Source of the DNA: Stentor roeselii
Taxonomy: Eukaryota > Ciliophora > Heterotrichea > Heterotrichida > Stentoridae
Direction of reading: 5' to 3'
Assembly (NCBI GenBank): GCA_006503475.1
Contig: RSEH01000014.1
Location: 178,822-242,821, forward strand
DNA: 64,000 nt
Translations under genes and position numbers: made by a program
Notes under the pieces: generated by a model
Told to the model about the DNA's origin: nothing
Database searches by the model: none
What the model saw: only the letters and a program-made list of their open reading frames with translations
Part shown: positions 1 through 64,000 of the stretch, piece after piece
Layout of the letters: each line of letters starts with the position of its first letter
How positions within the stretch are numbered: the stretch's first letter is position 1

Positions 1-696
1 GTCTATCACTGAACTATGCCCGAAACTCACTCGGCCTGCCTCGTGTCGACCGTCTTGGGCACTGGCGACGACGAAAGCTCCATTTTCAATTGCCCTGGCT
101 CGAATAAGGACTTCCCAATGGGCGTATCCGGTTTTTTCCATGAAAGCTGCTGGAATTGACAGGACCTCAGCGCCTCCGACGCTGAGGGTTCGAAAGAGTT
201 CAGGAAATCGAAGGTCGTAACAGATTCCCATTCCAAGTTTGCCGATTGGAGTTGGGACTACTTCAGAGATTTTTTCACCTGCAAGGCAATATTTGCTTTC
301 GTGCATTATGATGTCCTCGTCGATTTTCACGTCGAATAAGTACATTTTACGGTAAACTGATATGATTTCGCCTGAATCGTTTAGGATTATTTGAGAGTTG
401 TAGTATTTGGTTGGGTTCTTGCTTAACTCTTGGAAACCGCCTAGGGACATCCAGATTTTGTTTGATTTTGAAAGGGATTTGTATTTGGACATGTAAGAAC
501 CTGTTAAGGGCTGAGCGTGACTTAGACCTTCTCCGAGTTTTCCCAGGAAGTTGAAGTTTTCGGGAAGGAATATCATTTCAGCCCCTTGTTTACTTGCTTG
601 GGATGTGAAGGTCTCGATTTTAGAGAAGTTTAAGGATGGGTCGGTTGTTGATGTCATTTGGACTACTGCAAGTTTTTTGAGGTTTGAAATTTTCAT
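1..696 (-). CDS. Nitrilase-superfamily amidase, Nit1-like (3' end cut by window)
   Basis: Reading the minus strand from ATG at 696-694 gives 232 uninterrupted codons that run off the left edge. The protein matches the carbon-nitrogen hydrolase fold. The catalytic Glu is in LPENF (E46), the Lys in YRKMYLFD (K117) and the nucleophile Cys in GICYDLRFPEL (C159), followed by the family's RARAIEN segment. The extended CYDLRFPEL motif points to the Nit1/Nit2 branch, which hydrolyses deaminated glutathione or related omega-amides, rather than to plant-type nitrilases. The last 40-50 residues expected for the family lie outside the window. There are no introns in the visible part. The 5' flank is C-rich on the coding strand, as at other core genes here. 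The family call is firm; the exact substrate is inferred. Confidence 0.9.
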   Translation of the reverse strand, partial: MKISNLKKLAVVQMTSTTDPSLNFSKIETFTSQASKQGAEMIFLPENFNFLGKLGEGLSHAQPLTGSYMSKYKSLSKSNKIWMSLGGFQELSKNPTKYYNSQIILNDSGEIISVYRKMYLFDVKIDEDIIMHESKYCLAGEKISEVVPTPIGKLGMGICYDLRFPELFRTLSVGGAEVLSIPAAFMEKTGYAHWEVLIRARAIENGAFVVASAQDGRHEAGRVSFGHSSVID

Positions 697-907
697 TTTT
701 ATTGGGAAGTAATGGGAAGGTAGTTTATTGGATGGATTTTTATTGGGTTTTGGGTTTTAATGAAAGTATTGAAATTTCACAGGTAAAGAAAATAAGATTT
801 TTATTGTTTAGAAATTATGTTGAAGAGTATTATTATTTCAAGTATTGAAATTTATTAAAGATCTGCATTTAGCAGGTTTTAATTTGATTATAAAAAGATC
901 AATAATA

Positions 908-1711
908 ATGGATTCAAATGACAAAGATCACTTCGTTAGAACTAACCAGTTCTATATCGCTCAGGTCAACTCAATGGAAATTAAAATCAGTGAACTCAAG
1001 GCACAAATTCACGCGAAAGACTTCGAAATCGATTATTTAACTAGCAAGTTATCCACTTCTAAAAGAGATTCAGGGAAATCTCGGGATCAGCACGAGTTAG
1101 AGTTGATGCTTAAGATTTCTCAACAAGAAAATGAACTGCTTAAGGGAAAAATCTCGGAATTTCAAGAAGTTCACATTTTAAAGAGTCAACTTGAACAAGC
1201 TCTGCATATGAAAAGTGTTTTTGAGGAAAAATATCGAGAGCTTAAAACCAAGTCTATGCTTGATGACAAGTCAAGCGAGAATTACTATGAAAAAGATGAA
1301 ACTATTAAAAGTCTTCAACAAGAACTGGAAAATTGTCAAAAAATATTGGAACAGAATAATGAAAAAATGAAAGATGACAGGAATGAAATCAATGAACTTA
1401 AGCAGGAACTTCATCAAAAAAACCTCGAAATAATAGAACTTAAGAAAAAAACCAGCAGTAATCCAGGAATTTTCCGTGCTGACTTGAATAAAGATGTAGT
1501 CAGAAACTTCCACCCAACAACAACATTTACATCTGGACGTTCTGGATCAGCAAACAATTCTCGTAAAGTCAGCCCGGATATAAAGTCGATAAAATCTAAA
1601 AACCTTCGAAACAACCTTCAGTATCATTCACCAAAGCCTAGCGCAGATGCTCCATTAAGACCCAAAATCGTGAGTATTTCACTTGAAAGCACATTGCAAC
1701 AGCATAATTAA
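908..1711 (+). CDS. Coiled-coil protein, unknown function
   Basis: I start this 267-aa protein at ATG 908; the frame extends upstream only to a TTG codon in AT-rich, non-coding-looking sequence. Residues about 15-185 are a nearly continuous heptad-rich coiled coil full of Glu, Lys, Leu and Gln. The C-terminal 80 residues are Ser, Arg and Lys rich and probably disordered. There is no signal peptide, membrane segment or catalytic motif. Proteins of this shape are often cytoskeletal or scaffold components in ciliates, but nothing here fixes a role. It diverges from the nitrilase gene across about 210 bp and is followed by a second coiled-coil gene on the same strand. Confidence 0.75.
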   Translation: MDSNDKDHFVRTNQFYIAQVNSMEIKISELKAQIHAKDFEIDYLTSKLSTSKRDSGKSRDQHELELMLKISQQENELLKGKISEFQEVHILKSQLEQALHMKSVFEEKYRELKTKSMLDDKSSENYYEKDETIKSLQQELENCQKILEQNNEKMKDDRNEINELKQELHQKNLEIIELKKKTSSNPGIFRADLNKDVVRNFHPTTTFTSGRSGSANNSRKVSPDIKSIKSKNLRNNLQYHSPKPSADAPLRPKIVSISLESTLQQHN

Positions 1712-2043
1712 TTCAATCCACGAAATAGGGTGTTAACTCAGAGATCCATGGAAAAGTAAAAAATAATTCCTATAACTAAAATTTTCAAAGTAAAAATGAT
1801 AAAAATCAAGATTTCTTCAAAATTCTTCAAAATCATTTCACTAAATCCACTTTTCCTCTCTTTAAAACAATAAACCTCTTCAATCCAAACATCTTTATGA
1901 CCTTTCTAATCCTCCTACAATATGACCGGGTAAATCCTATAAAACCAATAAATTTTCCCTAAACCCTTAAAACCCGACCAATAAAAACCTTCCAAAATCC
2001 TAAATTTTATAAAAATCACATAAATCCATCCTCCTGTATAAAA
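1712..2043. other. Intergenic spacer, C-rich before next gene
   Basis: No ORF or RNA gene is seen. The right two-thirds is strongly C-over-G on the + strand, the composition found upstream of other core genes here, so it probably holds the promoter of the gene at 2044. Confidence 0.5.
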
Positions 2044-2511
2044 ATGAACTTAAATAAGAACCTTTTGTCCCAACAACTGAAAGAAAGTCCAGGATGTCTT
2101 TCAATATGCACGAAATGTTCTTTAAGTTACAAGACTTCAAGTAGTCCCGAAGGCGATACGCTGAAGAAAGTTGGAACTGTTGACGAGTTGAGTTGTGATT
2201 GTGAGGATTCTCATAATGAACACCCAGCCCCTCTCGACTTTAACATGGACTCAAAGGCGATACTTCAAAGTATTCGCAGGAAAAGGTCAGCGAAGACTCC
2301 AAGTAAAAGTATAAAGCTTCAGCTTAACCAGCTTAAAGAACAAATAAAAATTCTTAACTTTCGAGCTGGAAACTGTGAAGGCGAACTCAGGGTTAAAGAA
2401 AAGGAAATAAGTGAACTTAAGGATATCATGATTGGACTAAAAAAAAACTTACAGGATCAGGTTGAGGATAAAGTCGATCAAAGCACTTGTCAGGCTTGTC
2501 TGTTGTTTTAG
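2044..2511 (+). CDS. Cys-rich coiled-coil protein with CaaX-like C-terminus
   Basis: This 155-aa protein starts at ATG 2044 and ends in TAG. The N-terminal 60 residues carry clustered cysteines (CLSICTKC, then SCDC), which could bind zinc but match no zinc-finger family I can name. Residues about 90-145 form a coiled coil. The last four residues are CLLF, which fits a CaaX prenylation box with Phe at the last position; a second Cys three residues before it could be palmitoylated. If used, this would tether a coiled-coil adaptor to a membrane. The 3' flank is very G-rich (20 G against 1 C in 2521-2580). Function is unknown. Confidence 0.7.
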   Translation: MNLNKNLLSQQLKESPGCLSICTKCSLSYKTSSSPEGDTLKKVGTVDELSCDCEDSHNEHPAPLDFNMDSKAILQSIRRKRSAKTPSKSIKLQLNQLKEQIKILNFRAGNCEGELRVKEKEISELKDIMIGLKKNLQDQVEDKVDQSTCQACLLF

Positions 2512-2756
2512 ATTAATTAATTGTTAAGCTTTGGGATTTTTGTTTAGAAGAGTTTGGGTTGGGTTAGGTGAAAGGTTTATTTGGGAGAATGATGAGAGGA
2601 TTTTTAGAGTTTAGGGTTTTTTTTTATTTTTTTGAAGGTGATAAGAATATTATGATTTATTGACTGGAGATCAATAGGCTTCAAATTTTCTAATAATCAT
2701 TTAAAATACTTAATTTTCACTAGTCATGACATTATTTATTTTAAGTTAGAAAAAAT

Positions 2757-4742
2757 TCATTTAAATTCACCTTCAGTCCTCTTCAAAATATTCTCAACAA
2801 GTTTTTCCTTAACCTGCCTGATAAGTTTTCTTCTCATCACATCAGTATCCTTAATTTTAGTTTTAATATCCTTGACCGCAACTCGAACCTTACACTTCAT
2901 TTCACAAGGACAAGAATTCAGATAAGACTTAAAAAATTCAGGTCTTGGAATTTTTTTAAACAGAGGAAAAAGTCTTTTTCTGTTAAGATTTTCAACAATC
3001 CTTTCTTCAGTAGTGACGACATCATCTTTATGTAGCTCCTGGACCAGTTCACCAAGCGACTCGTAGTTATCCTGTATTTTTTCCAGATATTTTAAAACTT
3101 CCAGTCCCTTTTGATTGACAAGTTCATTAAAAGCAAAAGCAGGAACCAAGTATCCCCTGATAAAATTAAGAGCTCTGAACACAGCAGGAGATTCCACATC
3201 TTTAATCACATAAAAGTCTCCTAAAACCAGATGTTTATTCAGAACTCCAATAGTCTGAAACCCTTTATGTGTAAAAATCCCTACTTCCACCTGTCCATTC
3301 AAAATAAAATAAAGTTCATTCACTTTACTTTCAGAGTAAATCACGATTTCATGGCAAGCAAAAAAAAAAGGTTTCATGAAATGAAGCAGGCTGAACTTTT
3401 CCTCATCCAAGAAGTTAAAAAAGTGACAATACCTCCAAAACATGTCACTAAACAAATACTCTAAAATCTCTTCTTTTATCTTAACAGGAAGTTGTTTAAA
3501 AAGTTCATCAGGGATATTTTCAAAGTCGACTCTCGTCTCATCAGAAGAGTTCTGCAAAGATTTTAGCCTGTCATATTTCCAGTAATTTGAAAAATGTGCA
3601 AAAATTTTCCCTTTAAGCTGATTTGGAACTGCATGAATTTTTTCTTCAATTGAAAACATCCACAGTTGAAGATTGATCAATTTATTATTTCTTCCTGATA
3701 AGTCCTGCAGTTTATTGATGATTGTGATTGACTTGCCCATCATGAATGCGAACCAGGTGGGTCCAGCTAACAAAAGAAGAATCGCGAATCCCATTTCGTA
3801 CTTATTCGTTGCATAAAAGTCTCCATACCCTACAGTGACAAGAGTAGTAAAAATGAAGTACCAGGTCTTCATGAAATTTGTGTACTCGTCTTCATGTTCC
3901 ATTCCGAAGTTGCTGTAAAAAGAATTGGATTCTTGTTTTTTTCTTATTATAAAGTCCACATAGTAAAACCAGATGCAAGCTAAAAAAAAAGTCATGTAAA
4001 ACATTATGATTATCTGCTTCAGGATCTCCCACAAATGAATCACTCTCATTCGGAAGTTCTTAAAATTACGAGTTTCTTTTCTATACACCCATCCTGCAAG
4101 AACTTCTGAAATTTTCAAGATTTTCACTAAATCGAAAAAATGTCTCATTCTGGAAATCCTCAGAAGTCTTAAAAAATACTCCACATTGTAATGTCCCCAA
4201 AAGTGTAAAGGAATTAAAGATCCTAAGTCGAAAAAAAGTCGAGTTTTTGCATAGTTTCTTAAAATTACTTTAAGATTTCTCACTTTTCTATTCTTTTTAT
4301 CAGTATACTCTGAAAAGAACTGAGAAATAAAGTCTATCAAAAACAAGCACCACACAACTAAGTCGAAATTATAAGTTAAGTTGGTTTCTTTAGATAACGC
4401 CAGGAAGTAAAGAGAAGAAGTGACTGAATAAATAACTAAAAACTTCATCAGAATGTCAAAATTTTGCTTATAGGGATTTGACTGAGATATCGTTAACTTC
4501 TCGTGTTTTTGAAGATATGCTTTTGTTCGATCAGTCCTTGAACGGATCAGAGAATCGTGAAGAAAAGCACGATTTGAATCTGAGATCCTCCGAGAACTAC
4601 AAGTTTTTGCGAAGGGAGGTGGGCTTAAGTCTTCTAGCTCTGAACCTTGCATTGAACTTCGAAGAGCTGATGTCCCGAGAATGTCGAGTTTTTGTTTCAT
4701 TGTGTCAAAGTGATCTTGGTTGATTACTTGATAGACGTTCAT
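2757..4742 (-). CDS. EAG/CNG-type potassium channel (array copy 1)
   Basis: The 661-aa protein has a six-segment voltage-gated channel core (about residues 95-345). The S4 is short (RLLRISRMR). The pore loop carries the potassium selectivity filter TVGYGD at about 303-308. A C-linker follows, then a cyclic-nucleotide-binding fold at about 465-580. It should conduct K+ in the plasma or ciliary membrane. The phosphate-binding cassette reads LGDFYVIKDVESPAVF and lacks the usual GE...RxA signature, so cyclic-nucleotide gating is doubtful, as in EAG channels. It is the most divergent of three tandem copies and lacks the MNFQLQNALR start of the other two. It is one of only two genes here ending in TGA. 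Confidence 0.92.
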   Translation of the reverse strand: MNVYQVINQDHFDTMKQKLDILGTSALRSSMQGSELEDLSPPPFAKTCSSRRISDSNRAFLHDSLIRSRTDRTKAYLQKHEKLTISQSNPYKQNFDILMKFLVIYSVTSSLYFLALSKETNLTYNFDLVVWCLFLIDFISQFFSEYTDKKNRKVRNLKVILRNYAKTRLFFDLGSLIPLHFWGHYNVEYFLRLLRISRMRHFFDLVKILKISEVLAGWVYRKETRNFKNFRMRVIHLWEILKQIIIMFYMTFFLACIWFYYVDFIIRKKQESNSFYSNFGMEHEDEYTNFMKTWYFIFTTLVTVGYGDFYATNKYEMGFAILLLLAGPTWFAFMMGKSITIINKLQDLSGRNNKLINLQLWMFSIEEKIHAVPNQLKGKIFAHFSNYWKYDRLKSLQNSSDETRVDFENIPDELFKQLPVKIKEEILEYLFSDMFWRYCHFFNFLDEEKFSLLHFMKPFFFACHEIVIYSESKVNELYFILNGQVEVGIFTHKGFQTIGVLNKHLVLGDFYVIKDVESPAVFRALNFIRGYLVPAFAFNELVNQKGLEVLKYLEKIQDNYESLGELVQELHKDDVVTTEERIVENLNRKRLFPLFKKIPRPEFFKSYLNSCPCEMKCKVRVAVKDIKTKIKDTDVMRRKLIRQVKEKLVENILKRTEGEFK

Positions 4743-4963
4743 TACTGGACTTGATAATATTGAAGAGAATTAATGAATATTCAAATAAGGAATGCTTCAA
4801 AGATTGAGTTTTATTTTGATTAAAGTAACAATAGGAATTATTATTGTAAATGTTCTTAACTTTGGTATTTGTGTGAATTTTAGAAATTTTTAGTTCGAAT
4901 ATCGATATAAATAAATTTTGATAGTTTCAAACAATTTAAATCAAATAATTTTCTATTCATTAC

Positions 4964-6988
4964 CTAACTACGGCAACTCATATTCTTCATTGCTAACTTG
5001 ATTATTTTTTCCTTCAGGTCAGTAAGGAGAACTCTTCTACAACTATTCGAATCTTTGACAATCCTCGAAATATTGCATATTTCTTTCTGGATAATACAAT
5101 CATTTTTATCCAAAATATCATCATCATCATTAGGAATCAAATCAAAAGTCTCTAAAAAATTATGAGGATTTTCAGTTTTCAACAAATTTTCAAATCCTAA
5201 GCTTTCAATATTGATTTTTGAAGATTCTTGATAGAACTTATCGATTTCTTCATAAATTTTATGAGATTGTTGGATATGAGTTCCGAATCTGCTCAGATTC
5301 AATTTTTTTAGTTCATTGATGACGAAAGCTGGAATCGTATAACACTTAACATTAGTATGAGCGTAGTAATAAACTTGAGGCCTCGTATTTGTCAATATGT
5401 AATAATCGCCGATAATGAATTCCTGTTTAAGTTTCATTGAAGCCAGTATGTAGTTCTTGAAATTTATCTTTTTTGATGGGTCATCTAAAAGGGGGCAGTT
5501 TGGGTCTAAAATTGAAACCAAGACTGTCCCTTGTGTTAAGAAAAGCATTTCATTCACATTTTCATTCGCCTTTAGTATAAACTCTCCTCTTTGGTACATT
5601 TTGGGTTGCATAAAACGGCAAATCACGTATTTCAACTCCCCGACAGCATTGAAAAATACTTTGTAAGTGTAAAAAACATCTGAAAATAAATAATCCAGTA
5701 ATTCTTGTTTATATTTGTTTGGAAGACTGTCAAAAAAAGGATTACTTGATCGGAAAGGGTCAAAGTTACTTTCATCTGAATCATTAAAAATTGTGTCAAG
5801 TCTGTCATTTTTCCATAAGTTCAAAAAATGATTAGAAATATTTTCTTTTAAATCATTTGGTATCGAGTTATGCATTTTTTCAATACTTGAAAACCAGATT
5901 TTTAGAGCAGTTCTCTGAAAATCATTACTCATTCCTGAAGCGTACTCCTGAATGATTCGAATAGTACTACCCATCATAAAAGCGAACCAAGAAGTTCCAG
6001 CAAGTACTAAAATAATAGCGAATCCCATTTCATACTTATTCGTCGCATAAAAGTCTCCATATCCAACAGTGACCAAAGTAGTAAAAATATAATACCAAGT
6101 TTTCACGAATCTCTTCTCTGTAGAGTCTACCTTCAAATTAAAATTTTCAATAAAACTATTAGGTTCGTTTTTTTCGTTTGAAATATAATCAGTGAAGGAG
6201 TACCAAAGACAAGCTAAAAAGTAAGTGGCAAAAAGCATCTTCAAGACCTGAACTAACATAGAAATCATCATGCTTAGTTTGAACCTCAGTTCCTTTTTAT
6301 CTAAACATTCAGCTTTATAGACAAGTGAAGCAAGGAACTCGATAACTTGATTATTATAAATGAAATCGAATATTTGATTTATTTTGGCAATTCTGGTCAG
6401 TCTTAAGATATATTCAGCGTCAGGGTGTCCAGCATATCTCAGAGGTATCAAAGCGATGAGATCTAGGAGAAAGTAAGACTTGAGGTACCTTACAGAGATC
6501 ATTTTTAAGTTTCTGATGCGGTTTCGATGTTTATCGATGTATTCTGAAAAGAAGTTCAGGATAAAGTCAATAATAAACATCACCCACACAAAAAAATCGA
6601 AGGCTTCTACCGGTTGGCTCAATGAATGAAATGCGAGCAAGTAAAGACTGCTGATGAGTGAGCAAAAGATGAGAAGTATCATAAGAGAATCGAATAATCG
6701 TTTTGCAAGATGGTCTCTTGGAATCACGTATTTTTTGTGTCTATCAAATCGAATTCTATCTCTCAGTACTTGATTTTGATCTGTGCTTTCAGGTACAAGT
6801 TGATTATCCTCCTGAGATAATCCAAGGCTTTCTGTTAGATTTAATGATTGTTGTCTTGAAAGTTTGGGTGATTCGATTCTGTTGTAACTTTCTACTTTAT
6901 TGTTGAGGGTTCCTAACAGTTGCATTCTCATCTTTTGAGTTAAACTTTGATTGTTGCTTCGAAGAGCATTTTGCAATTGAAAGTTCAT
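4964..6988 (-). CDS. EAG/CNG-type potassium channel (array copy 2)
   Basis: The 674-aa protein opens with MNFQLQNALR and contains six membrane segments and a TVGYGD filter at about 307-312. The following segment (DFYATNKYEMGFAI) is identical to that in the other two copies. A C-linker and a cyclic-nucleotide-binding fold follow. S4 is weakly charged (RLTRIAKINQ, three basic residues), so voltage sensitivity may be reduced. The binding cassette is degenerate (IIGDYYILTNTRPQVYY). It lies 221 bp downstream of copy 1's start codon on the same strand, so each copy probably has its own promoter. It is closest to copy 3, pointing to a recent duplication. No introns are seen. Confidence 0.92.
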   Translation of the reverse strand: MNFQLQNALRSNNQSLTQKMRMQLLGTLNNKVESYNRIESPKLSRQQSLNLTESLGLSQEDNQLVPESTDQNQVLRDRIRFDRHKKYVIPRDHLAKRLFDSLMILLIFCSLISSLYLLAFHSLSQPVEAFDFFVWVMFIIDFILNFFSEYIDKHRNRIRNLKMISVRYLKSYFLLDLIALIPLRYAGHPDAEYILRLTRIAKINQIFDFIYNNQVIEFLASLVYKAECLDKKELRFKLSMMISMLVQVLKMLFATYFLACLWYSFTDYISNEKNEPNSFIENFNLKVDSTEKRFVKTWYYIFTTLVTVGYGDFYATNKYEMGFAIILVLAGTSWFAFMMGSTIRIIQEYASGMSNDFQRTALKIWFSSIEKMHNSIPNDLKENISNHFLNLWKNDRLDTIFNDSDESNFDPFRSSNPFFDSLPNKYKQELLDYLFSDVFYTYKVFFNAVGELKYVICRFMQPKMYQRGEFILKANENVNEMLFLTQGTVLVSILDPNCPLLDDPSKKINFKNYILASMKLKQEFIIGDYYILTNTRPQVYYYAHTNVKCYTIPAFVINELKKLNLSRFGTHIQQSHKIYEEIDKFYQESSKINIESLGFENLLKTENPHNFLETFDLIPNDDDDILDKNDCIIQKEICNISRIVKDSNSCRRVLLTDLKEKIIKLAMKNMSCRS

Positions 6989-7470
6989 TATTTATAAGTG
7001 ATTGTGAAAAATGTTGAAATTGAATTAAGAAATAAATATAATTTATATAAGATAAGTATAAGTAATCACTTATAAAGATATAACTGTCTTATAGCGATAT
7101 TTCTAAATATATTATTGAAACAATCTAATATTTCAAGCTCTTTTATTTGTTTTATGAAACATGAGTTAAGACTCAAAGTAATCAATCAATAGATTTGTTT
7201 CTAATCTCAAAGTTATCGATAGTTTAGTTTCTATTCCATCTTCCTAAATCATTTTATTACTAACATAATATCACTATAATAAAGAGAACAATTTACAAAT
7301 ATTTCTATAAATAATTTTCTATTAGTCCTAAATTCAGGTGCTTATCGTCTAAGACACTGTTTATTAACCGAAATCCACATCTCGTTCATAAATACTTTCA
7401 TCTATAAATAGAATACTTTTTCGTTTATTTAAAACCATATCAAATTAATGACTACCTCTATTAATCATAC
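6989..7470. other. Intergenic spacer between channel copies 2 and 3
   Basis: AT-rich, with no ORF, RNA or repeat that I can support. It presumably holds the copy 2 promoter and the copy 3 3' UTR. The C/G strand switch of core genes is not visible here. Confidence 0.4.
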
Positions 7471-9504
7471 CTATTCACTAATTAAATGCTTCCAGCTCAA
7501 ATTTATAACAGCTAGATTAGCAATTTTTTCCTTTAAATGAGTCAAAAGAACTCTTCTATCATTATTAAAATCTTTTACAATTTTCGAAACCTTATCAATT
7601 TCTTTATGTACAAGACATTCATTTGTTAAAAAATGCTGATCATCTTCAAATAAATCAGGAGATGTTTCCAAAATCTCTGCAGATTTTTCAGTTTTCAACA
7701 AATTTTCATATCCCGTGTCTTGAGGGTGATCTCTTAAAGTTTGTTCATAGAACTTATCAATTTCATCATAAATATGTTTAGACTTCTCGATATACTTATC
7801 AAATTCTTCTCTATTCATTTTCTTTAATTCCTCGATGACGAAAGCTGGCATCATAAATCCTTTAGTATTTGACTTAACATGAAAAAAAACTCGAGGTTTC
7901 ATGTTTTTCAATACGTAATACTCACCAATTATACAATTTTTTCTTAGTCTAAGTGATGCTATTGTATAATCGCTGATGTCAATACTATCAAGTACATCTT
8001 CTGACAAGGGGCACTTTGAACTTAAGATTGAAACAAAAACGTTCCCTTGTGACAAGAAAAGTATTTCATTAACCTCTTCATTTGCCTTTAAGATTATTTC
8101 GCCTTTTTGGTATAGCCTTGGCTGAAGAAATCGGCAAATCACGTATTTCAAGTCGCCTACTGTATTAAAAAATATTTTATATGTGTAAAAAATATCAGAA
8201 AATAAATACTCCAGCAAGTCTTCTTGAATTCTGTTTGGAAGAAGGTCGAAAAAAGAATTACTTGATCGAGATGGATCAAAGCTGCTCTCATTTGAATCAT
8301 TGAAAATTGAATCAAGTCTGTCATTTTTCCATAGGTTTAAAAAATGAAGAGAAATTTTTTCTTTTAAAGTTGTTGGAATTGAGTTATGCATTTTTTCTAT
8401 ACTTGAAAACCAACAGTTTAATGAAGTGGTTTGGGCTGAATTGCCTGTTTCAGCATCATACTCCTGCATGATTCGAATAGCAATCCCCATCATAAAAGCA
8501 AACCAAGAAGTTCCAGCAAGTACTAAAATAATAGCAAATCCCATTTCATACTTATTCGTCGCATAAAAATCTCCATATCCAACAGTAACCAAAGTAGTAA
8601 AAATATAATACCAAGTTTTCACAAATCTTTTATCTGTAGGATCATCTTGTAAATTAAAATTTTTTATAAAATCAACAGATTCATTTTTTTCCCTTAAAAT
8701 AAAATCAATATAATAATACCAAAGACAAGCCAAAAAATAAGTCGCAAAAAACATTTTTAATACTTGCACAAACATAGAACTCATCATATTCAGTTTATAC
8801 CTCAATTTCTTTTTATTCAAACATTCAGCTTCATATACCAGTGAAGCAAGAAACTCAATGATTATATACTTGTCAACCAAAGTGAATATTTTATTGATTT
8901 TGGCGGTTCTGAGTAGTCTTAAGATGAACTCGCCGTTAGGGTGTCCAGCATATCTGAGAGGTATCAAAGCGATGAGATCAAGGAAAAGGTAAGACTTTAA
9001 ATACCTTTCAATGATCATTTTTAAGTTTCTGATACGGTTTCGACGATCATCAATATATTCTGAAAAAAAGTTCAAGATAAAATCAAGAATAAACATCACC
9101 CAGACAAAGACATCAATAATTTCTGCAGCTTGATTCATTGAATGAAATGCGAGGAAGTAAAGACTGCTGAGAACTGAGTAAACAATTAGAACAATCATAA
9201 AAGTATCGAATATTCGTTTTGCAAGATGGTCTATTGGAATCACGTATCTTTTGTGAAGACTGTTTAACTTTAAGTCTGTAAGTTTCTTACTTAAAATTTT
9301 ACGGATGTATTCACCATAATTTTCTTCAATTGTTATACCCATACCGTCTTTTGAACAGACTACGGAAGGTCTTGCTATTCTTACTGAGCTCAGTCGGTTC
9401 AGGTCTTTAATGTTTTCCGGACGGGCTCCAAAAAGATCGATTTTCATCTTGGAAGTTAGTCTTCGGCTTCTTTTTCGAAGCGCATTTTGGAGTTGAAAGT
9501 TCAT
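7471..9504 (-). CDS. EAG/CNG-type potassium channel (array copy 3)
   Basis: The 677-aa protein starts MNFQLQNALR like copy 2 and shares the same order of parts: cytoplasmic N-terminus, S1-S6, TVGYGD filter at about 307-312, C-linker, cyclic-nucleotide-binding fold and an acidic C-terminal tail. S4 reads RLLRTAKINK. The ligand cassette IIGEYYVLKNMKPRVFF keeps the GE pair but not the RxA signature. Copies 2 and 3 are clearly close over their whole length and differ most in the first 100 residues and the tail. Its promoter should lie in the divergent 453-bp region shared with the TPR/IQ gene. Confidence 0.92.
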   Translation of the reverse strand: MNFQLQNALRKRSRRLTSKMKIDLFGARPENIKDLNRLSSVRIARPSVVCSKDGMGITIEENYGEYIRKILSKKLTDLKLNSLHKRYVIPIDHLAKRIFDTFMIVLIVYSVLSSLYFLAFHSMNQAAEIIDVFVWVMFILDFILNFFSEYIDDRRNRIRNLKMIIERYLKSYLFLDLIALIPLRYAGHPNGEFILRLLRTAKINKIFTLVDKYIIIEFLASLVYEAECLNKKKLRYKLNMMSSMFVQVLKMFFATYFLACLWYYYIDFILREKNESVDFIKNFNLQDDPTDKRFVKTWYYIFTTLVTVGYGDFYATNKYEMGFAIILVLAGTSWFAFMMGIAIRIMQEYDAETGNSAQTTSLNCWFSSIEKMHNSIPTTLKEKISLHFLNLWKNDRLDSIFNDSNESSFDPSRSSNSFFDLLPNRIQEDLLEYLFSDIFYTYKIFFNTVGDLKYVICRFLQPRLYQKGEIILKANEEVNEILFLSQGNVFVSILSSKCPLSEDVLDSIDISDYTIASLRLRKNCIIGEYYVLKNMKPRVFFHVKSNTKGFMMPAFVIEELKKMNREEFDKYIEKSKHIYDEIDKFYEQTLRDHPQDTGYENLLKTEKSAEILETSPDLFEDDQHFLTNECLVHKEIDKVSKIVKDFNNDRRVLLTHLKEKIANLAVINLSWKHLISE

Positions 9505-9957
9505 TTATACATCGAATCCAATATTAAATTTGTTGCCTTCAAGAAATGGCTTAATTTAAGATTATTGATTTATATTCCAAGATTCTTAAGTTTGCATGAT
9601 TAACGTCTAAAAATATTTTTTTAATAGCTTTGGAATGATCGATTTGAAAATTGAAAAAAATTTATTCAAAATGATGAATTTTTCTAATATTATTCAGAAA
9701 TGATCTTATAAACCTTCAAGATTTAACTACTATAAAAAAATAACTAAATTATCTTTCTTTGTGTAAATTCAAATTCTAATAAACCTTTGATAATACTATA
9801 ATAAAAATTATTTAATTCCATAATCTTAATTCCCAGGCGTCCTTATCCCAATCTCGAAAATTCCAGTATCCTTAAACGAACACCAAACCTTCACAATCAA
9901 ACATCACAATTAATCCCTTTAACAACAGTAAAAGAATAAAAAAGCCTTAAATATAAC
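9505..9957. promoter_or_regulatory. Divergent intergenic region
   Basis: This lies between two start codons pointing apart (channel copy 3 and the TPR/IQ gene), so it should hold both promoters. The right third is C-rich on the + strand (20 C against 3 G in 9841-9900), matching the 5' flanks of core genes; the channel side is plain AT-rich. No specific motif was identified. Confidence 0.5.
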
Positions 9958-12900
9958 ATGATTTCCCCAGCTGCATTAACTGTCAAGCAAGTCCTAGCCC
10001 AGGCCGAGTACCTAAAAAACCGTTCGACGACTTCAGAGTATTTATCTTACCTCGAAGACTCCTACTCGAAACTCAAGTACTCCAAAGAAGACCCTTGGGA
10101 CGTGGCCCGACTCATCGCCGAGCATTCTTTGGAAAACGCGAAAATTTTCATGAAAAACAAGCTTCTTCCTTCTTTTTTCACTGAAGTTAATCGCGCTTGG
10201 AAAGTTCTGCATCCTTTGAATTCGAAATGGGAAATGAAAATTGACTGGCAACTATTAAGACTGCAAGTTTTCACTTATCTGGCTGATTATTATAGAAGGT
10301 ACTCAATAATTAGAGAATAAAAGACATCAAGAATGAAGCTGAAATGTGGGAAAAGGTACTGAAACTTGAAAGTGTTTTACCTAAGCAACTTATTTCGAGA
10401 AATCGAAAACAGATTACTGAACTTTCTTATGCTATTGTTCTGACGAAATTAGGAGATGTGAATAAAGCTGAGCTTTATACTAAACGGGCTGTCCAAGCTT
10501 TAGAACGTGAGCTGAAAATAAATAAAACAATCCGAATCGAAGACAACATCTGCCCAAGCTACGATCCTAAAGAGCAGTCAAGGTTCAAAGTAAGAATGCA
10601 AAGTTTATGCCTCGCATATCATCACCTCGGAAGTATCAAAAAATCTTTAGGCCAGTTCAAAAGGGCTCTCGAGTTATTCACCACTGCAAAGTCAATCAGT
10701 TTAAAATTTCTGACTGACCCAAAACTGCAAAAAATCATTCAAGACGACCTGGAAAAAATGCTTCCAAAGTCTTCTCCTTTATTTTCTAAAAGAAGTTCAG
10801 TAGTTGATCTGGAAAAAATCCCTGGAAATGCAAAAGGCTTGGAAGAAAAAGACTTACTTTCTGATATTTTTGGGAAAAATAAGGTGAAAAGGGGAAAAGA
10901 TGCCAAAAGAACTGAAAGTCTTTCGAGTCTTCAGGGAAATTTAAATTCGATCAATCAGAATATTCATGAAGATAACTTTAAGAAGAAAAAATCGACTTTT
11001 AAAAGGGATATTTTAGATGAACCTGGAAATAAACTGAGATTGACTAATGAGATTTCTTATTTGAGGAAAGTTGAAAATAAAGCTGCTATGTGTATTCAGA
11101 GGTTTTACAGAGGGTATAAAGCTAGAAATCGAGTAAAGAATATGGTCAGGCAGTATATTGAAAAAATTGACCCTGAAAGCTCAATACTCAATCAACTGGA
11201 ACACAGTAAACCTGTAATAACCATCTTTTCCTACGAAGACTCAGTAAACATGAGAGTCTCAGAGTCCAACTCTCAAACAAGTGATTCTCCGCCAACCCAA
11301 GACCAAAAAAAACCTTCTTCAGATTCCGAAACCTCAGAGCCCGACATTCTAGTAAAAGTGCAGCAGCCCCAAATAAAAATAAAAAAATCCAAACCAACTC
11401 TTTTCGACTATTTAAACCTTCACGTGCCAGACCTGTTCATATCCCAAAGTATTTCCAGTAAAATCTACTCATGGCGAATAACAATAGTACGAAAGAAGAT
11501 TTTAGACGGTTCTCTTTCATGTTTATTCGGGATATTCGGTCATTACGAGAAATTCACTGACACTTTGGCTTATTTCCAAGAAGTTCTGATAGACCCTGAG
11601 AAAATCGACCAGCGTTTTTTGTTGCCTTTTCCTTTTCAAACCATTTGGCCTGTCATCGAGGCCCATCTGACGAAAGAAGAAGAAAAGTTTGACGATGATG
11701 AAGAAGAGGAAGAGGACCAGGTGAGCGACGAGGCTTCTTTCACGACGATTAAGGACATCGCGAATTTTATCCTTAACAGGTCAGCCGAGAACTACACCCT
11801 GACCGGGAGCAGACTTGTTGAAAACCATTCATTTTTTCATATGACTGAAAAAGTTTCTGACTTCCAGCCTTCGAGACATCTCTTCATGACTGACGGGGTC
11901 ACTAAAAGCATGACTCAATTCGCAGTACATGAAAGGTCATCTTCTCAAGGAAATAAATCTTTTTTTAAACATCGAGAATCAGCACTTTTCGGGAAAATCA
12001 TTGAAAAAGGAATCTGCAGGATTAAGAAAAATTTTTTACTTGTTCAGCTTAAAGTTGTCAAGGCACAGAATAAGTCGAAATTCGCTTCTGCTCTTTTAGT
12101 GATGGTTAATTCTTTGAATTCCAATTGGTTCGACGAGTTCTTCATGTCCTGGGAGGATGTTGTGAAGTACTTTTCAGGATTTTCTCTAGTTTTCGACGTG
12201 TTTTTCGTGATTTGCACTAAAAAGTTTCCAGCAAAGGCCCGAGAAGTGTTTTTTGGAAGTTTTTCAGAGAATTTCAAGATTTTCAACTCGAAACTAGTCC
12301 TTTGTAGAAGTTCTTTCAAAGAAGAGTACCTGGAAGCTGACATTTTTTCAGAAGAAGACTACGAAGTAGCAGAGTGTCATGAAGAATGGGAGGCTGACCT
12401 GAATGAATTTGCGAGTATTTATGAAAACGGCGCTGATAAAATCTGTCTCGGGATCTTTCCAGCTGTTCAGCTGAAGGGCGAAAGTGACTTGGTTCACTTG
12501 AAATTCACAGAAATCAGCAAAAGCATCTTAATTCAAGGGAAAAGGCGATTAGATGATTCAAAATTCGTCAAACTTATCACTGACTACACCCTGGCAAAGA
12601 GGATTTCCAGGATTTTTGAAATGGGAGAAGTGGTAAAATCGATCCTGCAACATGAAATTTCTATAAAATTCGGATTTTGTGGAAAAGTTCTCTGTTTTGG
12701 AAGGTTTAAGAAAAGTGTCTCTCATTCTTCTATCAGGAAAATCGAAGGGGTTCAACATCTTGTTACTGTGAATGTTGGAGAAAATTTCCAGATTTGTCTT
12801 TACAATCTTATCAGCAGCTGGCAACTTATAACTTCTTTTAGCAGAGAAGACCTTCGAAAATTCTTTCCTAGTTTAAAATGTGAAGAATCTGCAACGATTT

Positions 12901-14183
12901 ATTATGAAGAAAACTTCGTCGAGCCTCTTTTAAAAGACTTTTCTTTGTGCAAAGGAATGCTTGGGTCTTTTTCCGCTTGGAGAAGGCCTCAATCAGTCGA
13001 GGTCATTTTACCGATTTCAAAAAAAGTCCAAAGTTTTCAATTCACCGAAAAAGAATCTTCCTCTCTTCAAGAAATAATAACAACCAAGTCCCTCTTCGAG
13101 CAAAAAGTTTTCAAAACTTTAGGAAAAAGTGATTCTTTTCTAACAGACACAATATACCAAGAGCTAATCCTCCTTCAAAGAACCCGAGTAGTCTGTGGAG
13201 TCTACGCAATGGTGACCCTAACAAAACTAATCCTTCTAGAAGAATGGCGAGTTTACATCCACTTTTTTCATTCTTCACGAGAATTCGTTTGCAAAATTTA
13301 CAACTCTGACATGTTCGGCCTTCATCAAACAGCTTTTGACGGGGACTACGCCGACCCAAACCACACAGTGAACCGAAGTTCATCTTCTAACAAATTATGG
13401 GAAATAATGTTAGCCGAGTGTACTTTTGAACATCACTCATCTTTAGACTTCGTGTTCAAATTCGACACGATTATCACTCCAATGCGTGAACTTTTATACA
13501 GCAATCACATTTTTTCATCGAATTTCTTTTACTTTGAAGTTTACATGAAAAGTTCAACTCCTTTTCACCTCAGGTTCTCGACGATCACGAATATCAAAGA
13601 AGCTGAATATATCATCATTACAATCAGGTCTTACAACCTTCAAAGAAAACTCTGGGAAAAAAGAAGTCTCAAGTTGAAAGAGATGGTCCTTGAAATGCTA
13701 AACTACGGCGTTGTGAATGAAGGGGTCCTGCTAAATACTCTCATCAGTTACTCAGACCTCAAGTTTTACGCAGGGTGTCTCTGCAGGGTGTTAAAAATGA
13801 AGGACAAGGAAAACACAGTCCAAGTCAAACTTCTCCCAGACCTCGAGTTCTCAGAAAGTGAAGAAGAAGATTACTTTGAAGAGAAAAACAGCGACGTCCA
13901 TTCATTTTCCTCAATTTTAGCTTCAGACCTTCAACTGTTCCAAGTGGTTCACAAATCTCCAGACACCCTGATAATAAGTGTTCACTTCAACGAGTTCGCC
14001 GATGAGTTCGCCTTCAAAGTATACAAACCAGTCCAAGGCGTCATCTTACGAGTCCCAATTTCAAAAAAGCAGATATTCCGAAAAGTTTCTTTTTCAAAAA
14101 CCCTTCTGAAAGAACAAGCTCATCTTCAACTTGGCAAGAAAATTTATGTAGAACTCGTTGACCGGCTTCTGCTGGTAGTTTAG
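9958..14183 (+). CDS. Large TPR- and IQ-motif protein, unknown function (spliced)
   Basis: Two frames join across a micro-intron (10299-10315) to give 1402 residues; exon 2 is open from 10316. Helical repeats resembling TPRs lie at about 60-240 (for example KLGDVNKAELYTKRAV and LGQFKRALELFTTAKS). One clear IQ calmodulin-binding motif lies near 370 (AAMCIQRFYRGYKARNR). An acidic run of Glu and Asp follows near 570. The C-terminal 800 residues are probably beta-rich folded domains that I do not recognise. IQ plus TPR suggests a calcium/calmodulin-responsive scaffold, but that is inference. The stop is 11 bp before the next start. Without the intron, exon 1 would end at TAA 10318-10320. Confidence 0.8.
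10299..10315 (+). other. Predicted 17-nt intron
   Basis: GTACTCAATAATTAGAG. Removing all 17 nt joins AG to A (Arg) and keeps the downstream frame open. Removing only the first 15 nt, which also ends in TAG, leads straight into GAA TAA. The 17-nt choice is therefore forced by the frame, though unusual for heterotrichs. A 15-nt intron plus an assembly indel is the alternative. Confidence 0.6.
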
Positions 14184-14194
14184 AATAAATAGAA

Positions 14195-14995
14195 ATGGAC
14201 ACTGAAACTCTTGCAAGAAAAAGTGCCAGGAACTACCAGGACAACATCTGCTCTGTATGTCATGGACCGTTTTCGATGACGAACAGGTCAGTTATCTGCA
14301 GCAAGTGCTTTCAAAAAACATGCAGACTTCATATTTACACTGAAAAAACACAAACTATCTGTGAAATCTGTGTTCGAGCTGAAATTAAACGGAACCTTCT
14401 TCATGAAAAGCAGGAAATGATCACTGGGCTTAAAAGTGAATTTAGAAGTTTGCAACATCGGGAAAAAGCTAATGTTAAGGAAATTTCTATCAAAGCGGAA
14501 TTGATTGGCAACTTGGAAAATAGTCTTCAAGGACAAAAAGAAGCTGCTTTTCAGAAAATTAGTAAAATCGCTGATTTGGTTGAGGAAGAAGTTGAAAGTA
14601 TTCAAGTTTCTGCTAAAACTGTGCAGGAAATGAACTCGGAGATTGAAAAATGTAAAAAAAACTCGAAAGAAAAACATGAAGCATGGGTCGCTGCAACGAC
14701 TGAATTGATAAAAGTGCAGAATTCTTTAACTGCTGTTCAGAAGGAACATGATAGTCTGAAAAGAAGACATAACAATCTTTTGAAAGAAAATGAAAAAATG
14801 CTGACTTTTCAGAAGATCCGAACAATGACTTGCAACAAGTGCTACAAACAAATAGTCCTTCAGTACAAAGAGGACATAATCAAGATATTGAGTCGAAAAG
14901 AGAAAAAATCAAGACTCATTCCAAGTATTTTGGCAATAAACTTGATAAACTCAGACGAGATACACAGCTCATCATGTAAGTGTCTTGTAGTTTAG
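14195..14995 (+). CDS. FYVE/RING-like zinc-finger coiled-coil protein with CaaX-like tail
   Basis: The 266-aa protein begins with a two-metal zinc-finger pattern at about 19-65: CSVC, then CSKC, then CRLH, then CEIC. This spacing resembles the FYVE-related finger of Rab effectors more than a classical RING. Residues about 70-205 form a long coiled coil. A further CNKC pair lies near 210. The last residues are CKCLVV, so the final four (CLVV) fit a CaaX box. The plan is finger, coiled coil, lipid-anchored tail, which suggests membrane tethering, possibly with a Rab; this is inference. It begins 11 bp after the TPR/IQ gene and ends 4 bp from the convergent gene's stop. Confidence 0.75.
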   Translation: MDTETLARKSARNYQDNICSVCHGPFSMTNRSVICSKCFQKTCRLHIYTEKTQTICEICVRAEIKRNLLHEKQEMITGLKSEFRSLQHREKANVKEISIKAELIGNLENSLQGQKEAAFQKISKIADLVEEEVESIQVSAKTVQEMNSEIEKCKKNSKEKHEAWVAATTELIKVQNSLTAVQKEHDSLKRRHNNLLKENEKMLTFQKIRTMTCNKCYKQIVLQYKEDIIKILSRKEKKSRLIPSILAINLINSDEIHSSSCKCLVV

Positions 14996-14999
14996 TAAC

Positions 15000-16562
15000 C
15001 TAATTAATCGAATTTTCATCAATTTCATAATCCAAGTCGCTGATAGTCACTGTATTGCTGATGATTCTGTTGCCGTCACAGGCGAACACTCGGTAATTCT
15101 GAGCCAAATGAGCTTTTTCTTTAATAAAACTCTTTCTCACGGTAAAGTTGGTCACCCAGGTGACTCCGTAGTTAAAGTTTTCCAGGCCTCCGAAATTTTG
15201 CTCTTTGATGGTCTCAGGAAGGCTTAAAACTACCTTGTTGAACCTGATATTAGAGTAGTTCTTCAGGTAAAACCCTAAACAATAAGCGTCTACTTGATCA
15301 ACGTCTCCTGTCGCAGTGGATTCAGGATTATCTATTGTCACTTCAGCTATTTTTTTTAAGTAAAGCTTGCAAGGTGCTATGAAAAACGGTTCTTTTATCA
15401 CATGTTCAGCCCTATATATCAACGTGAGATGAAGGCCGTAGTAATCATCACTTATTGGAATATCAAGTTCTTTCCAGACTTTTGAATTCTTCTCGATTAT
15501 CCGAAACTTGCAGATTTCGCTTGTCTGGATAAAGCCATTTCGGTCATCTAGAAGAAGGAGGTCAACGTTGTAAAAGGTGAAATCGGTATCGTTTTCTATC
15601 TGGATTCTGAATACATTCAACGAGACATCAAAGAAAAATTTCTTGATTTTTAGATATTTTTCTCCTCTTTCTAAATTTTGGTCTGCAAAAGTTTCACACA
15701 TGCTTTTCCCGTGGTCGATGGATTTTTGGATTTTTTCTAATTTTTCTGTGTGATTTTTTACTAGTTTCTCTATTTCTATTAGTTCATGGTAAGAGACTCC
15801 TCCTTGACTGTTTGCGAGCTTGTTTGTTAAATGTTTTAAAAATTCTTGAAGATGGGTGAGAAGCCCGGAGAAGTTTTTAAGGCAATTTTCTTGAAGGTTT
15901 AGAGAATTTGATATTGTTGAGGTTAAAGCATTTTTTCTGAATAATTCTTCTAAATTGATGCATGCGGACTCTAGTTCTTCACGTGATAAGTTAAGAGGGT
16001 TCTCGAAGTTTTGAACGTTTTCGGCCCTGGCTTCAGGCTCGGAAGGGATCAAAGCAAGGCTGGTCAATATTAATTGGCCGAAGAATCTTTTAAAGACTGC
16101 GTAATTTGATAATTTTTCGGCTAGGGTTGAAGAACAAATAAGCAGGTAACTTTCATTTAGTATTTTATCAGAACCTTGTAAATCATCAAATATAATTTTA
16201 GCAATATTGGTCCCATTTTTATAAGTTAAAGATGCTTCGAGATTGAGTATTAATTGATTTTCTTGTATTGAATTTAAAATCTGTTCTGGATTTCCGTCAC
16301 GCTCATATATTTCATTGTCTAATAATACTCCGTATCCGATTATATTATTTGCATCTAAGTCTCCTGCTAGATTATAAATATTGTCTTTAATGAATTGTGC
16401 CATCTCAATACACTCCCTAGAGTATTCAAAGTAAATGACTATGTCATTAGCAAGTAATTTATTTCTAGAAGCCTTGAAAATCTCTGGTAGACTTTCAATA
16501 TGATGATTCGTAACATTTTCGTTCCTTACGTCGAGGGATATCAAGAACTTTGAATTTGACAT
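15000..16562 (-). CDS. Unrecognised 520-aa protein
   Basis: A single intact frame runs from ATG 16562 to TAG at 15000. The first 190 residues alternate hydrophobic strands and helices (FLISLDVRNEN, DIVIYFEYS, IIGYGVLL) in a way that recalls a vWA-like alpha/beta fold, but no metal-site motif is clear. About 200-310 is helical, with coiled-coil character. The C-terminal 200 residues look like one or two beta-sandwich domains. There is no signal peptide or membrane segment. It converges on the zinc-finger gene with a 4-bp gap. I cannot assign a function. Confidence 0.7.
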   Translation of the reverse strand: MSNSKFLISLDVRNENVTNHHIESLPEIFKASRNKLLANDIVIYFEYSRECIEMAQFIKDNIYNLAGDLDANNIIGYGVLLDNEIYERDGNPEQILNSIQENQLILNLEASLTYKNGTNIAKIIFDDLQGSDKILNESYLLICSSTLAEKLSNYAVFKRFFGQLILTSLALIPSEPEARAENVQNFENPLNLSREELESACINLEELFRKNALTSTISNSLNLQENCLKNFSGLLTHLQEFLKHLTNKLANSQGGVSYHELIEIEKLVKNHTEKLEKIQKSIDHGKSMCETFADQNLERGEKYLKIKKFFFDVSLNVFRIQIENDTDFTFYNVDLLLLDDRNGFIQTSEICKFRIIEKNSKVWKELDIPISDDYYGLHLTLIYRAEHVIKEPFFIAPCKLYLKKIAEVTIDNPESTATGDVDQVDAYCLGFYLKNYSNIRFNKVVLSLPETIKEQNFGGLENFNYGVTWVTNFTVRKSFIKEKAHLAQNYRVFACDGNRIISNTVTISDLDYEIDENSIN

Positions 16563-16997
16563 TTATAGACATTATGAAAAGAGCCTGATATGCTACAATT
16601 TTTTTACTTTTAAAACTCTCTTATATAAGTTTAATGATAAAATCGGTAATTGAAAGTTAAATCATCATTTGTTTCACTCAAGTGATCCACGATCAATCAT
16701 AAGATCCTTTATCATAAAATCCTTTATGATAAAAGGACTCAAAAAAACTTTTGAAATAAATCTCCTTTAATTCAACCCAAAGAATTCGTAAAAATCCTAA
16801 AATCTTAACAATAGTTTATCATATTCTAAACTTAAATAATAATAAAATAAATCTAATCTAAACTTGTACAAAAAAACAATCCTAGAGCCATATTTTTCAT
16901 CAAGACCTAAAAGATCCCCAAACCCACAACTCTAACTCTAATCAGCCAAATCCTTCTTAATCCCAAAACCTCACTCCTCTAATAATTCTAATCCTAA
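16563..16997. other. Intergenic spacer
   Basis: No gene is seen. The part next to 16998 is C-rich on the + strand, that is, G-rich on the strand of the EF-hand gene whose 3' end it is. A repeated TTTATCATAAAATCC/TTTATGATAAAAGG pair near 16700-16735 is too short to interpret. Confidence 0.4.
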
Positions 16998-18557
16998 CTA
17001 AACCAAGACTCGAGTCTTATCAAACCAGTCCTTGATTTCCTCGAACCCGATTTCTCCATTCAACTCAACTTCATACTCCTCAAACAAGTTTTTCGCGGTG
17101 ACCAAAGCGACTCTCTTAGGATCAATCAAGCTCTTCGCTTCAGGTCCGAGCAAGACAGAAAAAACGCTTTCAAAGTACTTGCAGACCTCTTCATATTGCA
17201 TTTTTCCATCAGAGCTTTCATCATAAGAGTTACATGCAGCTTTTAATTTATCTCCAGCATTACCAGCGCAAAGAGTGGAAAGTCCACAAAATAGTTCCGA
17301 GAAGTCAACAACTCCATCCGAGTCCCTGTCAAACATGACAAACAAGCTATTGACCGAGTTATTAAAAACATTAGCATTCGGCTGGTAATCAGTGTACTCC
17401 GAGATCAAGTCCTTTAAAATCTCTGAAAATATTTTTCGAGTTAAAAAACCTGTCGGGTTCCTTCTTTGAAAGAAACTAAGAGCGTCGTCGACATGAATGT
17501 CTCCAAGTCCTGTATCTTTCTTCATCTTTTCAATGTTGACGATGGCGTCGGTGCTGGTCAAGTTGTTTCTGATTTCTTTGAGTTTTTGAAATACCAGGTC
17601 TCTTTTATTTTTAGACCCGTCAACATGAGCGCGCTTTTCTTCTTTTACTTCAGGAGGAATCGGCTCGCCCTTCACCCAGGCCTGGAATTCAGGAAGAGTC
17701 AAAACGCCGTCACCGTCCGCGTCAGCTTCATTGAAAATGCTTTCAACAGTAGCCCTGGCAAGAGTCTCTGGAGTTTCTCCAAGTTTATCAATAGCTGTAG
17801 GGTTGACTCGATGTAAAATTCTAAAAACAGTCACCTGATGTTGCAAAAGTTCATCAAAAGAGATAAGTCCATCACCGTTCAAGTCATACAACATAAAAGT
17901 CGCTTCTGACTTCTGATCAGGTGTGCCTCCACAAAGGACTATCACACTATTCAAGGCATCATTTTTATCGATTTCCCCTGAGCCCTCTTTATCAATGTTT
18001 TCATATAAAATCTTCAAAGCCTGCTTTTTTTTGCTGGCGTTGAAACCTTCTCCAGACCCTTCAATGCCGAGCATGAACTTGGAAAAGTCTTCAAAGGTGA
18101 GTTTTGAGAATGACTTCAAAGCGCTTCTGGCCTTGGCGATGATGCTGCGGGGATCAAGTGAGCCGAGGCCGACTTTATCACGAAGAACGATCAGGTCGTC
18201 GCCTGAGACTTTGACTTCGCCTGGCTTGGTGAGTGACTTGGCCAGGTCGGCTTTAAGAGTGCTGAAGCGACGAGTTGAGCCTCTTGGAGACTGCACTTTT
18301 GATGGAGATTTTTTCACTTCTGGACGTGTTTCTGCAAGCATTTTTCGCCAGTTCGCGACGAGGGCGTTCGTGTTTCGGTCTATCATGAAGGACTGGTGCG
18401 CTGCTGTGAATCGAGTGTCTTGGGCGAAGGCCAGCTCTTTCAGCTGGTCAGCTTCTTGCTCGGTGATTCCTTGCACGTTGTTTATTACCACTAGGTACTG
18501 ACTCATCTCGCTTAGGTTTGACAATGACTCAAATAGACGCTTTGAAAAGGTAGCCAT
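16998..18557 (-). CDS. Multi-EF-hand calcium-binding protein
   Basis: The 519-aa protein carries at least five calcium loops in pairs: DKEGSGEIDKND and DLNGDGLISFDE near 190-235, DADGDGVLTLPE near 280, then DRDSDGVVDFSE and DESSDGKMQYEE near 410-460. A poorer loop (VELNGEIGFEE) is near the C-terminus. The canonical loops keep acidic residues at positions 1, 3 and 12, so calcium binding is likely; the last loop is probably weak. The N-terminal 150 residues are Ser, Lys and Arg rich with no known domain. There is no catalytic domain, so it is a sensor or buffer rather than a kinase. It is divergent from the USP gene across about 276 bp. Confidence 0.88.
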   Translation of the reverse strand: MATFSKRLFESLSNLSEMSQYLVVINNVQGITEQEADQLKELAFAQDTRFTAAHQSFMIDRNTNALVANWRKMLAETRPEVKKSPSKVQSPRGSTRRFSTLKADLAKSLTKPGEVKVSGDDLIVLRDKVGLGSLDPRSIIAKARSALKSFSKLTFEDFSKFMLGIEGSGEGFNASKKKQALKILYENIDKEGSGEIDKNDALNSVIVLCGGTPDQKSEATFMLYDLNGDGLISFDELLQHQVTVFRILHRVNPTAIDKLGETPETLARATVESIFNEADADGDGVLTLPEFQAWVKGEPIPPEVKEEKRAHVDGSKNKRDLVFQKLKEIRNNLTSTDAIVNIEKMKKDTGLGDIHVDDALSFFQRRNPTGFLTRKIFSEILKDLISEYTDYQPNANVFNNSVNSLFVMFDRDSDGVVDFSELFCGLSTLCAGNAGDKLKAACNSYDESSDGKMQYEEVCKYFESVFSVLLGPEAKSLIDPKRVALVTAKNLFEEYEVELNGEIGFEEIKDWFDKTRVLV

Positions 18558-18833
18558 TTATTTAAATTTTGATACTTTTGAGATGGGTTGAATTCATTTA
18601 GATGATTGGGGAATAAAAGATGTTTATTGTTATGGGTTGATGAGATGTTTAAAGAGATAGTGATGGTTTTTTTTTATTGTGGAAATATAGAAGATTTTTT
18701 AAGTAGTTATTTAGAGTTCTTAAGGATTTTTCAATTTGCATATGATTACTTTAGAATAATGTTTATTATAGAGATAAAAACTAGCTTATTTTCATCCTTC
18801 CCTCCAAATGTAGATGGAATAATAAGAAATCAC

Positions 18834-20102
18834 ATGAATGCCTATTCCTCATCAGAAGTCAGTTCAAACCTAACTCCATCCCCAGTGAAAGGTTCATATT
18901 CTTCAAACTTCACTCCATCAAGTGTGCGCCGAACAGCAAGCAGCAACAACAGAACAATCCTAAGTCAAAACGGTTCATCGATAATGCAGACAGAGCCAAA
19001 GCGTAACCTTGAATCGCCATTCCAAAACTACTCATCTCAAAAGGGTGACCTTTTCCAGTACTCCTCTCTTTTCAGGCCTTCAGTGCGATACAGCGAGTCA
19101 AACCCGTGCAAGTTCATCGTGGGTTTGCGAAACTTGGGCAACACCTGTTACATGAACAGCATCATTCAATGTTTATCTCACTTAGTTCCTTTCAGAGAGG
19201 CACTTATTTCTCATTCCTTATACCAAATCAACAGAAGTTCTCAGTTGCAAGGAAAACTAGCAGAAGCTTTCATTTCTTTACTTCAACAAATGAAAAACTC
19301 AGTAAAAGGTGATGTGTTAAGCCCCGGGGAAGTCAAGTACCAGATGGGCAAGTTTTCGGATCAGTTTAAAGGAAGTGAACAAAACGACTCAAGTGAGTTC
19401 TTCAGAGCTCTTCTTGATGCACTTGGACAGGATCTCAGTCGTCTTGGCAAAAAAGCGAGTTATCGAGAAATGACTGGAAGTTTAAGTGAAAATGTTTCAA
19501 GTATTGCTAATCGATGGTGGGACTACAGCCTTAGCAGAGATAATTCAATTGTAACGGATTTGTTTCAAGGACAGTTCGTATCGAACATCAAGTGCGGCCT
19601 GTGCAACTACATCTCTGTTACTTGTGACTGTTTTTTAAGTTTAAACCTGCCGTCAACGGAAAAAACAAGTTTTTCGTATGAACTGGAAGAAAGCCTTGAC
19701 CAGTACTTCAGTGATCACTCGATAGAAACCTACAAATGTGAGAAGTGCAAAAAGTCAAGTAAGAGCAGACAACAACTCTCGATTTATCGTTTTCCGAAAA
19801 TCATGGCACTTCAATTAAAGCGTTTCAAAGCGAACGCCGTGAGCCGAACAAGGTTAAACAATGAAGTTCAGTTGAAAGAAACACTAAACCTGTCAAAGTA
19901 CCGTCATCCTCAAGGTGAAACTGCATCATTGTACCATTTAAAAGCGATCAGTCATCACCGAGGGTCTCTTTACTCAGGGCACTACATCAGCGAGTGCAAA
20001 GAAGAAAACACTTGGTTCTGCTTCGACGACAGCAGAGTGACTGAAACTTTGACGCCTTCATCATCGAGTTCAGCTTACTTATTGTTCTACGTGTCAGTTT
20101 AA
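18834..20102 (+). CDS. Ubiquitin-specific protease (USP family deubiquitinase)
   Basis: With the start at ATG 18834 the protein is 422 aa: a Ser/Asn-rich N-terminus of about 85 residues, then a compact USP domain. The Cys box GLRNLGNTCYMNS has nucleophile C105. The His box SLYSGHYIS has H383, followed by FCFDDSRV with the third catalytic residue. The structural zinc pairs CGLC and CEKC of the USP fingers are present. It should cleave ubiquitin from proteins; the short, insertion-free domain resembles the USP2/USP21 type. The frame is open further upstream (ATG at 18759), but that sequence looks non-coding. The stop is 11 bp before the next gene. Confidence 0.9.
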   Translation: MNAYSSSEVSSNLTPSPVKGSYSSNFTPSSVRRTASSNNRTILSQNGSSIMQTEPKRNLESPFQNYSSQKGDLFQYSSLFRPSVRYSESNPCKFIVGLRNLGNTCYMNSIIQCLSHLVPFREALISHSLYQINRSSQLQGKLAEAFISLLQQMKNSVKGDVLSPGEVKYQMGKFSDQFKGSEQNDSSEFFRALLDALGQDLSRLGKKASYREMTGSLSENVSSIANRWWDYSLSRDNSIVTDLFQGQFVSNIKCGLCNYISVTCDCFLSLNLPSTEKTSFSYELEESLDQYFSDHSIETYKCEKCKKSSKSRQQLSIYRFPKIMALQLKRFKANAVSRTRLNNEVQLKETLNLSKYRHPQGETASLYHLKAISHHRGSLYSGHYISECKEENTWFCFDDSRVTETLTPSSSSSAYLLFYVSV

Positions 20103-20113
20103 TGTAATTAACA

Positions 20114-22693
20114 ATGGTATCCATCTCATTTGACAACTTTTCCTTCAAAGTCCTTCAAAGTTACTCTTCTGAACTCTTTCTTCTCGAAGAAAGCAAGTCC
20201 AGATTGAAGTACACTGGAAAGTTTATAGAAAATCTCACTGCTGCTAGAAAGGAAAAAATTTTGCAGGAGGTAAAGATTTTGAAGGACATTCAACTTTTAC
20301 ATCCAAGCATTGTTTCTCTTCATCAGTGCTTTTTTTTTAGGGAATCTGTCTTGGTTCTTTATGAATACTGCTCTGGAGGCAATTTGACGGTGAAGTGCAA
20401 GGTTCATCCTTTGAGAGTCCTTCATTTTCTCTGTACTGGACTCGCCTTTTTACATGGAAAGTCTTACATTCACAACAACCTTTCAGTTCACAGTGTTTTT
20501 TTAACTGACTCACTTCCGAAAATCGCTGGGTTGGAAGTTGTAACGGTAGAAGAGCTGTTAATGAATGAAGCGAGTTTTTTAAATCATGAGTTGTCAACAG
20601 ATATGCGATTAAGACCTCCTGAGCAACGACAGGCTTTTCTACCAAGTAAACAATCTGATATCTGGGGACTTGGACAAATCTTCTTCTTTTTGCTTACTCA
20701 GGACTTTTACTCAGGAGTCATTCCTGATAACTTGCCTCCTCAATATAAAGACTTGCTCCTTATGACTCTTGATGAAAGTCCCAGTAAAAGAGCCTCGATT
20801 CAAGCGATTATTAAAAAGATTGAAGAAAGACAGGCCACTAGTCCGAAAGTTGTTCATGGTTGTGGATGCTTCCCTGCAAGACGATTTTTTAGCTGCTCTA
20901 ATTCAACGACGAGTCTTGTTAAAAAAATTATTGCCTCTGATTTTATATCCGCGGAGAATCATTTGAAAAAAATCATTAAAAAGGTTTGGGATACTCCTGG
21001 AAAAATCGCGAAATTTTATGCGGAAATTTTGAAAGTTTCTGATATGGCGAATGAGGAAGTTAGACTGAAAACTTGTATTTTGGTTTTTGTTTATTTGCAG
21101 AAAGCACCTGTTAGTGCTTTTAGTACTCATCCTGGAGCTTTGGAGATGATTGGGTTTATTGAGGCAAAAACACGGCCTGCTAGTCAGGATAAAAAAAATG
21201 AATTGATTTATAGGGTTTCTCACATAATGATCCGACTAATCCGCTCAAAATACTACATCGTGAACTCACACCTGATGAACTTCAACGGAATATTCGTAAG
21301 TGTATCAACCAGTCTAAAAAAATTCTTCCAAGAGCCTCAAATCGAAGTAGTTTGCGACCTGCTCGACTACTGGGAGCTACTTCTAACCTTCCAAGAGCAG
21401 TTGATCCTTCAAGCCTTCAACAACACCCTGCTTCGTTACATTCGCAAAGTCCTTGCAGAAGAGCAGAACCATCTTCTCGACCTGGTAAAAACATTAATCC
21501 AATCAAGCCCTGATCTCTTCGAATCATTAGGTCTAAGCCAAATGAACTTAAATCTTCTAGAAAGAGCAAAGCAAGCCTTCACAATCGACAACATTCCTCT
21601 GAACCTTCCTGAAAACCAGTCAATTCGAGAAATTTTAATAAGCGAAAACTACAAATCAATAAGTCGCCAGTCTTCCCAGCGTCATTCACGACGAAGCCTG
21701 GTCTCCAGCAATGCGCGCTTCACGCCAGTGAAGCTGGAAGACGACGAAATCAAAGAGTCCGAGCCTTTAAAGTCTCAAAATTTTCATCTTTCAAGTGCGG
21801 AGATCTCAGAATTCTGTAATTCTGAATCAGAAGATTACGACTTGCACCTTATGAGACTTCAGGAAAAGTTCAGTGTTTGGAGCATCAACGCCCGAGAGCT
21901 GAGTCTTATTAAAAGAATTGGAGAAGGAGGAAGCAGTGAGGTCTGGCTTGGACTTTTCCAGAAGACTCAAGTCGCGATAAAGCAACAAATTGCAAAACAT
22001 CATAAAAATTTGAAGGAATTCGAAAGAGAAGTCAACTTTTTAGTCAACATCCGTCATCCGAACCTTCTTACTTTCATGGGAATCTGTCTTGATGAACCTT
22101 TGAAGATCGTCACTGAGTACTGCTGTGGAGGGACTTTGTTTAACCTGCTTCACAACAGGAAAGACGTTTTTATCTCCTGGGCTCAGAAACTGACGATTTT
22201 AAAGGAAATTGCAAAAGGCATGCTTTTTCTGCATTCTCGGAATTTTATTCATAGGGACTTGAAGAGTTTAAATGTGTTGTTAAATAGTGAAGTTCAGAAG
22301 CCGAATGACTTGATACAACTGAAAATCTCGGATTTTGGACTTACCCGAGAAATCGACTTGGAAGAAATGATGACAGGAAAAATCGGGACTAGTCACTGGA
22401 TGGCTCCAGAAGTCTTATCGAGTTCGAAGTACTCGGCAAGAGCAGATGTTTACAGTTTCTCTATCGTCATGTATGAAGTGATCACTCGCGAAGTGCCTTA
22501 CAAAGGAAAAAAACAAGAAGAAATCAGGACTCAAGTCCTGATGAAAGAACTTCGTCCAGATCTTAAACTTGTTCCTCCCAGTTGTCCAGGAAAGTTAATA
22601 ACTTTAATGACTCTCTGTTGGAAACAGGAGTCTGACAAGCGTCCTTCTTTTTCATCTATTCTAGATTTGCTGAGTGGAGTTTTAGTCTCATAA
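20114..22693 (+). CDS. Tandem pseudokinase-kinase protein (TKL-type)
   Basis: This 859-aa protein contains two kinase folds. The N-terminal one (about 15-240) has lost its catalysis: the HRDLKxxN loop reads HNNLSVHS near 119 and the DFG position reads IAGLE. About 245-590 is helical with a Ser/Arg-rich linker. The C-terminal domain (about 595-855) has every catalytic element: GEGGSSEVW, VAIK, HRDLKSLN, SDFGL and APE, with the TKL-style GTSHWMAPEV. It should be an active Ser/Thr or dual-specificity kinase, perhaps controlled by the pseudokinase half as in JAKs. The order is a parallel, not homology to JAKs. It lies between USP and MRE11 with 11- and 21-bp spacers. Confidence 0.9.
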   Translation: MVSISFDNFSFKVLQSYSSELFLLEESKSRLKYTGKFIENLTAARKEKILQEVKILKDIQLLHPSIVSLHQCFFFRESVLVLYEYCSGGNLTVKCKVHPLRVLHFLCTGLAFLHGKSYIHNNLSVHSVFLTDSLPKIAGLEVVTVEELLMNEASFLNHELSTDMRLRPPEQRQAFLPSKQSDIWGLGQIFFFLLTQDFYSGVIPDNLPPQYKDLLLMTLDESPSKRASIQAIIKKIEERQATSPKVVHGCGCFPARRFFSCSNSTTSLVKKIIASDFISAENHLKKIIKKVWDTPGKIAKFYAEILKVSDMANEEVRLKTCILVFVYLQKAPVSAFSTHPGALEMIGFIEAKTRPASQDKKNELIYRVSHIMIRLIRSKYYIVNSHLMNFNGIFVSVSTSLKKFFQEPQIEVVCDLLDYWELLLTFQEQLILQAFNNTLLRYIRKVLAEEQNHLLDLVKTLIQSSPDLFESLGLSQMNLNLLERAKQAFTIDNIPLNLPENQSIREILISENYKSISRQSSQRHSRRSLVSSNARFTPVKLEDDEIKESEPLKSQNFHLSSAEISEFCNSESEDYDLHLMRLQEKFSVWSINARELSLIKRIGEGGSSEVWLGLFQKTQVAIKQQIAKHHKNLKEFEREVNFLVNIRHPNLLTFMGICLDEPLKIVTEYCCGGTLFNLLHNRKDVFISWAQKLTILKEIAKGMLFLHSRNFIHRDLKSLNVLLNSEVQKPNDLIQLKISDFGLTREIDLEEMMTGKIGTSHWMAPEVLSSSKYSARADVYSFSIVMYEVITREVPYKGKKQEEIRTQVLMKELRPDLKLVPPSCPGKLITLMTLCWKQESDKRPSFSSILDLLSGVLVS

Positions 22694-22714
22694 TAATGTT
22701 GTTAATAATCCCCC

Positions 22715-24154
22715 ATGTCCAACACCTTCAAAATCATGATCGCCACTGATAACCACCTTGGGCACCTCGAAAAAGACCCGGTGAGAGGTTCTGATCCATT
22801 CGAATCCTTTAAAGAAGTTCTAGAAACAACTGAATCTCTTAGTTGCGATCTTCTTCTTCTAGGCGGGGACTTGTTTCACGACCACAACCCTTCCAAGTCA
22901 GTCCTGCACCGAACAATGGAGCTGTTTAATTCACACGTTTTCGGAAAAAGTTGCAGATCATTTGAAGTGCAAAACGATGAGAACCTTAATTTTTTAGATT
23001 CAAATCTCGAAATAAAGCTGCCAGTTTTCATCATTCATGGAAATCACGATGACCCTTCAGCTGAGTCGAATATTTCCGCGATTCACTTGATGCAAAGCGC
23101 TCATTTACTGAATTATCTGGGATGTGAGAGGGAAGAAGACCAGATAATCGTGAAGCCAGTAGTTTTGCAGAAGGAGGAAACCTGTGTTTACATCTACGGC
23201 CTGGGGAATATCAAAGAAGAAAGGCTCAACCGGCTGTTAAGAGAAGAAAAAGTCGTGTTTGAAAAGCCTGAAAATGAAAAATCTGCTGTTTTTATCTTGG
23301 TTGTCCATCAAAATCGCTTTAAAGCAACTGGCCCGGCAGCGAAGAACTGCGTCATGGACTGGGCTTTTCCTGGGTTCTTCGACCTGGTCATCTGGGGCCA
23401 TGAACATGACTGCGAAGTAGAGCCGAGAAAGACGCAGAACCGCGGATACCAGATTTACCAGCCAGGCTCAACGGTTTCCACTTCTCTTACAGAAGGCGAG
23501 GCACGTCAAAAGCACATGTTTTTACTTGAAATAAGAAAACTTGGGTTTAAAATGACTCCTATTCCTATCAGAAACACTCGACAAATACTTTATAAAAATA
23601 TTGAATTGTCGCAAGTCTCTGGAAGTGCCACTCAAGCTATTTCTGATATTTTTCATCAAATGATTCAAAACGCTGATAAAAGTCGAATACTTCAACCTCC
23701 TCTTGTAAGACTTAAAATTGAAGTCACTGGATTTGATGACTTTCAAGGATTTGCACTTAATGCGAAGTTTTTGGATTTCACTGCGAATAAAGATGTTGTC
23801 ACACTTTGGAGGAGGACTGGGAAGGCGAAAGATTTGAAGTCCAGTGAAAGTCATGGTTTTTCCGGCGATGTTTTAAAGATTTTGCAGAAACAGCTGTTGA
23901 AGGATAAAAAAGATTTTAAAATTTTAGGAATTCAGCAGATTTTGGATAAAATGTCAGACTTCGTTGTAAAGAAAGACGTGAAAGGCATTGAAGAGTATTT
24001 TGACAGAAAAGTCGAAATCGCTGTAAATAGGATTATTGAAGGAGTCACCCGGTATGACCAAGACGTAATAAGAAGAAAGGTCAAAGAACTTGATGTAAGT
24101 TTTGTAGACCCTCCTGTGAAGAGAAAGCCTGAGGTAGGTCTAAAGAAGATGTGA
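22715..24154 (+). CDS. MRE11: MRE11 double-strand-break repair nuclease
   Basis: The 479-aa protein has the Mre11 phosphoesterase motifs in order: ATDNHLGH (residues 10-17), GGDLFHDHNPS, HGNHDDPS, VVHQNR and WGHEHDCEVEPR, then PGSTVSTSL, which marks Mre11 against other metallophosphatases. The capping domain follows. It ends at KKM and lacks the long C-terminal DNA-binding and GAR tail of animal proteins. In other eukaryotes Mre11 acts with Rad50 in nuclear break repair and meiosis; in ciliates it could also serve nuclear development, which I cannot show. The TGA stop (24152-24154) directly abuts the stop of the convergent LYR gene. Confidence 0.95.
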   Translation: MSNTFKIMIATDNHLGHLEKDPVRGSDPFESFKEVLETTESLSCDLLLLGGDLFHDHNPSKSVLHRTMELFNSHVFGKSCRSFEVQNDENLNFLDSNLEIKLPVFIIHGNHDDPSAESNISAIHLMQSAHLLNYLGCEREEDQIIVKPVVLQKEETCVYIYGLGNIKEERLNRLLREEKVVFEKPENEKSAVFILVVHQNRFKATGPAAKNCVMDWAFPGFFDLVIWGHEHDCEVEPRKTQNRGYQIYQPGSTVSTSLTEGEARQKHMFLLEIRKLGFKMTPIPIRNTRQILYKNIELSQVSGSATQAISDIFHQMIQNADKSRILQPPLVRLKIEVTGFDDFQGFALNAKFLDFTANKDVVTLWRRTGKAKDLKSSESHGFSGDVLKILQKQLLKDKKDFKILGIQQILDKMSDFVVKKDVKGIEEYFDRKVEIAVNRIIEGVTRYDQDVIRRKVKELDVSFVDPPVKRKPEVGLKKM

Positions 24155-24448
24155 TTAATTAAAGATGTTTTCCTGGTTTTCCTCTTTAGTCTTGTTATCA
24201 ATGAGTTCAGATTTCACTTTAAACACAAAAAAGTTGCTTAGACCTCTTATCTGGTCTTCTCGGAACACAGCGATTTTTTCCTCGTCAGTCTCGAACTGGT
24301 GCTTTTTCCAGGAAGTCCTGAGAAGCTGCCGAATGGCCTGAGTTTTGGCGTCCTTTGTAAATCATACAGATTCTCCCATGATTCTCGCTGTTTTCATCCA
24401 GTCTCGATAGATCTGCCTGGGATTTACTTGAATCATACTTCTTTCCAT
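24155..24448 (-). CDS. LYR-motif (complex 1 LYR) protein, spliced
   Basis: This small gene was found by reading the minus strand. ATG at 24448 and removal of a 15-nt intron (24353-24367) give 92 residues ending in TAA at 24155. The N-terminal QIYRDWMKTAR matches the LYR tripeptide region (here IYR), followed by the helical IRQLLRTSWKKH typical of LYRM proteins. Members act in mitochondria as small adaptors for acyl-carrier protein, iron-sulphur cluster transfer or respiratory-complex assembly. Which subfamily is unclear. It starts 18 bp after the stop of the upstream minus-strand gene and abuts MRE11's stop with no gap. Confidence 0.75.
24353..24367 (-). other. 15-nt intron in LYR gene
   Basis: On the coding strand it reads GTATGATTTACAAAG. 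It lies at phase 0 and contains an in-frame TGA, so retention stops translation. The AAAG end is less usual than the TAG of the other micro-introns. If UGA coded Trp, this stretch would read through, but long ORFs here show that TGA is not decoded. Confidence 0.7.
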
Positions 24449-24466
24449 GATTATTTCAATAATAGT

Positions 24467-25192
24467 TTAAGTATTAGAATGGTCTTTTAAGTTAAAACTT
24501 TCTTCAGTAAAGAGTTTTCGTTGGAACTCTGAACTGAAAGAGGCAATAATGAAAGAAGATGCAGGAGTCGTGTAACCTGTTGTTGATAAATTTAAGTTTA
24601 AAGTGTTAAAAGCGTATTGGTTGTGTATGTTCTTTAAGAATTCTATGATCCCTTCAGATGTCATCAAAAGTCTGAAAGATTCGGGGAATTCAATATATTC
24701 TGAAGATTTTTTATAGAAAACTTTAACGATTCCTGATTCGTTTTGGTTGATTTCTTGTAATAGATGGATATTTACTTCTAGGAAATTTTTAAAGGCTGTT
24801 TCTCCAGTGATAGCGCGATAAGTCTCAGAATTTATGCTTATGATGCAAGGAAAATCGTTATCTTGAAACAAGCTCCAGATTTTTATAATTTTTTCTATTT
24901 TGTAGTTGGCAGAAACGAAAAGGTTAACCAAGTCAAAAGTGCTGACTCTATCTTTCCTCTTGATTTCCATGAATTTTTTATTGATCTCTTGAACCATTTC
25001 TAAAATTTTAACTTGGCTCTGATGACTGATGAATCGATTTTCGAAAGATATTTCAAATCTTTCATTATCAGGTAGAAAAATAAAACAAAATTCATAGATG
25101 CTGTTCTTTTTAATGATGATTTTCGTGCTATTCTCTATGGTGATCCCTTGCAAAATGAAGAATTCTTTTGTTTTTTTGATCACATCCGCCAT
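24467..25192 (-). CDS. Unrecognised 241-aa protein
   Basis: An intact frame runs from ATG 25192 to TAA at 24467. It has mixed alpha/beta character with no signal peptide, membrane segment or recognisable catalytic motif. The short strand-rich start (ITIENSTKIIIKK, YEFCFIFLP) and central helices suggest a folded cytoplasmic protein. It sits in a tight minus-strand run, 19 bp after the aspartic-protease-like gene and 18 bp before the LYR gene. No function can be offered. Confidence 0.65.
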   Translation of the reverse strand: MADVIKKTKEFFILQGITIENSTKIIIKKNSIYEFCFIFLPDNERFEISFENRFISHQSQVKILEMVQEINKKFMEIKRKDRVSTFDLVNLFVSANYKIEKIIKIWSLFQDNDFPCIISINSETYRAITGETAFKNFLEVNIHLLQEINQNESGIVKVFYKKSSEYIEFPESFRLLMTSEGIIEFLKNIHNQYAFNTLNLNLSTTGYTTPASSFIIASFSSEFQRKLFTEESFNLKDHSNT

Positions 25193-25211
25193 TACTTTTA
25201 TTATCTATCTA

Positions 25212-26495
25212 TTATCCTCTGGCTTCTTGTTCAATCAAGAGTTTTTCGCTGCTGTACTTTTTATAATAAGTCCACCCAAGTGAGAAGAACAAAATGATGG
25301 CGCCTCCAATCAAAAGAACGACAGGGATAATCCACCAGTTAGAGTCCGTGTCAACAGTGAATCGCGACGAGGCAGCTTCAACAAGGCCGATCCTTTCATT
25401 TTTAATGTCATAAATCGAGTAATACTTCCTCAAAAAGGGTTGTCCCAAGATCCAATAGTCAATATCAGCTCCTTCGAACATCAAAAAACAGACCTTTGAG
25501 GTCTTTTTGAAGTAGTTCCCTTCATGAAAAGTGTACTCGTCATCCTCTATTTTAATCGTGATATGAGGAAACTTGACAATTGCGTAGATCTCTGAACAGT
25601 CACAGACCATTCGACTGTAGTAATACCCGCATCCGTACATCGCTTCAAATCTTTCAAACAACTTATCTACTTTCGCCTTGGGGCCGATTATTTTCGGGTT
25701 GTTTGAGTCGAGAACAGCGAAAGTTTCATCAGTTTCAATTTCAGTGTCTTTACATTTGATGGAAGACATGTTGAGTGACCAGAGTTTGTCATTCCTGGAA
25801 GAAATTTGATAATAATTCACGTCGTCGCCGTTTGAGTACTTGTCAAGGTCAGTACCTCCAATCATGAGCATGGACTTAGGTTTTCTTTTATCATCTTTTT
25901 CGTATTTGTTATTATTCAGAAAAATGCTGAAAATATTGTTTTTAATGACGTTTTTCTGGTAAAGATTTTCAACTAAAGTCAAATGATTAGGATCTTTACT
26001 TTTAATTCCAAGTCCGACAAAGCCATCAGCTTCAAGTCCATTAAATCCGACGACATTATGCGCCATGAGAAAAGTTTGATTCCTTGAAATGACTTTTCCA
26101 ACATCGCCAATAGAAATGTCTTCATTTGCAAGGGTTCCTGACACATTTTGCTTGAGGTACTAGGTAAAGCTTACCGGGATATACGAGCTCTGGTTAAGTG
26201 CGATAAAGGTGTTGGAAGACTCAGGGTCATAAACAGCCGCATCATTGGGCAGTCCTTTGCACCCGCGGACTGGAAGCCAGATGTCCTAAGTGAAGTTTAC
26301 AGAAGAGCCCACATCGAAGATCACATCAAAAATTTGCGTCGGACTTCCGATAAAGATGTTTCCTTTGTAGTACCTCTAAGTGTTTCTTACGTTTTCATGG
26401 TTATGAAGAGTCGTGTAAATCACTTGCTCCACGCCTAAAGAAGACTCAACCAGCTGGCCCAGGCAGGAACTCATAAGAAGACTGATGACCAACAT
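25212..26495 (-). CDS. Membrane-anchored pepsin-like protein with altered catalytic motifs (3 introns)
   Basis: Splicing three 15-nt introns gives 412 residues. A signal peptide (MLVISLLMSSCLGQ) is followed by a pepsin-family fold: FDVGSSDIWLP at the first active-site motif (normally DTGSS), a glycine-rich ADGFVGLG strand, and FAVLDSNNPKIIGP at the second (normally DTGTS/S). Both Asp residues remain, but the Thr-Gly pairs are changed, so activity is doubtful. One C-terminal membrane helix (WWIIPVVLLIGGAIILFF) and a short cytoplasmic tail give a type I topology, as in BACE and yapsins. The start is 23 bp from the divergent VTI1-like start. Confidence 0.88.
26160..26174 (-). other. 15-nt intron 3 of aspartic-protease-like gene
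   Basis: On the coding strand it reads GTAAGCTTTACCTAG, phase 0, ending in an in-frame TAG. Confidence 0.9.
26286..26300 (-). other. 15-nt intron 2 of aspartic-protease-like gene
   Basis: On the coding strand it reads GTAAACTTCACTTAG, phase 0. It interrupts the first active-site motif, between DVGSS and DIWLP. Confidence 0.92.
26376..26390 (-). other. 15-nt intron 1 of aspartic-protease-like gene
   Basis: On the coding strand it reads GTAAGAAACACTTAG, phase 0, between HNHEN and RYYKG. The joined sequence matches the start of a pepsin fold. Confidence 0.92.
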
Positions 26496-26518
26496 TTATT
26501 AAGCCTTATACAAAGTTA
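26496..26518. promoter_or_regulatory. 23-bp divergent promoter gap
   Basis: Only 23 bp separate the two start codons of the aspartic-protease-like gene (minus) and the VTI1-like gene (plus). Core promoter elements for at least one of them must lie in this gap or inside the opposite coding sequence. No motif was identified. Confidence 0.6.
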
Positions 26519-27142
26519 ATGGTCGAACTCGCGAAAGGCTATGAACAAGAGTTCATCAAGAATCTCGCAATGGTCAACAAGAAAATCGCTGGATATGAAA
26601 GTTCGTTGAATCAGGAAAGCGCCTTGACTGACATCAAGCATGGAATCAACCAGGCTGACAACTGTTTGAAGAACATGGAGAAGGAGATTCTTAACTTGAC
26701 ACCTCAGCAGGCTAATCTTTTCGCTCCTCGAGTTAAACGACACACTGAAGCTCTTGCAACGAGTAGGAAAAGTTTAAGAGAAATTGACTTTAAAAGGAGC
26801 AAAACTGATCTTATGGGAAGTAAGAGGGAAGACTCAAGGGATAAACTTTTAACTGGGAATGAAATTTTGCAGAATAGTGGAGAGGCTCTTGATAGGATTA
26901 ATAAACTGGCGAAGGACACAGAAGATATTGGATATCAGTCTATGGATAACTTGAAGAGACAAAGACTTACTATTCAGGGAATCAATGATAAGACTAATGA
27001 TGTTGCACATAATGTAGCTGTTTCTGGAAGGACGATTACTGAAATGAACTCTAGAAGACTTTGGATGAAATGCATGATGTATGGAATTATTTTTTTGCTC
27101 ATTGCTGCGATTTGCATTTTGCTTTATATAAAATTATTATAA
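26519..27142 (+). CDS. VTI1-type Qb-SNARE
   Basis: The 207-aa protein has the VTI1 plan: an N-terminal helical domain (about 1-105), a SNARE helix (about 115-180) and a C-terminal membrane anchor (about 184-205). The SNARE segment includes the central-layer Gln near DNLKRQRLTIQ and ends in MNSRRLWMKC just before the membrane, as in VTI1A/B. It should act in Golgi, endosome or vacuole fusion as the Qb partner of syntaxin-like SNAREs. No introns. The 3' flank is G-rich. Confidence 0.85.
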   Translation: MVELAKGYEQEFIKNLAMVNKKIAGYESSLNQESALTDIKHGINQADNCLKNMEKEILNLTPQQANLFAPRVKRHTEALATSRKSLREIDFKRSKTDLMGSKREDSRDKLLTGNEILQNSGEALDRINKLAKDTEDIGYQSMDNLKRQRLTIQGINDKTNDVAHNVAVSGRTITEMNSRRLWMKCMMYGIIFLLIAAICILLYIKLL

Positions 27143-27721
27143 TATAGAGAAATTAAACTTGGTGAAAAGAGGAAGTTTTAGTCGTTATGATGTTTTATTA
27201 TGGATATTATTGATTATAGGGAGTGAATGAGAGAGTTTTGAATGAAGTATTGACCTTGTTACAAACTATTGAAAGTCAATCCTAAATCATGAATATTTAA
27301 CATTTTTTTCAATAATACTGCTGATGGATTAATAAATCCTATTGATTTAAAATTTCAAATATCCAAAACCACACCTTAAATTGAATTAATCTTAAAATCA
27401 GAAGCGTTATCACATTCAATATTTTCGTTAACAACCAAACTATTCATTTCTAAATAATATTTAAAACCATAATACTAATCCTCTTTGCACACAAAAGTAA
27501 ATAAATCTTGTCCCTAATTAATCAATTCATTTAAGGTCACTTCCTACTTTCCCCACCAATAAATCCCCTTTCACCCGAAGCCGACCAATGATCCACCCTG
27601 ATGAAACCTCCCGAATCTTAAAAAATTCCTGAAGTCAACTCATTCTCCTAAACCAAGCAAATCAAAAATTCTTAAAAATCCACAATTTTCTCCTCAGTCT
27701 TTTAATCATTTACTCGCTATA
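27143..27721. other. Intergenic spacer with opposite strand bias at its two ends
   Basis: No gene is seen. The left end (3' flank of the SNARE) is G-rich, the middle is AT-rich, and the right end (5' flank of MYB) is C-rich (26 C against 5 G in 27541-27600). The MYB promoter probably lies in the right half. Confidence 0.5.
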
Positions 27722-28399
27722 ATGTCAACCAAGAACAATTCCTGGACCGAAGCTGTAACCTTTATATAGGAAGACAACTATTTGATCGCACAGGCGCATT
27801 TAGCATGCAATCATAAATGGTCAGTCATCGCAAACGCAATGTTTTCACTCTTCCGAGGCGAGAAAAGGTCAGGAAAGCAGTGCAGAGAACGATGGCATAA
27901 CCACTTGAATCCTGAAATCAAGAAATCTGAGTGGTCGTCAGAAGAGAAGAGAAAATTGATTGATTTGCATGAAACTTTCGGAAATCACTGGTCTAAGATA
28001 GCGGAAAACCTTCCTGGAAGGACGGATAACTCGATAAAGAACTGTTTTTATTCGCTGATAAGGAAAAATATGAGGAAGTATAATCGAAAACGGCCGGAAT
28101 CTGAAAAAATCAAAGGGTCTATCAAAACTTTATTGAAAAAACCGAAAATCAGAAGTATTTTATTGGAAAATGATGTACCTGAAGAAGAGGAGACCATTGT
28201 TGATGCAAATGCAGAAATCGCTAGGCCGAAGCCGATTTCGCTTTCTTATAGTTCTATTTCATCACCCACCACTGCTGAGTCCACGCCTTTAGATGGGCAG
28301 TCTTTTGTGCTTAATGACCAGCTGAGCCAGTTGGCTTATAATTTGTATATGATGGGAAATAATTACTATCGGTTTCCTGGATATTCGGCTGATAATTAA
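27722..28399 (+). CDS. R2R3-type MYB DNA-binding protein (spliced)
   Basis: ATG at 27722 plus removal of a 15-nt intron (27755-27769) gives 220 residues. The intron splits the first repeat after WTEA and joins it to EDNYLIAQAH. R2 ends with KQCRERWHNHLNP; R3 is SEWSSEEKRKLIDLHETFG...WSKIAENLPGRTDNSIKN, both with the conserved Trp spacing. DNA binding to an AACNG-like site is expected from the family. The C-terminal half is Ser/Pro rich and could be an activation region. It is a nuclear transcription regulator; its targets are unknown. The 3' flank is strikingly G-rich (15 G against 1 C in 28400-28440). Confidence 0.93.
27755..27769 (+). other. 15-nt intron in MYB gene
   Basis: GTAACCTTTATATAG, phase 0, ending in an in-frame TAG. 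Removing it completes the first MYB repeat. Confidence 0.92.
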
Positions 28400-28599
28400 G
28401 GGTAATTAATATTTATGAAGAGGGTGAAGGTTTGGGCTTGATTATGTGAGGAAGGATTGAATTTCTAAGTGAAAAAGGTAGAAATTATGAAAAAAATTAG
28501 GAATTTTAAGATGTTTGTTGAAAAGAGAAAATTATTGAAAAATTTAAGAATTTTAATTGATTTAAACTGTTTCAATCATATTATCTAAATTTTTGAATA

Positions 28600-31500
28600 C
28601 TAATTACCACTCCCTTCTTCACATAAGTTCTCCACTTCCTCATTACTAACAACATAAACACTTTTATTGAAAGATTGCATCCCGAAAGCGAATTTAAACA
28701 AATCAACAATACTCCTTCCTTTCATAGAAACTAGCAGGTTTTCAGGTAGTCTGCTCTGAAAACAAACTCCAGCAGTTGCAATAGTGACCCATCCAAGTAA
28801 TTGCAAAATAACAGGAGCCAAGGTGCCACTAATGAGAAAGTTGCTGAAAAGACAAACAGAAGTATTCCAAACAACAAAAAAAATCATGACCTTGCACCAA
28901 AGATTAGCTCGATCATAGTTGAAAGGGTGCTTCAAGACGATGACCAACACAAAAAGCGTGAGAGTGACTGCAAGGAAGATGAGTCCATGAATAAGCTCAT
29001 ATTGATCTTTCAGGATTTTTCCAATGATCACCAAGACTACCACAACAATATTCTTGAAAATCAAGTAAATCGAATTAGTTCTGATGTTCAATGATTTGTT
29101 CTCGTCCTGCCAGATAGTTCTGTAGAGAATCGCGACTGGAATGTAAATAATTATTTGAATGCAAGCTAAAATTGAGTATATTATGTGATCATCTCTCCAA
29201 CAGTAAGTGTTACAATCATAATTTAAGTAAGAATCAGAGTAATCATCACTCACAGCTTTGTCACACATCAAAATGCTGATCAAACTCACGATTGTTGGTA
29301 AAAAAAGATAATTCGACATTATAGGAATCAGGTAAATTTTAAAACTTTCAAGGTTTTTATACAAGCCTGAGAACCAACGAAGAACTCGGAAGTAACTGAA
29401 GACTAAAACAAGGATCCAAAAGTAAGACAAAAAAATCATTATGAAAAAAATGATCCAAAAAGTTGTATCTTTAAAACTTGTCACTTTCGAAATATTAAGT
29501 GATAAGATTTCAGAGAGATTACTCAAAAAACGATTGAAAGACACAAAAGAAGGACCGATTGAAATCATCTGAATAGCTTCAACGAAAATGAAGCCAAAAG
29601 TGAGATAGTCTTGAAAAACTATGAAAGATTTTACTTCCATCATTCTTATTTTTCGGAATTTTAACTTGTAAAGGGAGTAAATAGTAAGACTGCTTGAAAC
29701 TATCAGCAGGGTGACGGAAACTCCGATTTTTATATTGACTCCTGAACTAGAGTCTTGAATTTGGCTTTTTCTGAATGGGCAGTTTTGGTAGTTTTCTTTC
29801 ATTGATTTAGGAAGTTCGCCGTTAACCCAGACAGTTTCTTGTAAGACAGTGTAATAAACAGTCCCTACAGGTGAGATCAGAGCAACTGAGTCGTCATGCC
29901 ACTTCCCTTGGCTGTCTTCATAAAAGTTGAAAACGTTGTAGTAGTAAATGTTTCGGTCATTTGAATCTGAATCGAACGAAATATATCCAGTGGTTCCTAA
30001 AAAACGAATATTTCTTAATGCACTCATGAAGGTTTCTGGATTTTCATATGCTTTTCCTTGGTTCATTAAGAAATCAGCGGTTTCAGCAGCGGAATAAACT
30101 GCGTCAATAAAGTAACTTCTAGTCCAAGCATCTGGTCGATATTTCAAATATTCTTCTTTAACTTCAGTGCCATATTTTCCTACCCAGGCTCCATTATATA
30201 TAACAAGAGTTCCATGCATCAGTTCTTTCCTTTTCTTAACATTCGCAGTAGCAGCATTAAAATTAGTTAATCCCGAGACAGTAAAAAGCACAAAAGTGTA
30301 GTCACCTCTTCTCACCCCAAGGTCATAAAATCCTTCCATCCAAAAATAAGGAGTAGGGTCTCCCATAATCAAAAAAATGATATTGCATCCAAGAGTGAGA
30401 GTATTTTTCATATGTTCCCTATACAGCGGTATAGACAGATTACTAAAAATATAATCAACCGGTCGATATTTCTGATCATTTATAAACTTAAATCCGTAAG
30501 ACTCCTGAGAATTGTAGAGAATATTGTAAGCAGACATCCCAAAGCTATCATTAGTATGATGAACAACTATCTTCGTCCACCCATACAGTCGGATCAGGTT
30601 CGCCCAGGCATAAGCAAAGTCGGATGAAGGTGAGACTGTCCTCACAAAAAACGGAAACTCGGACTTATTTGACAGAAGCCCAGTGCTGCCGATTCCGCCG
30701 ATGAATGGAAGGCTGATGTTGAGTGAATAAAGTTGTTTAAGCACAGCCATCGTCATTCCGAAGAACGTCGGGATGTACGCCACTCCCATCTCAGGCCGAT
30801 GATGAATGAAGCAAGCTTTAGAGTAGTTGTAGTTGAAAATACTCACTCCACAGTCTACTTGCCCGTAAAGTACGAGTTTATGGTTTGGGAAGTAGCTGTG
30901 GTCTCGGTTTATCTTTTCTACTGCGAAGGCTGAACCTTCCTGGTGCCCCACGTTTGTGTAAGCTCGAGGAGCCCCGTCTGGGTTGAAAGACCCGGTGTTG
31001 GCAGAGACTACAATGGTCGGGACAGAGTAATTTGTTAGGTCGTAAATTCCTCCAATATATGTTATTGTTGAGTTTAGTTCCAAGGCTCCGTCTTTGATGA
31101 TTCCTACTTTCTTTTTTGTATTGTTCTGAATATTTACTATTGAAAACTTGCAGGAATTTTGGAAAACCTTTAGAAGTTCAACTGATATCTCAAATCTTGA
31201 CATACCTGGTTTTTTTAAAACATTTATAAACTTTAGGATTTTTTTGGACTTGTACTCGACCTCGGTTTCGACATGTTCAAAACCATCATATGTTAAAATC
31301 AAGTATCCTTCTTGATTGACTTGGTAAATGCAATTAGTGAAAAATATTCCTATGTTTCCTTTTATGTTCAGTCGAGAATCCTCGAAGCCCTGTGATAGAC
31401 TTCTACATGAAGACTCGTCGGGAAGGAAGAAAAAGTTCATAATTCCTTCTTTTTTCAGTATTTTGCTTAGAGTTAATGAAATTTCAGATGAGGTTGAATT

Positions 31501-31968
31501 CTTGAAAAATGAAATGTGAAGAAGCTCTGAGTTTAAGATTAATTTGCTCTCTTGATATATGTTTTGGTTTATTTTCGAAAAGGTCGAAACCAGCGCAGGC
31601 CGAGAGAGAGAAAAAAATGTAGAGGTAGTAAAAATTGAACTAGCCATGCATTCAGTTGGTAAATCTGAGTAAAAAGCAAAGGTTCGAATCGATCCAGAAC
31701 TTAAAAAAAGAGTCGGAATATTGAAGGATTCTGAGAAAATCTCAAGTTCGTGAACAATAAGGGCTTCTTCTAAGGAAACAATTATTATGTCTATCGAATC
31801 TGGGCTTATCAGCTTCAGAGCTTCGAGGGATGCGATTTCATGATGAATGTTGTAACCCGGCACATCTTTTATGCAAGATATCAAGATGGACTTGTACAGA
31901 TCGTCTAGCCCGATGGAAAAGAATCTGTAGGCTTGGACGGTGGCTAGCAGATGAAGAATAATAACCAT
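28600..31968 (-). CDS. Receptor-like protein: periplasmic-binding-protein ectodomain plus about nine membrane segments (array copy 1)
   Basis: The 1122-aa protein starts with a signal peptide. Residues about 320-730 match the type I periplasmic-binding-protein/ANF-receptor fold (GSAFAVEKINRDH, FIGGIGSTGLLS, FFVRTVSPSSDF, IRLYGWTKIVVHH). Residues about 15-310 look like a second, degenerate copy of that fold. About nine hydrophobic segments lie between 742 and 1066, with basic loops on one side and glycosylation sites plus a CNTYCW loop on the other. This places the ectodomain outside and the tail inside. The tail begins LPENLLVSMKGRS. It is probably a chemosensory or peptide receptor; nine segments do not fit a class C GPCR. 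It is closest to copy 3. Confidence 0.8.
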   Translation of the reverse strand: MVIILHLLATVQAYRFFSIGLDDLYKSILISCIKDVPGYNIHHEIASLEALKLISPDSIDIIIVSLEEALIVHELEIFSESFNIPTLFLSSGSIRTFAFYSDLPTECMASSIFTTSTFFSLSRPALVSTFSKINQNIYQESKLILNSELLHISFFKNSTSSEISLTLSKILKKEGIMNFFFLPDESSCRSLSQGFEDSRLNIKGNIGIFFTNCIYQVNQEGYLILTYDGFEHVETEVEYKSKKILKFINVLKKPGMSRFEISVELLKVFQNSCKFSIVNIQNNTKKKVGIIKDGALELNSTITYIGGIYDLTNYSVPTIVVSANTGSFNPDGAPRAYTNVGHQEGSAFAVEKINRDHSYFPNHKLVLYGQVDCGVSIFNYNYSKACFIHHRPEMGVAYIPTFFGMTMAVLKQLYSLNISLPFIGGIGSTGLLSNKSEFPFFVRTVSPSSDFAYAWANLIRLYGWTKIVVHHTNDSFGMSAYNILYNSQESYGFKFINDQKYRPVDYIFSNLSIPLYREHMKNTLTLGCNIIFLIMGDPTPYFWMEGFYDLGVRRGDYTFVLFTVSGLTNFNAATANVKKRKELMHGTLVIYNGAWVGKYGTEVKEEYLKYRPDAWTRSYFIDAVYSAAETADFLMNQGKAYENPETFMSALRNIRFLGTTGYISFDSDSNDRNIYYYNVFNFYEDSQGKWHDDSVALISPVGTVYYTVLQETVWVNGELPKSMKENYQNCPFRKSQIQDSSSGVNIKIGVSVTLLIVSSSLTIYSLYKLKFRKIRMMEVKSFIVFQDYLTFGFIFVEAIQMISIGPSFVSFNRFLSNLSEILSLNISKVTSFKDTTFWIIFFIMIFLSYFWILVLVFSYFRVLRWFSGLYKNLESFKIYLIPIMSNYLFLPTIVSLISILMCDKAVSDDYSDSYLNYDCNTYCWRDDHIIYSILACIQIIIYIPVAILYRTIWQDENKSLNIRTNSIYLIFKNIVVVVLVIIGKILKDQYELIHGLIFLAVTLTLFVLVIVLKHPFNYDRANLWCKVMIFFVVWNTSVCLFSNFLISGTLAPVILQLLGWVTIATAGVCFQSRLPENLLVSMKGRSIVDLFKFAFGMQSFNKSVYVVSNEEVENLCEEGSGN

Positions 31969-32764
31969 TTATTGCTTAATCATTCAGATTTCTATCACTA
32001 TACTTATACTATAGGTTTATAAAAATAATGCAAATCTAAGTTTTAACTCAAAATATCATTACTAGATCAAGTCTTAGGAATTTTTAATTAAAAGTGATTT
32101 TTTTGAAGAATATTGATCAAATATTTAAAATTTTTAGTTTAAGTGCATCACCTGGATTCTATTTTCAAAAAGAGGACCTAAATAAACATGTTTAAATTAT
32201 ATAAATATATTAATCAATATCAAATATTTTGAAGTGAGCTTAAGTATTTATAGCTGATGATTGCTATATAGAATAAAACTTTCTTTAAATGGCTTTTTAG
32301 AGATTAAGAGTGAAAATTTTTAAAAATTCCAAGGTGACTTAGTTTTATTAGAATTATGATTGATCTGAAAATTAGACTTAAAAAAAATTATATTGAACTA
32401 AGTTTGAGCTCTTTTACAAATATTTTAATAGTCAAGGCTAATCATAAAACAACAGAAAACTATCTGGCCAATCATGAAAGAATTCTTATAGAAATATTAT
32501 AAATTTAATGCACTTGGGTATACTATGACTTAAAAAATTAAAGGAAAAAAAAATATATGGATATTCAAGGAAATACTCAGTTAAAGTTGACCAACTCATG
32601 GGAAAAAACCTGAAATAATTTACTTTTCGGTATTTATTTATTCAAAATATTTCTAGCTTTAACTACTTAAATTTACTTTTAAAGAAAGCAAGTGATTTTT
32701 TTTAAAGTTTATTTATCCTAAAAGATTTCATAATATTGATTAAAATTCATCATCCTAACCTAAT
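31969..32764. other. Intergenic spacer between receptor copies 1 and 2
   Basis: About 800 bp of AT-rich DNA with no ORF, RNA or repeat that I can support. It must hold the copy 1 promoter and the copy 2 3' UTR. Confidence 0.4.
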
Positions 32765-35700
32765 CTAAGTAGCCTCATTTTTCTCATTATCCGGAAAGTT
32801 TTTACTGGTCTTCATGAAATAAATCGAGTTTCTAAAAGACTCAACTCCAAAGGCAAACCTAAATAAATCAACAATACTCCTTCCTTTCATCGAGACAATC
32901 AAATTTTCCGGAAGTTTCCTCTGCAAAAACAACCCAAACCCAACAATAAGAGCCCATCCGACGATTTGGAGAATAACAGCCGGGTAACTCTTTTTAATAG
33001 CAAAATTTCCAATGAGGCAAATGAAAGTATTCCAAATAATACAAAAAATCATGATCTTGCACCACAAGTTGGCTCGGTCGTAGTTTAAAGGATGCTTGAT
33101 GACTAGAATATGAATCAAGAGGACAAGAGTGAGTCCCAGGAAAATCAGGCCGTGAGTTAGGGCGAAGTCCTCTTTGAGAATTTTCGATATGATCACCATA
33201 ATGACTGCTAAAATGTTCTTGATTATCAAATATGTTGAGTTCGTGTGAATGTTTAGAGATTCGCTTTCTTCTTGCCAGATTGTTCTGTAGAGAATTGCAA
33301 CTGGTATGTAGATTATTATTTGGAAACATGATAGTACTGATAGTGCGATGTGGGAACCTTTCCAGCAGAAAGTTGAGCAGTCGTAGTTTAGGTAAGAATC
33401 CTTGTAGTGATCACCGATTGATTTGTCGCACATCAAGATACTGATTAGGCAAATTATGATGGGCAAGAACAAGTAATTTGTCATGATTGGAATAGAAAAT
33501 GATTTAATATCATTCAGCCTATTTTGAATATTCGAAAATCGACTGAATACTCGAAAATAACAAAAAGTTAGCAACAAAACCCATGAGTAAGTAAGAATGA
33601 TAGTGGCTAAAAATATAACCCAATAGTTAGTATCTTTAAATTGAGTTAACTTCGAAATATTAAGAGAAACAGCTTGAGATATATCATTGAGTACCTGATT
33701 AAAAGATTCAAAAGACGGGCCAATAGCAATCATTTGAATAGCTTCAACAAAGATGAAAGCTAAAGTAAAATAATCTTCAAGTCCAACATAAACCTTTTTT
33801 GAAAGCATCACCATTTTGCGAGCTTTCATTTTTTTAAGTGCGTACAAACTTAAAGCACAAGAAATTATTAAAACAGAGACACAAACCGCGATTTTTATAT
33901 TGACAGCAGAAGCCGACTGCTGAATTTCTTCTTCTCTAAATGGGCAATTTTCAAAGTTTTCCTTCATAGACTTCGGCTGTTTTCCCCCAGCCCAAACAGT
34001 TTCCTGCAAAATTGTATAATAAACATTACCCAATGGCGAAATGAGTGCAACTGCATCATCATGCCACTTTCCAGAGTCATCTTCAAAGAAGTTAAAAACA
34101 TTGAAATAGTTGATATTTCGATTATTCGTCTCAGAGTCGAAAGAAATAGTTCCAGTGGTACCTAAAAACCGAATATTCCTCAAAGCTTGCATAAAAACCT
34201 TCTCATCTTCAAAAGGCTTTCCCTGTTTCATGAGAAAATCAGAAGTTTCAGCAGCAGCAAAAACAGCATCAATAAAATGACTTCTCCCCCAAGGGTCCTT
34301 CCAAGTCTTTAGGTACTCTTTCTTGACCTGGTCTCCATAACTTCCGACCCATGCGCCGTTGTACATTACAAAAGTTCCATGCATAAGTTCCTTTCTTTTT
34401 TTCAAATTCGCATTCGCCGCCTGGAAGTTGCTGAGTCCATTATTAGCAAACAGCACAAAAGTGAAATCTCCTCTTCTAGCTCCTAAGTCATAAAACCCTT
34501 CAAGCCAGAAATACGCAGCAGGGTCTCCAAGAATCAAGAAGACAATATTACATCCGAGACTCATCGAATTTCGAATATTTTCGTAATACTCAAATATTGA
34601 CTCATAGCTTAAAATATACTCAACCATTCGGTACTTCTCCTCATTGATGAAGCGAAAACCGTAAGTCTCTTGAGAGTTGTTAAGGACTTTGTAGGCGGAG
34701 CCTGCGAAGCCGTCGTTCGAGTAGTGGACAATTATTTTGTCCCAGTTGTAAAGCCGGATCAGGTTGGCCCAGGCGACTGCGAAGTCAGTTGAAGGGGAAA
34801 CAGTGCGGACGAAGTAGGGATACTCGGACTTGTTGGAAAGCAGGCCTGAACTGCCGATGCCTCCGATGAAGGGAATGTTCATGTTGAAGGATTGCAGTTG
34901 TTTCAGAGCTGAAAGGGTCACTGGGAAGAAGGTCGGCACGTAGGCGACCCCCATTTCACCTCGATGCTTGAAAAAACAGGCTTTGGAGTAGTTGTAGTCG
35001 AAAACACTCACCCCGCAGTCAACTTTGTCGTAGAGGACTAGCTCGTAGTGAGGGAAGTAATGATGGTCTTGGTTTATTTTATCAACGGCAAAGTACGTGC
35101 CTTGGTGGTAGCCCTCGTTGGAGTAGGATCTTGCTAAACCGTTAGGGTTGAATGAACCTGTGTTTGCAGAGATTATTATTGTTGGCATTGTGAAATTGCT
35201 TAGATCTTCAAGACCTCCGATGTATTTTATGGTTTCAGTGATTTTCACTTCACCGTCTTTTATTGTTCCTACTATTTTTCTTTTGTCTTCTTGAATATTT
35301 ATTATTGAAAATAAGCAGTCGTTGTTGTAAAGTTTTCCTAGTTTCCTCAATATTGATTCTTTTGAAAATTCGTTTTGAGAAAAAGCGTTTAAAAATTTCA
35401 TCAATTTTAAAAGTTTGTAGTCTGCAGAACTTTCAGCGTTTTCGAAGGTCTCATATGTTAAATATAGAAATCCATTGACTTGAATTTGGTAAATGCAATT
35501 TGTGAAGAGAATCGCTGTGTTTCCTTTTTTTTCTAAAAAGGAATCCTTGAAGCCTTTTACCATATTGTAACATAATTCATTATCAGGCAAAAAAATGAAG
35601 TTTTGAATCCCGTCTTGTTTTAAAATCCTGCTGAGTGTCGCTGAAATTTCCTTAACTGTTGAATTTCTCATTAAAGAAGTGTGATAAAAGTCAAAGTTAC

Positions 35701-36133
35701 TATTCAAACGTAAATTTTCTATGGTATTCAAATTTTCTTTTGTAAAGCTCCAGATAACTGAAGGTTTAAGGATTTCAAAGTGATTAACTAACGAAATCAC
35801 TGATTCTGAAAAACATTTACCAGGGTAGTCAGTGAAGTAGGTAAAGTTTTTACTTGACCCTGCAAAAAGGAATAAAAGTGGGATTTGATTGGAATTTGCA
35901 AAGGACTCCATCATAGACTGCTCTGATGGCTCTTGAGTCAAGGAAATTATCCCATCAATAGACGCTGATGAAATATTATCCAAGTGTTCTAATGATTCAA
36001 TAAACCTTAGGTGGATATGAGTTTGGATTTGATTTGAGATTGAATCAATCACTTGATCATTTGAACTCGCCGGACCGATAAAGTAGATATTATATGCTTC
36101 AACTGCAAGAATCAACTGATACATAATTATCAT
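32765..36133 (-). CDS. Receptor-like protein, ligand-binding ectodomain plus about nine membrane segments (array copy 2)
   Basis: The 1122-aa protein has a signal peptide (MIIMYQLILAVEA) and the same two-part ectodomain, with ligand-binding-fold blocks YFAVDKINQDH, IGGIGSSGLLS and FVRTVSPSTDF. The membrane region begins near 743. The extracellular CSTFCW loop is present. The tail (LPENLIVSMKGRS) is nearly the same as in copies 1 and 3, but the last 20 residues differ. It is the most divergent of the three copies. The ligand cannot be told from sequence; the usual amino-acid-binding residues of glutamate receptors were not identified. It lies on the same strand as its neighbours, with its own 866-bp upstream spacer. 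Confidence 0.8.
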   Translation of the reverse strand: MIIMYQLILAVEAYNIYFIGPASSNDQVIDSISNQIQTHIHLRFIESLEHLDNISSASIDGIISLTQEPSEQSMMESFANSNQIPLLFLFAGSSKNFTYFTDYPGKCFSESVISLVNHFEILKPSVIWSFTKENLNTIENLRLNSNFDFYHTSLMRNSTVKEISATLSRILKQDGIQNFIFLPDNELCYNMVKGFKDSFLEKKGNTAILFTNCIYQIQVNGFLYLTYETFENAESSADYKLLKLMKFLNAFSQNEFSKESILRKLGKLYNNDCLFSIINIQEDKRKIVGTIKDGEVKITETIKYIGGLEDLSNFTMPTIIISANTGSFNPNGLARSYSNEGYHQGTYFAVDKINQDHHYFPHYELVLYDKVDCGVSVFDYNYSKACFFKHRGEMGVAYVPTFFPVTLSALKQLQSFNMNIPFIGGIGSSGLLSNKSEYPYFVRTVSPSTDFAVAWANLIRLYNWDKIIVHYSNDGFAGSAYKVLNNSQETYGFRFINEEKYRMVEYILSYESIFEYYENIRNSMSLGCNIVFLILGDPAAYFWLEGFYDLGARRGDFTFVLFANNGLSNFQAANANLKKRKELMHGTFVMYNGAWVGSYGDQVKKEYLKTWKDPWGRSHFIDAVFAAAETSDFLMKQGKPFEDEKVFMQALRNIRFLGTTGTISFDSETNNRNINYFNVFNFFEDDSGKWHDDAVALISPLGNVYYTILQETVWAGGKQPKSMKENFENCPFREEEIQQSASAVNIKIAVCVSVLIISCALSLYALKKMKARKMVMLSKKVYVGLEDYFTLAFIFVEAIQMIAIGPSFESFNQVLNDISQAVSLNISKLTQFKDTNYWVIFLATIILTYSWVLLLTFCYFRVFSRFSNIQNRLNDIKSFSIPIMTNYLFLPIIICLISILMCDKSIGDHYKDSYLNYDCSTFCWKGSHIALSVLSCFQIIIYIPVAILYRTIWQEESESLNIHTNSTYLIIKNILAVIMVIISKILKEDFALTHGLIFLGLTLVLLIHILVIKHPLNYDRANLWCKIMIFCIIWNTFICLIGNFAIKKSYPAVILQIVGWALIVGFGLFLQRKLPENLIVSMKGRSIVDLFRFAFGVESFRNSIYFMKTSKNFPDNEKNEAT

Positions 36134-36999
36134 TTATAATTCTTGATTTACTTAAGAATTATTCAATGACTCTGAAATAGAGAAAAATTTTAAAAGTTTT
36201 AAATAAGTTTACTGAAATTAAGATATCTAATTTTTCATATTGCATTTTTATTTGATTTGAAGGGAAACTATTTTATATTTTAGTGATAGAGATGTTGGGT
36301 AAGAATCAATAGATTATTAGAAGAAGTTAAGAAAAATTCTTATGAATTTCATTGATTAAAATAATAGATGTTTATAATCCTTATGGCTTGAGAAATATAA
36401 GGTAACTCTGAAAAACAATTAATTTAATTAGAACTAAATAATTGGAAGATTTTTTGAAAATTTTCTTAATTTAAACAATTCTCATTAGTATGAATTCATA
36501 GATTTTTAATCATTGAGAATATAGAGATATGCACGCATCATAAGCTGATAAACTTTAAAAATCAAAGACTATAACTAATATTTTATAATATTGAATCTTT
36601 GACTGAATTTAAAATAATAGATTTATGTTGTTAGATTGGGTGTTTTTGAATAAATCAAAACTATTGTTTATTCGTTTTGATACAAGGATTCTGATAATGA
36701 AAAAAATATAATAATTTTATCTTTTTATTGCTTTATACTTTATCAATCTATCTAAGAAGACTGAACATTAATAATCAAATCGCTAAAGATTTCAATTAAA
36801 ATTTATAAAAAGTATATTCAGATGAGTAAATTAATGAAAAGAAGATGCAAAATTGCACTTCTAATATCTAAGTTTGATAATGTTCAATCATAAAAATTAT
36901 TTTATTAATCGAATCAACAAATCTTCAATATTCTCTAAATGACTCTTTTTGAAAATCAAAAAAATCTAAACCAAATAATAAAATAATCCTTATTCTACT
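36134..36999. other. Intergenic spacer between receptor copies 2 and 3
   Basis: AT-rich, with no supportable gene or repeat. Similar in length to the spacer at 31969, as expected for tandemly duplicated units. Confidence 0.4.
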
Positions 37000-39900
37000 T
37001 TAATTCAACCGACTTCTTTCCTCACATAAATTTACCTCTTCATCCTCATTGACAATATAAATGCTTTTATGAAATGACTGAATCCCAAAGGCAAACTTGA
37101 ACAAATCAACGATGCTTCTTCCTTTAATAGAGACCAAGAGGTTTTCAGGTAGCCTGCTCTGAAAGCAGATGGCAACAGAAGCAATGAAAAGCCATCCAAT
37201 TACCTGTAAAATAACAAGAGCAAAAGCCTGATCAATGACAAACATGCTAATCAAGCAAACAGAGGTATTCCAAACAACACAAAAAATCATGGCTTTGCTC
37301 CACAAGTTAGCCCTGTCATAGTTGTAAGGGTTGCGAATTATCAAAACAAGTACAAAGAGACAAGCTGAAATTCCAAGAAAAATCGATCCATGAATGATTT
37401 CATGATCATTCTTTAGAATTCTTCCAATGATGACCAGAACAACAAGTGAAACATTTTTCAAGATGAGGTAAACTGAGTTGGTCCTGACGTTGATCACTTT
37501 GTTCTCTTCTTGCCAAATAGTCCTGTAAAGAATCGCTATTGGGACGTAAATCACTATCTGTAAGCAAGCTAAAGTTGCATATATGATGTGATCTTCTCTC
37601 CAGCAGTAAGTGTTGCAGTCATAGTTCAAGTACGAGTCAGAATACTCGTCACTGGTGGCTTTGTCACACATCAAGATACTGATCAAACTGACAATAGTAG
37701 GCAAAAACAGGTAATTCGTCATAATTGGAACCAAGTAAGACCTGAACTCTTCCAGTTTTCTATGCATCCCTGGACAAAATCGTAAAACCCTGAAATAACA
37801 AACAGCAAGCATCAAGATCCAGGCGTAAGAAAGAAAAATAATAGAAAAAAAAATAACCCAAAAGGTTGTATCTTTGAAATCAGTGACTTTCGAGATATTC
37901 AGTGACAAGATCTCTGAAACATTACTCAAAAATCTGTTAAATGAAGCGAAAGACGGTCCGATCGAGATCATTTGAATGACTTCAACGAAGATAAACCCGA
38001 GAGTGAGGTAGTCTTCGAAGACAATATACGACTTGCTCTGCATCATGATGATTTTTCTGAACCTCATCTTTTTCAGTGCGTAGATGGTGAGGCCAGTCGA
38101 GATGACAAGCAAAGTGACTGAAACTCCGATTTTTATGTTGACTGCTGACGAAGAATCCTGAATCTGGTCTTTTCGAAATGGGCAGTTTGAGAAGTTTTCT
38201 TTCATTGATTTCGGAAGTTCTCCGTTTACCCAAACAGGCTCTTGAAGAACAGTGTAATAAACTGTGCCTAAGGGAGAGATCAGAGCCACTGCGTCGTCTT
38301 TCCAGGTCCCAGAGGAGTCTTCGTAGAAGTTGAACACGTTGTAGTAGTACATGTTTCGGTTGTTGGACTCAGGGTCAAATGATATCATACCTGTTGTACC
38401 TAAAAAACGGATGTTTCTTGCTGCTTGCATGAAAATGTCTCTGTCTTCGTAAGCGCGGCCTTGGCTCATTAAAAAATCTGCTGTTTCTGCTGCTGTGTAA
38501 ACCGCATCGATGAAGTAGCTCCTGCCCCAAGCATCTTTCCTTGTTTTGAGGTACTCTTGCTTGACCATAGCTCCGTATTCACCAACCCAAGCTCCATTAT
38601 AAATAACAAAAGTTCCATGCATGAGTTCCTTCCTTTTCATCAAATTGGCATTAGCAGCATCGAAATTAGTTAACCCAGTGATAGTAAAAAAAATGAAAGT
38701 GAAATCCCCTCGTCTAACCCCCAAGTCATAAAACCCTTCAAGCCAGAAGTAAGGAGTTGGGTCTCCCATCATCAAGAAGATGATATTGCAGCCAAGACTC
38801 ACGGTGTTCTTCATGAACCCGTAGTAAGGTTTGATGGACTCATAGCTAAAGATGTACTCAACGCCTCTGTACTTCTCCTCATTGATGAACTCAAAGCCGA
38901 ACTCTTCTTGAGAACTGTTGAGGATCTTATACGCCGTGGTTCCAAAACTGTCATTCGTGTAATGCGCCACTATTTTCGTCCACCCGTAAAGCCGGATCAG
39001 GTTCGCCCAGGCGGAAGCGAAGTTCGACGAAGGTGAAACTGTGCGGATGAAGTAAGGGTACTCGGATTTTATTGACAGAAGACCTGAACTTCCGATGCCG
39101 CCGATGAAAGGAATGCTGATGTTAAGCGAATACAACTGTTTTAGAAGAGGCAGGGTTACTGGGAAAAAAGTCGGAATGTAAGAAATTCCCATTTCTGGTC
39201 TGTGATGAAAAAAACAGGACTTTGAGAAGTTGTAGTCAAAAACACTTACGCCGCAGTCGACCTTGTCGTAAAGTACTAGTTTGTGACTTTTGAAGTAGCT
39301 GTGGTCACGGTTTATCTTTTCCACTGCAAAGTAAGTCCCTTCCTGGTTTCCCACATTTGCATAAGCTGGCTCCACTCCGTTCGGGTTGAAAGCTCCGGTA
39401 TTCGCAGAGATTGTCACTCGAGGAACTGTGTAATTTGAAAGATCGCTGATGTTTCCTAAGAATTTTATAGTGTCATTAAGTGTAACTTTCCCATTTTCTA
39501 CCTTTCCAATAATTAGTCGTGATCCATCTTGAATGTTAACAATTGAAAACCTGCAGTCATTGTCATAAACTTCGGCAAGTCTCTTGGAAATTTCTTCAGT
39601 TGTCAGGTCTCGGTCATTTAATATGTTTATGAATTTCTTGAGCTCTGATTTTTTATACTCGCTTTCATCCTTGATATGTTCAAATGAGTCATAAGTTAAA
39701 ATAATTGACCCTTCTAAGTTAGTTTGATAGATGCAACTTGTAAATAAAACAGCGACGTTCCCCTTGACATTCAAGAATGACTTTTGGAATCCATCGAAAA
39801 TTGACCCACAAAAGTCTTCATCAGGTAAAAAGAAGTAATTTTGAATGCCTTGTTGTTTCAGCATCTTACTCATCGTCACTGAGATTTCATTACTTGTCAT

Positions 39901-40371
39901 ATGGTCAAGGAAGGAAATATGAAAGAAGTCAAAACTTGAGTTTAGGTGAGTTTTCTCTACAACTTCGAGATTTTCCGTTGAATACCTCCAGAGAAGTGAC
40001 GGTCTTGATAAGGAGAAGTGCTTTATCAGCGAAACTATGGTGTTTGTCAAGCAGTCACTTGGGTAGTCTGAGAAAAATGAAGGCTCTTTGTTCAGACCTG
40101 ATGACAGGAAAAGCTGCGGAATACGGAATGATTCAGAAAAAGATTTTAAAAGACCTGATTGAATGACGTCCTCACTTGAAGAAATTAGGACGTCTATGGA
40201 ATCTGGGGAAATCAGCGCTAATTCGTCGAATGAATGAAGATTAAAGTGAAAATTCAGTCCAGGCAATTGGCTTACTAAGGTTTCCAGGGCTGAGAAGTAC
40301 TCAGAGTCGATACCTATCGAGTAGATTCGATATGACAATGCTGTGGTGATTAGACAAAGTAGAACTCCCAT
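37000..40371 (-). CDS. Receptor-like protein, ligand-binding ectodomain plus about nine membrane segments (array copy 3)
   Basis: The 1123-aa protein starts with a signal peptide (MGVLLCLITTALS). The second ectodomain unit carries YFAVEKINRDH, FIGGIGSSGLLS, FIRTVSPSSNF and IRLYGWTKIVAHY. The membrane region runs from about 742, and the tail begins LPENLLVSIKGRS. It is close to copy 1 throughout, including the CNTYCW loop. The first ectodomain half varies most between copies and the membrane core least, as expected if ligand choice diverged while signalling stayed fixed. It is the last gene of the compact core before the subtelomeric zone. Confidence 0.8.
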   Translation of the reverse strand: MGVLLCLITTALSYRIYSIGIDSEYFSALETLVSQLPGLNFHFNLHSFDELALISPDSIDVLISSSEDVIQSGLLKSFSESFRIPQLFLSSGLNKEPSFFSDYPSDCLTNTIVSLIKHFSLSRPSLLWRYSTENLEVVEKTHLNSSFDFFHISFLDHMTSNEISVTMSKMLKQQGIQNYFFLPDEDFCGSIFDGFQKSFLNVKGNVAVLFTSCIYQTNLEGSIILTYDSFEHIKDESEYKKSELKKFINILNDRDLTTEEISKRLAEVYDNDCRFSIVNIQDGSRLIIGKVENGKVTLNDTIKFLGNISDLSNYTVPRVTISANTGAFNPNGVEPAYANVGNQEGTYFAVEKINRDHSYFKSHKLVLYDKVDCGVSVFDYNFSKSCFFHHRPEMGISYIPTFFPVTLPLLKQLYSLNISIPFIGGIGSSGLLSIKSEYPYFIRTVSPSSNFASAWANLIRLYGWTKIVAHYTNDSFGTTAYKILNSSQEEFGFEFINEEKYRGVEYIFSYESIKPYYGFMKNTVSLGCNIIFLMMGDPTPYFWLEGFYDLGVRRGDFTFIFFTITGLTNFDAANANLMKRKELMHGTFVIYNGAWVGEYGAMVKQEYLKTRKDAWGRSYFIDAVYTAAETADFLMSQGRAYEDRDIFMQAARNIRFLGTTGMISFDPESNNRNMYYYNVFNFYEDSSGTWKDDAVALISPLGTVYYTVLQEPVWVNGELPKSMKENFSNCPFRKDQIQDSSSAVNIKIGVSVTLLVISTGLTIYALKKMRFRKIIMMQSKSYIVFEDYLTLGFIFVEVIQMISIGPSFASFNRFLSNVSEILSLNISKVTDFKDTTFWVIFFSIIFLSYAWILMLAVCYFRVLRFCPGMHRKLEEFRSYLVPIMTNYLFLPTIVSLISILMCDKATSDEYSDSYLNYDCNTYCWREDHIIYATLACLQIVIYVPIAILYRTIWQEENKVINVRTNSVYLILKNVSLVVLVIIGRILKNDHEIIHGSIFLGISACLFVLVLIIRNPYNYDRANLWSKAMIFCVVWNTSVCLISMFVIDQAFALVILQVIGWLFIASVAICFQSRLPENLLVSIKGRSIVDLFKFAFGIQSFHKSIYIVNEDEEVNLCEERSRLN

Positions 40372-42673
40372 TTATTTTCAAGTACTTAAGATAGTATTTT
40401 AATATATATTTGAGATAAAATATAAAATGAAGCAAAAAAAATAGCTCTTGATTCATACTTTGGCATTTTATACTAGTTTAATTTTAGGTTATTTATTGTT
40501 TATGGGAACATCTATACAAAAAAGGGCTCAACCAAGATAATATATCAAAAAACAGAAATTCATGTAAAACTAACCGACTATTCTTTAGGAAATTTAATTA
40601 TATAGTTTATAATCTCTAATTCGCTTATAATTGTTTTCAAAATAGTAGATATATCATCTCTATATATATTATACTTCGATTTCATTAATTATCTTTTCCT
40701 TGAACTAATTATGTAATTTATTTATGAGTTTATATAAAGTTTATTTCAACTAATTTTCAATCAAGTATCGGTTTTTCAAATGATTCTTAATATATCAAAA
40801 TGATACAGTTCTCAGATCAAGTATTTTGAAATTTCATTCTGAGGGTATATAAGTTTATTGTTTAATCTTAGATGAAAAATTATAGCTTCAAACAAAAACC
40901 ACTTATTTTATAATCAACTATGTCATTAAATTAAGCTTCAATTTTTAAGAAGATGCTTTACTTCGTTTAACAGGCCGGACTAAGAATGCTATCCTTTTTC
41001 ATGTATTAATCACAAATGGTAGAAAAAGTAATTTCCCATTAGGAAATTTTATTATATTCATTGCAGGACCAATGATCATGCATCTGCTAATGGTTTGCGT
41101 AGATGTCTTTCATGGTGCAAAGCCACTTCTATTAGCATTTCATCAACCCTCATCCATACTCGTAGAATCTAAACTCTCCTTCTAAATTCAGTAATCTTAA
41201 TAAATTTATAACTGATATGTTCTGGCTTATTAGACTTCCTTGATGCAAAGAATATATCAGAATTAATTTAGAGTAATAAGCTGAAAACCAAAGGAGGCCA
41301 AATTGGAAGTCATACAAGTTTTCAAAATTTAATTTCACTGTTAAATGACATTATATCCTAAGACTTTTAGATCTGAAAAACTGAGAAAGTTGGAAGAAGT
41401 AGAGAACTTGAAAGATTAAGTCTTCTAAATAGTTAGGATAAAAAAATAATGGGTGCAGAATCAAATGTTCATATAAACTAAAGAGTTTTAATGGGATAGT
41501 GAATTTTGCAGGTTTGTTTTCAAATTCCTAAATTATAATTCTTTGTAGAGCTTTCAACAATAAAATAAGAGCTGAAAGCAAATAAGTACTCTCGGATGGC
41601 TCGAAACATGAGTAAGTCTTGATAATTTAAGAAACTATCTTATTTAGTAAATTTTTGAAAATTTGATTCAAAATTTGCAAAATTTTTACAACACAATGTT
41701 GATATATTGAACAGATCTTTATCAACTGAGCCCTCTCAAAGAACCCAAATAGTTTTAAAGCAAACTTTTAAGTTTTTACCATTAGAAGAAATTTGGATTC
41801 CTTTTACAGCATACAGAGTCCAGAAGCTAAAGAAAACAAATTAAACTAATAATTTTTTTTATTATTATATGATTTGTTTATGTTATATATACACTCTCGA
41901 AATGATTAAATACTTTCCAATAATCAGACTCATATACCGTAATACTATCTTTTCAGGTTGTGGGTCATCCTACGAAGGCCAACTCTATTGATTAGTAATA
42001 TTCAAATTTAGCTCTTATATGATACTATTCATGAATTGTATTCTTGATCTTTTCACCTATTTTTGGAACAGATAAGAATAGCCTATTTCGAAATTCATCT
42101 ACTTAAAGAATAGTTACTTGTTAAATCGCGAAGTAATCGATTGTGAATACAAGTGAATTGTTGAAAAGCTGTTATTTTCCTCAAATAAACCCTTCCATGC
42201 CTCATGATAACCATTTTGTGGTTAACTGTAAAATTTTATTTAGATGCTACCAGTGTCTTAATTCTGAGTCCTCACTCAATCACTACATACAAATTTAATT
42301 TCTTAAGTAATTGTAAAATGACTAATAATTTGAAGAGACTTTATGCTCATACATATATATAAAAATACTTTTATAGCAATTTTAGTTACATCTTAAGATA
42401 ATTAAAGCTAGCTAACTACTTCTTTTCAAGAAATTCAACAATTTATGGTAATTTAATATATAGGATTATTTCTAAAGGTATCTGTATTTAAACTAGTAAT
42501 ATTGATTACAAGAATTATCTTATGTGTTAAAATCTTTTAAAACACACCCTTATGAGTCAAAGAGAAAAATACTTTGATAATTTGCTTCATCTCTCATATT
42601 TAGATACCTAAATTGTTAAGGCATATTTATACAGATAATAAAATATGATAGATAAATTTATAGTTATAATAAT
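40372..42673. other. AT-rich gene-poor region
   Basis: About 2.3 kb with stops in all frames and only chance ORFs (a 62-codon minus frame at 41150-41338 has no coding look). No tRNA, repeat array or mobile element was seen. The left end should hold the promoter of receptor copy 3. Slightly GC-richer islands near 40970 and 41060-41160 could be gene relics, but I cannot identify them. Confidence 0.4.
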
Positions 42674-43786
42674 ATGGTATCAGATGGAAGAATTCTTCTC
42701 TTTGTTGTCGGTATCTCAGCTTTTCGAGTTTACTGCGGTCCCAATAGTGATTTCAGACTATCTCCTGATGTAACTTATAACATCAGTATCGATTTCATCC
42801 CAGATCAATCCTTTTTCATTATTGGGCAAAAAGACAAAAATGCTTCAATGACATTCAATTCAGCATCAAGAACCTTATTGAAAGACTTCGAAATTTATTC
42901 ACTTTCTTCATATGAAAATCAGCTCCCTTACCTAATCTTTACCCCAAACTCATCGAAAACTGATTCTTACTATTTTACAGTTTGCAGCTTCGAGCCTCTA
43001 ATAATCCCTCCTACGTTCAATGAGCCTACTAAAATAAAAGAAGACGAAAATCGATGCACAGTCTATAATGAGGAGTACCAAGACGACTGCACTTGTCTTA
43101 AAGGGTATGTCGGAACAAAATGTGATTTAAAATATAAAAAATATCATCAATACGATAAAGATAAAACTACATCAAAGCCTTTTTCGCTTAAATATTTTAA
43201 AAAATCTCCGAAATTTGATGTTAACTTCACAGATTACTCTTGGTCAACTTTTATTTTTTATGGAAAAAATAAATTTCCTAGCTTTTTTGAATTTGATGGG
43301 TTTAAAGTTGCCAAATATTCTGGGGATTTTGAATACTTCAGCGTCTTTTGTGGTTCGGAAATTAAGTGTTATTTTGAAATTCGAGATAAAAATAAGAGTT
43401 ATAAAATACTGATAATTATACTTTGCTCTATATTCGGTCCTTTTATCTGTTTTATATGCTGTTGTAACCGATATCGGATAATAAATTGTATAAGAAAATG
43501 TCTTAATTGCTCTGAAAAACCTGATAAACTTCAAATTGGAGAAATTAATAACTTGGAAATGAATCTGGAGAATAAAAACGAAGAAATCATTAAATCAGAG
43601 ATAATCAATGAAAAAAAGAATATTTTTTTTGATTCTAATCCAGCTGACGATAAAAATAGAGAAAATATTGAAAAAGAGAATCGAAGATCATTAAATCAAT
43701 TTGAGGCTGGGACTTCGGATGAAGAAAATTTGAAAATATCGTGTGAAATCCACGAAGATCTAGAGGAAAAAAAGAATTTTAAATAA
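42674..43786 (+). CDS. Type I surface protein with an EGF-like segment
   Basis: The 370-aa protein has a signal peptide (ILLFVVGISAFRVYC region). The ectodomain is rich in Asn, Ser and Tyr and holds a Cys cluster around 128-151 (CTVYN...CTCLKGYVGTKCD) that resembles the second half of an EGF repeat. One membrane helix (about 246-263, ILIIILCSIFGPFICFICCC) is followed by a Cys/Arg patch and an acidic, Asn/Glu/Lys-rich cytoplasmic tail of about 100 residues. It is probably a cell-surface protein; function is unknown. Its plan (secreted start, single TM, charged tail) recalls the 1010-aa protein near the telomere. Codon use is more AT-rich than in the core. Confidence 0.7.
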   Translation: MVSDGRILLFVVGISAFRVYCGPNSDFRLSPDVTYNISIDFIPDQSFFIIGQKDKNASMTFNSASRTLLKDFEIYSLSSYENQLPYLIFTPNSSKTDSYYFTVCSFEPLIIPPTFNEPTKIKEDENRCTVYNEEYQDDCTCLKGYVGTKCDLKYKKYHQYDKDKTTSKPFSLKYFKKSPKFDVNFTDYSWSTFIFYGKNKFPSFFEFDGFKVAKYSGDFEYFSVFCGSEIKCYFEIRDKNKSYKILIIILCSIFGPFICFICCCNRYRIINCIRKCLNCSEKPDKLQIGEINNLEMNLENKNEEIIKSEIINEKKNIFFDSNPADDKNRENIEKENRRSLNQFEAGTSDEENLKISCEIHEDLEEKKNFK

Positions 43787-46700
43787 AAATTGAATTCAAA
43801 CTTCTTATTAGTGTAAAATTTAGTTAGAATTAAGACTGAAATATTATTTTGTTCTATTTTAGATTGTAAATATATTAATTTTTACATATGCTACTTTATT
43901 TAATTTAGATATCATAAAAAATAACAACATAGAATATACTCAAAGCAAAATAAATTATTAATCATCTATCATCGTTTCATTGATCAATCGAATATTATCG
44001 GTACTTCATTCCTTATTATTACATATTTTCTTATAGAGTTATGTTTTGTACCACATTTGCATTATCACTAAACCTAATTTTATTTATAGGATTACTACCT
44101 AATATACTGTATATATTTATCGAAGTTTAATTTAATTTTCTAGAGTAACATATCAATAATTAAAATTCCTCTATTTTTATATAAGTTTTTTATGCCTCAA
44201 ATTATGAATTATTAATCGCATTTGTACTTTGAATCTAATTTTCATAAATTAATCTCATATAATTTATTAAAAAATGCCGATAAAACTTAAATTTCCTTCT
44301 GTAAGTTCACAATCAAAAATAAAACTATGGGAAATTTAAATATTCTTCAAATAAACTCTGAATTTTATATGTTAATGAAATATAATCATTAAACATATGA
44401 AAGAATTTGGAATAGAAAAATTATCTAAAATATATAAAACTTATCACTTTAAATAATCTTTTTTATAAGTAGAATATAATAAATAACTAAGCAACTATGC
44501 GATTTAAGTAGTTTTTGTATCTCATAGGATTACTTTAATAATTTCAATTGTCGAATATTTATATGTATATGATGAAAATCCAAAACATAATAGTTATTTG
44601 TAAGAACTGAAATACCATACTTTAAAAAATTGATATAATATATATATTCTTACTCATATTTATTTTTTGTATAAACCTTAATTTTTTAACTAATATCCAT
44701 TTACAATATATAGCTATAATTTTAGCGCATATCATCTACTAAGTCAGCAGAATATTAGATTGAATGAGGATATTTTTATCAAATAAATAAAGTCTTTTGT
44801 TTGAATAAGAGTATATTATAATCATTTAATTTTTTATTTTAAGGAGACTTATGCCAATTTTATGAAAATAGAAATTCATAATTTCTCCATATTTTCAGCG
44901 CCCTAATGGCCAAATTTAATATCAATTATATGAGGATTAATTTCACTTTATGTTTCATGATTAATAAAAGTCATTTCTATCCAAAGATGAAACCAGCATA
45001 TTTATTTATTTTATTATTTTTGTATCTTTAAAAGATTAAATTCTTCTTAGATATCCTTAATTACATGGAAAATTTAAACTTTTGCACATGAGAAGAAGGA
45101 CCCTATTTGGAGATGTGGCCATCCTCAAGAGAAAATCATCAGAATTACTTTAATTCCCACAGCAAGCACGCCTGTTAGCCTATTAAATAACAGCATATTT
45201 GAGCTTAGTACTGGAACTAACGGATTTGTTATCTTTGATATCAGAAACAAAATCAAGAGTTACCGCAGAGCATCAGGTCTCAATTTACTGATGCTATAAG
45301 TAAATGATTTTTTTCAGAACTCATCCGAAATAAATCTAGATTATTGCTCACTTAGAACAAATAGTATACATAATCAACAAATTCACAACGATTTTTAATT
45401 TTTAAACTTCTGTAAGTCTGCAGCCTTCGATTACTGCATATTAGGAGATGTAGCTGTGGTTTTATCTTTCTAAACAACTACAAGTCTTATAATTCTTTTT
45501 GTGCGGATTTCAAAAGTGATATTGAAAATAATTGAAGTTATCTGGATTGCAAACAAACTGGAGTATAACCGAGGTACTGCATACTCAACCGATATTAAGC
45601 GATTCTCGAAACAAATTTAATGAATATAAACCTTTAAACTAGATCATTTATATTTTCCCATGTCAGCGCCACTTACATATAGAATAAAAGTAAACAATCG
45701 TCTTTGCGGAGTATGCCATTTTCATAGATTATTCTAATATGGGTTCAATACTACCAATAAAGTTGAGCATATGAAAAGTTTGATTGATGAAAGTATTAAT
45801 CTTTGATATCGATTTCAAAAACAAAGATATTGTGAGCTAAACAAAAATTTATGTGTAGATCTGGTCTCTAAAATTAACTTTCTCTAATAGTTGTATGGAT
45901 TATATTTTATATGAATTTTTCTACATTTAATTTTTATTCAAGTAAATAGATGCAGCCAAAATATCAACAAAGCTTAGGCTTTACAATTATTGATTGCAGC
46001 TTTAATTCTCTTTGATCAGGAAGAGTTTGATTCTAAAAATATGTAAAGTTTAAGCCCCATTATATTTAGCCTTAGGTAATAAACTGAAAATTATGAAATC
46101 ATAAAATTATCAAAAGATAGAGAAAAAAAATGATAATTTCAGTTTTTCAATTTCAAAAGTTTTCTTAATAAATACTTATATTTAATCCATATGCTACCTT
46201 CTCCTCATTAACCCTTTTCATATTCACTTAAACTAAAAAAAACTAAAAAATTTGGGTAACGATATGCTACAAACTTGAGGTTGAGTTTATGTTTTAGTAT
46301 ATACCTGAATTAGGGAGAATCAAATTTTCACATGAAAAATAATAATCCTTAAAGCTTTGTTATCAAGTCTAATGTTTATTGTGCTTTAGTTAATTATAAT
46401 CTTATGGACTGAGATTCAAATTAATTGAAAAGTAAGTGCAATATAATCTCATAGACATAAATTCCAATTATTATCCATGGTCCAATGAGTTTTTACTTAT
46501 ATTTTGTGAAATACCTGCAAAACTTATCTCACACTATCTGGAACCTGTCAAATCCTTCACCGATTTTTTCAGTGAAAGTCGTTGAAATGGGCTCTCAAGC
46601 CTGAAAGTCCATCGATTCTTTAGGAATATCAATCGACTTGGTTATTCAAGGCGCAGCCATAATACTCAGTTCTTTTTAGCGATCTTAACAGGTTTCCAAT

Positions 46701-47330
46701 TATCAATACAAAAGATTCGAGAAACTGCTTTAAAGGAGATAGAATCAAGTGTGAAATTTTAGATTCACTGATATTTCAAGTATATATTGAACGTAATTAA
46801 GTGTTTCTTGAAGGATGAGGCTTCGTTGAATACGGTTGGAGAAGTGATTTAGTTAGTTATTCGTTTGTATTAAAGATATGATGCTTCAATCAGGTCGCTA
46901 GGCGGCTTGTGCGACTAATAATGTTCCAAAATGTCCTGAGTTGAATTAGCCTGAGGCTGATCGATTTTTGATAGTGAAAGTTATAGTTTTGTGAATCTAT
47001 CTTCAATCAGTACTCTTTAAAGGCAAAATACTACTTAAATAATGTCTAATTGGCTTGCAGTTGCTTATATTTTTTAAGGGATCCAAATCCCAGATGATCG
47101 AAAGGTTTCTAACCTTACTAATGTCTAAAATTCGAGTAGCCCATATCCCCTAAATAAAACTTTGATAAATATATAAATTCATCTATGAGTTTTATCAAAA
47201 AAACATAACAAAATAGCTATTTTGCATCATTCTAAACAAATTGCTATAACCATCAGTCACAATATCTAATAATGCAAAAATGTAACACTGAATTTTTCTC
47301 ATAAAAAAATAAGGACCATTATCAAAATAA
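43787..47330. other. AT-rich gene desert with possible relic islands
   Basis: About 3.5 kb without a supportable gene. Composition is not uniform: islands near 45095-45300, 45420-45600, 45660-45760 and 46540-46960 are GC-richer. One frame at 45153-45299 is open for about 48 codons. A motif reading roughly FVIFDIRNK there is echoed near 45805 (LIFDIDFKNKD), as a decayed repeat protein might leave. No RNA gene was found. Confidence 0.35.
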
Positions 47331-48541
47331 ATGGCAAAACTGCACCCCGTGCTCATACTAATCCTGGGATTATTTTTATTAATCCTGCAGTACAACAGAA
47401 CTATCATTTTAAACCTTCTCTACACAGATAATTCATCATTAAGAGTCTTCGTGATCGGTGATTTCGGGGAATTACACCCAAAATGGAATTTTCCAGTACT
47501 TCCAGTGAAACAAGTAGCAGAAGCAATGAACCAAGTTTCATCCCAGACGCCAGCATCGATGATATTAACAGTGGGGACAATTTCTACTCAACAAACATTA
47601 GAGATTTTTTTCAGTCAATCCAAAAAGTGTTTTCCGAGATCTTCACAGGGACTTACATAAAAAACATTCAATGGTACTTGGCTTACGGCAACCACGACTA
47701 CTACTACAGCAGGACATACGGCGAGTTACTTGAAGAGTTCTATGAAAACGTTCAAATGCCTTCAGGTGCTTGGAACCTGACCCTGCCAATGAAAGACTTT
47801 TACGTTGACTTCTCATTTTTGCCTTGCGACTTGATCTGTCATGGAAACTTAACAAACCGAAACACTCAACGACAGTGCAATTTTATGAATTCGCGAAGTG
47901 GACATTCAAGGATATTTCTATGGCTGGAAAATCATCTGGAGGATTTGAGAGGCTTAAATGGAACTATCTGGACAATTATTGTGATCCATTACCCGATCTT
48001 CTCAGTTTCTGTCACTGGGATGGATGCTGAAAATCTAAAAGTTTATCTTTTGCCTATTTTAAGGAAGTACAAAGTTGACCTCGTACTTTCTGGACATAAC
48101 CACAACATGCAGTACTTTTTCAGTGACCCTTCCAGATTCAGTGAGTATAAACAGCAACAACTTATTAAAAAGTGTTTGAAAGAAACTGATATCATTTGCA
48201 ATGGTAAAAAGATTCACTGTTATTTCAATAATGTTACTTGTCCTGATAATTCACTTTCTTGTGCTAACAAAATTTCAGTTAATGACCTGAACCCCAATGA
48301 AACTGGGTATTTGACTTCGCATAAATTTAAGAAAGGTGACGGATTGCATCAGGTTATTCAGGGGGCTGGAGGAGCTGATTTAAACCCCATTTGTCCTGGA
48401 ATTGTTTCTCCGATGGCTGAGTACTTGTTTGGCAAGTCAGTGCATGGATTTTCTGAACTCTTATTTTCACGGGAATCACTGAGAATTAGGTACTTATTGA
48501 CAGATACTTCTACAGCTTTTGAGTCAATAATAGAGGTTTAA
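47331..48541 (+). CDS. Purple-acid-phosphatase-like metallophosphatase with an apparent -1 frameshift
   Basis: The gene starts at ATG 47331 with a signal or anchor segment (VLILILGLFLLILQY) and contains all metal-binding motifs of the ACP5/TRAP branch: VIGDFG, VGDNFYS, YGNHDYYY, VIHYPIF and SGHNHNMQYF. The frame changes inside VG/DNFYS at the four-G run 47573-47576: upstream of it the 47331 frame is coding, downstream the frame one base back. One extra G would join them into about 403 residues. It should hydrolyse phosphate monoesters outside the cell or in vesicles. The break may be an assembly error or a real lesion. The frame from 47483 alone would lack the first metal motif. Confidence 0.8.
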
Positions 48542-50859
48542 TACCATTAATCTTATAGTTTTATCAAATTAAGAATATTTTTATATAACTTTTCACTTTT
48601 TACCTAATTTAAGTCTTGATTTAGCATATTTTTGAAATTCTTTATCACATCTTATTCATTCTTAAATATTTCTAATTTGGCTTTCGATTCTTTTGAAGAT
48701 CATGAAAGTTTAAATAGTGGAAGAAATGATGAAATTGTTTTAGAAATTTTAAAGTAGTTGGAAATGTTGGGCCACAAAAGCTGATTCAGTAAAAATCTGA
48801 TGAGAGTAAACGTTTAAAATACGAATTAAACAAACGAAGATAATCGATTAGTGTTAGAAATTCATTAAATGTTAAAAGAACTGATTAAACAAATGAATAT
48901 GGGTGAAAAGTAAATTAAATTATATTATAAGAAATAATTACTGAAGTTCGGAATAATTCAAATTTATCAATATTTTAAGGATAATGATTTAATACTTTCA
49001 ATAAGAATCACTTGCAAACAAGTATTTGATTGAGTTTTTTTAGAGATTTTTCTTGATCTAAGACTTAGTAACTCAGCCTGAAGTTCTAATCTGCACATCA
49101 ACAAAGCATAATCAAAACTGGGGTTTTTAAAAGACCAGTGTTTCTCTAATCTTCATTTGAAAGTGAATCCTTTGCAAAATTTTTTTAAATTAAACACAAA
49201 ATTTGCGTATTTTATTCCTCGAAGTAGAAATTAAAATCTGATAATCTTAAAAAAGGATTCTCAATAGTCTTCTAGCATTGATAAGAGCAGGCTTGCATAT
49301 AAATTATCTAAATCATTATTAAGTATATATTTGCAGTGATTTTTACTTATCATTATTTTTTTTTAATAGAGAGCTATCCAAATTATATACAATTTTTATT
49401 TTTCTAAACAAAGGCCATTAAGCTTATTTAAATATATAAGAACCTTAAATAATATTATTAGCTTTAAAGTTTTGCAGAATATAATAGCTTGAAATTCTTA
49501 TGAAAAGTTTTAATTAATTTTAACTAATAGTGTAAGTAACTTTTTAGCGTTTAATTTTTATAAAATTTCTTTTATTATATCTTATTTGTATTTCTACTAT
49601 GAAAAAGGAAAGTCTTTAATTATATTTACGATTATAGCATTTTTTATTTTCAAATTTTCTTGGTTTTAGCTAATAAATTTTTTTTTAATTTATAATTACT
49701 TAGGAATGAACAGTCAAATTCAGAGTTCCTGACTTAGAATATAATTATAATCCTCTTATTGATTTTTTTTCATTAATCTTATGATAAATTTGATTCTTGA
49801 TACTTATTTATATCTTACAAGTCGTTTATTAATGATTCAAAGTGATCCTTAAGAAATAATAAAAAGAAAGCAATATCAGATACTAAATTATTAGGCATAT
49901 TAGATGTGGTTGTGACTTTTCGAATTGAAAATATAATCACCTTATTATTGATTAAATTTGATGAAACTGGCAAAGAATGTCAGAAGAATAGGCCTCTTTG
50001 AAAGATCTAATGCTCTATTTATGTAATCGAAAAATTCTCTATCGTAAAAGTATCTTTTATTTTATTTGAATCTAATAACCACATATAAATTCTTTTTATC
50101 AAGTAATTGAATTGAACTTATATACATCTCATAGTTATTAATTATTTTTTTGATAGATTTGTTGGTTGTAGTATAAGTTTATAAATTCCTTTATTTGTCA
50201 TGAAAAGTTTAAAGTAAGTGGAAAACCTTGAACACATAACATACTAAAATTCACGTATATCAAAATCAGGGATTTTCATCTGAGCCCTGCTGAAAGTTAA
50301 AGAGAATGATCCTAACCCCGGATGTCAAAAGATCAAAAAAATTCAAAATATTCAAAATATTCAAAAAATCAGTAAAATTTCTATAATTTTTCGATATCGG
50401 TAAACTTCTCACTTTGAAGACCTTGCACAACAACACCCATTTAGTAATAAAAGAACTTAAGAAATGACAGAAAGTAAAATAATAGAAAATCCTCTGATTT
50501 TATTAAGTTCACACAAATCCTTAAGTTAGATTTAAAACTTTACCGCGCTTTCACTGATAAAAAGAATCGAGATTTATGCTGTAGGACCAACTGAATGCTT
50601 CGATGTATGCTTTCATAATTCTCCAGAATCTTTGACCTCAGTTATTCAAAACAAAATATCAGTAATGCTATAGTGCTAAATCCTAATAAATCAAATTGAA
50701 GAGCTTGTGTATCGCTGCTTTGGACCAAAAAAGTGCCTCGGTCTTTAATTCATAATGATTTGGTTTTCCTTGATATTTTTCCTCAAATTTATAAGCTCAA
50801 CTCAAAACATTTTCTAGCACATTCATCATTCCTATCTGCAACCTTAATGTCTAAACTAA
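48542..50859. other. AT-rich gene desert
   Basis: About 2.3 kb with no supportable gene. A small triple repeat of ATTCAAAAT lies at about 50341-50366. A GC-richer island at 50545-50790 includes an open stretch of about 45 codons whose IYAVGP faintly recalls the receptor N-termini (IYFIGP), but the match is too short to call. Confidence 0.35.
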
Positions 50860-52328
50860 TTAAGGATAATGAATAACAGCCCAGGCATGTGAATGAAAAT
50901 GTCCCTTACGATTTGCTTTTTCAATCATCGACTTGTGAGGAGAATTAATCCATATCACGAAACATTTCTCACAATAATCCCAATCAACACAATTCAAACA
51001 ATTATAACGAATTCCATTAATTTCTCCCTGACATCCAGAAACAAAGTCTCCTTGATTGTCGCAATTAGCATCATGACATCTGTCAGGCTCATATTCATAA
51101 AACTTTCCAGGTCCAAAACAATCCCTTCCAATAAAAATCTCATCAAGTGCTTGGCTTTCAGGTCCAATTCTGATCAGATGATGAGGGTGAACCAGTTTGG
51201 CTGATCCGACGCCAGGTTTTTCTTGTTTGTAGCAGTCTTCACAGAAATAAATATCAGGATCGCAAGTAATGCACAAATATTGAACTTGATTTGAATCGAG
51301 TGATTTACTGCATAGGTTACAAGTCTCACCTCTGGATATTGTGGATGTTGACTTGTAAATGATATTGCTGTTTATTTTAGGGAATATCTTCTTCATTTCA
51401 TTATCGAATTCTAAACCTATTTGCTCGTATTTCTGAGGTAACACTGAAAAAATATTGAAAGTGTAAGTAGATTTTGAAAATTCTCCTTTTTGAATGTCAA
51501 ATAGTTTGATACTGTAATGTGGGGGATCCAGACTGATGGATACTGAGCTTCAAATTCAGAAATTTTTGCCTCTGCTTGTGTTTTCATATTGTTAAAATCC
51601 TCTAAAGTGATACCGCCTACCTCACCTACTTCTTCACGTGCTACTTCCTTTACTTCAAAAGTTCCCTCTTCAATAAGTGATGTAATATCCGATTCTAAAT
51701 TGCGCTCCCAATAAAGCCCACTCCACAGAATCTTCCCCTTAAAAACCAGAGCATTGGTACCATACTGACAAATCCCCAACCTCCTTGGGGCTTCCGCTTC
51801 AATACAGCCAGTTCCAGCCCAAAAAATTTTTTCATTATTTAGGCCATTTCCCTCAATAAACTCGGTGAGCAAATCAGTCCTATCATTTAGACAAATTCCG
51901 ATATTTTCAACCTTTCCTTGCCATCTAGGATTCCTTAACTCCATATCAAAATTCTTCAGATAACACAGAGAATTACTGAAAGTTTGCCAAAAGGAAATTA
52001 AATATATTTTAGGATCATCTTCAGCGAATTTAAGAACTTGGGTTTCTGTTGTCCTCGTCACCTTCACTGGAAGATCCGGACAAGTATCACCTGGCAAGAG
52101 CCTGAACTCTAACCTTAGTTCAACTGATTTTTCTTCTTCGGTTAATGATGATAAGAATGTTTCTTTGTTTTCGGATTTTCCTGAAGCGTGGAGTATTTTG
52201 GTCGTGTACGGCTCAGCAGGGTAGCCAACGCTGGAGAAATTTATACAAGAGAATGAGCCTTTGATAAACTGATGGGCATCTAATTTATCTAGTAAGGATT
52301 CTGCTAAAGTTTCAATATTATCTAGCAT
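50860..52328 (-). CDS. Thioredoxin-like / ZZ zinc-finger fusion protein with an apparent frameshift
   Basis: ATG at 52328 opens a frame that covers an N-terminal region with a thioredoxin-like or redoxin-like pattern (PKIYLISFWQTFSNSLC, then ENIGICLNDRTDLL, then TNALVFKGKILWSGLY). The usual WCxxC is replaced, so redox chemistry is unlikely. The frame changes at the five-C run (five G on +, 51521-51525); from there the other frame continues into two ZZ-type zinc fingers (CNLC...CITC...FCEDCY, and CHDANC...CLNCVDWDYCEKC...HFHSHAW). One missing base would restore about 489 residues. ZZ fingers bind ubiquitin-like or N-terminal peptides in other proteins. The whole is probably cytoplasmic; its role is unknown. 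Confidence 0.7.
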
Positions 52329-52961
52329 TTTTTTATATCTAAGCAGGTTTTATTAGGTGTAAAGACTATTATCTGTACTAGGTTTCGAGTTATCAATTAT
52401 TCTATTATCATATCTCTATCAAAAAGTATTTTATGAGGTTCAACTAACTTTGGGATAGACTCTTGATCTGGCTCTGACTTTTATTTCCGAAGACTCTTTC
52501 ATCCATGGACAGAGCATTAGGATTCTCTTGATTAGAGTTACTTTCCGTTTAAGGATGATACTGAAAATTTGTTTTGACTATATATTTTAAAATTAGAGTT
52601 TTGTTAACAACATAGAATATTTATGATTTTTTTAGTCAGAATACTTCATTTTTCAACTTATTTAAATACTTCAAATCTTTTAGATCTGCATTTCCTTGGA
52701 TTATCAAAAGCCCTATTCTCATAGCCTATAGTCATCCAAATAATTACTGAATCACTTTGTACAGAAATACATCATTTGCTTTATTATATATCCTTCAAGT
52801 AAAATAAGCTTACGAAGATAAAATAATTTTTTCTGTTTGAGCTAACCTAAAAGCTACCAAATCCAAAAAGAATAATTTCAGGAATATTAATTTATATAAT
52901 ATATATTCTAGTACCCCTAAATTTTACTTATTCTAAACTTATATCGTATTTGGTTATAAAA
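52329..52961. other. Divergent AT-rich spacer
   Basis: Separates two start codons pointing apart, so both promoters should lie here. No ORF or RNA was seen. Confidence 0.4.
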
Positions 52962-54716
52962 ATGGAATCTTGCTTGTATTCTCTACTCGAAGCACTAAGA
53001 AAAGATTTTTCCAAAGAACTCAAAGATCATGAATATATTGAAGCCAATGAAATTCTTAGTTCATGGGACGAAAATTCTCTTTTAACTATCAGTGGACTCT
53101 CCAATAGTTTGAAGTTTTTCATTTCAACAGAATTGCTCTTGAAGACCTTATCTTCTGACTTGAATCCTACAACAATTGAAATAATATTTGAAAGTTTGAA
53201 CAATTTAAAATCTAAAATAAGCGATGATCTTATATATAAGGAACTCAAAGCAATCAAGCGACACTTGAAAAATAAATTGTTTGAATTTAACCTTGTTCCA
53301 GAAAACCTTGCAAGTACTTTCAAAACGATCAATGCAGGTGTTAAACTATCAGAGATGTTTGAAATTGTTTTTGGGGATGATTTAATTAAAAAACTAGCAC
53401 AAATATATAATAATTTGAAATTTATAAAGGGGAAGCTAATTAATCATGAGAGTTGTGCAGAAGAATATATAAAACTTAAAATTATCAAAGCTTATGATGA
53501 ATGCTGCAGTTTGAAGAGTTCTTATACAAAAAGACTGAATGAAACTTTAGCGCATCTTATTGATAACTCAACTGTGGATATTCAAGTGAAAGCATGTTTA
53601 AATCTCTTAAATAAAAAACGTGCAGAAGAACGACTTGATCTTTCAAGAATTGACAACCTTTGTGAAGAACTCGATAAAACCATAAAAAAACTCAAGGTTA
53701 ATCCTGATTACTTCGAATCCCTGCCTTCTAACCCATCTCAAAGTTATGCTTCTTCTGAATTATACAAAGTAATTCGAAAGTCAAGAATAGATTTAGAAGC
53801 TATTAAAGAAAAATTTCAAGAATTAAATATAAACAGGAACCCTTATCAGCCGACTTTTTTTGATTTCGAAACAATTTTTATATATACCCTTTATTTAATT
53901 TTATCATCTTCAGGGAACTGCTTGAATGAATTATCTAAATTCTCAGAGTTTAAAATGAATGGATTGAACTTATTAAAAGCTTTTCGATTTCTAAAAACTC
54001 TGCCTATTAACATCAGTCAGACTATTTGTGAAATCATGATTGGGGCAAGTGATCCTCGGTATCAATCATCCTTTTACAAGTTTTTCTTGAAAGATATGTA
54101 TAAAAATTTGAAGTATATGAAAATAAGTGATGAAGTTTATAATACTTTTATTTCCCTTGCTCTTAAGACTCCGATCAGGGAAATTTTAGAAAGGTTTAAA
54201 AATTCTGAATTTTCTCTTGAAGAAGTACTTCAAAGAGTCACTCCCAATATTTATTTTATGAGCTTTCCTGAAAAATTAACTGGAATTACACTGAAAACTC
54301 AACAGATAACTTTAAAGCTGTTTGAATCAGAGAATTTCAAAGAAGATCATAAACTTGGAGGATACTTTGTTGTTTATTTGCATGAACTTGCTCACTATTT
54401 GCAACGAACTGGGTTTGATTATGCTAGAGAAACAAATCAAAAAACTAGTCCAAAACTTGATCAGAGCGAGCCAGATGAGGGTGGAAAATCCTTAGAAATG
54501 CTTGTCTTTGGAAATGAAATGACACATATTTATTATAGTCAAGCAAGGTTTTTATTAGAAGGAATATATCCTAACGAAATTGAAAAATTTAGACAAAAAT
54601 TTGAATCAGAAATAAAAAGTGACAATCAACCACCCTTACCTCTCTATAGATCAAATGATATATTAGTTTTGGGTAATTGTGGAAGTTTTTATGGTTTATT
54701 ACCTCCTTGTTTTTAA
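52962..54716 (+). CDS. HExxH-containing protein, candidate zinc metallopeptidase
   Basis: Start chosen at ATG 52962 (the frame extends only to a TTG just upstream), giving 584 residues. The first 440 are almost entirely helical with coiled-coil patches and match no family I know. The C-terminal part holds YLHELAHYLQR, a clear HExxH zinc motif (H474-H478), followed by SEPDEGGKSLEMLVFGNE. Either E506 or E512 could be the third zinc ligand, 28-34 residues after the motif, in the style of gluzincins. There is no signal peptide, so a cytoplasmic peptidase with a large helical N-terminal domain is the best guess. Loss of activity cannot be excluded. Confidence 0.7.
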   Translation: MESCLYSLLEALRKDFSKELKDHEYIEANEILSSWDENSLLTISGLSNSLKFFISTELLLKTLSSDLNPTTIEIIFESLNNLKSKISDDLIYKELKAIKRHLKNKLFEFNLVPENLASTFKTINAGVKLSEMFEIVFGDDLIKKLAQIYNNLKFIKGKLINHESCAEEYIKLKIIKAYDECCSLKSSYTKRLNETLAHLIDNSTVDIQVKACLNLLNKKRAEERLDLSRIDNLCEELDKTIKKLKVNPDYFESLPSNPSQSYASSELYKVIRKSRIDLEAIKEKFQELNINRNPYQPTFFDFETIFIYTLYLILSSSGNCLNELSKFSEFKMNGLNLLKAFRFLKTLPINISQTICEIMIGASDPRYQSSFYKFFLKDMYKNLKYMKISDEVYNTFISLALKTPIREILERFKNSEFSLEEVLQRVTPNIYFMSFPEKLTGITLKTQQITLKLFESENFKEDHKLGGYFVVYLHELAHYLQRTGFDYARETNQKTSPKLDQSEPDEGGKSLEMLVFGNEMTHIYYSQARFLLEGIYPNEIEKFRQKFESEIKSDNQPPLPLYRSNDILVLGNCGSFYGLLPPCF

Positions 54717-57700
54717 TCACTCAATTAAGTAGAAAGACTATAAATAGTTAAAAATATTTCTTATAGCTAAATTATTTTATAATATATATAGATAAATAGC
54801 AGATGGCATCTAAAAATTAATCACAGATAAATATTATTATACCTTTATGATATTCCTATTAAATCTGAACACTTTTTTGAAAATAAGAAACCATTAAAAA
54901 TGCTTTTAATTAATTTGGATGAAGATTCGTGATAAATTACTCTTCAAGTTAAAACCAAATCTATAAATTATGTCAAGATTGCTCTTATTAAGATGTGTAT
55001 ACAGTGCATCTTGAACTCCACTCGCTCCAAAAAATGAATCCTAGACTTGCTTGAATTATAAGAATTATCATTCTTAGAAAACTTCTCTGATGGCTTAAAG
55101 GATATATACTGAAAGACTATCAAAATCTTTAATTCTAGGATATAAAAATTATTCTAATAATTGAACGGTTTTTCCTAATTCGACAAGGACCTGTGATATG
55201 TGTGCTTAAATTAAAGGTATGATAAAACTACCTCATAACAGGGCTGTACGAATGGTATTCAATATCAAAGTCTACTTCAAGATTAGATCGCTGCATCTTT
55301 TTTGGTAATTGAATCATTAGTTTCTTTTCCTGATGAACTAAAACATTGGATTATTATTAAAATTAATATTGGGTATGAAACTTCTAATTTACTATCTTAT
55401 TCTGATTAATAGAGTTAAATCATTTAAATTCTTCGCAAGATTAAAATTTTCTTTCTATATTTTTTAAATATTTTAGAAGAAACTATGCAAATTATTATGG
55501 ATTTAAATAATTGATATGTAGACATGAGATACTAATCTTTTAAAAATACTAATTCTTTGAATTAACTTTCATTTTGTTTTAAAAGTAATAAATAATAGGT
55601 TGATATGTAGCACTATAGTTATAGAGTTTTAGAATGATATAATATATATCATTTTTAATATTATTTTATATCTATATAGCCATAAAGTCAATTTGTTTGA
55701 TAACATGAAAATTAATTTTTTTGTTAAATTTAATACGATGAAATTTATTAATGTAAACTTAGTAAAATTAGTAAGTTTCAAGAATATATCACAATTTTAA
55801 TAGAAGATATATTAATGTTGAATCTGGATTCTTACTATGTGAATAGATCAATGTAAGGGTTGAAGTCAGTCTGTAAAGGTCAATCAGCCCTCAGTTTCGC
55901 AGAGTCGTAATCATTTTAAAGGAATTTTGGTGTGTGAAATCGTAAATCCAATCAAAACTTGATAGCTAATTTTCGAGTAAAGTTAATTGTTTTAATCAGA
56001 TGAAATACTATTGGAAGAGAAAAATTCCTTGAGTCATTTTTATTATATCGATAATCAGCCCGCTAAGTCAATATCAGAAATAATTCATCTTCCATAAGCT
56101 TGAACGTCATCAAGACCTGGATACTAGAGACCATTTATTATATTAAGAGGTGCTGAATCGTATACAGATTATATTATGTACGATTAATCCTGTCTGATAG
56201 TTCTAGAAAATATTCATTCACTAAAGGAATAACTTATAATCACAATATTCATTTTTGTAATTACCTTTCGGTTTAATATTATATATTTTTTGATTATCAT
56301 AATAAATTGGATTGAGTATAATCTTATATTTAGATAATTATCATTTTAAATTAGATTATAATTATATAAGAGGTGACAATCTGCTGTTGAATTAAATTTT
56401 GTCTAGAGAAAATTATTTTGTGATTTATTCAGAATTCTAGGTACATCTTACACTGATAAAATCATAAAAAACTCACCATCTAAATTATCAGCCTTTTCAT
56501 ATCTTTATAAATGTATTAACTAGGTAATAATACATACCTAATTGATTGAATAAACAACATATTCCTAATAAGTGGTAAAGAATCAATCAAATATATCATG
56601 AGGGATAATAATTAATGTTATATTATTGATTTCAATCTAGTTAATATTAATTAAATTACGTAAATTAAAGCTATAATTAGTATATCCTATTATAATGCAG
56701 GCAGATCTTCCATTCAAGTAATAATTATAAATTTCTCAAAATGATTTTCAATCAAGAGCATTATAAGTTTAGATCATATACATTTCATTTTTTCAATCAT
56801 TCTTTATAATATATGTAATTAAATTATTTCTAAAAAAAACTACACATCATTTGTAGTTGTAAGATTCATCAGTTTAATAAATGATAAATCACCTATAAAA
56901 TTAGATATTTAAGTGAATATTTATTTTTTAAGTTATTTTTCAATTGTTTCAGTTAAAAATGCCTAATAAGGAGTGATAATGGATATATTGGCCTTTCAGA
57001 ATGATCAATCTGTTTCAATTTTATAATCCATTCAGAAATTAATTATCAACTTAGTTCAATCCATAATTAGAAAATCAGAAAACCAAGAAGTTGATTCTTG
57101 TAAACATTATTTATGCGCAATTACATTAGAGTTTGAAATCTTCAAACCGATAAATCTTTAAATCCTAATCCTATATTAATAAAGGTTAATTCTAATAAAT
57201 CTATTACCAAAAGATTTTCAATATAGACTGCCGGTTTTCATTCTAATTTTAAAGTTGTATTATCTTTCAATGATATTCCCAATTAATTTAAATCTTTCTG
57301 GTAATTTAATTGTTAGTTGAAAATATTCTTATAATGAAAATTCTGCCTATTTCTATGAGAATACTTTTGTTAATTTCAGAACAGTTTTTTTCCAAGTATA
57401 GGCTACCATTCAGCTGAGGTTTTATCATTCAAGAGGTTCTGACTAGAAGGTTCTTCGAATGGCTAACCATTGAACAAGAAGCTCTTAGCGATGATGACCG
57501 AAATAATACCTTAAACATTACTTATAATAATAATACTTCCTAATTAACTCTACTTCCACGAGTCAATACTCTAACCAGGATGATAATCATAAGACTAAAA
57601 GTAAAGAAATCAAGCACAAATGATGTACATTTTGAAATTTTTAATAAGCCTTTCATCTACACCAGAATGGATTTTTTCATGATGACAGCCTGTTAGATCG

Positions 57701-58633
57701 TGTTTCGGTTTTTTTACAAGATTTAACTTTCTCTCAAACCAAGACTTATTCTAAATTTTCTTCAAATTCACAATTTCCTTTAAGACTAGTTGTCAGCATT
57801 TTCGAAGTGTTGAAAAATCCTATCCTTTGCTTGATAGTACACAAATTCTGAATGAATTTCAAAGGCAATAAACAAGCAATTGAGTCAAATCAATGAAATA
57901 TAACTATAAGTTTAATAATTATTTCGCTTTAATAATATATTGAACTTGAACTCGAAAAAAATGCTAAAAAAAACTCTGAAAACATATCGTCAGTTCTCTC
58001 AATTTAAAGATATCCTAATTTTAGTTTTCATGATTTTTTTAAGACAAATTCATTGAATCTTTTTCTTATGTGGAAAAATCAGAAGCGTCCTCATTTCACA
58101 TTATGATCACTTCTGTTAGTATTTATTTTGATAGAGATTCTGAATATTTTTTCTTTCTGATTTCATAAGATACAGCCTAATCCATATGTTGATTAAACTG
58201 ATTAAGTACTTACCTCTCAGATTCCTAATTCTTTTATCTAAAATTTCTTTATGTTTAGACTTCTGACAACTAATCATTAAGCTTTTCTTACAGAACAATC
58301 TAAATTCTCTTGAGTCAAAAACATCAAAAATCTATGATTCATCTCTGAAATTCCTATCTTCAAGTTTTTCTGATTATATTCAGTTTGATTGGATTTCCTG
58401 ATCTCAATACTTTTTGTCAATTACTCTCTAGAGGTAAAAAAAAATCCTTTTCAAGAAGCCTACCAAAAAATTTGCTAATCTTTTCTAAAGCACCCTTCTT
58501 CAAAGTCCGAATTAAATCAAAAGCGAATTTCTGCTAAATTAATTTCACTCCTAGAAAAATTTTTTCTTTGCCCTTGAAAAAAAAAAACAAAAACCTTTTC
58601 AAAACTAGTTGCTTAATCACAGGCTTCGATTTA
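54717..58633. other. AT-rich gene desert
   Basis: About 3.9 kb with no supportable gene. GC-richer patches near 55000-55060, 55860-55970, 56040-56170 and 57380-57690 interrupt very AT-rich DNA and could be relics, but no frame is open for long. A 60-codon minus frame at 58116-58298 looks like chance. Position 58500 onward should hold the promoter of the next gene. Confidence 0.35.
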
Positions 58634-61600
58634 ATGGCTGTAATAATGTTTGCTTTCGTGCTGGCAGGAATAGTCTTCGGGGAAGAGATAACCCTTGTAA
58701 ACGAAAGACAACACGTATTTAATCTTGATGCGAATAATCAAGATCCTTTAGTCTTTGTGATGGACGTAAAAGACTATATTGTTGGCGAGGCTCTAGTTAG
58801 CCTTGAATCAGATATGAAAGAAATTAATGAAGGACGAGTATTGTTGAAGGCTGGAGGAGATTCGATCCCGACAAACATGGAATATAAAGAAAAATTTGAA
58901 ATTTACTCTGGAGGTTCAGCGGAAATGATTTTTGAAATCATTCGCAAATCTAAAATTTACATTGTTATTGAGAGTGAGTACTCTTCCAGATTTAAAATCA
59001 CTCTTACTGTAACAGAGAAAACTGTAAAATTAATCGAAAACAAACCAGTAAGATTTACTAATTCCAGTCTTTTTTCATTTGAAGTAAAGAACTCAAGCTT
59101 AGATTACATTTCAATTTGGATTAATAAACATTTTGCAGTGAGTCTTGTGATGTACATAACAAAAGACTCGGATGAATTCCCAACTTACCTTAATACAGAG
59201 CCATTTTCGAAAACTTGGAGTGGAAATTTTGAGTACAGAACTACTGATATCAAGATAGGGTCGAAATTCCTTGTTTATATTTATTTGGGAGGTCCTGAAT
59301 CTGATGAGTTTTATGATGACTCCAGTTTTATTATGGTAAAAACTTCTAGTAAAGAGCTAAAACAACTTTATTTGGGAACAATTGAATATGGCATGATAGG
59401 AAATGGTGAAGATTTTGAATCTTATTTTTTCGATATCATATCACCTGATGATATCGCAACAATTTGCTTAGAAAATTCCGATGGAAATGGATATATTTTA
59501 ATTAGTCATTTGGAGAATGTTTCAAATGAGAACTTTGATTTTGCATCTGCATATAACCAAAATGCTTGTATTAATGTTAACCCAGAGGATAGAATCAAAT
59601 TAGGAAAAACTTCAGGTAAATATTTCGTAAGAGTGTTTGGTGCTGGAATATTCGCTTATAGTATTGTTTATTCAAACTTGAAATCAAAGTTTCATCCAAT
59701 CACGATAAATTATCCGCAAAGTGGTTTTGGATACAAAAATCTTATAAATTACTATACATTTGAATTTTTAGAAATTGAATCAAAAATCATGATTTTCCTT
59801 GAAGTCTTAACTGGAAACTCAGATTTATATGCAAAAGTCTGTAAAACCAATTCAACAGAGTGTGAATTCTCAGAAAATGAAATCGAGGATCCGATAGATA
59901 TATATTCCTCTACATTAAAAGAAGGAAATGAATACATAGAAATTCCTCATAATCCAATTAATTGCGAAGAACCTTCTAAATGCTCTTATATCATTGGAAT
60001 ACTTGGAAAGACTGAAAACTCACATTTTCAGATAGATTTAACCTCAACGGGAAATCAATTTATGCTATTTCCTGAAAAACCTGTAAATCTCAAAACATCA
60101 GACGATATCTATTTTATTGTCAGTAACTTCGCAACTTCTAAAGTCATTTTCGAAGTTACTACGTTAGGTGAAAGCATTCCATTGTGGGCTACATCAGAGT
60201 ATTCTTTTATTGAAAATAATAACAGTCAATTTTCTGTGATAAATTATTCACATACATTTACTTTCACAAGAGGTTATCAATTTCCATTAGCTAAATGGAA
60301 ATATAAATTATGTAGGTATGGACTGAAAGAATATTGGCTTTCAGTTGTTGTTCACATAGAAAAAATTACTCAAGGTGAAAATTATAGAATTTATTCAAAA
60401 ACTCCGATTCAAGATCTAATCTACGACGCGCCTGACCAAAACTATAAAATTTACTATTTTTCTCCTATTTTTACTGAATCAGAAATCATGATAAAAGTGA
60501 TGCCAATTTTTGGCAAAGTTAAATTTTCTTTAGCTAAAACCTCTGAAAAATTACGTGAAAAAATTGATATTGATGACTATGATTGGCTTGTTCCAAACAT
60601 CAATTTTATCAACGATTCCCTTGTTTTTAACATGAAATATGAAAATCCTTTCGAAAAATATAACGATACGTTTCTAGTACTTGTTAAGGGCGAAGAATTT
60701 ATTTTTGACAAGTCCGCAGTATACTTTATTGAATATTCTGAAAAAGTTGAAACCATAAAAGAATTCATTATGTATCCAAATCAAGGAATTAATCAAACTG
60801 TGACCCATGATGGATCTATAAAATTGAGATACCCTTTATACTACAAATATAGAGACGTTTACATTTCAATATCAAATACAGAAGATATTTATATCAATTA
60901 TAGATTATTAGTAAACAATACTGAAGTTGGTGAGTATCATCCTGTAATAATCCTTTTCTGGGAGGAGTATAAAGACATTTGCCTTTATTTGAATGATGCC
61001 AATCAAACAATTAACCAAACTGAATGCTACTTAGATATTTATATAGATTTTGAAGTGCATGGCTCTCTAGGCTATATTCACATGATCCTGAATGATAGTA
61101 CTTATGCTCCAGTTGAGGTAAAATTGAATTCACTGATAAAAAGAGATTGGGATAAATATGGATATTATTATTGTTATATTTCTGTCAACAATGACTTGAT
61201 TTTATCCCATAATCTTAATTACTTTGTTTATAATATAAGATATAGAATTGAAGACAGGAATAAACCTCAATACCTCGAACGGCCTAAGTATATGCTTTAT
61301 GGTCATAAGGTTAAAATTACAAGTAAAGAAATAAAAAAGCTCTGCCCTTCAGAAAATTGCACTTTTTTACTATTTATAAAGTGTACTGGATACGATGATT
61401 GTCCAGACAATTATCTAATAAGTCAGAAAAGTGATGATGATGATGATAGCAAATATAATATAAAAATTGTATTATGGGCTCTTGCATGCATTTTATTTAC
61501 CATTATCACTCTTATTATTTATTGTTGCCAAAGAAGAATCTATTCAAAATTTCGTAAGCAAGATCTTGGAAGCAAACATGATGTGATTCCATCTTCGAAT

Positions 61601-61666
61601 ATAGAAATGCAGCGAATCAATATTAAAGTAGAACACAGTGAGAGTCATTTAGATACGAAAATTTAG
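58634..61666 (+). CDS. Large type I surface protein with repeated beta-sandwich modules
   Basis: I start at ATG 58634, which gives a proper signal peptide (MAVIMFAFVLAGIVFGEE) and 1010 residues; the frame is open 22 codons further to a TTG in poly-A sequence. The ectodomain seems built of about seven modules of 110-150 residues, each with a YYTFEF- or YYFSP-like opening strand followed by an aliphatic strand and a D/N-L-Y-like strand (best case YYTFEFLEIESKIMIFLEV then SDLYAKV). This is reminiscent of PPC-type bacterial beta-sandwiches. An SDDDDDS stretch precedes one membrane helix (IVLWALACILFTIITLIIYCC) and a 40-residue tail. It is probably a surface-coat protein. It is the last gene before the telomere. 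Confidence 0.75.
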   Translation: MAVIMFAFVLAGIVFGEEITLVNERQHVFNLDANNQDPLVFVMDVKDYIVGEALVSLESDMKEINEGRVLLKAGGDSIPTNMEYKEKFEIYSGGSAEMIFEIIRKSKIYIVIESEYSSRFKITLTVTEKTVKLIENKPVRFTNSSLFSFEVKNSSLDYISIWINKHFAVSLVMYITKDSDEFPTYLNTEPFSKTWSGNFEYRTTDIKIGSKFLVYIYLGGPESDEFYDDSSFIMVKTSSKELKQLYLGTIEYGMIGNGEDFESYFFDIISPDDIATICLENSDGNGYILISHLENVSNENFDFASAYNQNACINVNPEDRIKLGKTSGKYFVRVFGAGIFAYSIVYSNLKSKFHPITINYPQSGFGYKNLINYYTFEFLEIESKIMIFLEVLTGNSDLYAKVCKTNSTECEFSENEIEDPIDIYSSTLKEGNEYIEIPHNPINCEEPSKCSYIIGILGKTENSHFQIDLTSTGNQFMLFPEKPVNLKTSDDIYFIVSNFATSKVIFEVTTLGESIPLWATSEYSFIENNNSQFSVINYSHTFTFTRGYQFPLAKWKYKLCRYGLKEYWLSVVVHIEKITQGENYRIYSKTPIQDLIYDAPDQNYKIYYFSPIFTESEIMIKVMPIFGKVKFSLAKTSEKLREKIDIDDYDWLVPNINFINDSLVFNMKYENPFEKYNDTFLVLVKGEEFIFDKSAVYFIEYSEKVETIKEFIMYPNQGINQTVTHDGSIKLRYPLYYKYRDVYISISNTEDIYINYRLLVNNTEVGEYHPVIILFWEEYKDICLYLNDANQTINQTECYLDIYIDFEVHGSLGYIHMILNDSTYAPVEVKLNSLIKRDWDKYGYYYCYISVNNDLILSHNLNYFVYNIRYRIEDRNKPQYLERPKYMLYGHKVKITSKEIKKLCPSENCTFLLFIKCTGYDDCPDNYLISQKSDDDDDSKYNIKIVLWALACILFTIITLIIYCCQRRIYSKFRKQDLGSKHDVIPSSNIEMQRINIKVEHSESHLDTKI

Positions 61667-63929
61667 TAATAGTTAGTATTAGAATTAAAGAATTGGATCA
61701 AGTTTTTAATGATAATAAAATATAATGTTGTTTTAATTGGTTTTTAATTGAATTACAGGAATTCGTCAGCTATTTGTGAAGCCGGGATTAGGCAACTTCA
61801 GTTACTTGCCTCCCATTATGACCATATATTTTTATAATATATGAAAATATTAGAAAATTGAAATCTAATCAAATTCATTCGATTAAGCATATAAAATAAT
61901 TTAAATGAATTAATCATAAAAAACTTAAAAATTATCTTCTTTACTGCTTACCTATATTAAATCAGTCAACATACTTTCATATTCAACTTGATTTTTTGTA
62001 GTGTATTAACACATATGTTTCTTATCCTATTCGATCTTATTTAATTCATATATTAAAGTTTCATAGCTCCCTCTTAAACTACATATTTTTATTACCAGGA
62101 CATTTTGCATCTGTATAGATCTTGTAATTTCCTTTAATGTTAAATAATTATTATAAAAAAATGAATTTATATTCATCTACATCAATATCTAGATAAAAAT
62201 GTCAAGATATAGGTATATTTAATAAAAAGGGATCAGAATTAAAGGTTTAATTCTCAATTAGGCCAGAAGCGAATCTAATTATTTTGGTCTCAGTTGGTCT
62301 TAATATTTTTAAATTTAAATATACAATTGAGAATAAAAGAGTTATTTCAAATTATGATTATTGAAGAAAATCTTAGATTGGTGTAAGAATATAGGTATTA
62401 TAAACGTTGATCCAGTTTAATTAAATTGTGGAATTGAAAAAAAAACAAGATTATTTATGCAAAAATACCCAGAGCAGTATTATATTATCAGCAGCAGGAA
62501 TCTTGCTTAAAAATGCGAAATTACCGATTTGAATACTGATTTTTCTAATACATGAATGGAGTATTGAATCAAGCGTATCAATTATAGCTTATCAATAGAG
62601 CACACTAAAAAAATAGAATTATTTTCTCAGTCTTCAAGCGAAAATTAAGAAATGTGGAGGAATACGATATGAGACTCGAATTGAAAGATTTTGGATAATT
62701 TATTAAATTATCGATTAAGGATAATTATCTATTACTTGTGAAAGCTAAAAAAGTAAAAATCAGGTTTTTTATTAATCATAATATGAAAAAAGTTTTAAAC
62801 TAAGACTATCTTTAAATTTTGTATATGGTTTAGATATTCAGTGAAATATGTTCATATCTAATATAAAATCAATCAGAAATCTAAAATGATAGTCAAATAA
62901 TTATTTTCCTCAGTTTTGATTCATTTCAGTTTATTTTTTTGTTCCAGATACAATAAACTAAATGGAAATTAAATATAAAGAATGAAAGAAAAAAAAAGAT
63001 TTTCAGAGAACAAAAGTGATTTTAATCAAAAGTATTTAATTTTTACAAAAATTACTTATAAAACTTCTATTGTGTTTTGAAAAGTATTCAGTTTTCATCT
63101 TTGAATTTCATTCCATGAAAATTCTTGATAACATGAAATATCAAAGATTATACAATATTGATTATTTATAATTCAATTAAACGTTCTTCAATGTTTATAC
63201 TGAATGCTAGTCATATCGCTGGATTGCTCAGGCCTCTTTTCATAATTTAAATAAGCTTGTAACTTCCTTAATATAAACCCAAGCGATTCTCCTGATTTCA
63301 ATTTGATAGAAACTAACTTACAAAACTTTATCTCCATTTAATTTTTCTTCGAATACCTATATTACCTATAATTAGTATAAGCTGCCTCTAGAAAACTTAA
63401 TTTGGTATTAAAATCATTCTGTTCTTCAACAGATTGAAAAATTTATACTTTCATCAATCATGTAATTATGTTTCACAGCATTGAAAATCAGAACCAAGTA
63501 TTTTAATTTTTTTCAAATACACGATCTATATCAAGATTATTTTAAAAATGCTCATAACTAAATAAAATTAGTTTTTAGTGACTTATATGTTTAGAAATAC
63601 TCGCTTACAATCGATATTTAAAATTCTTAGAAATTAGTGTTTCTATGTGATTAATTCAATAGTAGAGATACAGTATATTTTAATATGACTTTCAAGTATT
63701 ATTATTGAATACTAGTGTTTTAATATTTCAGATGCATCTCTATAAGTTATTGATTTTTTTTATATGAAATAGATTTTTTTATTTAAATGATAATTAGTAA
63801 ATGATAGATTTTTTATCAATAGTAGTTTTTTCAATGCTAAATAGTAGATTATAGATAATTTTAGTAGTAGATTATAAATTTGATTAGTACATTAAAGACT
63901 TGATTATATAAATTGATTAGAAGAATAAA
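61667..63929. other. Subtelomeric AT-rich sequence
   Basis: About 2.3 kb between the last gene and the telomere with no ORF of note. One GC-richer patch lies at 61755-61815. The last 100 bp before the telomere hold loose repeats of TAGTAGATTATA and TTGATTAG type. No tRNA or mobile element was recognised. Confidence 0.45.
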
Positions 63930-64000
63930 GGGTGTTAGGGTGTTAGGGTGTTAGGGTGTTAGGGTGTTAGGGTGTTAGGGTGTTAGGGTGTTAGGGTGTT
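63930..64000 (+). repeat. Telomere, (TTAGGGTG)n
   Basis: About nine perfect copies of the 8-nt unit TTAGGGTG run to the right edge, G-rich strand 5' to 3' outward as required for a right-hand chromosome end. The unit equals CCCTAACA on the other strand, the repeat I recall for Stentor and Blepharisma. The array continues to the last base, so its true length is unknown. Confidence 0.97.

Follow-up and report, generated by a model that had tools for sequence, protein, structure and literature searches.

Three tandem genes in the window, the whole stretch of 64,000 nucleotides of Stentor roeselii DNA analysed here, encode proteins that are probably lineage-specific cell-surface chemoreceptors of a large ciliate family, with two predicted flytraps on a probably nine-TM core, class-C-like on the outside and not class C on the inside. 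Since they combine two clamshells with a membrane part unlike that of known animal receptors, they probably serve the cell's own chemical tasting. They put concrete genes to the question of how chemicals may be sensed by one large cell; they are also a naturally occurring example of a single sensory module joined to a different transducer.

Gene layout and the two flytrap domains

Three intact ORFs in the standard code, on the minus strand, were found where the sequence-only reading had placed three tandem proteins (1123, 1122 and 1122 aa for copies 1, 2 and 3; Table 1). Neighbouring copies are separated by 796 and 866 bp, and identity to copy 1 is 66% for copy 3 and 57% for copy 2. The signal peptides assigned to each protein fared less uniformly: a hydrophobic leader can be seen by eye in all three copies, but a KD threshold of 1.6 is reached in only two of the three.

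Table 1. Features of the receptor gene cluster and the window end (positions are those of the window)
Feature	Residues	Position	Strand	Basis
Receptor gene copy 1, whole ORF	1123 aa	37000..40371	-	
Copy 1 first (N-terminal) type I PBP/flytrap domain	16-312	39436..40326	-	profile comparison
Copy 1 second flytrap (class-C-like, PF01094) and W-G-P...C linker	313-732	38176..39435	-	
Copy 1 membrane core, nine predicted TM segments	743-1071	37159..38145	-	
Copy 1 predicted cytoplasmic tail	1072-1123	37003..37158	-	
Receptor gene copy 2, whole ORF	1122 aa	32765..36133	-	
Copy 2 N-terminal flytrap		35198..36088	-	
Copy 2 second flytrap (PF01094)		33938..35197	-	
Copy 2 membrane core and proximal tail		32819..33937	-	
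Receptor gene copy 3, whole ORF	1122 aa	28600..31968	-	
Copy 3 N-terminal flytrap		31033..31923	-	
Copy 3 second flytrap (PF01094)		29773..31032	-	
Copy 3 membrane core and proximal tail		28654..29772	-	
Telomeric repeat (TGTTAGGG)n		63930..64000		

A type I periplasmic-binding-protein-like region had been proposed at about residues 320-730, and a Pfam scan bore this out: PF01094 (ANF_receptor) was matched in all three copies at about residues 347-681 (64.7-69.2 bits, cut-off 25.4; residue numbers refer to the translation without the first Met). The E-values were 1.5e-18 in copy 3 (best stretch 347-681), 4.4e-19 in copy 2 (stretch 346-675) and 1e-17 in copy 1, where the match falls into two stretches, the best being 418-681. 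Among solved structures, the profile of this second flytrap matched T1R2 (1.9e-16), mGluR8, CaSR and GABA-B1. As in class C GPCRs (mGluR, CaSR, T1R, GABA-B), an extracellular type I PBP flytrap directly precedes the membrane part, and the second flytrap of the window proteins aligns to theirs with the final W...P segment included. The linker from flytrap to TM1 is only about 20 residues long, with an invariant Pro and one invariant Cys (42-row conservation table), and the Pfam scan of the three proteins (E<=1) gave no match to the cysteine-rich domain NCD3G between flytrap and TM1. In this they are like GABA-B, the architecture of which has no cysteine-rich domain according to excerpts of PMC12716839. 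Receptor guanylyl cyclases (ANF receptors) share the PF01094 ectodomain but have a single TM, whereas the core in the window is multi-pass and the Pfam scan of the three proteins found neither a kinase-homology nor a cyclase domain.

The preceding 300 residues, described from the letters as flytrap-like, constitute a domain that is extra in comparison with class C GPCRs. For copy 1, the N region by itself matches no Pfam family, and a PDB search with the window-clade N-domain profile alone (8 sequences) returned nothing at E<=1, so that the fold assigned to it in this clade rests on transitive homology. Profile comparison of the window-clade N region with that of 32 other members gave 99.9% (E 8.7e-37); the profile of those 32 members matches NMDA-receptor N-terminal domains (E 4.5e-11), GluN1 being the closest, and 17 of 41 family N regions match PF01094 independently at E<=0.01. 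At the level of sequence profiles, residues ~1-300 are confirmed as a predicted second type I periplasmic-binding-protein domain, indirectly for the window clade. AlphaFold of the N region only gave a poor model (pLDDT 44). Foldseek with this model returned iGluR chains or N-terminal domains in 48 of 50 cases among the matches listed, at TM-scores near 0.2 and with E<=0.001 for one match, which lends weak support to an iGluR-NTD-like first flytrap.

Two clamshells stacked over a membrane part are a further likeness to ionotropic glutamate receptors. The second clamshell of iGluRs is, however, a type II ligand-binding domain, and here it is type I. Neither that domain nor the Lig_chan pore (PF00060) was matched in the three window proteins, and the 10 Lig_chan matches of the genome sit in ORFs other than those of the PF01094 stretches.

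The membrane core

The earlier count of about nine hydrophobic segments agrees with the family-mean hydropathy profile, in which nine peaks can be counted over the core, the second of them weak (1.12). A home-made topology script placed nine segments with the tail inside in each window copy; over the family it gave nine in 20 of 44 sequences, eight in 6 and seven in 18. The plain KD threshold of 1.6 also gave nine peaks in copies 1 and 2 but eight in copy 3, and nine, eight, seven and six peaks in 4, 24, 14 and 2 of the 44 sequences, respectively. The AlphaFold model of the three window proteins was of very low confidence (pLDDT 29) and unusable beyond the helix pattern, but the core in it has ten helices of at least 20 residues, of which nine coincide with hydrophobic segments.

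Ectodomain outside and tail inside had been argued from charge and glycosylation sites, and the charge part of the argument stood: K+R amounts to 12.5-20.5% in the predicted inside loops and tail, against 9.4-12.5% outside, and because of this loop charge nine TMs are favoured. Glycosylation-site placement is equivocal. Sequons are modestly over-represented in two of the outside loops (z 2.1 and 4.0) and in the C flytrap (2.0), but the N flytrap shows no excess (-0.9) and the largest one lies in predicted TM6 (z 4.7). A count of exactly nine TMs is likely.

TM2 carries an Asp and a Gln that are invariant (42 of 42 sequences) and a Glu present in 33 of 42. At 0.528 each, TM2 and TM4 belong to the best-conserved segments (table of 42 rows). 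At E<=0.05, 7 Pfam families were matched by any of the 42 cores, and 7tm_3 (PF00003) is absent from them. No 7tm_3 domain exceeded the cut-off genome-wide, the single sub-threshold match being in a 7TM ORF outside the family; hhalign of the core profile with that ORF, a low-power comparison with one sequence, gave 0.2%. A PDB search with the TM core found no match (best E 1.1). No likeness of the core to the seven-helix bundle of class C was thus detectable, and the earlier suggestion of an unfamiliar receptor architecture with two flytrap-like units is supported by both the N-region profiles and the absence of 7tm_3 matches.

One part of the core, TM4-TM9, is similar to the end of polytopic proteins of ~1,540 aa encoded in the same genome (L053-L055; hhalign 98.0%, E 1.8e-13), with a related Cys/His exoloop. 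These proteins differ in having a long N-terminal multi-TM half, which as a negative control gave 0.3% against the family core (hhalign), and in the lack of a match to PF01094 or any other Pfam family in the scanned L053 and L054.

Competing readings and proposed mechanism

One six-frame search of the genome, run without a positive control, found no G-alpha over the cut-off; the best match, at a contig edge, scored 43.1 bits against 48.8. A search for RGS gave no match, and neither did its controls. With the same caveat about controls, the G-alpha result is a difference from class C GPCRs and agrees with ligand-gated ion channels, in which the nine-helix core would be the pore, opened by flytrap closure. 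We regard such channels as possible though doubtful. The invariant TM2 Asp and Gln and the frequent Glu would suit a pore, and the first flytrap resembles those of glutamate-gated channels, but none of the 42 cores matches a Pfam channel domain at E<=0.05 (one matches Lig_chan at 0.072), the PDB search was empty, and nine TMs are unusual for channels.

Improbable, in our judgement, are very divergent class C GPCRs, with a flytrap and an extra N-terminal domain on a G-protein-coupling 7TM bundle and with TM2 and TM4 re-entrant or peripheral. The class-C-like second flytrap with its closing W...P pattern and the 18 of 44 sequences in which the topology script prefers seven segments agree with this, against which stand the lack of a 7tm_3 match in the 42 cores at E<=0.05 and of a G-alpha over the cut-off, the low-power hhalign value and the conservation of TM2 and TM4. 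The TM3-TM4 loop moreover contains 19.8% K+R, odd on the outside, where a 7TM model minus TM2 and TM4 puts it. Ligand-capture transporters or endocytic receptors, whose flytraps would hand a nutrient to a nine-helix transporter, are very unlikely: type I PBPs in bacteria do deliver substrates to transporters and TM4-TM9 is like the end of the polytopic proteins above, but at E<=0.05 the transporter families MFS_1 and PDR_CDR are matched by one of the 42 cores each and none is matched by more, the fast-evolving outer domain and the dozens of paralogues look chemoreceptor-like, and the best-scoring solved relatives of both flytraps, among the matches listed, are receptors.

Under the preferred reading as lineage-specific chemoreceptors, the conserved second flytrap would close on a small ligand and move TM1 via the short linker, a cysteine-rich spacer being absent. 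Ligand specificity, allosteric modulation or pairing may be the task of the first flytrap, which is iGluR-NTD-like and diverges fastest. In the core, the invariant TM2 residues and TM4-TM9, a module with a Cys-Asp-Cys-Cys-His exoloop, could relay the signal to the conserved inner loops. As output, a canonical heterotrimeric G protein would be less likely than an ion current or a partner other than a G protein. A bolder version, which we put forward tentatively and consider rather unlikely, is an independently built new receptor class in which two type I flytraps gate an ion-conducting nine-helix core that lies outside the described families of channels, GPCRs and transporters. In ciliates it would be the equivalent of class C GPCRs and glutamate-gated channels, and it would have grown to dozens of genes. 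The variable first flytrap would respond to different chemical cues from gene to gene, and exchange among neighbours in an array would have made the cores partly alike.

Among the titles and abstract openings returned by full-text searches, none describes this architecture in ciliates. According to excerpts of PMC9960496, a survey that used known 7TM profiles reported no class C GPCRs from ciliate genomes. In the present genome flytrap modules are plentiful yet set on a different membrane core, and would therefore be missed by a 7TM-based search.

The family in the genome

The family comprises about 79 loci in this genome, about 63 of them with an uninterrupted full-length ORF; dozens of genes could not be seen by the reader of the window from three. 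Census input was 82 PF01094 rows and 78 of 82 core rows (four weak ones in ORFs of 1,349-1,546 aa were omitted), and the raw output was 82 loci after merging, of which 67 had an ORF of at least 1090 aa. The figures were adjusted by reading C27, C137 and C214 as split single genes and C502 as stop-interrupted. Alignment A2 has 44 rows: a window copy replaces L001, and 43 rows come from the 51 further loci that were fetched, with L008, L015, L017, L028, L042, L043, L044 and L049 omitted as broken or cut. A3 has 42 rows (minus L032 and L039), and A4 and A5 have 41 (L029 also out).

Conservation is lower in the N region than in the C flytrap for 94% of 946 pairs, and dN/dS between copy 1 and its closest paralogue is 0.09-0.15. 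Many paralogues, tandem arrays, a fast-evolving ligand domain and broken copies, the hallmarks of multi-copy chemoreceptors, were found. Trees of the domains (a quick tree for the TM core) give broadly the same clades, and the architecture is therefore old within the family. Conversion-like 3' halves occur in two same-array pairs (L010/L012 and L018/L019), a segmental identity that could be an assembly artefact; duplication and segmental exchange would keep some cores alike while the outer domains diversify. Viral and prokaryote contigs yielded no confirmed relative, and the L050 family core had no match in phage records.

Eighteen of 53 rows lie within 10 kb of a contig end, against 10.0 expected, and an enrichment there is not claimed (KS p 0.098). 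The window itself ends at a chromosome end, marked by the telomeric repeat, ~23.6 kb away from the gene cluster.

Gene setting in the window

The three ORFs which the sequence-only reading had placed in this window were recovered with exact coordinates and all are intact. Copy 1 shares 66% identity with copy 3 and 57% with copy 2. TAA (16), TAG (7) and TGA (6) all end the longest ORFs of the first 30 loci fetched, one of which runs off its locus, so the standard code is in use. A telomere, (TGTTAGGG)n, lies at the right end of the window, a repeat type that fits a heterotrich ciliate chromosome. A second tandem triplet, consisting of three ion-channel genes (661-677 aa), is situated ~19 kb from the receptor triplet, and the first of these genes has an additional cyclic-nucleotide-binding match, below its cut-off.

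Receptor genes and other features of the window
Feature	Position	Strand	Remarks
Receptor copy 1	37000-40371	-	1123 aa, intact ORF
Receptor copy 2	32765-36133	-	1122 aa, intact ORF
Receptor copy 3	28600-31968	-	1122 aa, intact ORF
Ion-channel gene triplet	2757-4742, 4964-6988, 7471-9504	-	each with Ion_trans and Ion_trans_2 matches
Protein kinase gene	20114-22693	+	
Metallophosphatase and Mre11 DNA-binding domain gene	22715-24154	+	adjoins kinase gene

Two flytrap domains

PF01094 was detected in the second flytrap of each copy at 64.7-69.2 bits (cut-off 25.4), bearing out the type I periplasmic-binding-protein-like region proposed earlier. The best matches of a second-flytrap profile built from 41 members were class C receptors, with T1R2 first (1.9e-16), followed by T1R1, mGluR8, mGluR3, T1R3, GABA-B1 and CaSR; several of these alignments cover the W...P segment that closes class C flytraps. 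In the linker, Pro720 and Cys730 are invariant (42/42 members).

The first flytrap (N region, residues 16-312), as a 41-member profile, matched the N-terminal domains of the NMDA-receptor subunit GluN1 at E 7.6e-11. This profile was split because it included divergent members. The eight-member window clade alone (A6) gave no profile match at E≤1 in PDB; it aligned to the 32 other members (A9) at 99.9% and E 8.7e-37 over 261 columns, and A9 in turn matched GluN1 at E 4.5e-11, which upholds the earlier claim that the first ~300 residues are flytrap-like. Individually, 17 of 41 N regions matched PF01094 at E≤0.01, copy 1 not being among them, and a census script found 18 ORFs of at least 1090 aa with two or more PF01094 stretches. 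The first and second flytraps show a weak mutual likeness (75.5%, E 2.4e-5). Foldseek with a low-confidence N-region model (pLDDT 44) listed 50 matches, 48 of them iGluRs, with TM-scores near 0.2 and one match at E≤0.001.

Membrane core and signalling

Family-mean hydropathy of the core peaks nine times, near positions 755, 795, 851, 891, 939, 975, 1003, 1035 and 1059, the second being weak (1.12). By contrast, of 44 single sequences scored at a KD threshold of 1.6, 4 reached nine peaks, 24 reached eight, 14 seven and 2 six. A home-made topology script, in which some margins between solutions are nil, returned nine segments with the tail inside in all three window copies; the 44 members scored with it divide into 20 with nine, 18 with seven and 6 with eight, and the nine of L033 are a different set. 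The segments in dispute are mainly TM2 and TM4, whose conservation (0.528 each) is among the highest; Asp787 and Gln800 are invariant (42/42). With loop boundaries drawn by hand on the nine-TM model, K+R amounts to 20.5, 19.8, 12.5, 15.3 and 17.1% in the predicted inside loops and tail and to 9.4, 9.9, 9.5 and 12.5% outside. A low-confidence full-length model has helices at all nine segments and a tenth long helix at 807-828. Nine TMs are favoured because TM2 and TM4 are conserved, the predicted inside loops are K+R-rich and the model has helices at all nine; the exact count proposed earlier is likely but not proven. Of the accompanying argument from charge and glycosylation sites, the charge part stood, whereas sequon placement is equivocal.

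Pfam searches with 42 cores at E≤0.05 matched seven families; one turned up in two members, the other six in a single member apiece, and 7tm_3 was not among them. The core had no match in PDB (best E 1.1) and no detectable kinship (0.2%) to the only ORF of the genome with a weak 7tm_3 match, compared as a single sequence. Polytopic proteins of ~1,540 aa encoded in the same genome carry, at their C-terminal end, a relative of the core's TM4-TM9 part, which includes the Cys-Asp-Cys-Cys-His exoloop (98.0%, E 1.8e-13; unrelated multi-TM control 0.3%). These proteins (L053, L054 and L055 on contigs C20, C64 and C71) have many TMs, and it is in their last part that they have TM4-TM9 in common with the receptor core; two that were scanned had no Pfam match, and C71 carries four consecutive matches.

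The earlier interpretation, two flytrap-like units plus nine TMs in an unrecognized receptor architecture, is supported, with the flytraps recognized by profile and no 7tm_3 match in the 42 cores at E≤0.05. The window proteins are most probably chemoreceptors, class-C-like outside and not class C GPCRs inside. As for the output by which the core would pass on the signal, we lean towards either an ion current or a partner that is not a G protein. A G-alpha search of the genome, run without a positive control, gave nothing over the 48.8-bit cut-off; the best match (43.1 bits) is at a contig edge, and by our own reading most of the 19 weak matches fall on the profile part common to small GTPases. 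Lig_chan gave ten matches, three over cut-off, in ORFs other than those with PF01094 stretches. The one sub-threshold 7tm_3 match is in a 444-aa 7TM ORF (L056:601-1935, contig C446), whose C-terminal part looks by eye like an RGS domain, without a Pfam match, recalling plant 7TM-RGS proteins.

In the parts consulted, a ciliate GPCR survey gives 123 GPCRs for Stentor coeruleus, none of family C (PMC9960496), and receptors combining ANF with 7TM are documented for opisthokonts and Dictyostelium in a survey of 2025, with no mention there of a double-flytrap multi-TM architecture (PMC12716839). The family belongs among the known flytrap receptors as a novel variation; were the core an unknown channel or transducer fold, it would be categorically new.

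Family size and evolution

The genome searched comprises 44.39 Mb in 522 contigs. It yielded at least 41 scored whole-protein matches, at least 82 PF01094 stretches and at least 82 core matches, including four weak ones in ORFs of 1,349-1,546 aa. After merging, the script counted 82 loci and manual reading about 79; about 63 of the latter have an uninterrupted ORF of at least 1090 aa, the remainder being short, broken or cut. Much the same clades appear in trees of the N flytrap, of the C flytrap and, in a quickly built version, of the core; in these trees the window copies cluster with L002 and L005, the exact place of L005 varying. Of 946 pairs, 94% show lower conservation in the N region than in the C flytrap, and 83% show lower conservation there than in the core. 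Between copy 1 and L002, dN/dS is 0.15, 0.09 and 0.13 (N region, C flytrap, core): purifying selection in all three parts.

In two of the 15 pairs profiled the 3' halves are nearly identical and the 5' halves diverged, with dS by part of 0.39, 0.12 and 0.01 for L010/L012 (C504, same array, one member in between) and 2.48, 0.75 and 0.09 for the neighbours L018/L019 (C476), a pattern expected from gene conversion or, alternatively, from an artefact of assembly. The window trio has no near-identical 3' tract. Broken members with internal stops occur at L008/L017 (C214), L015 (C504) and L028 (C478), in keeping with a birth-and-death turnover of copies.
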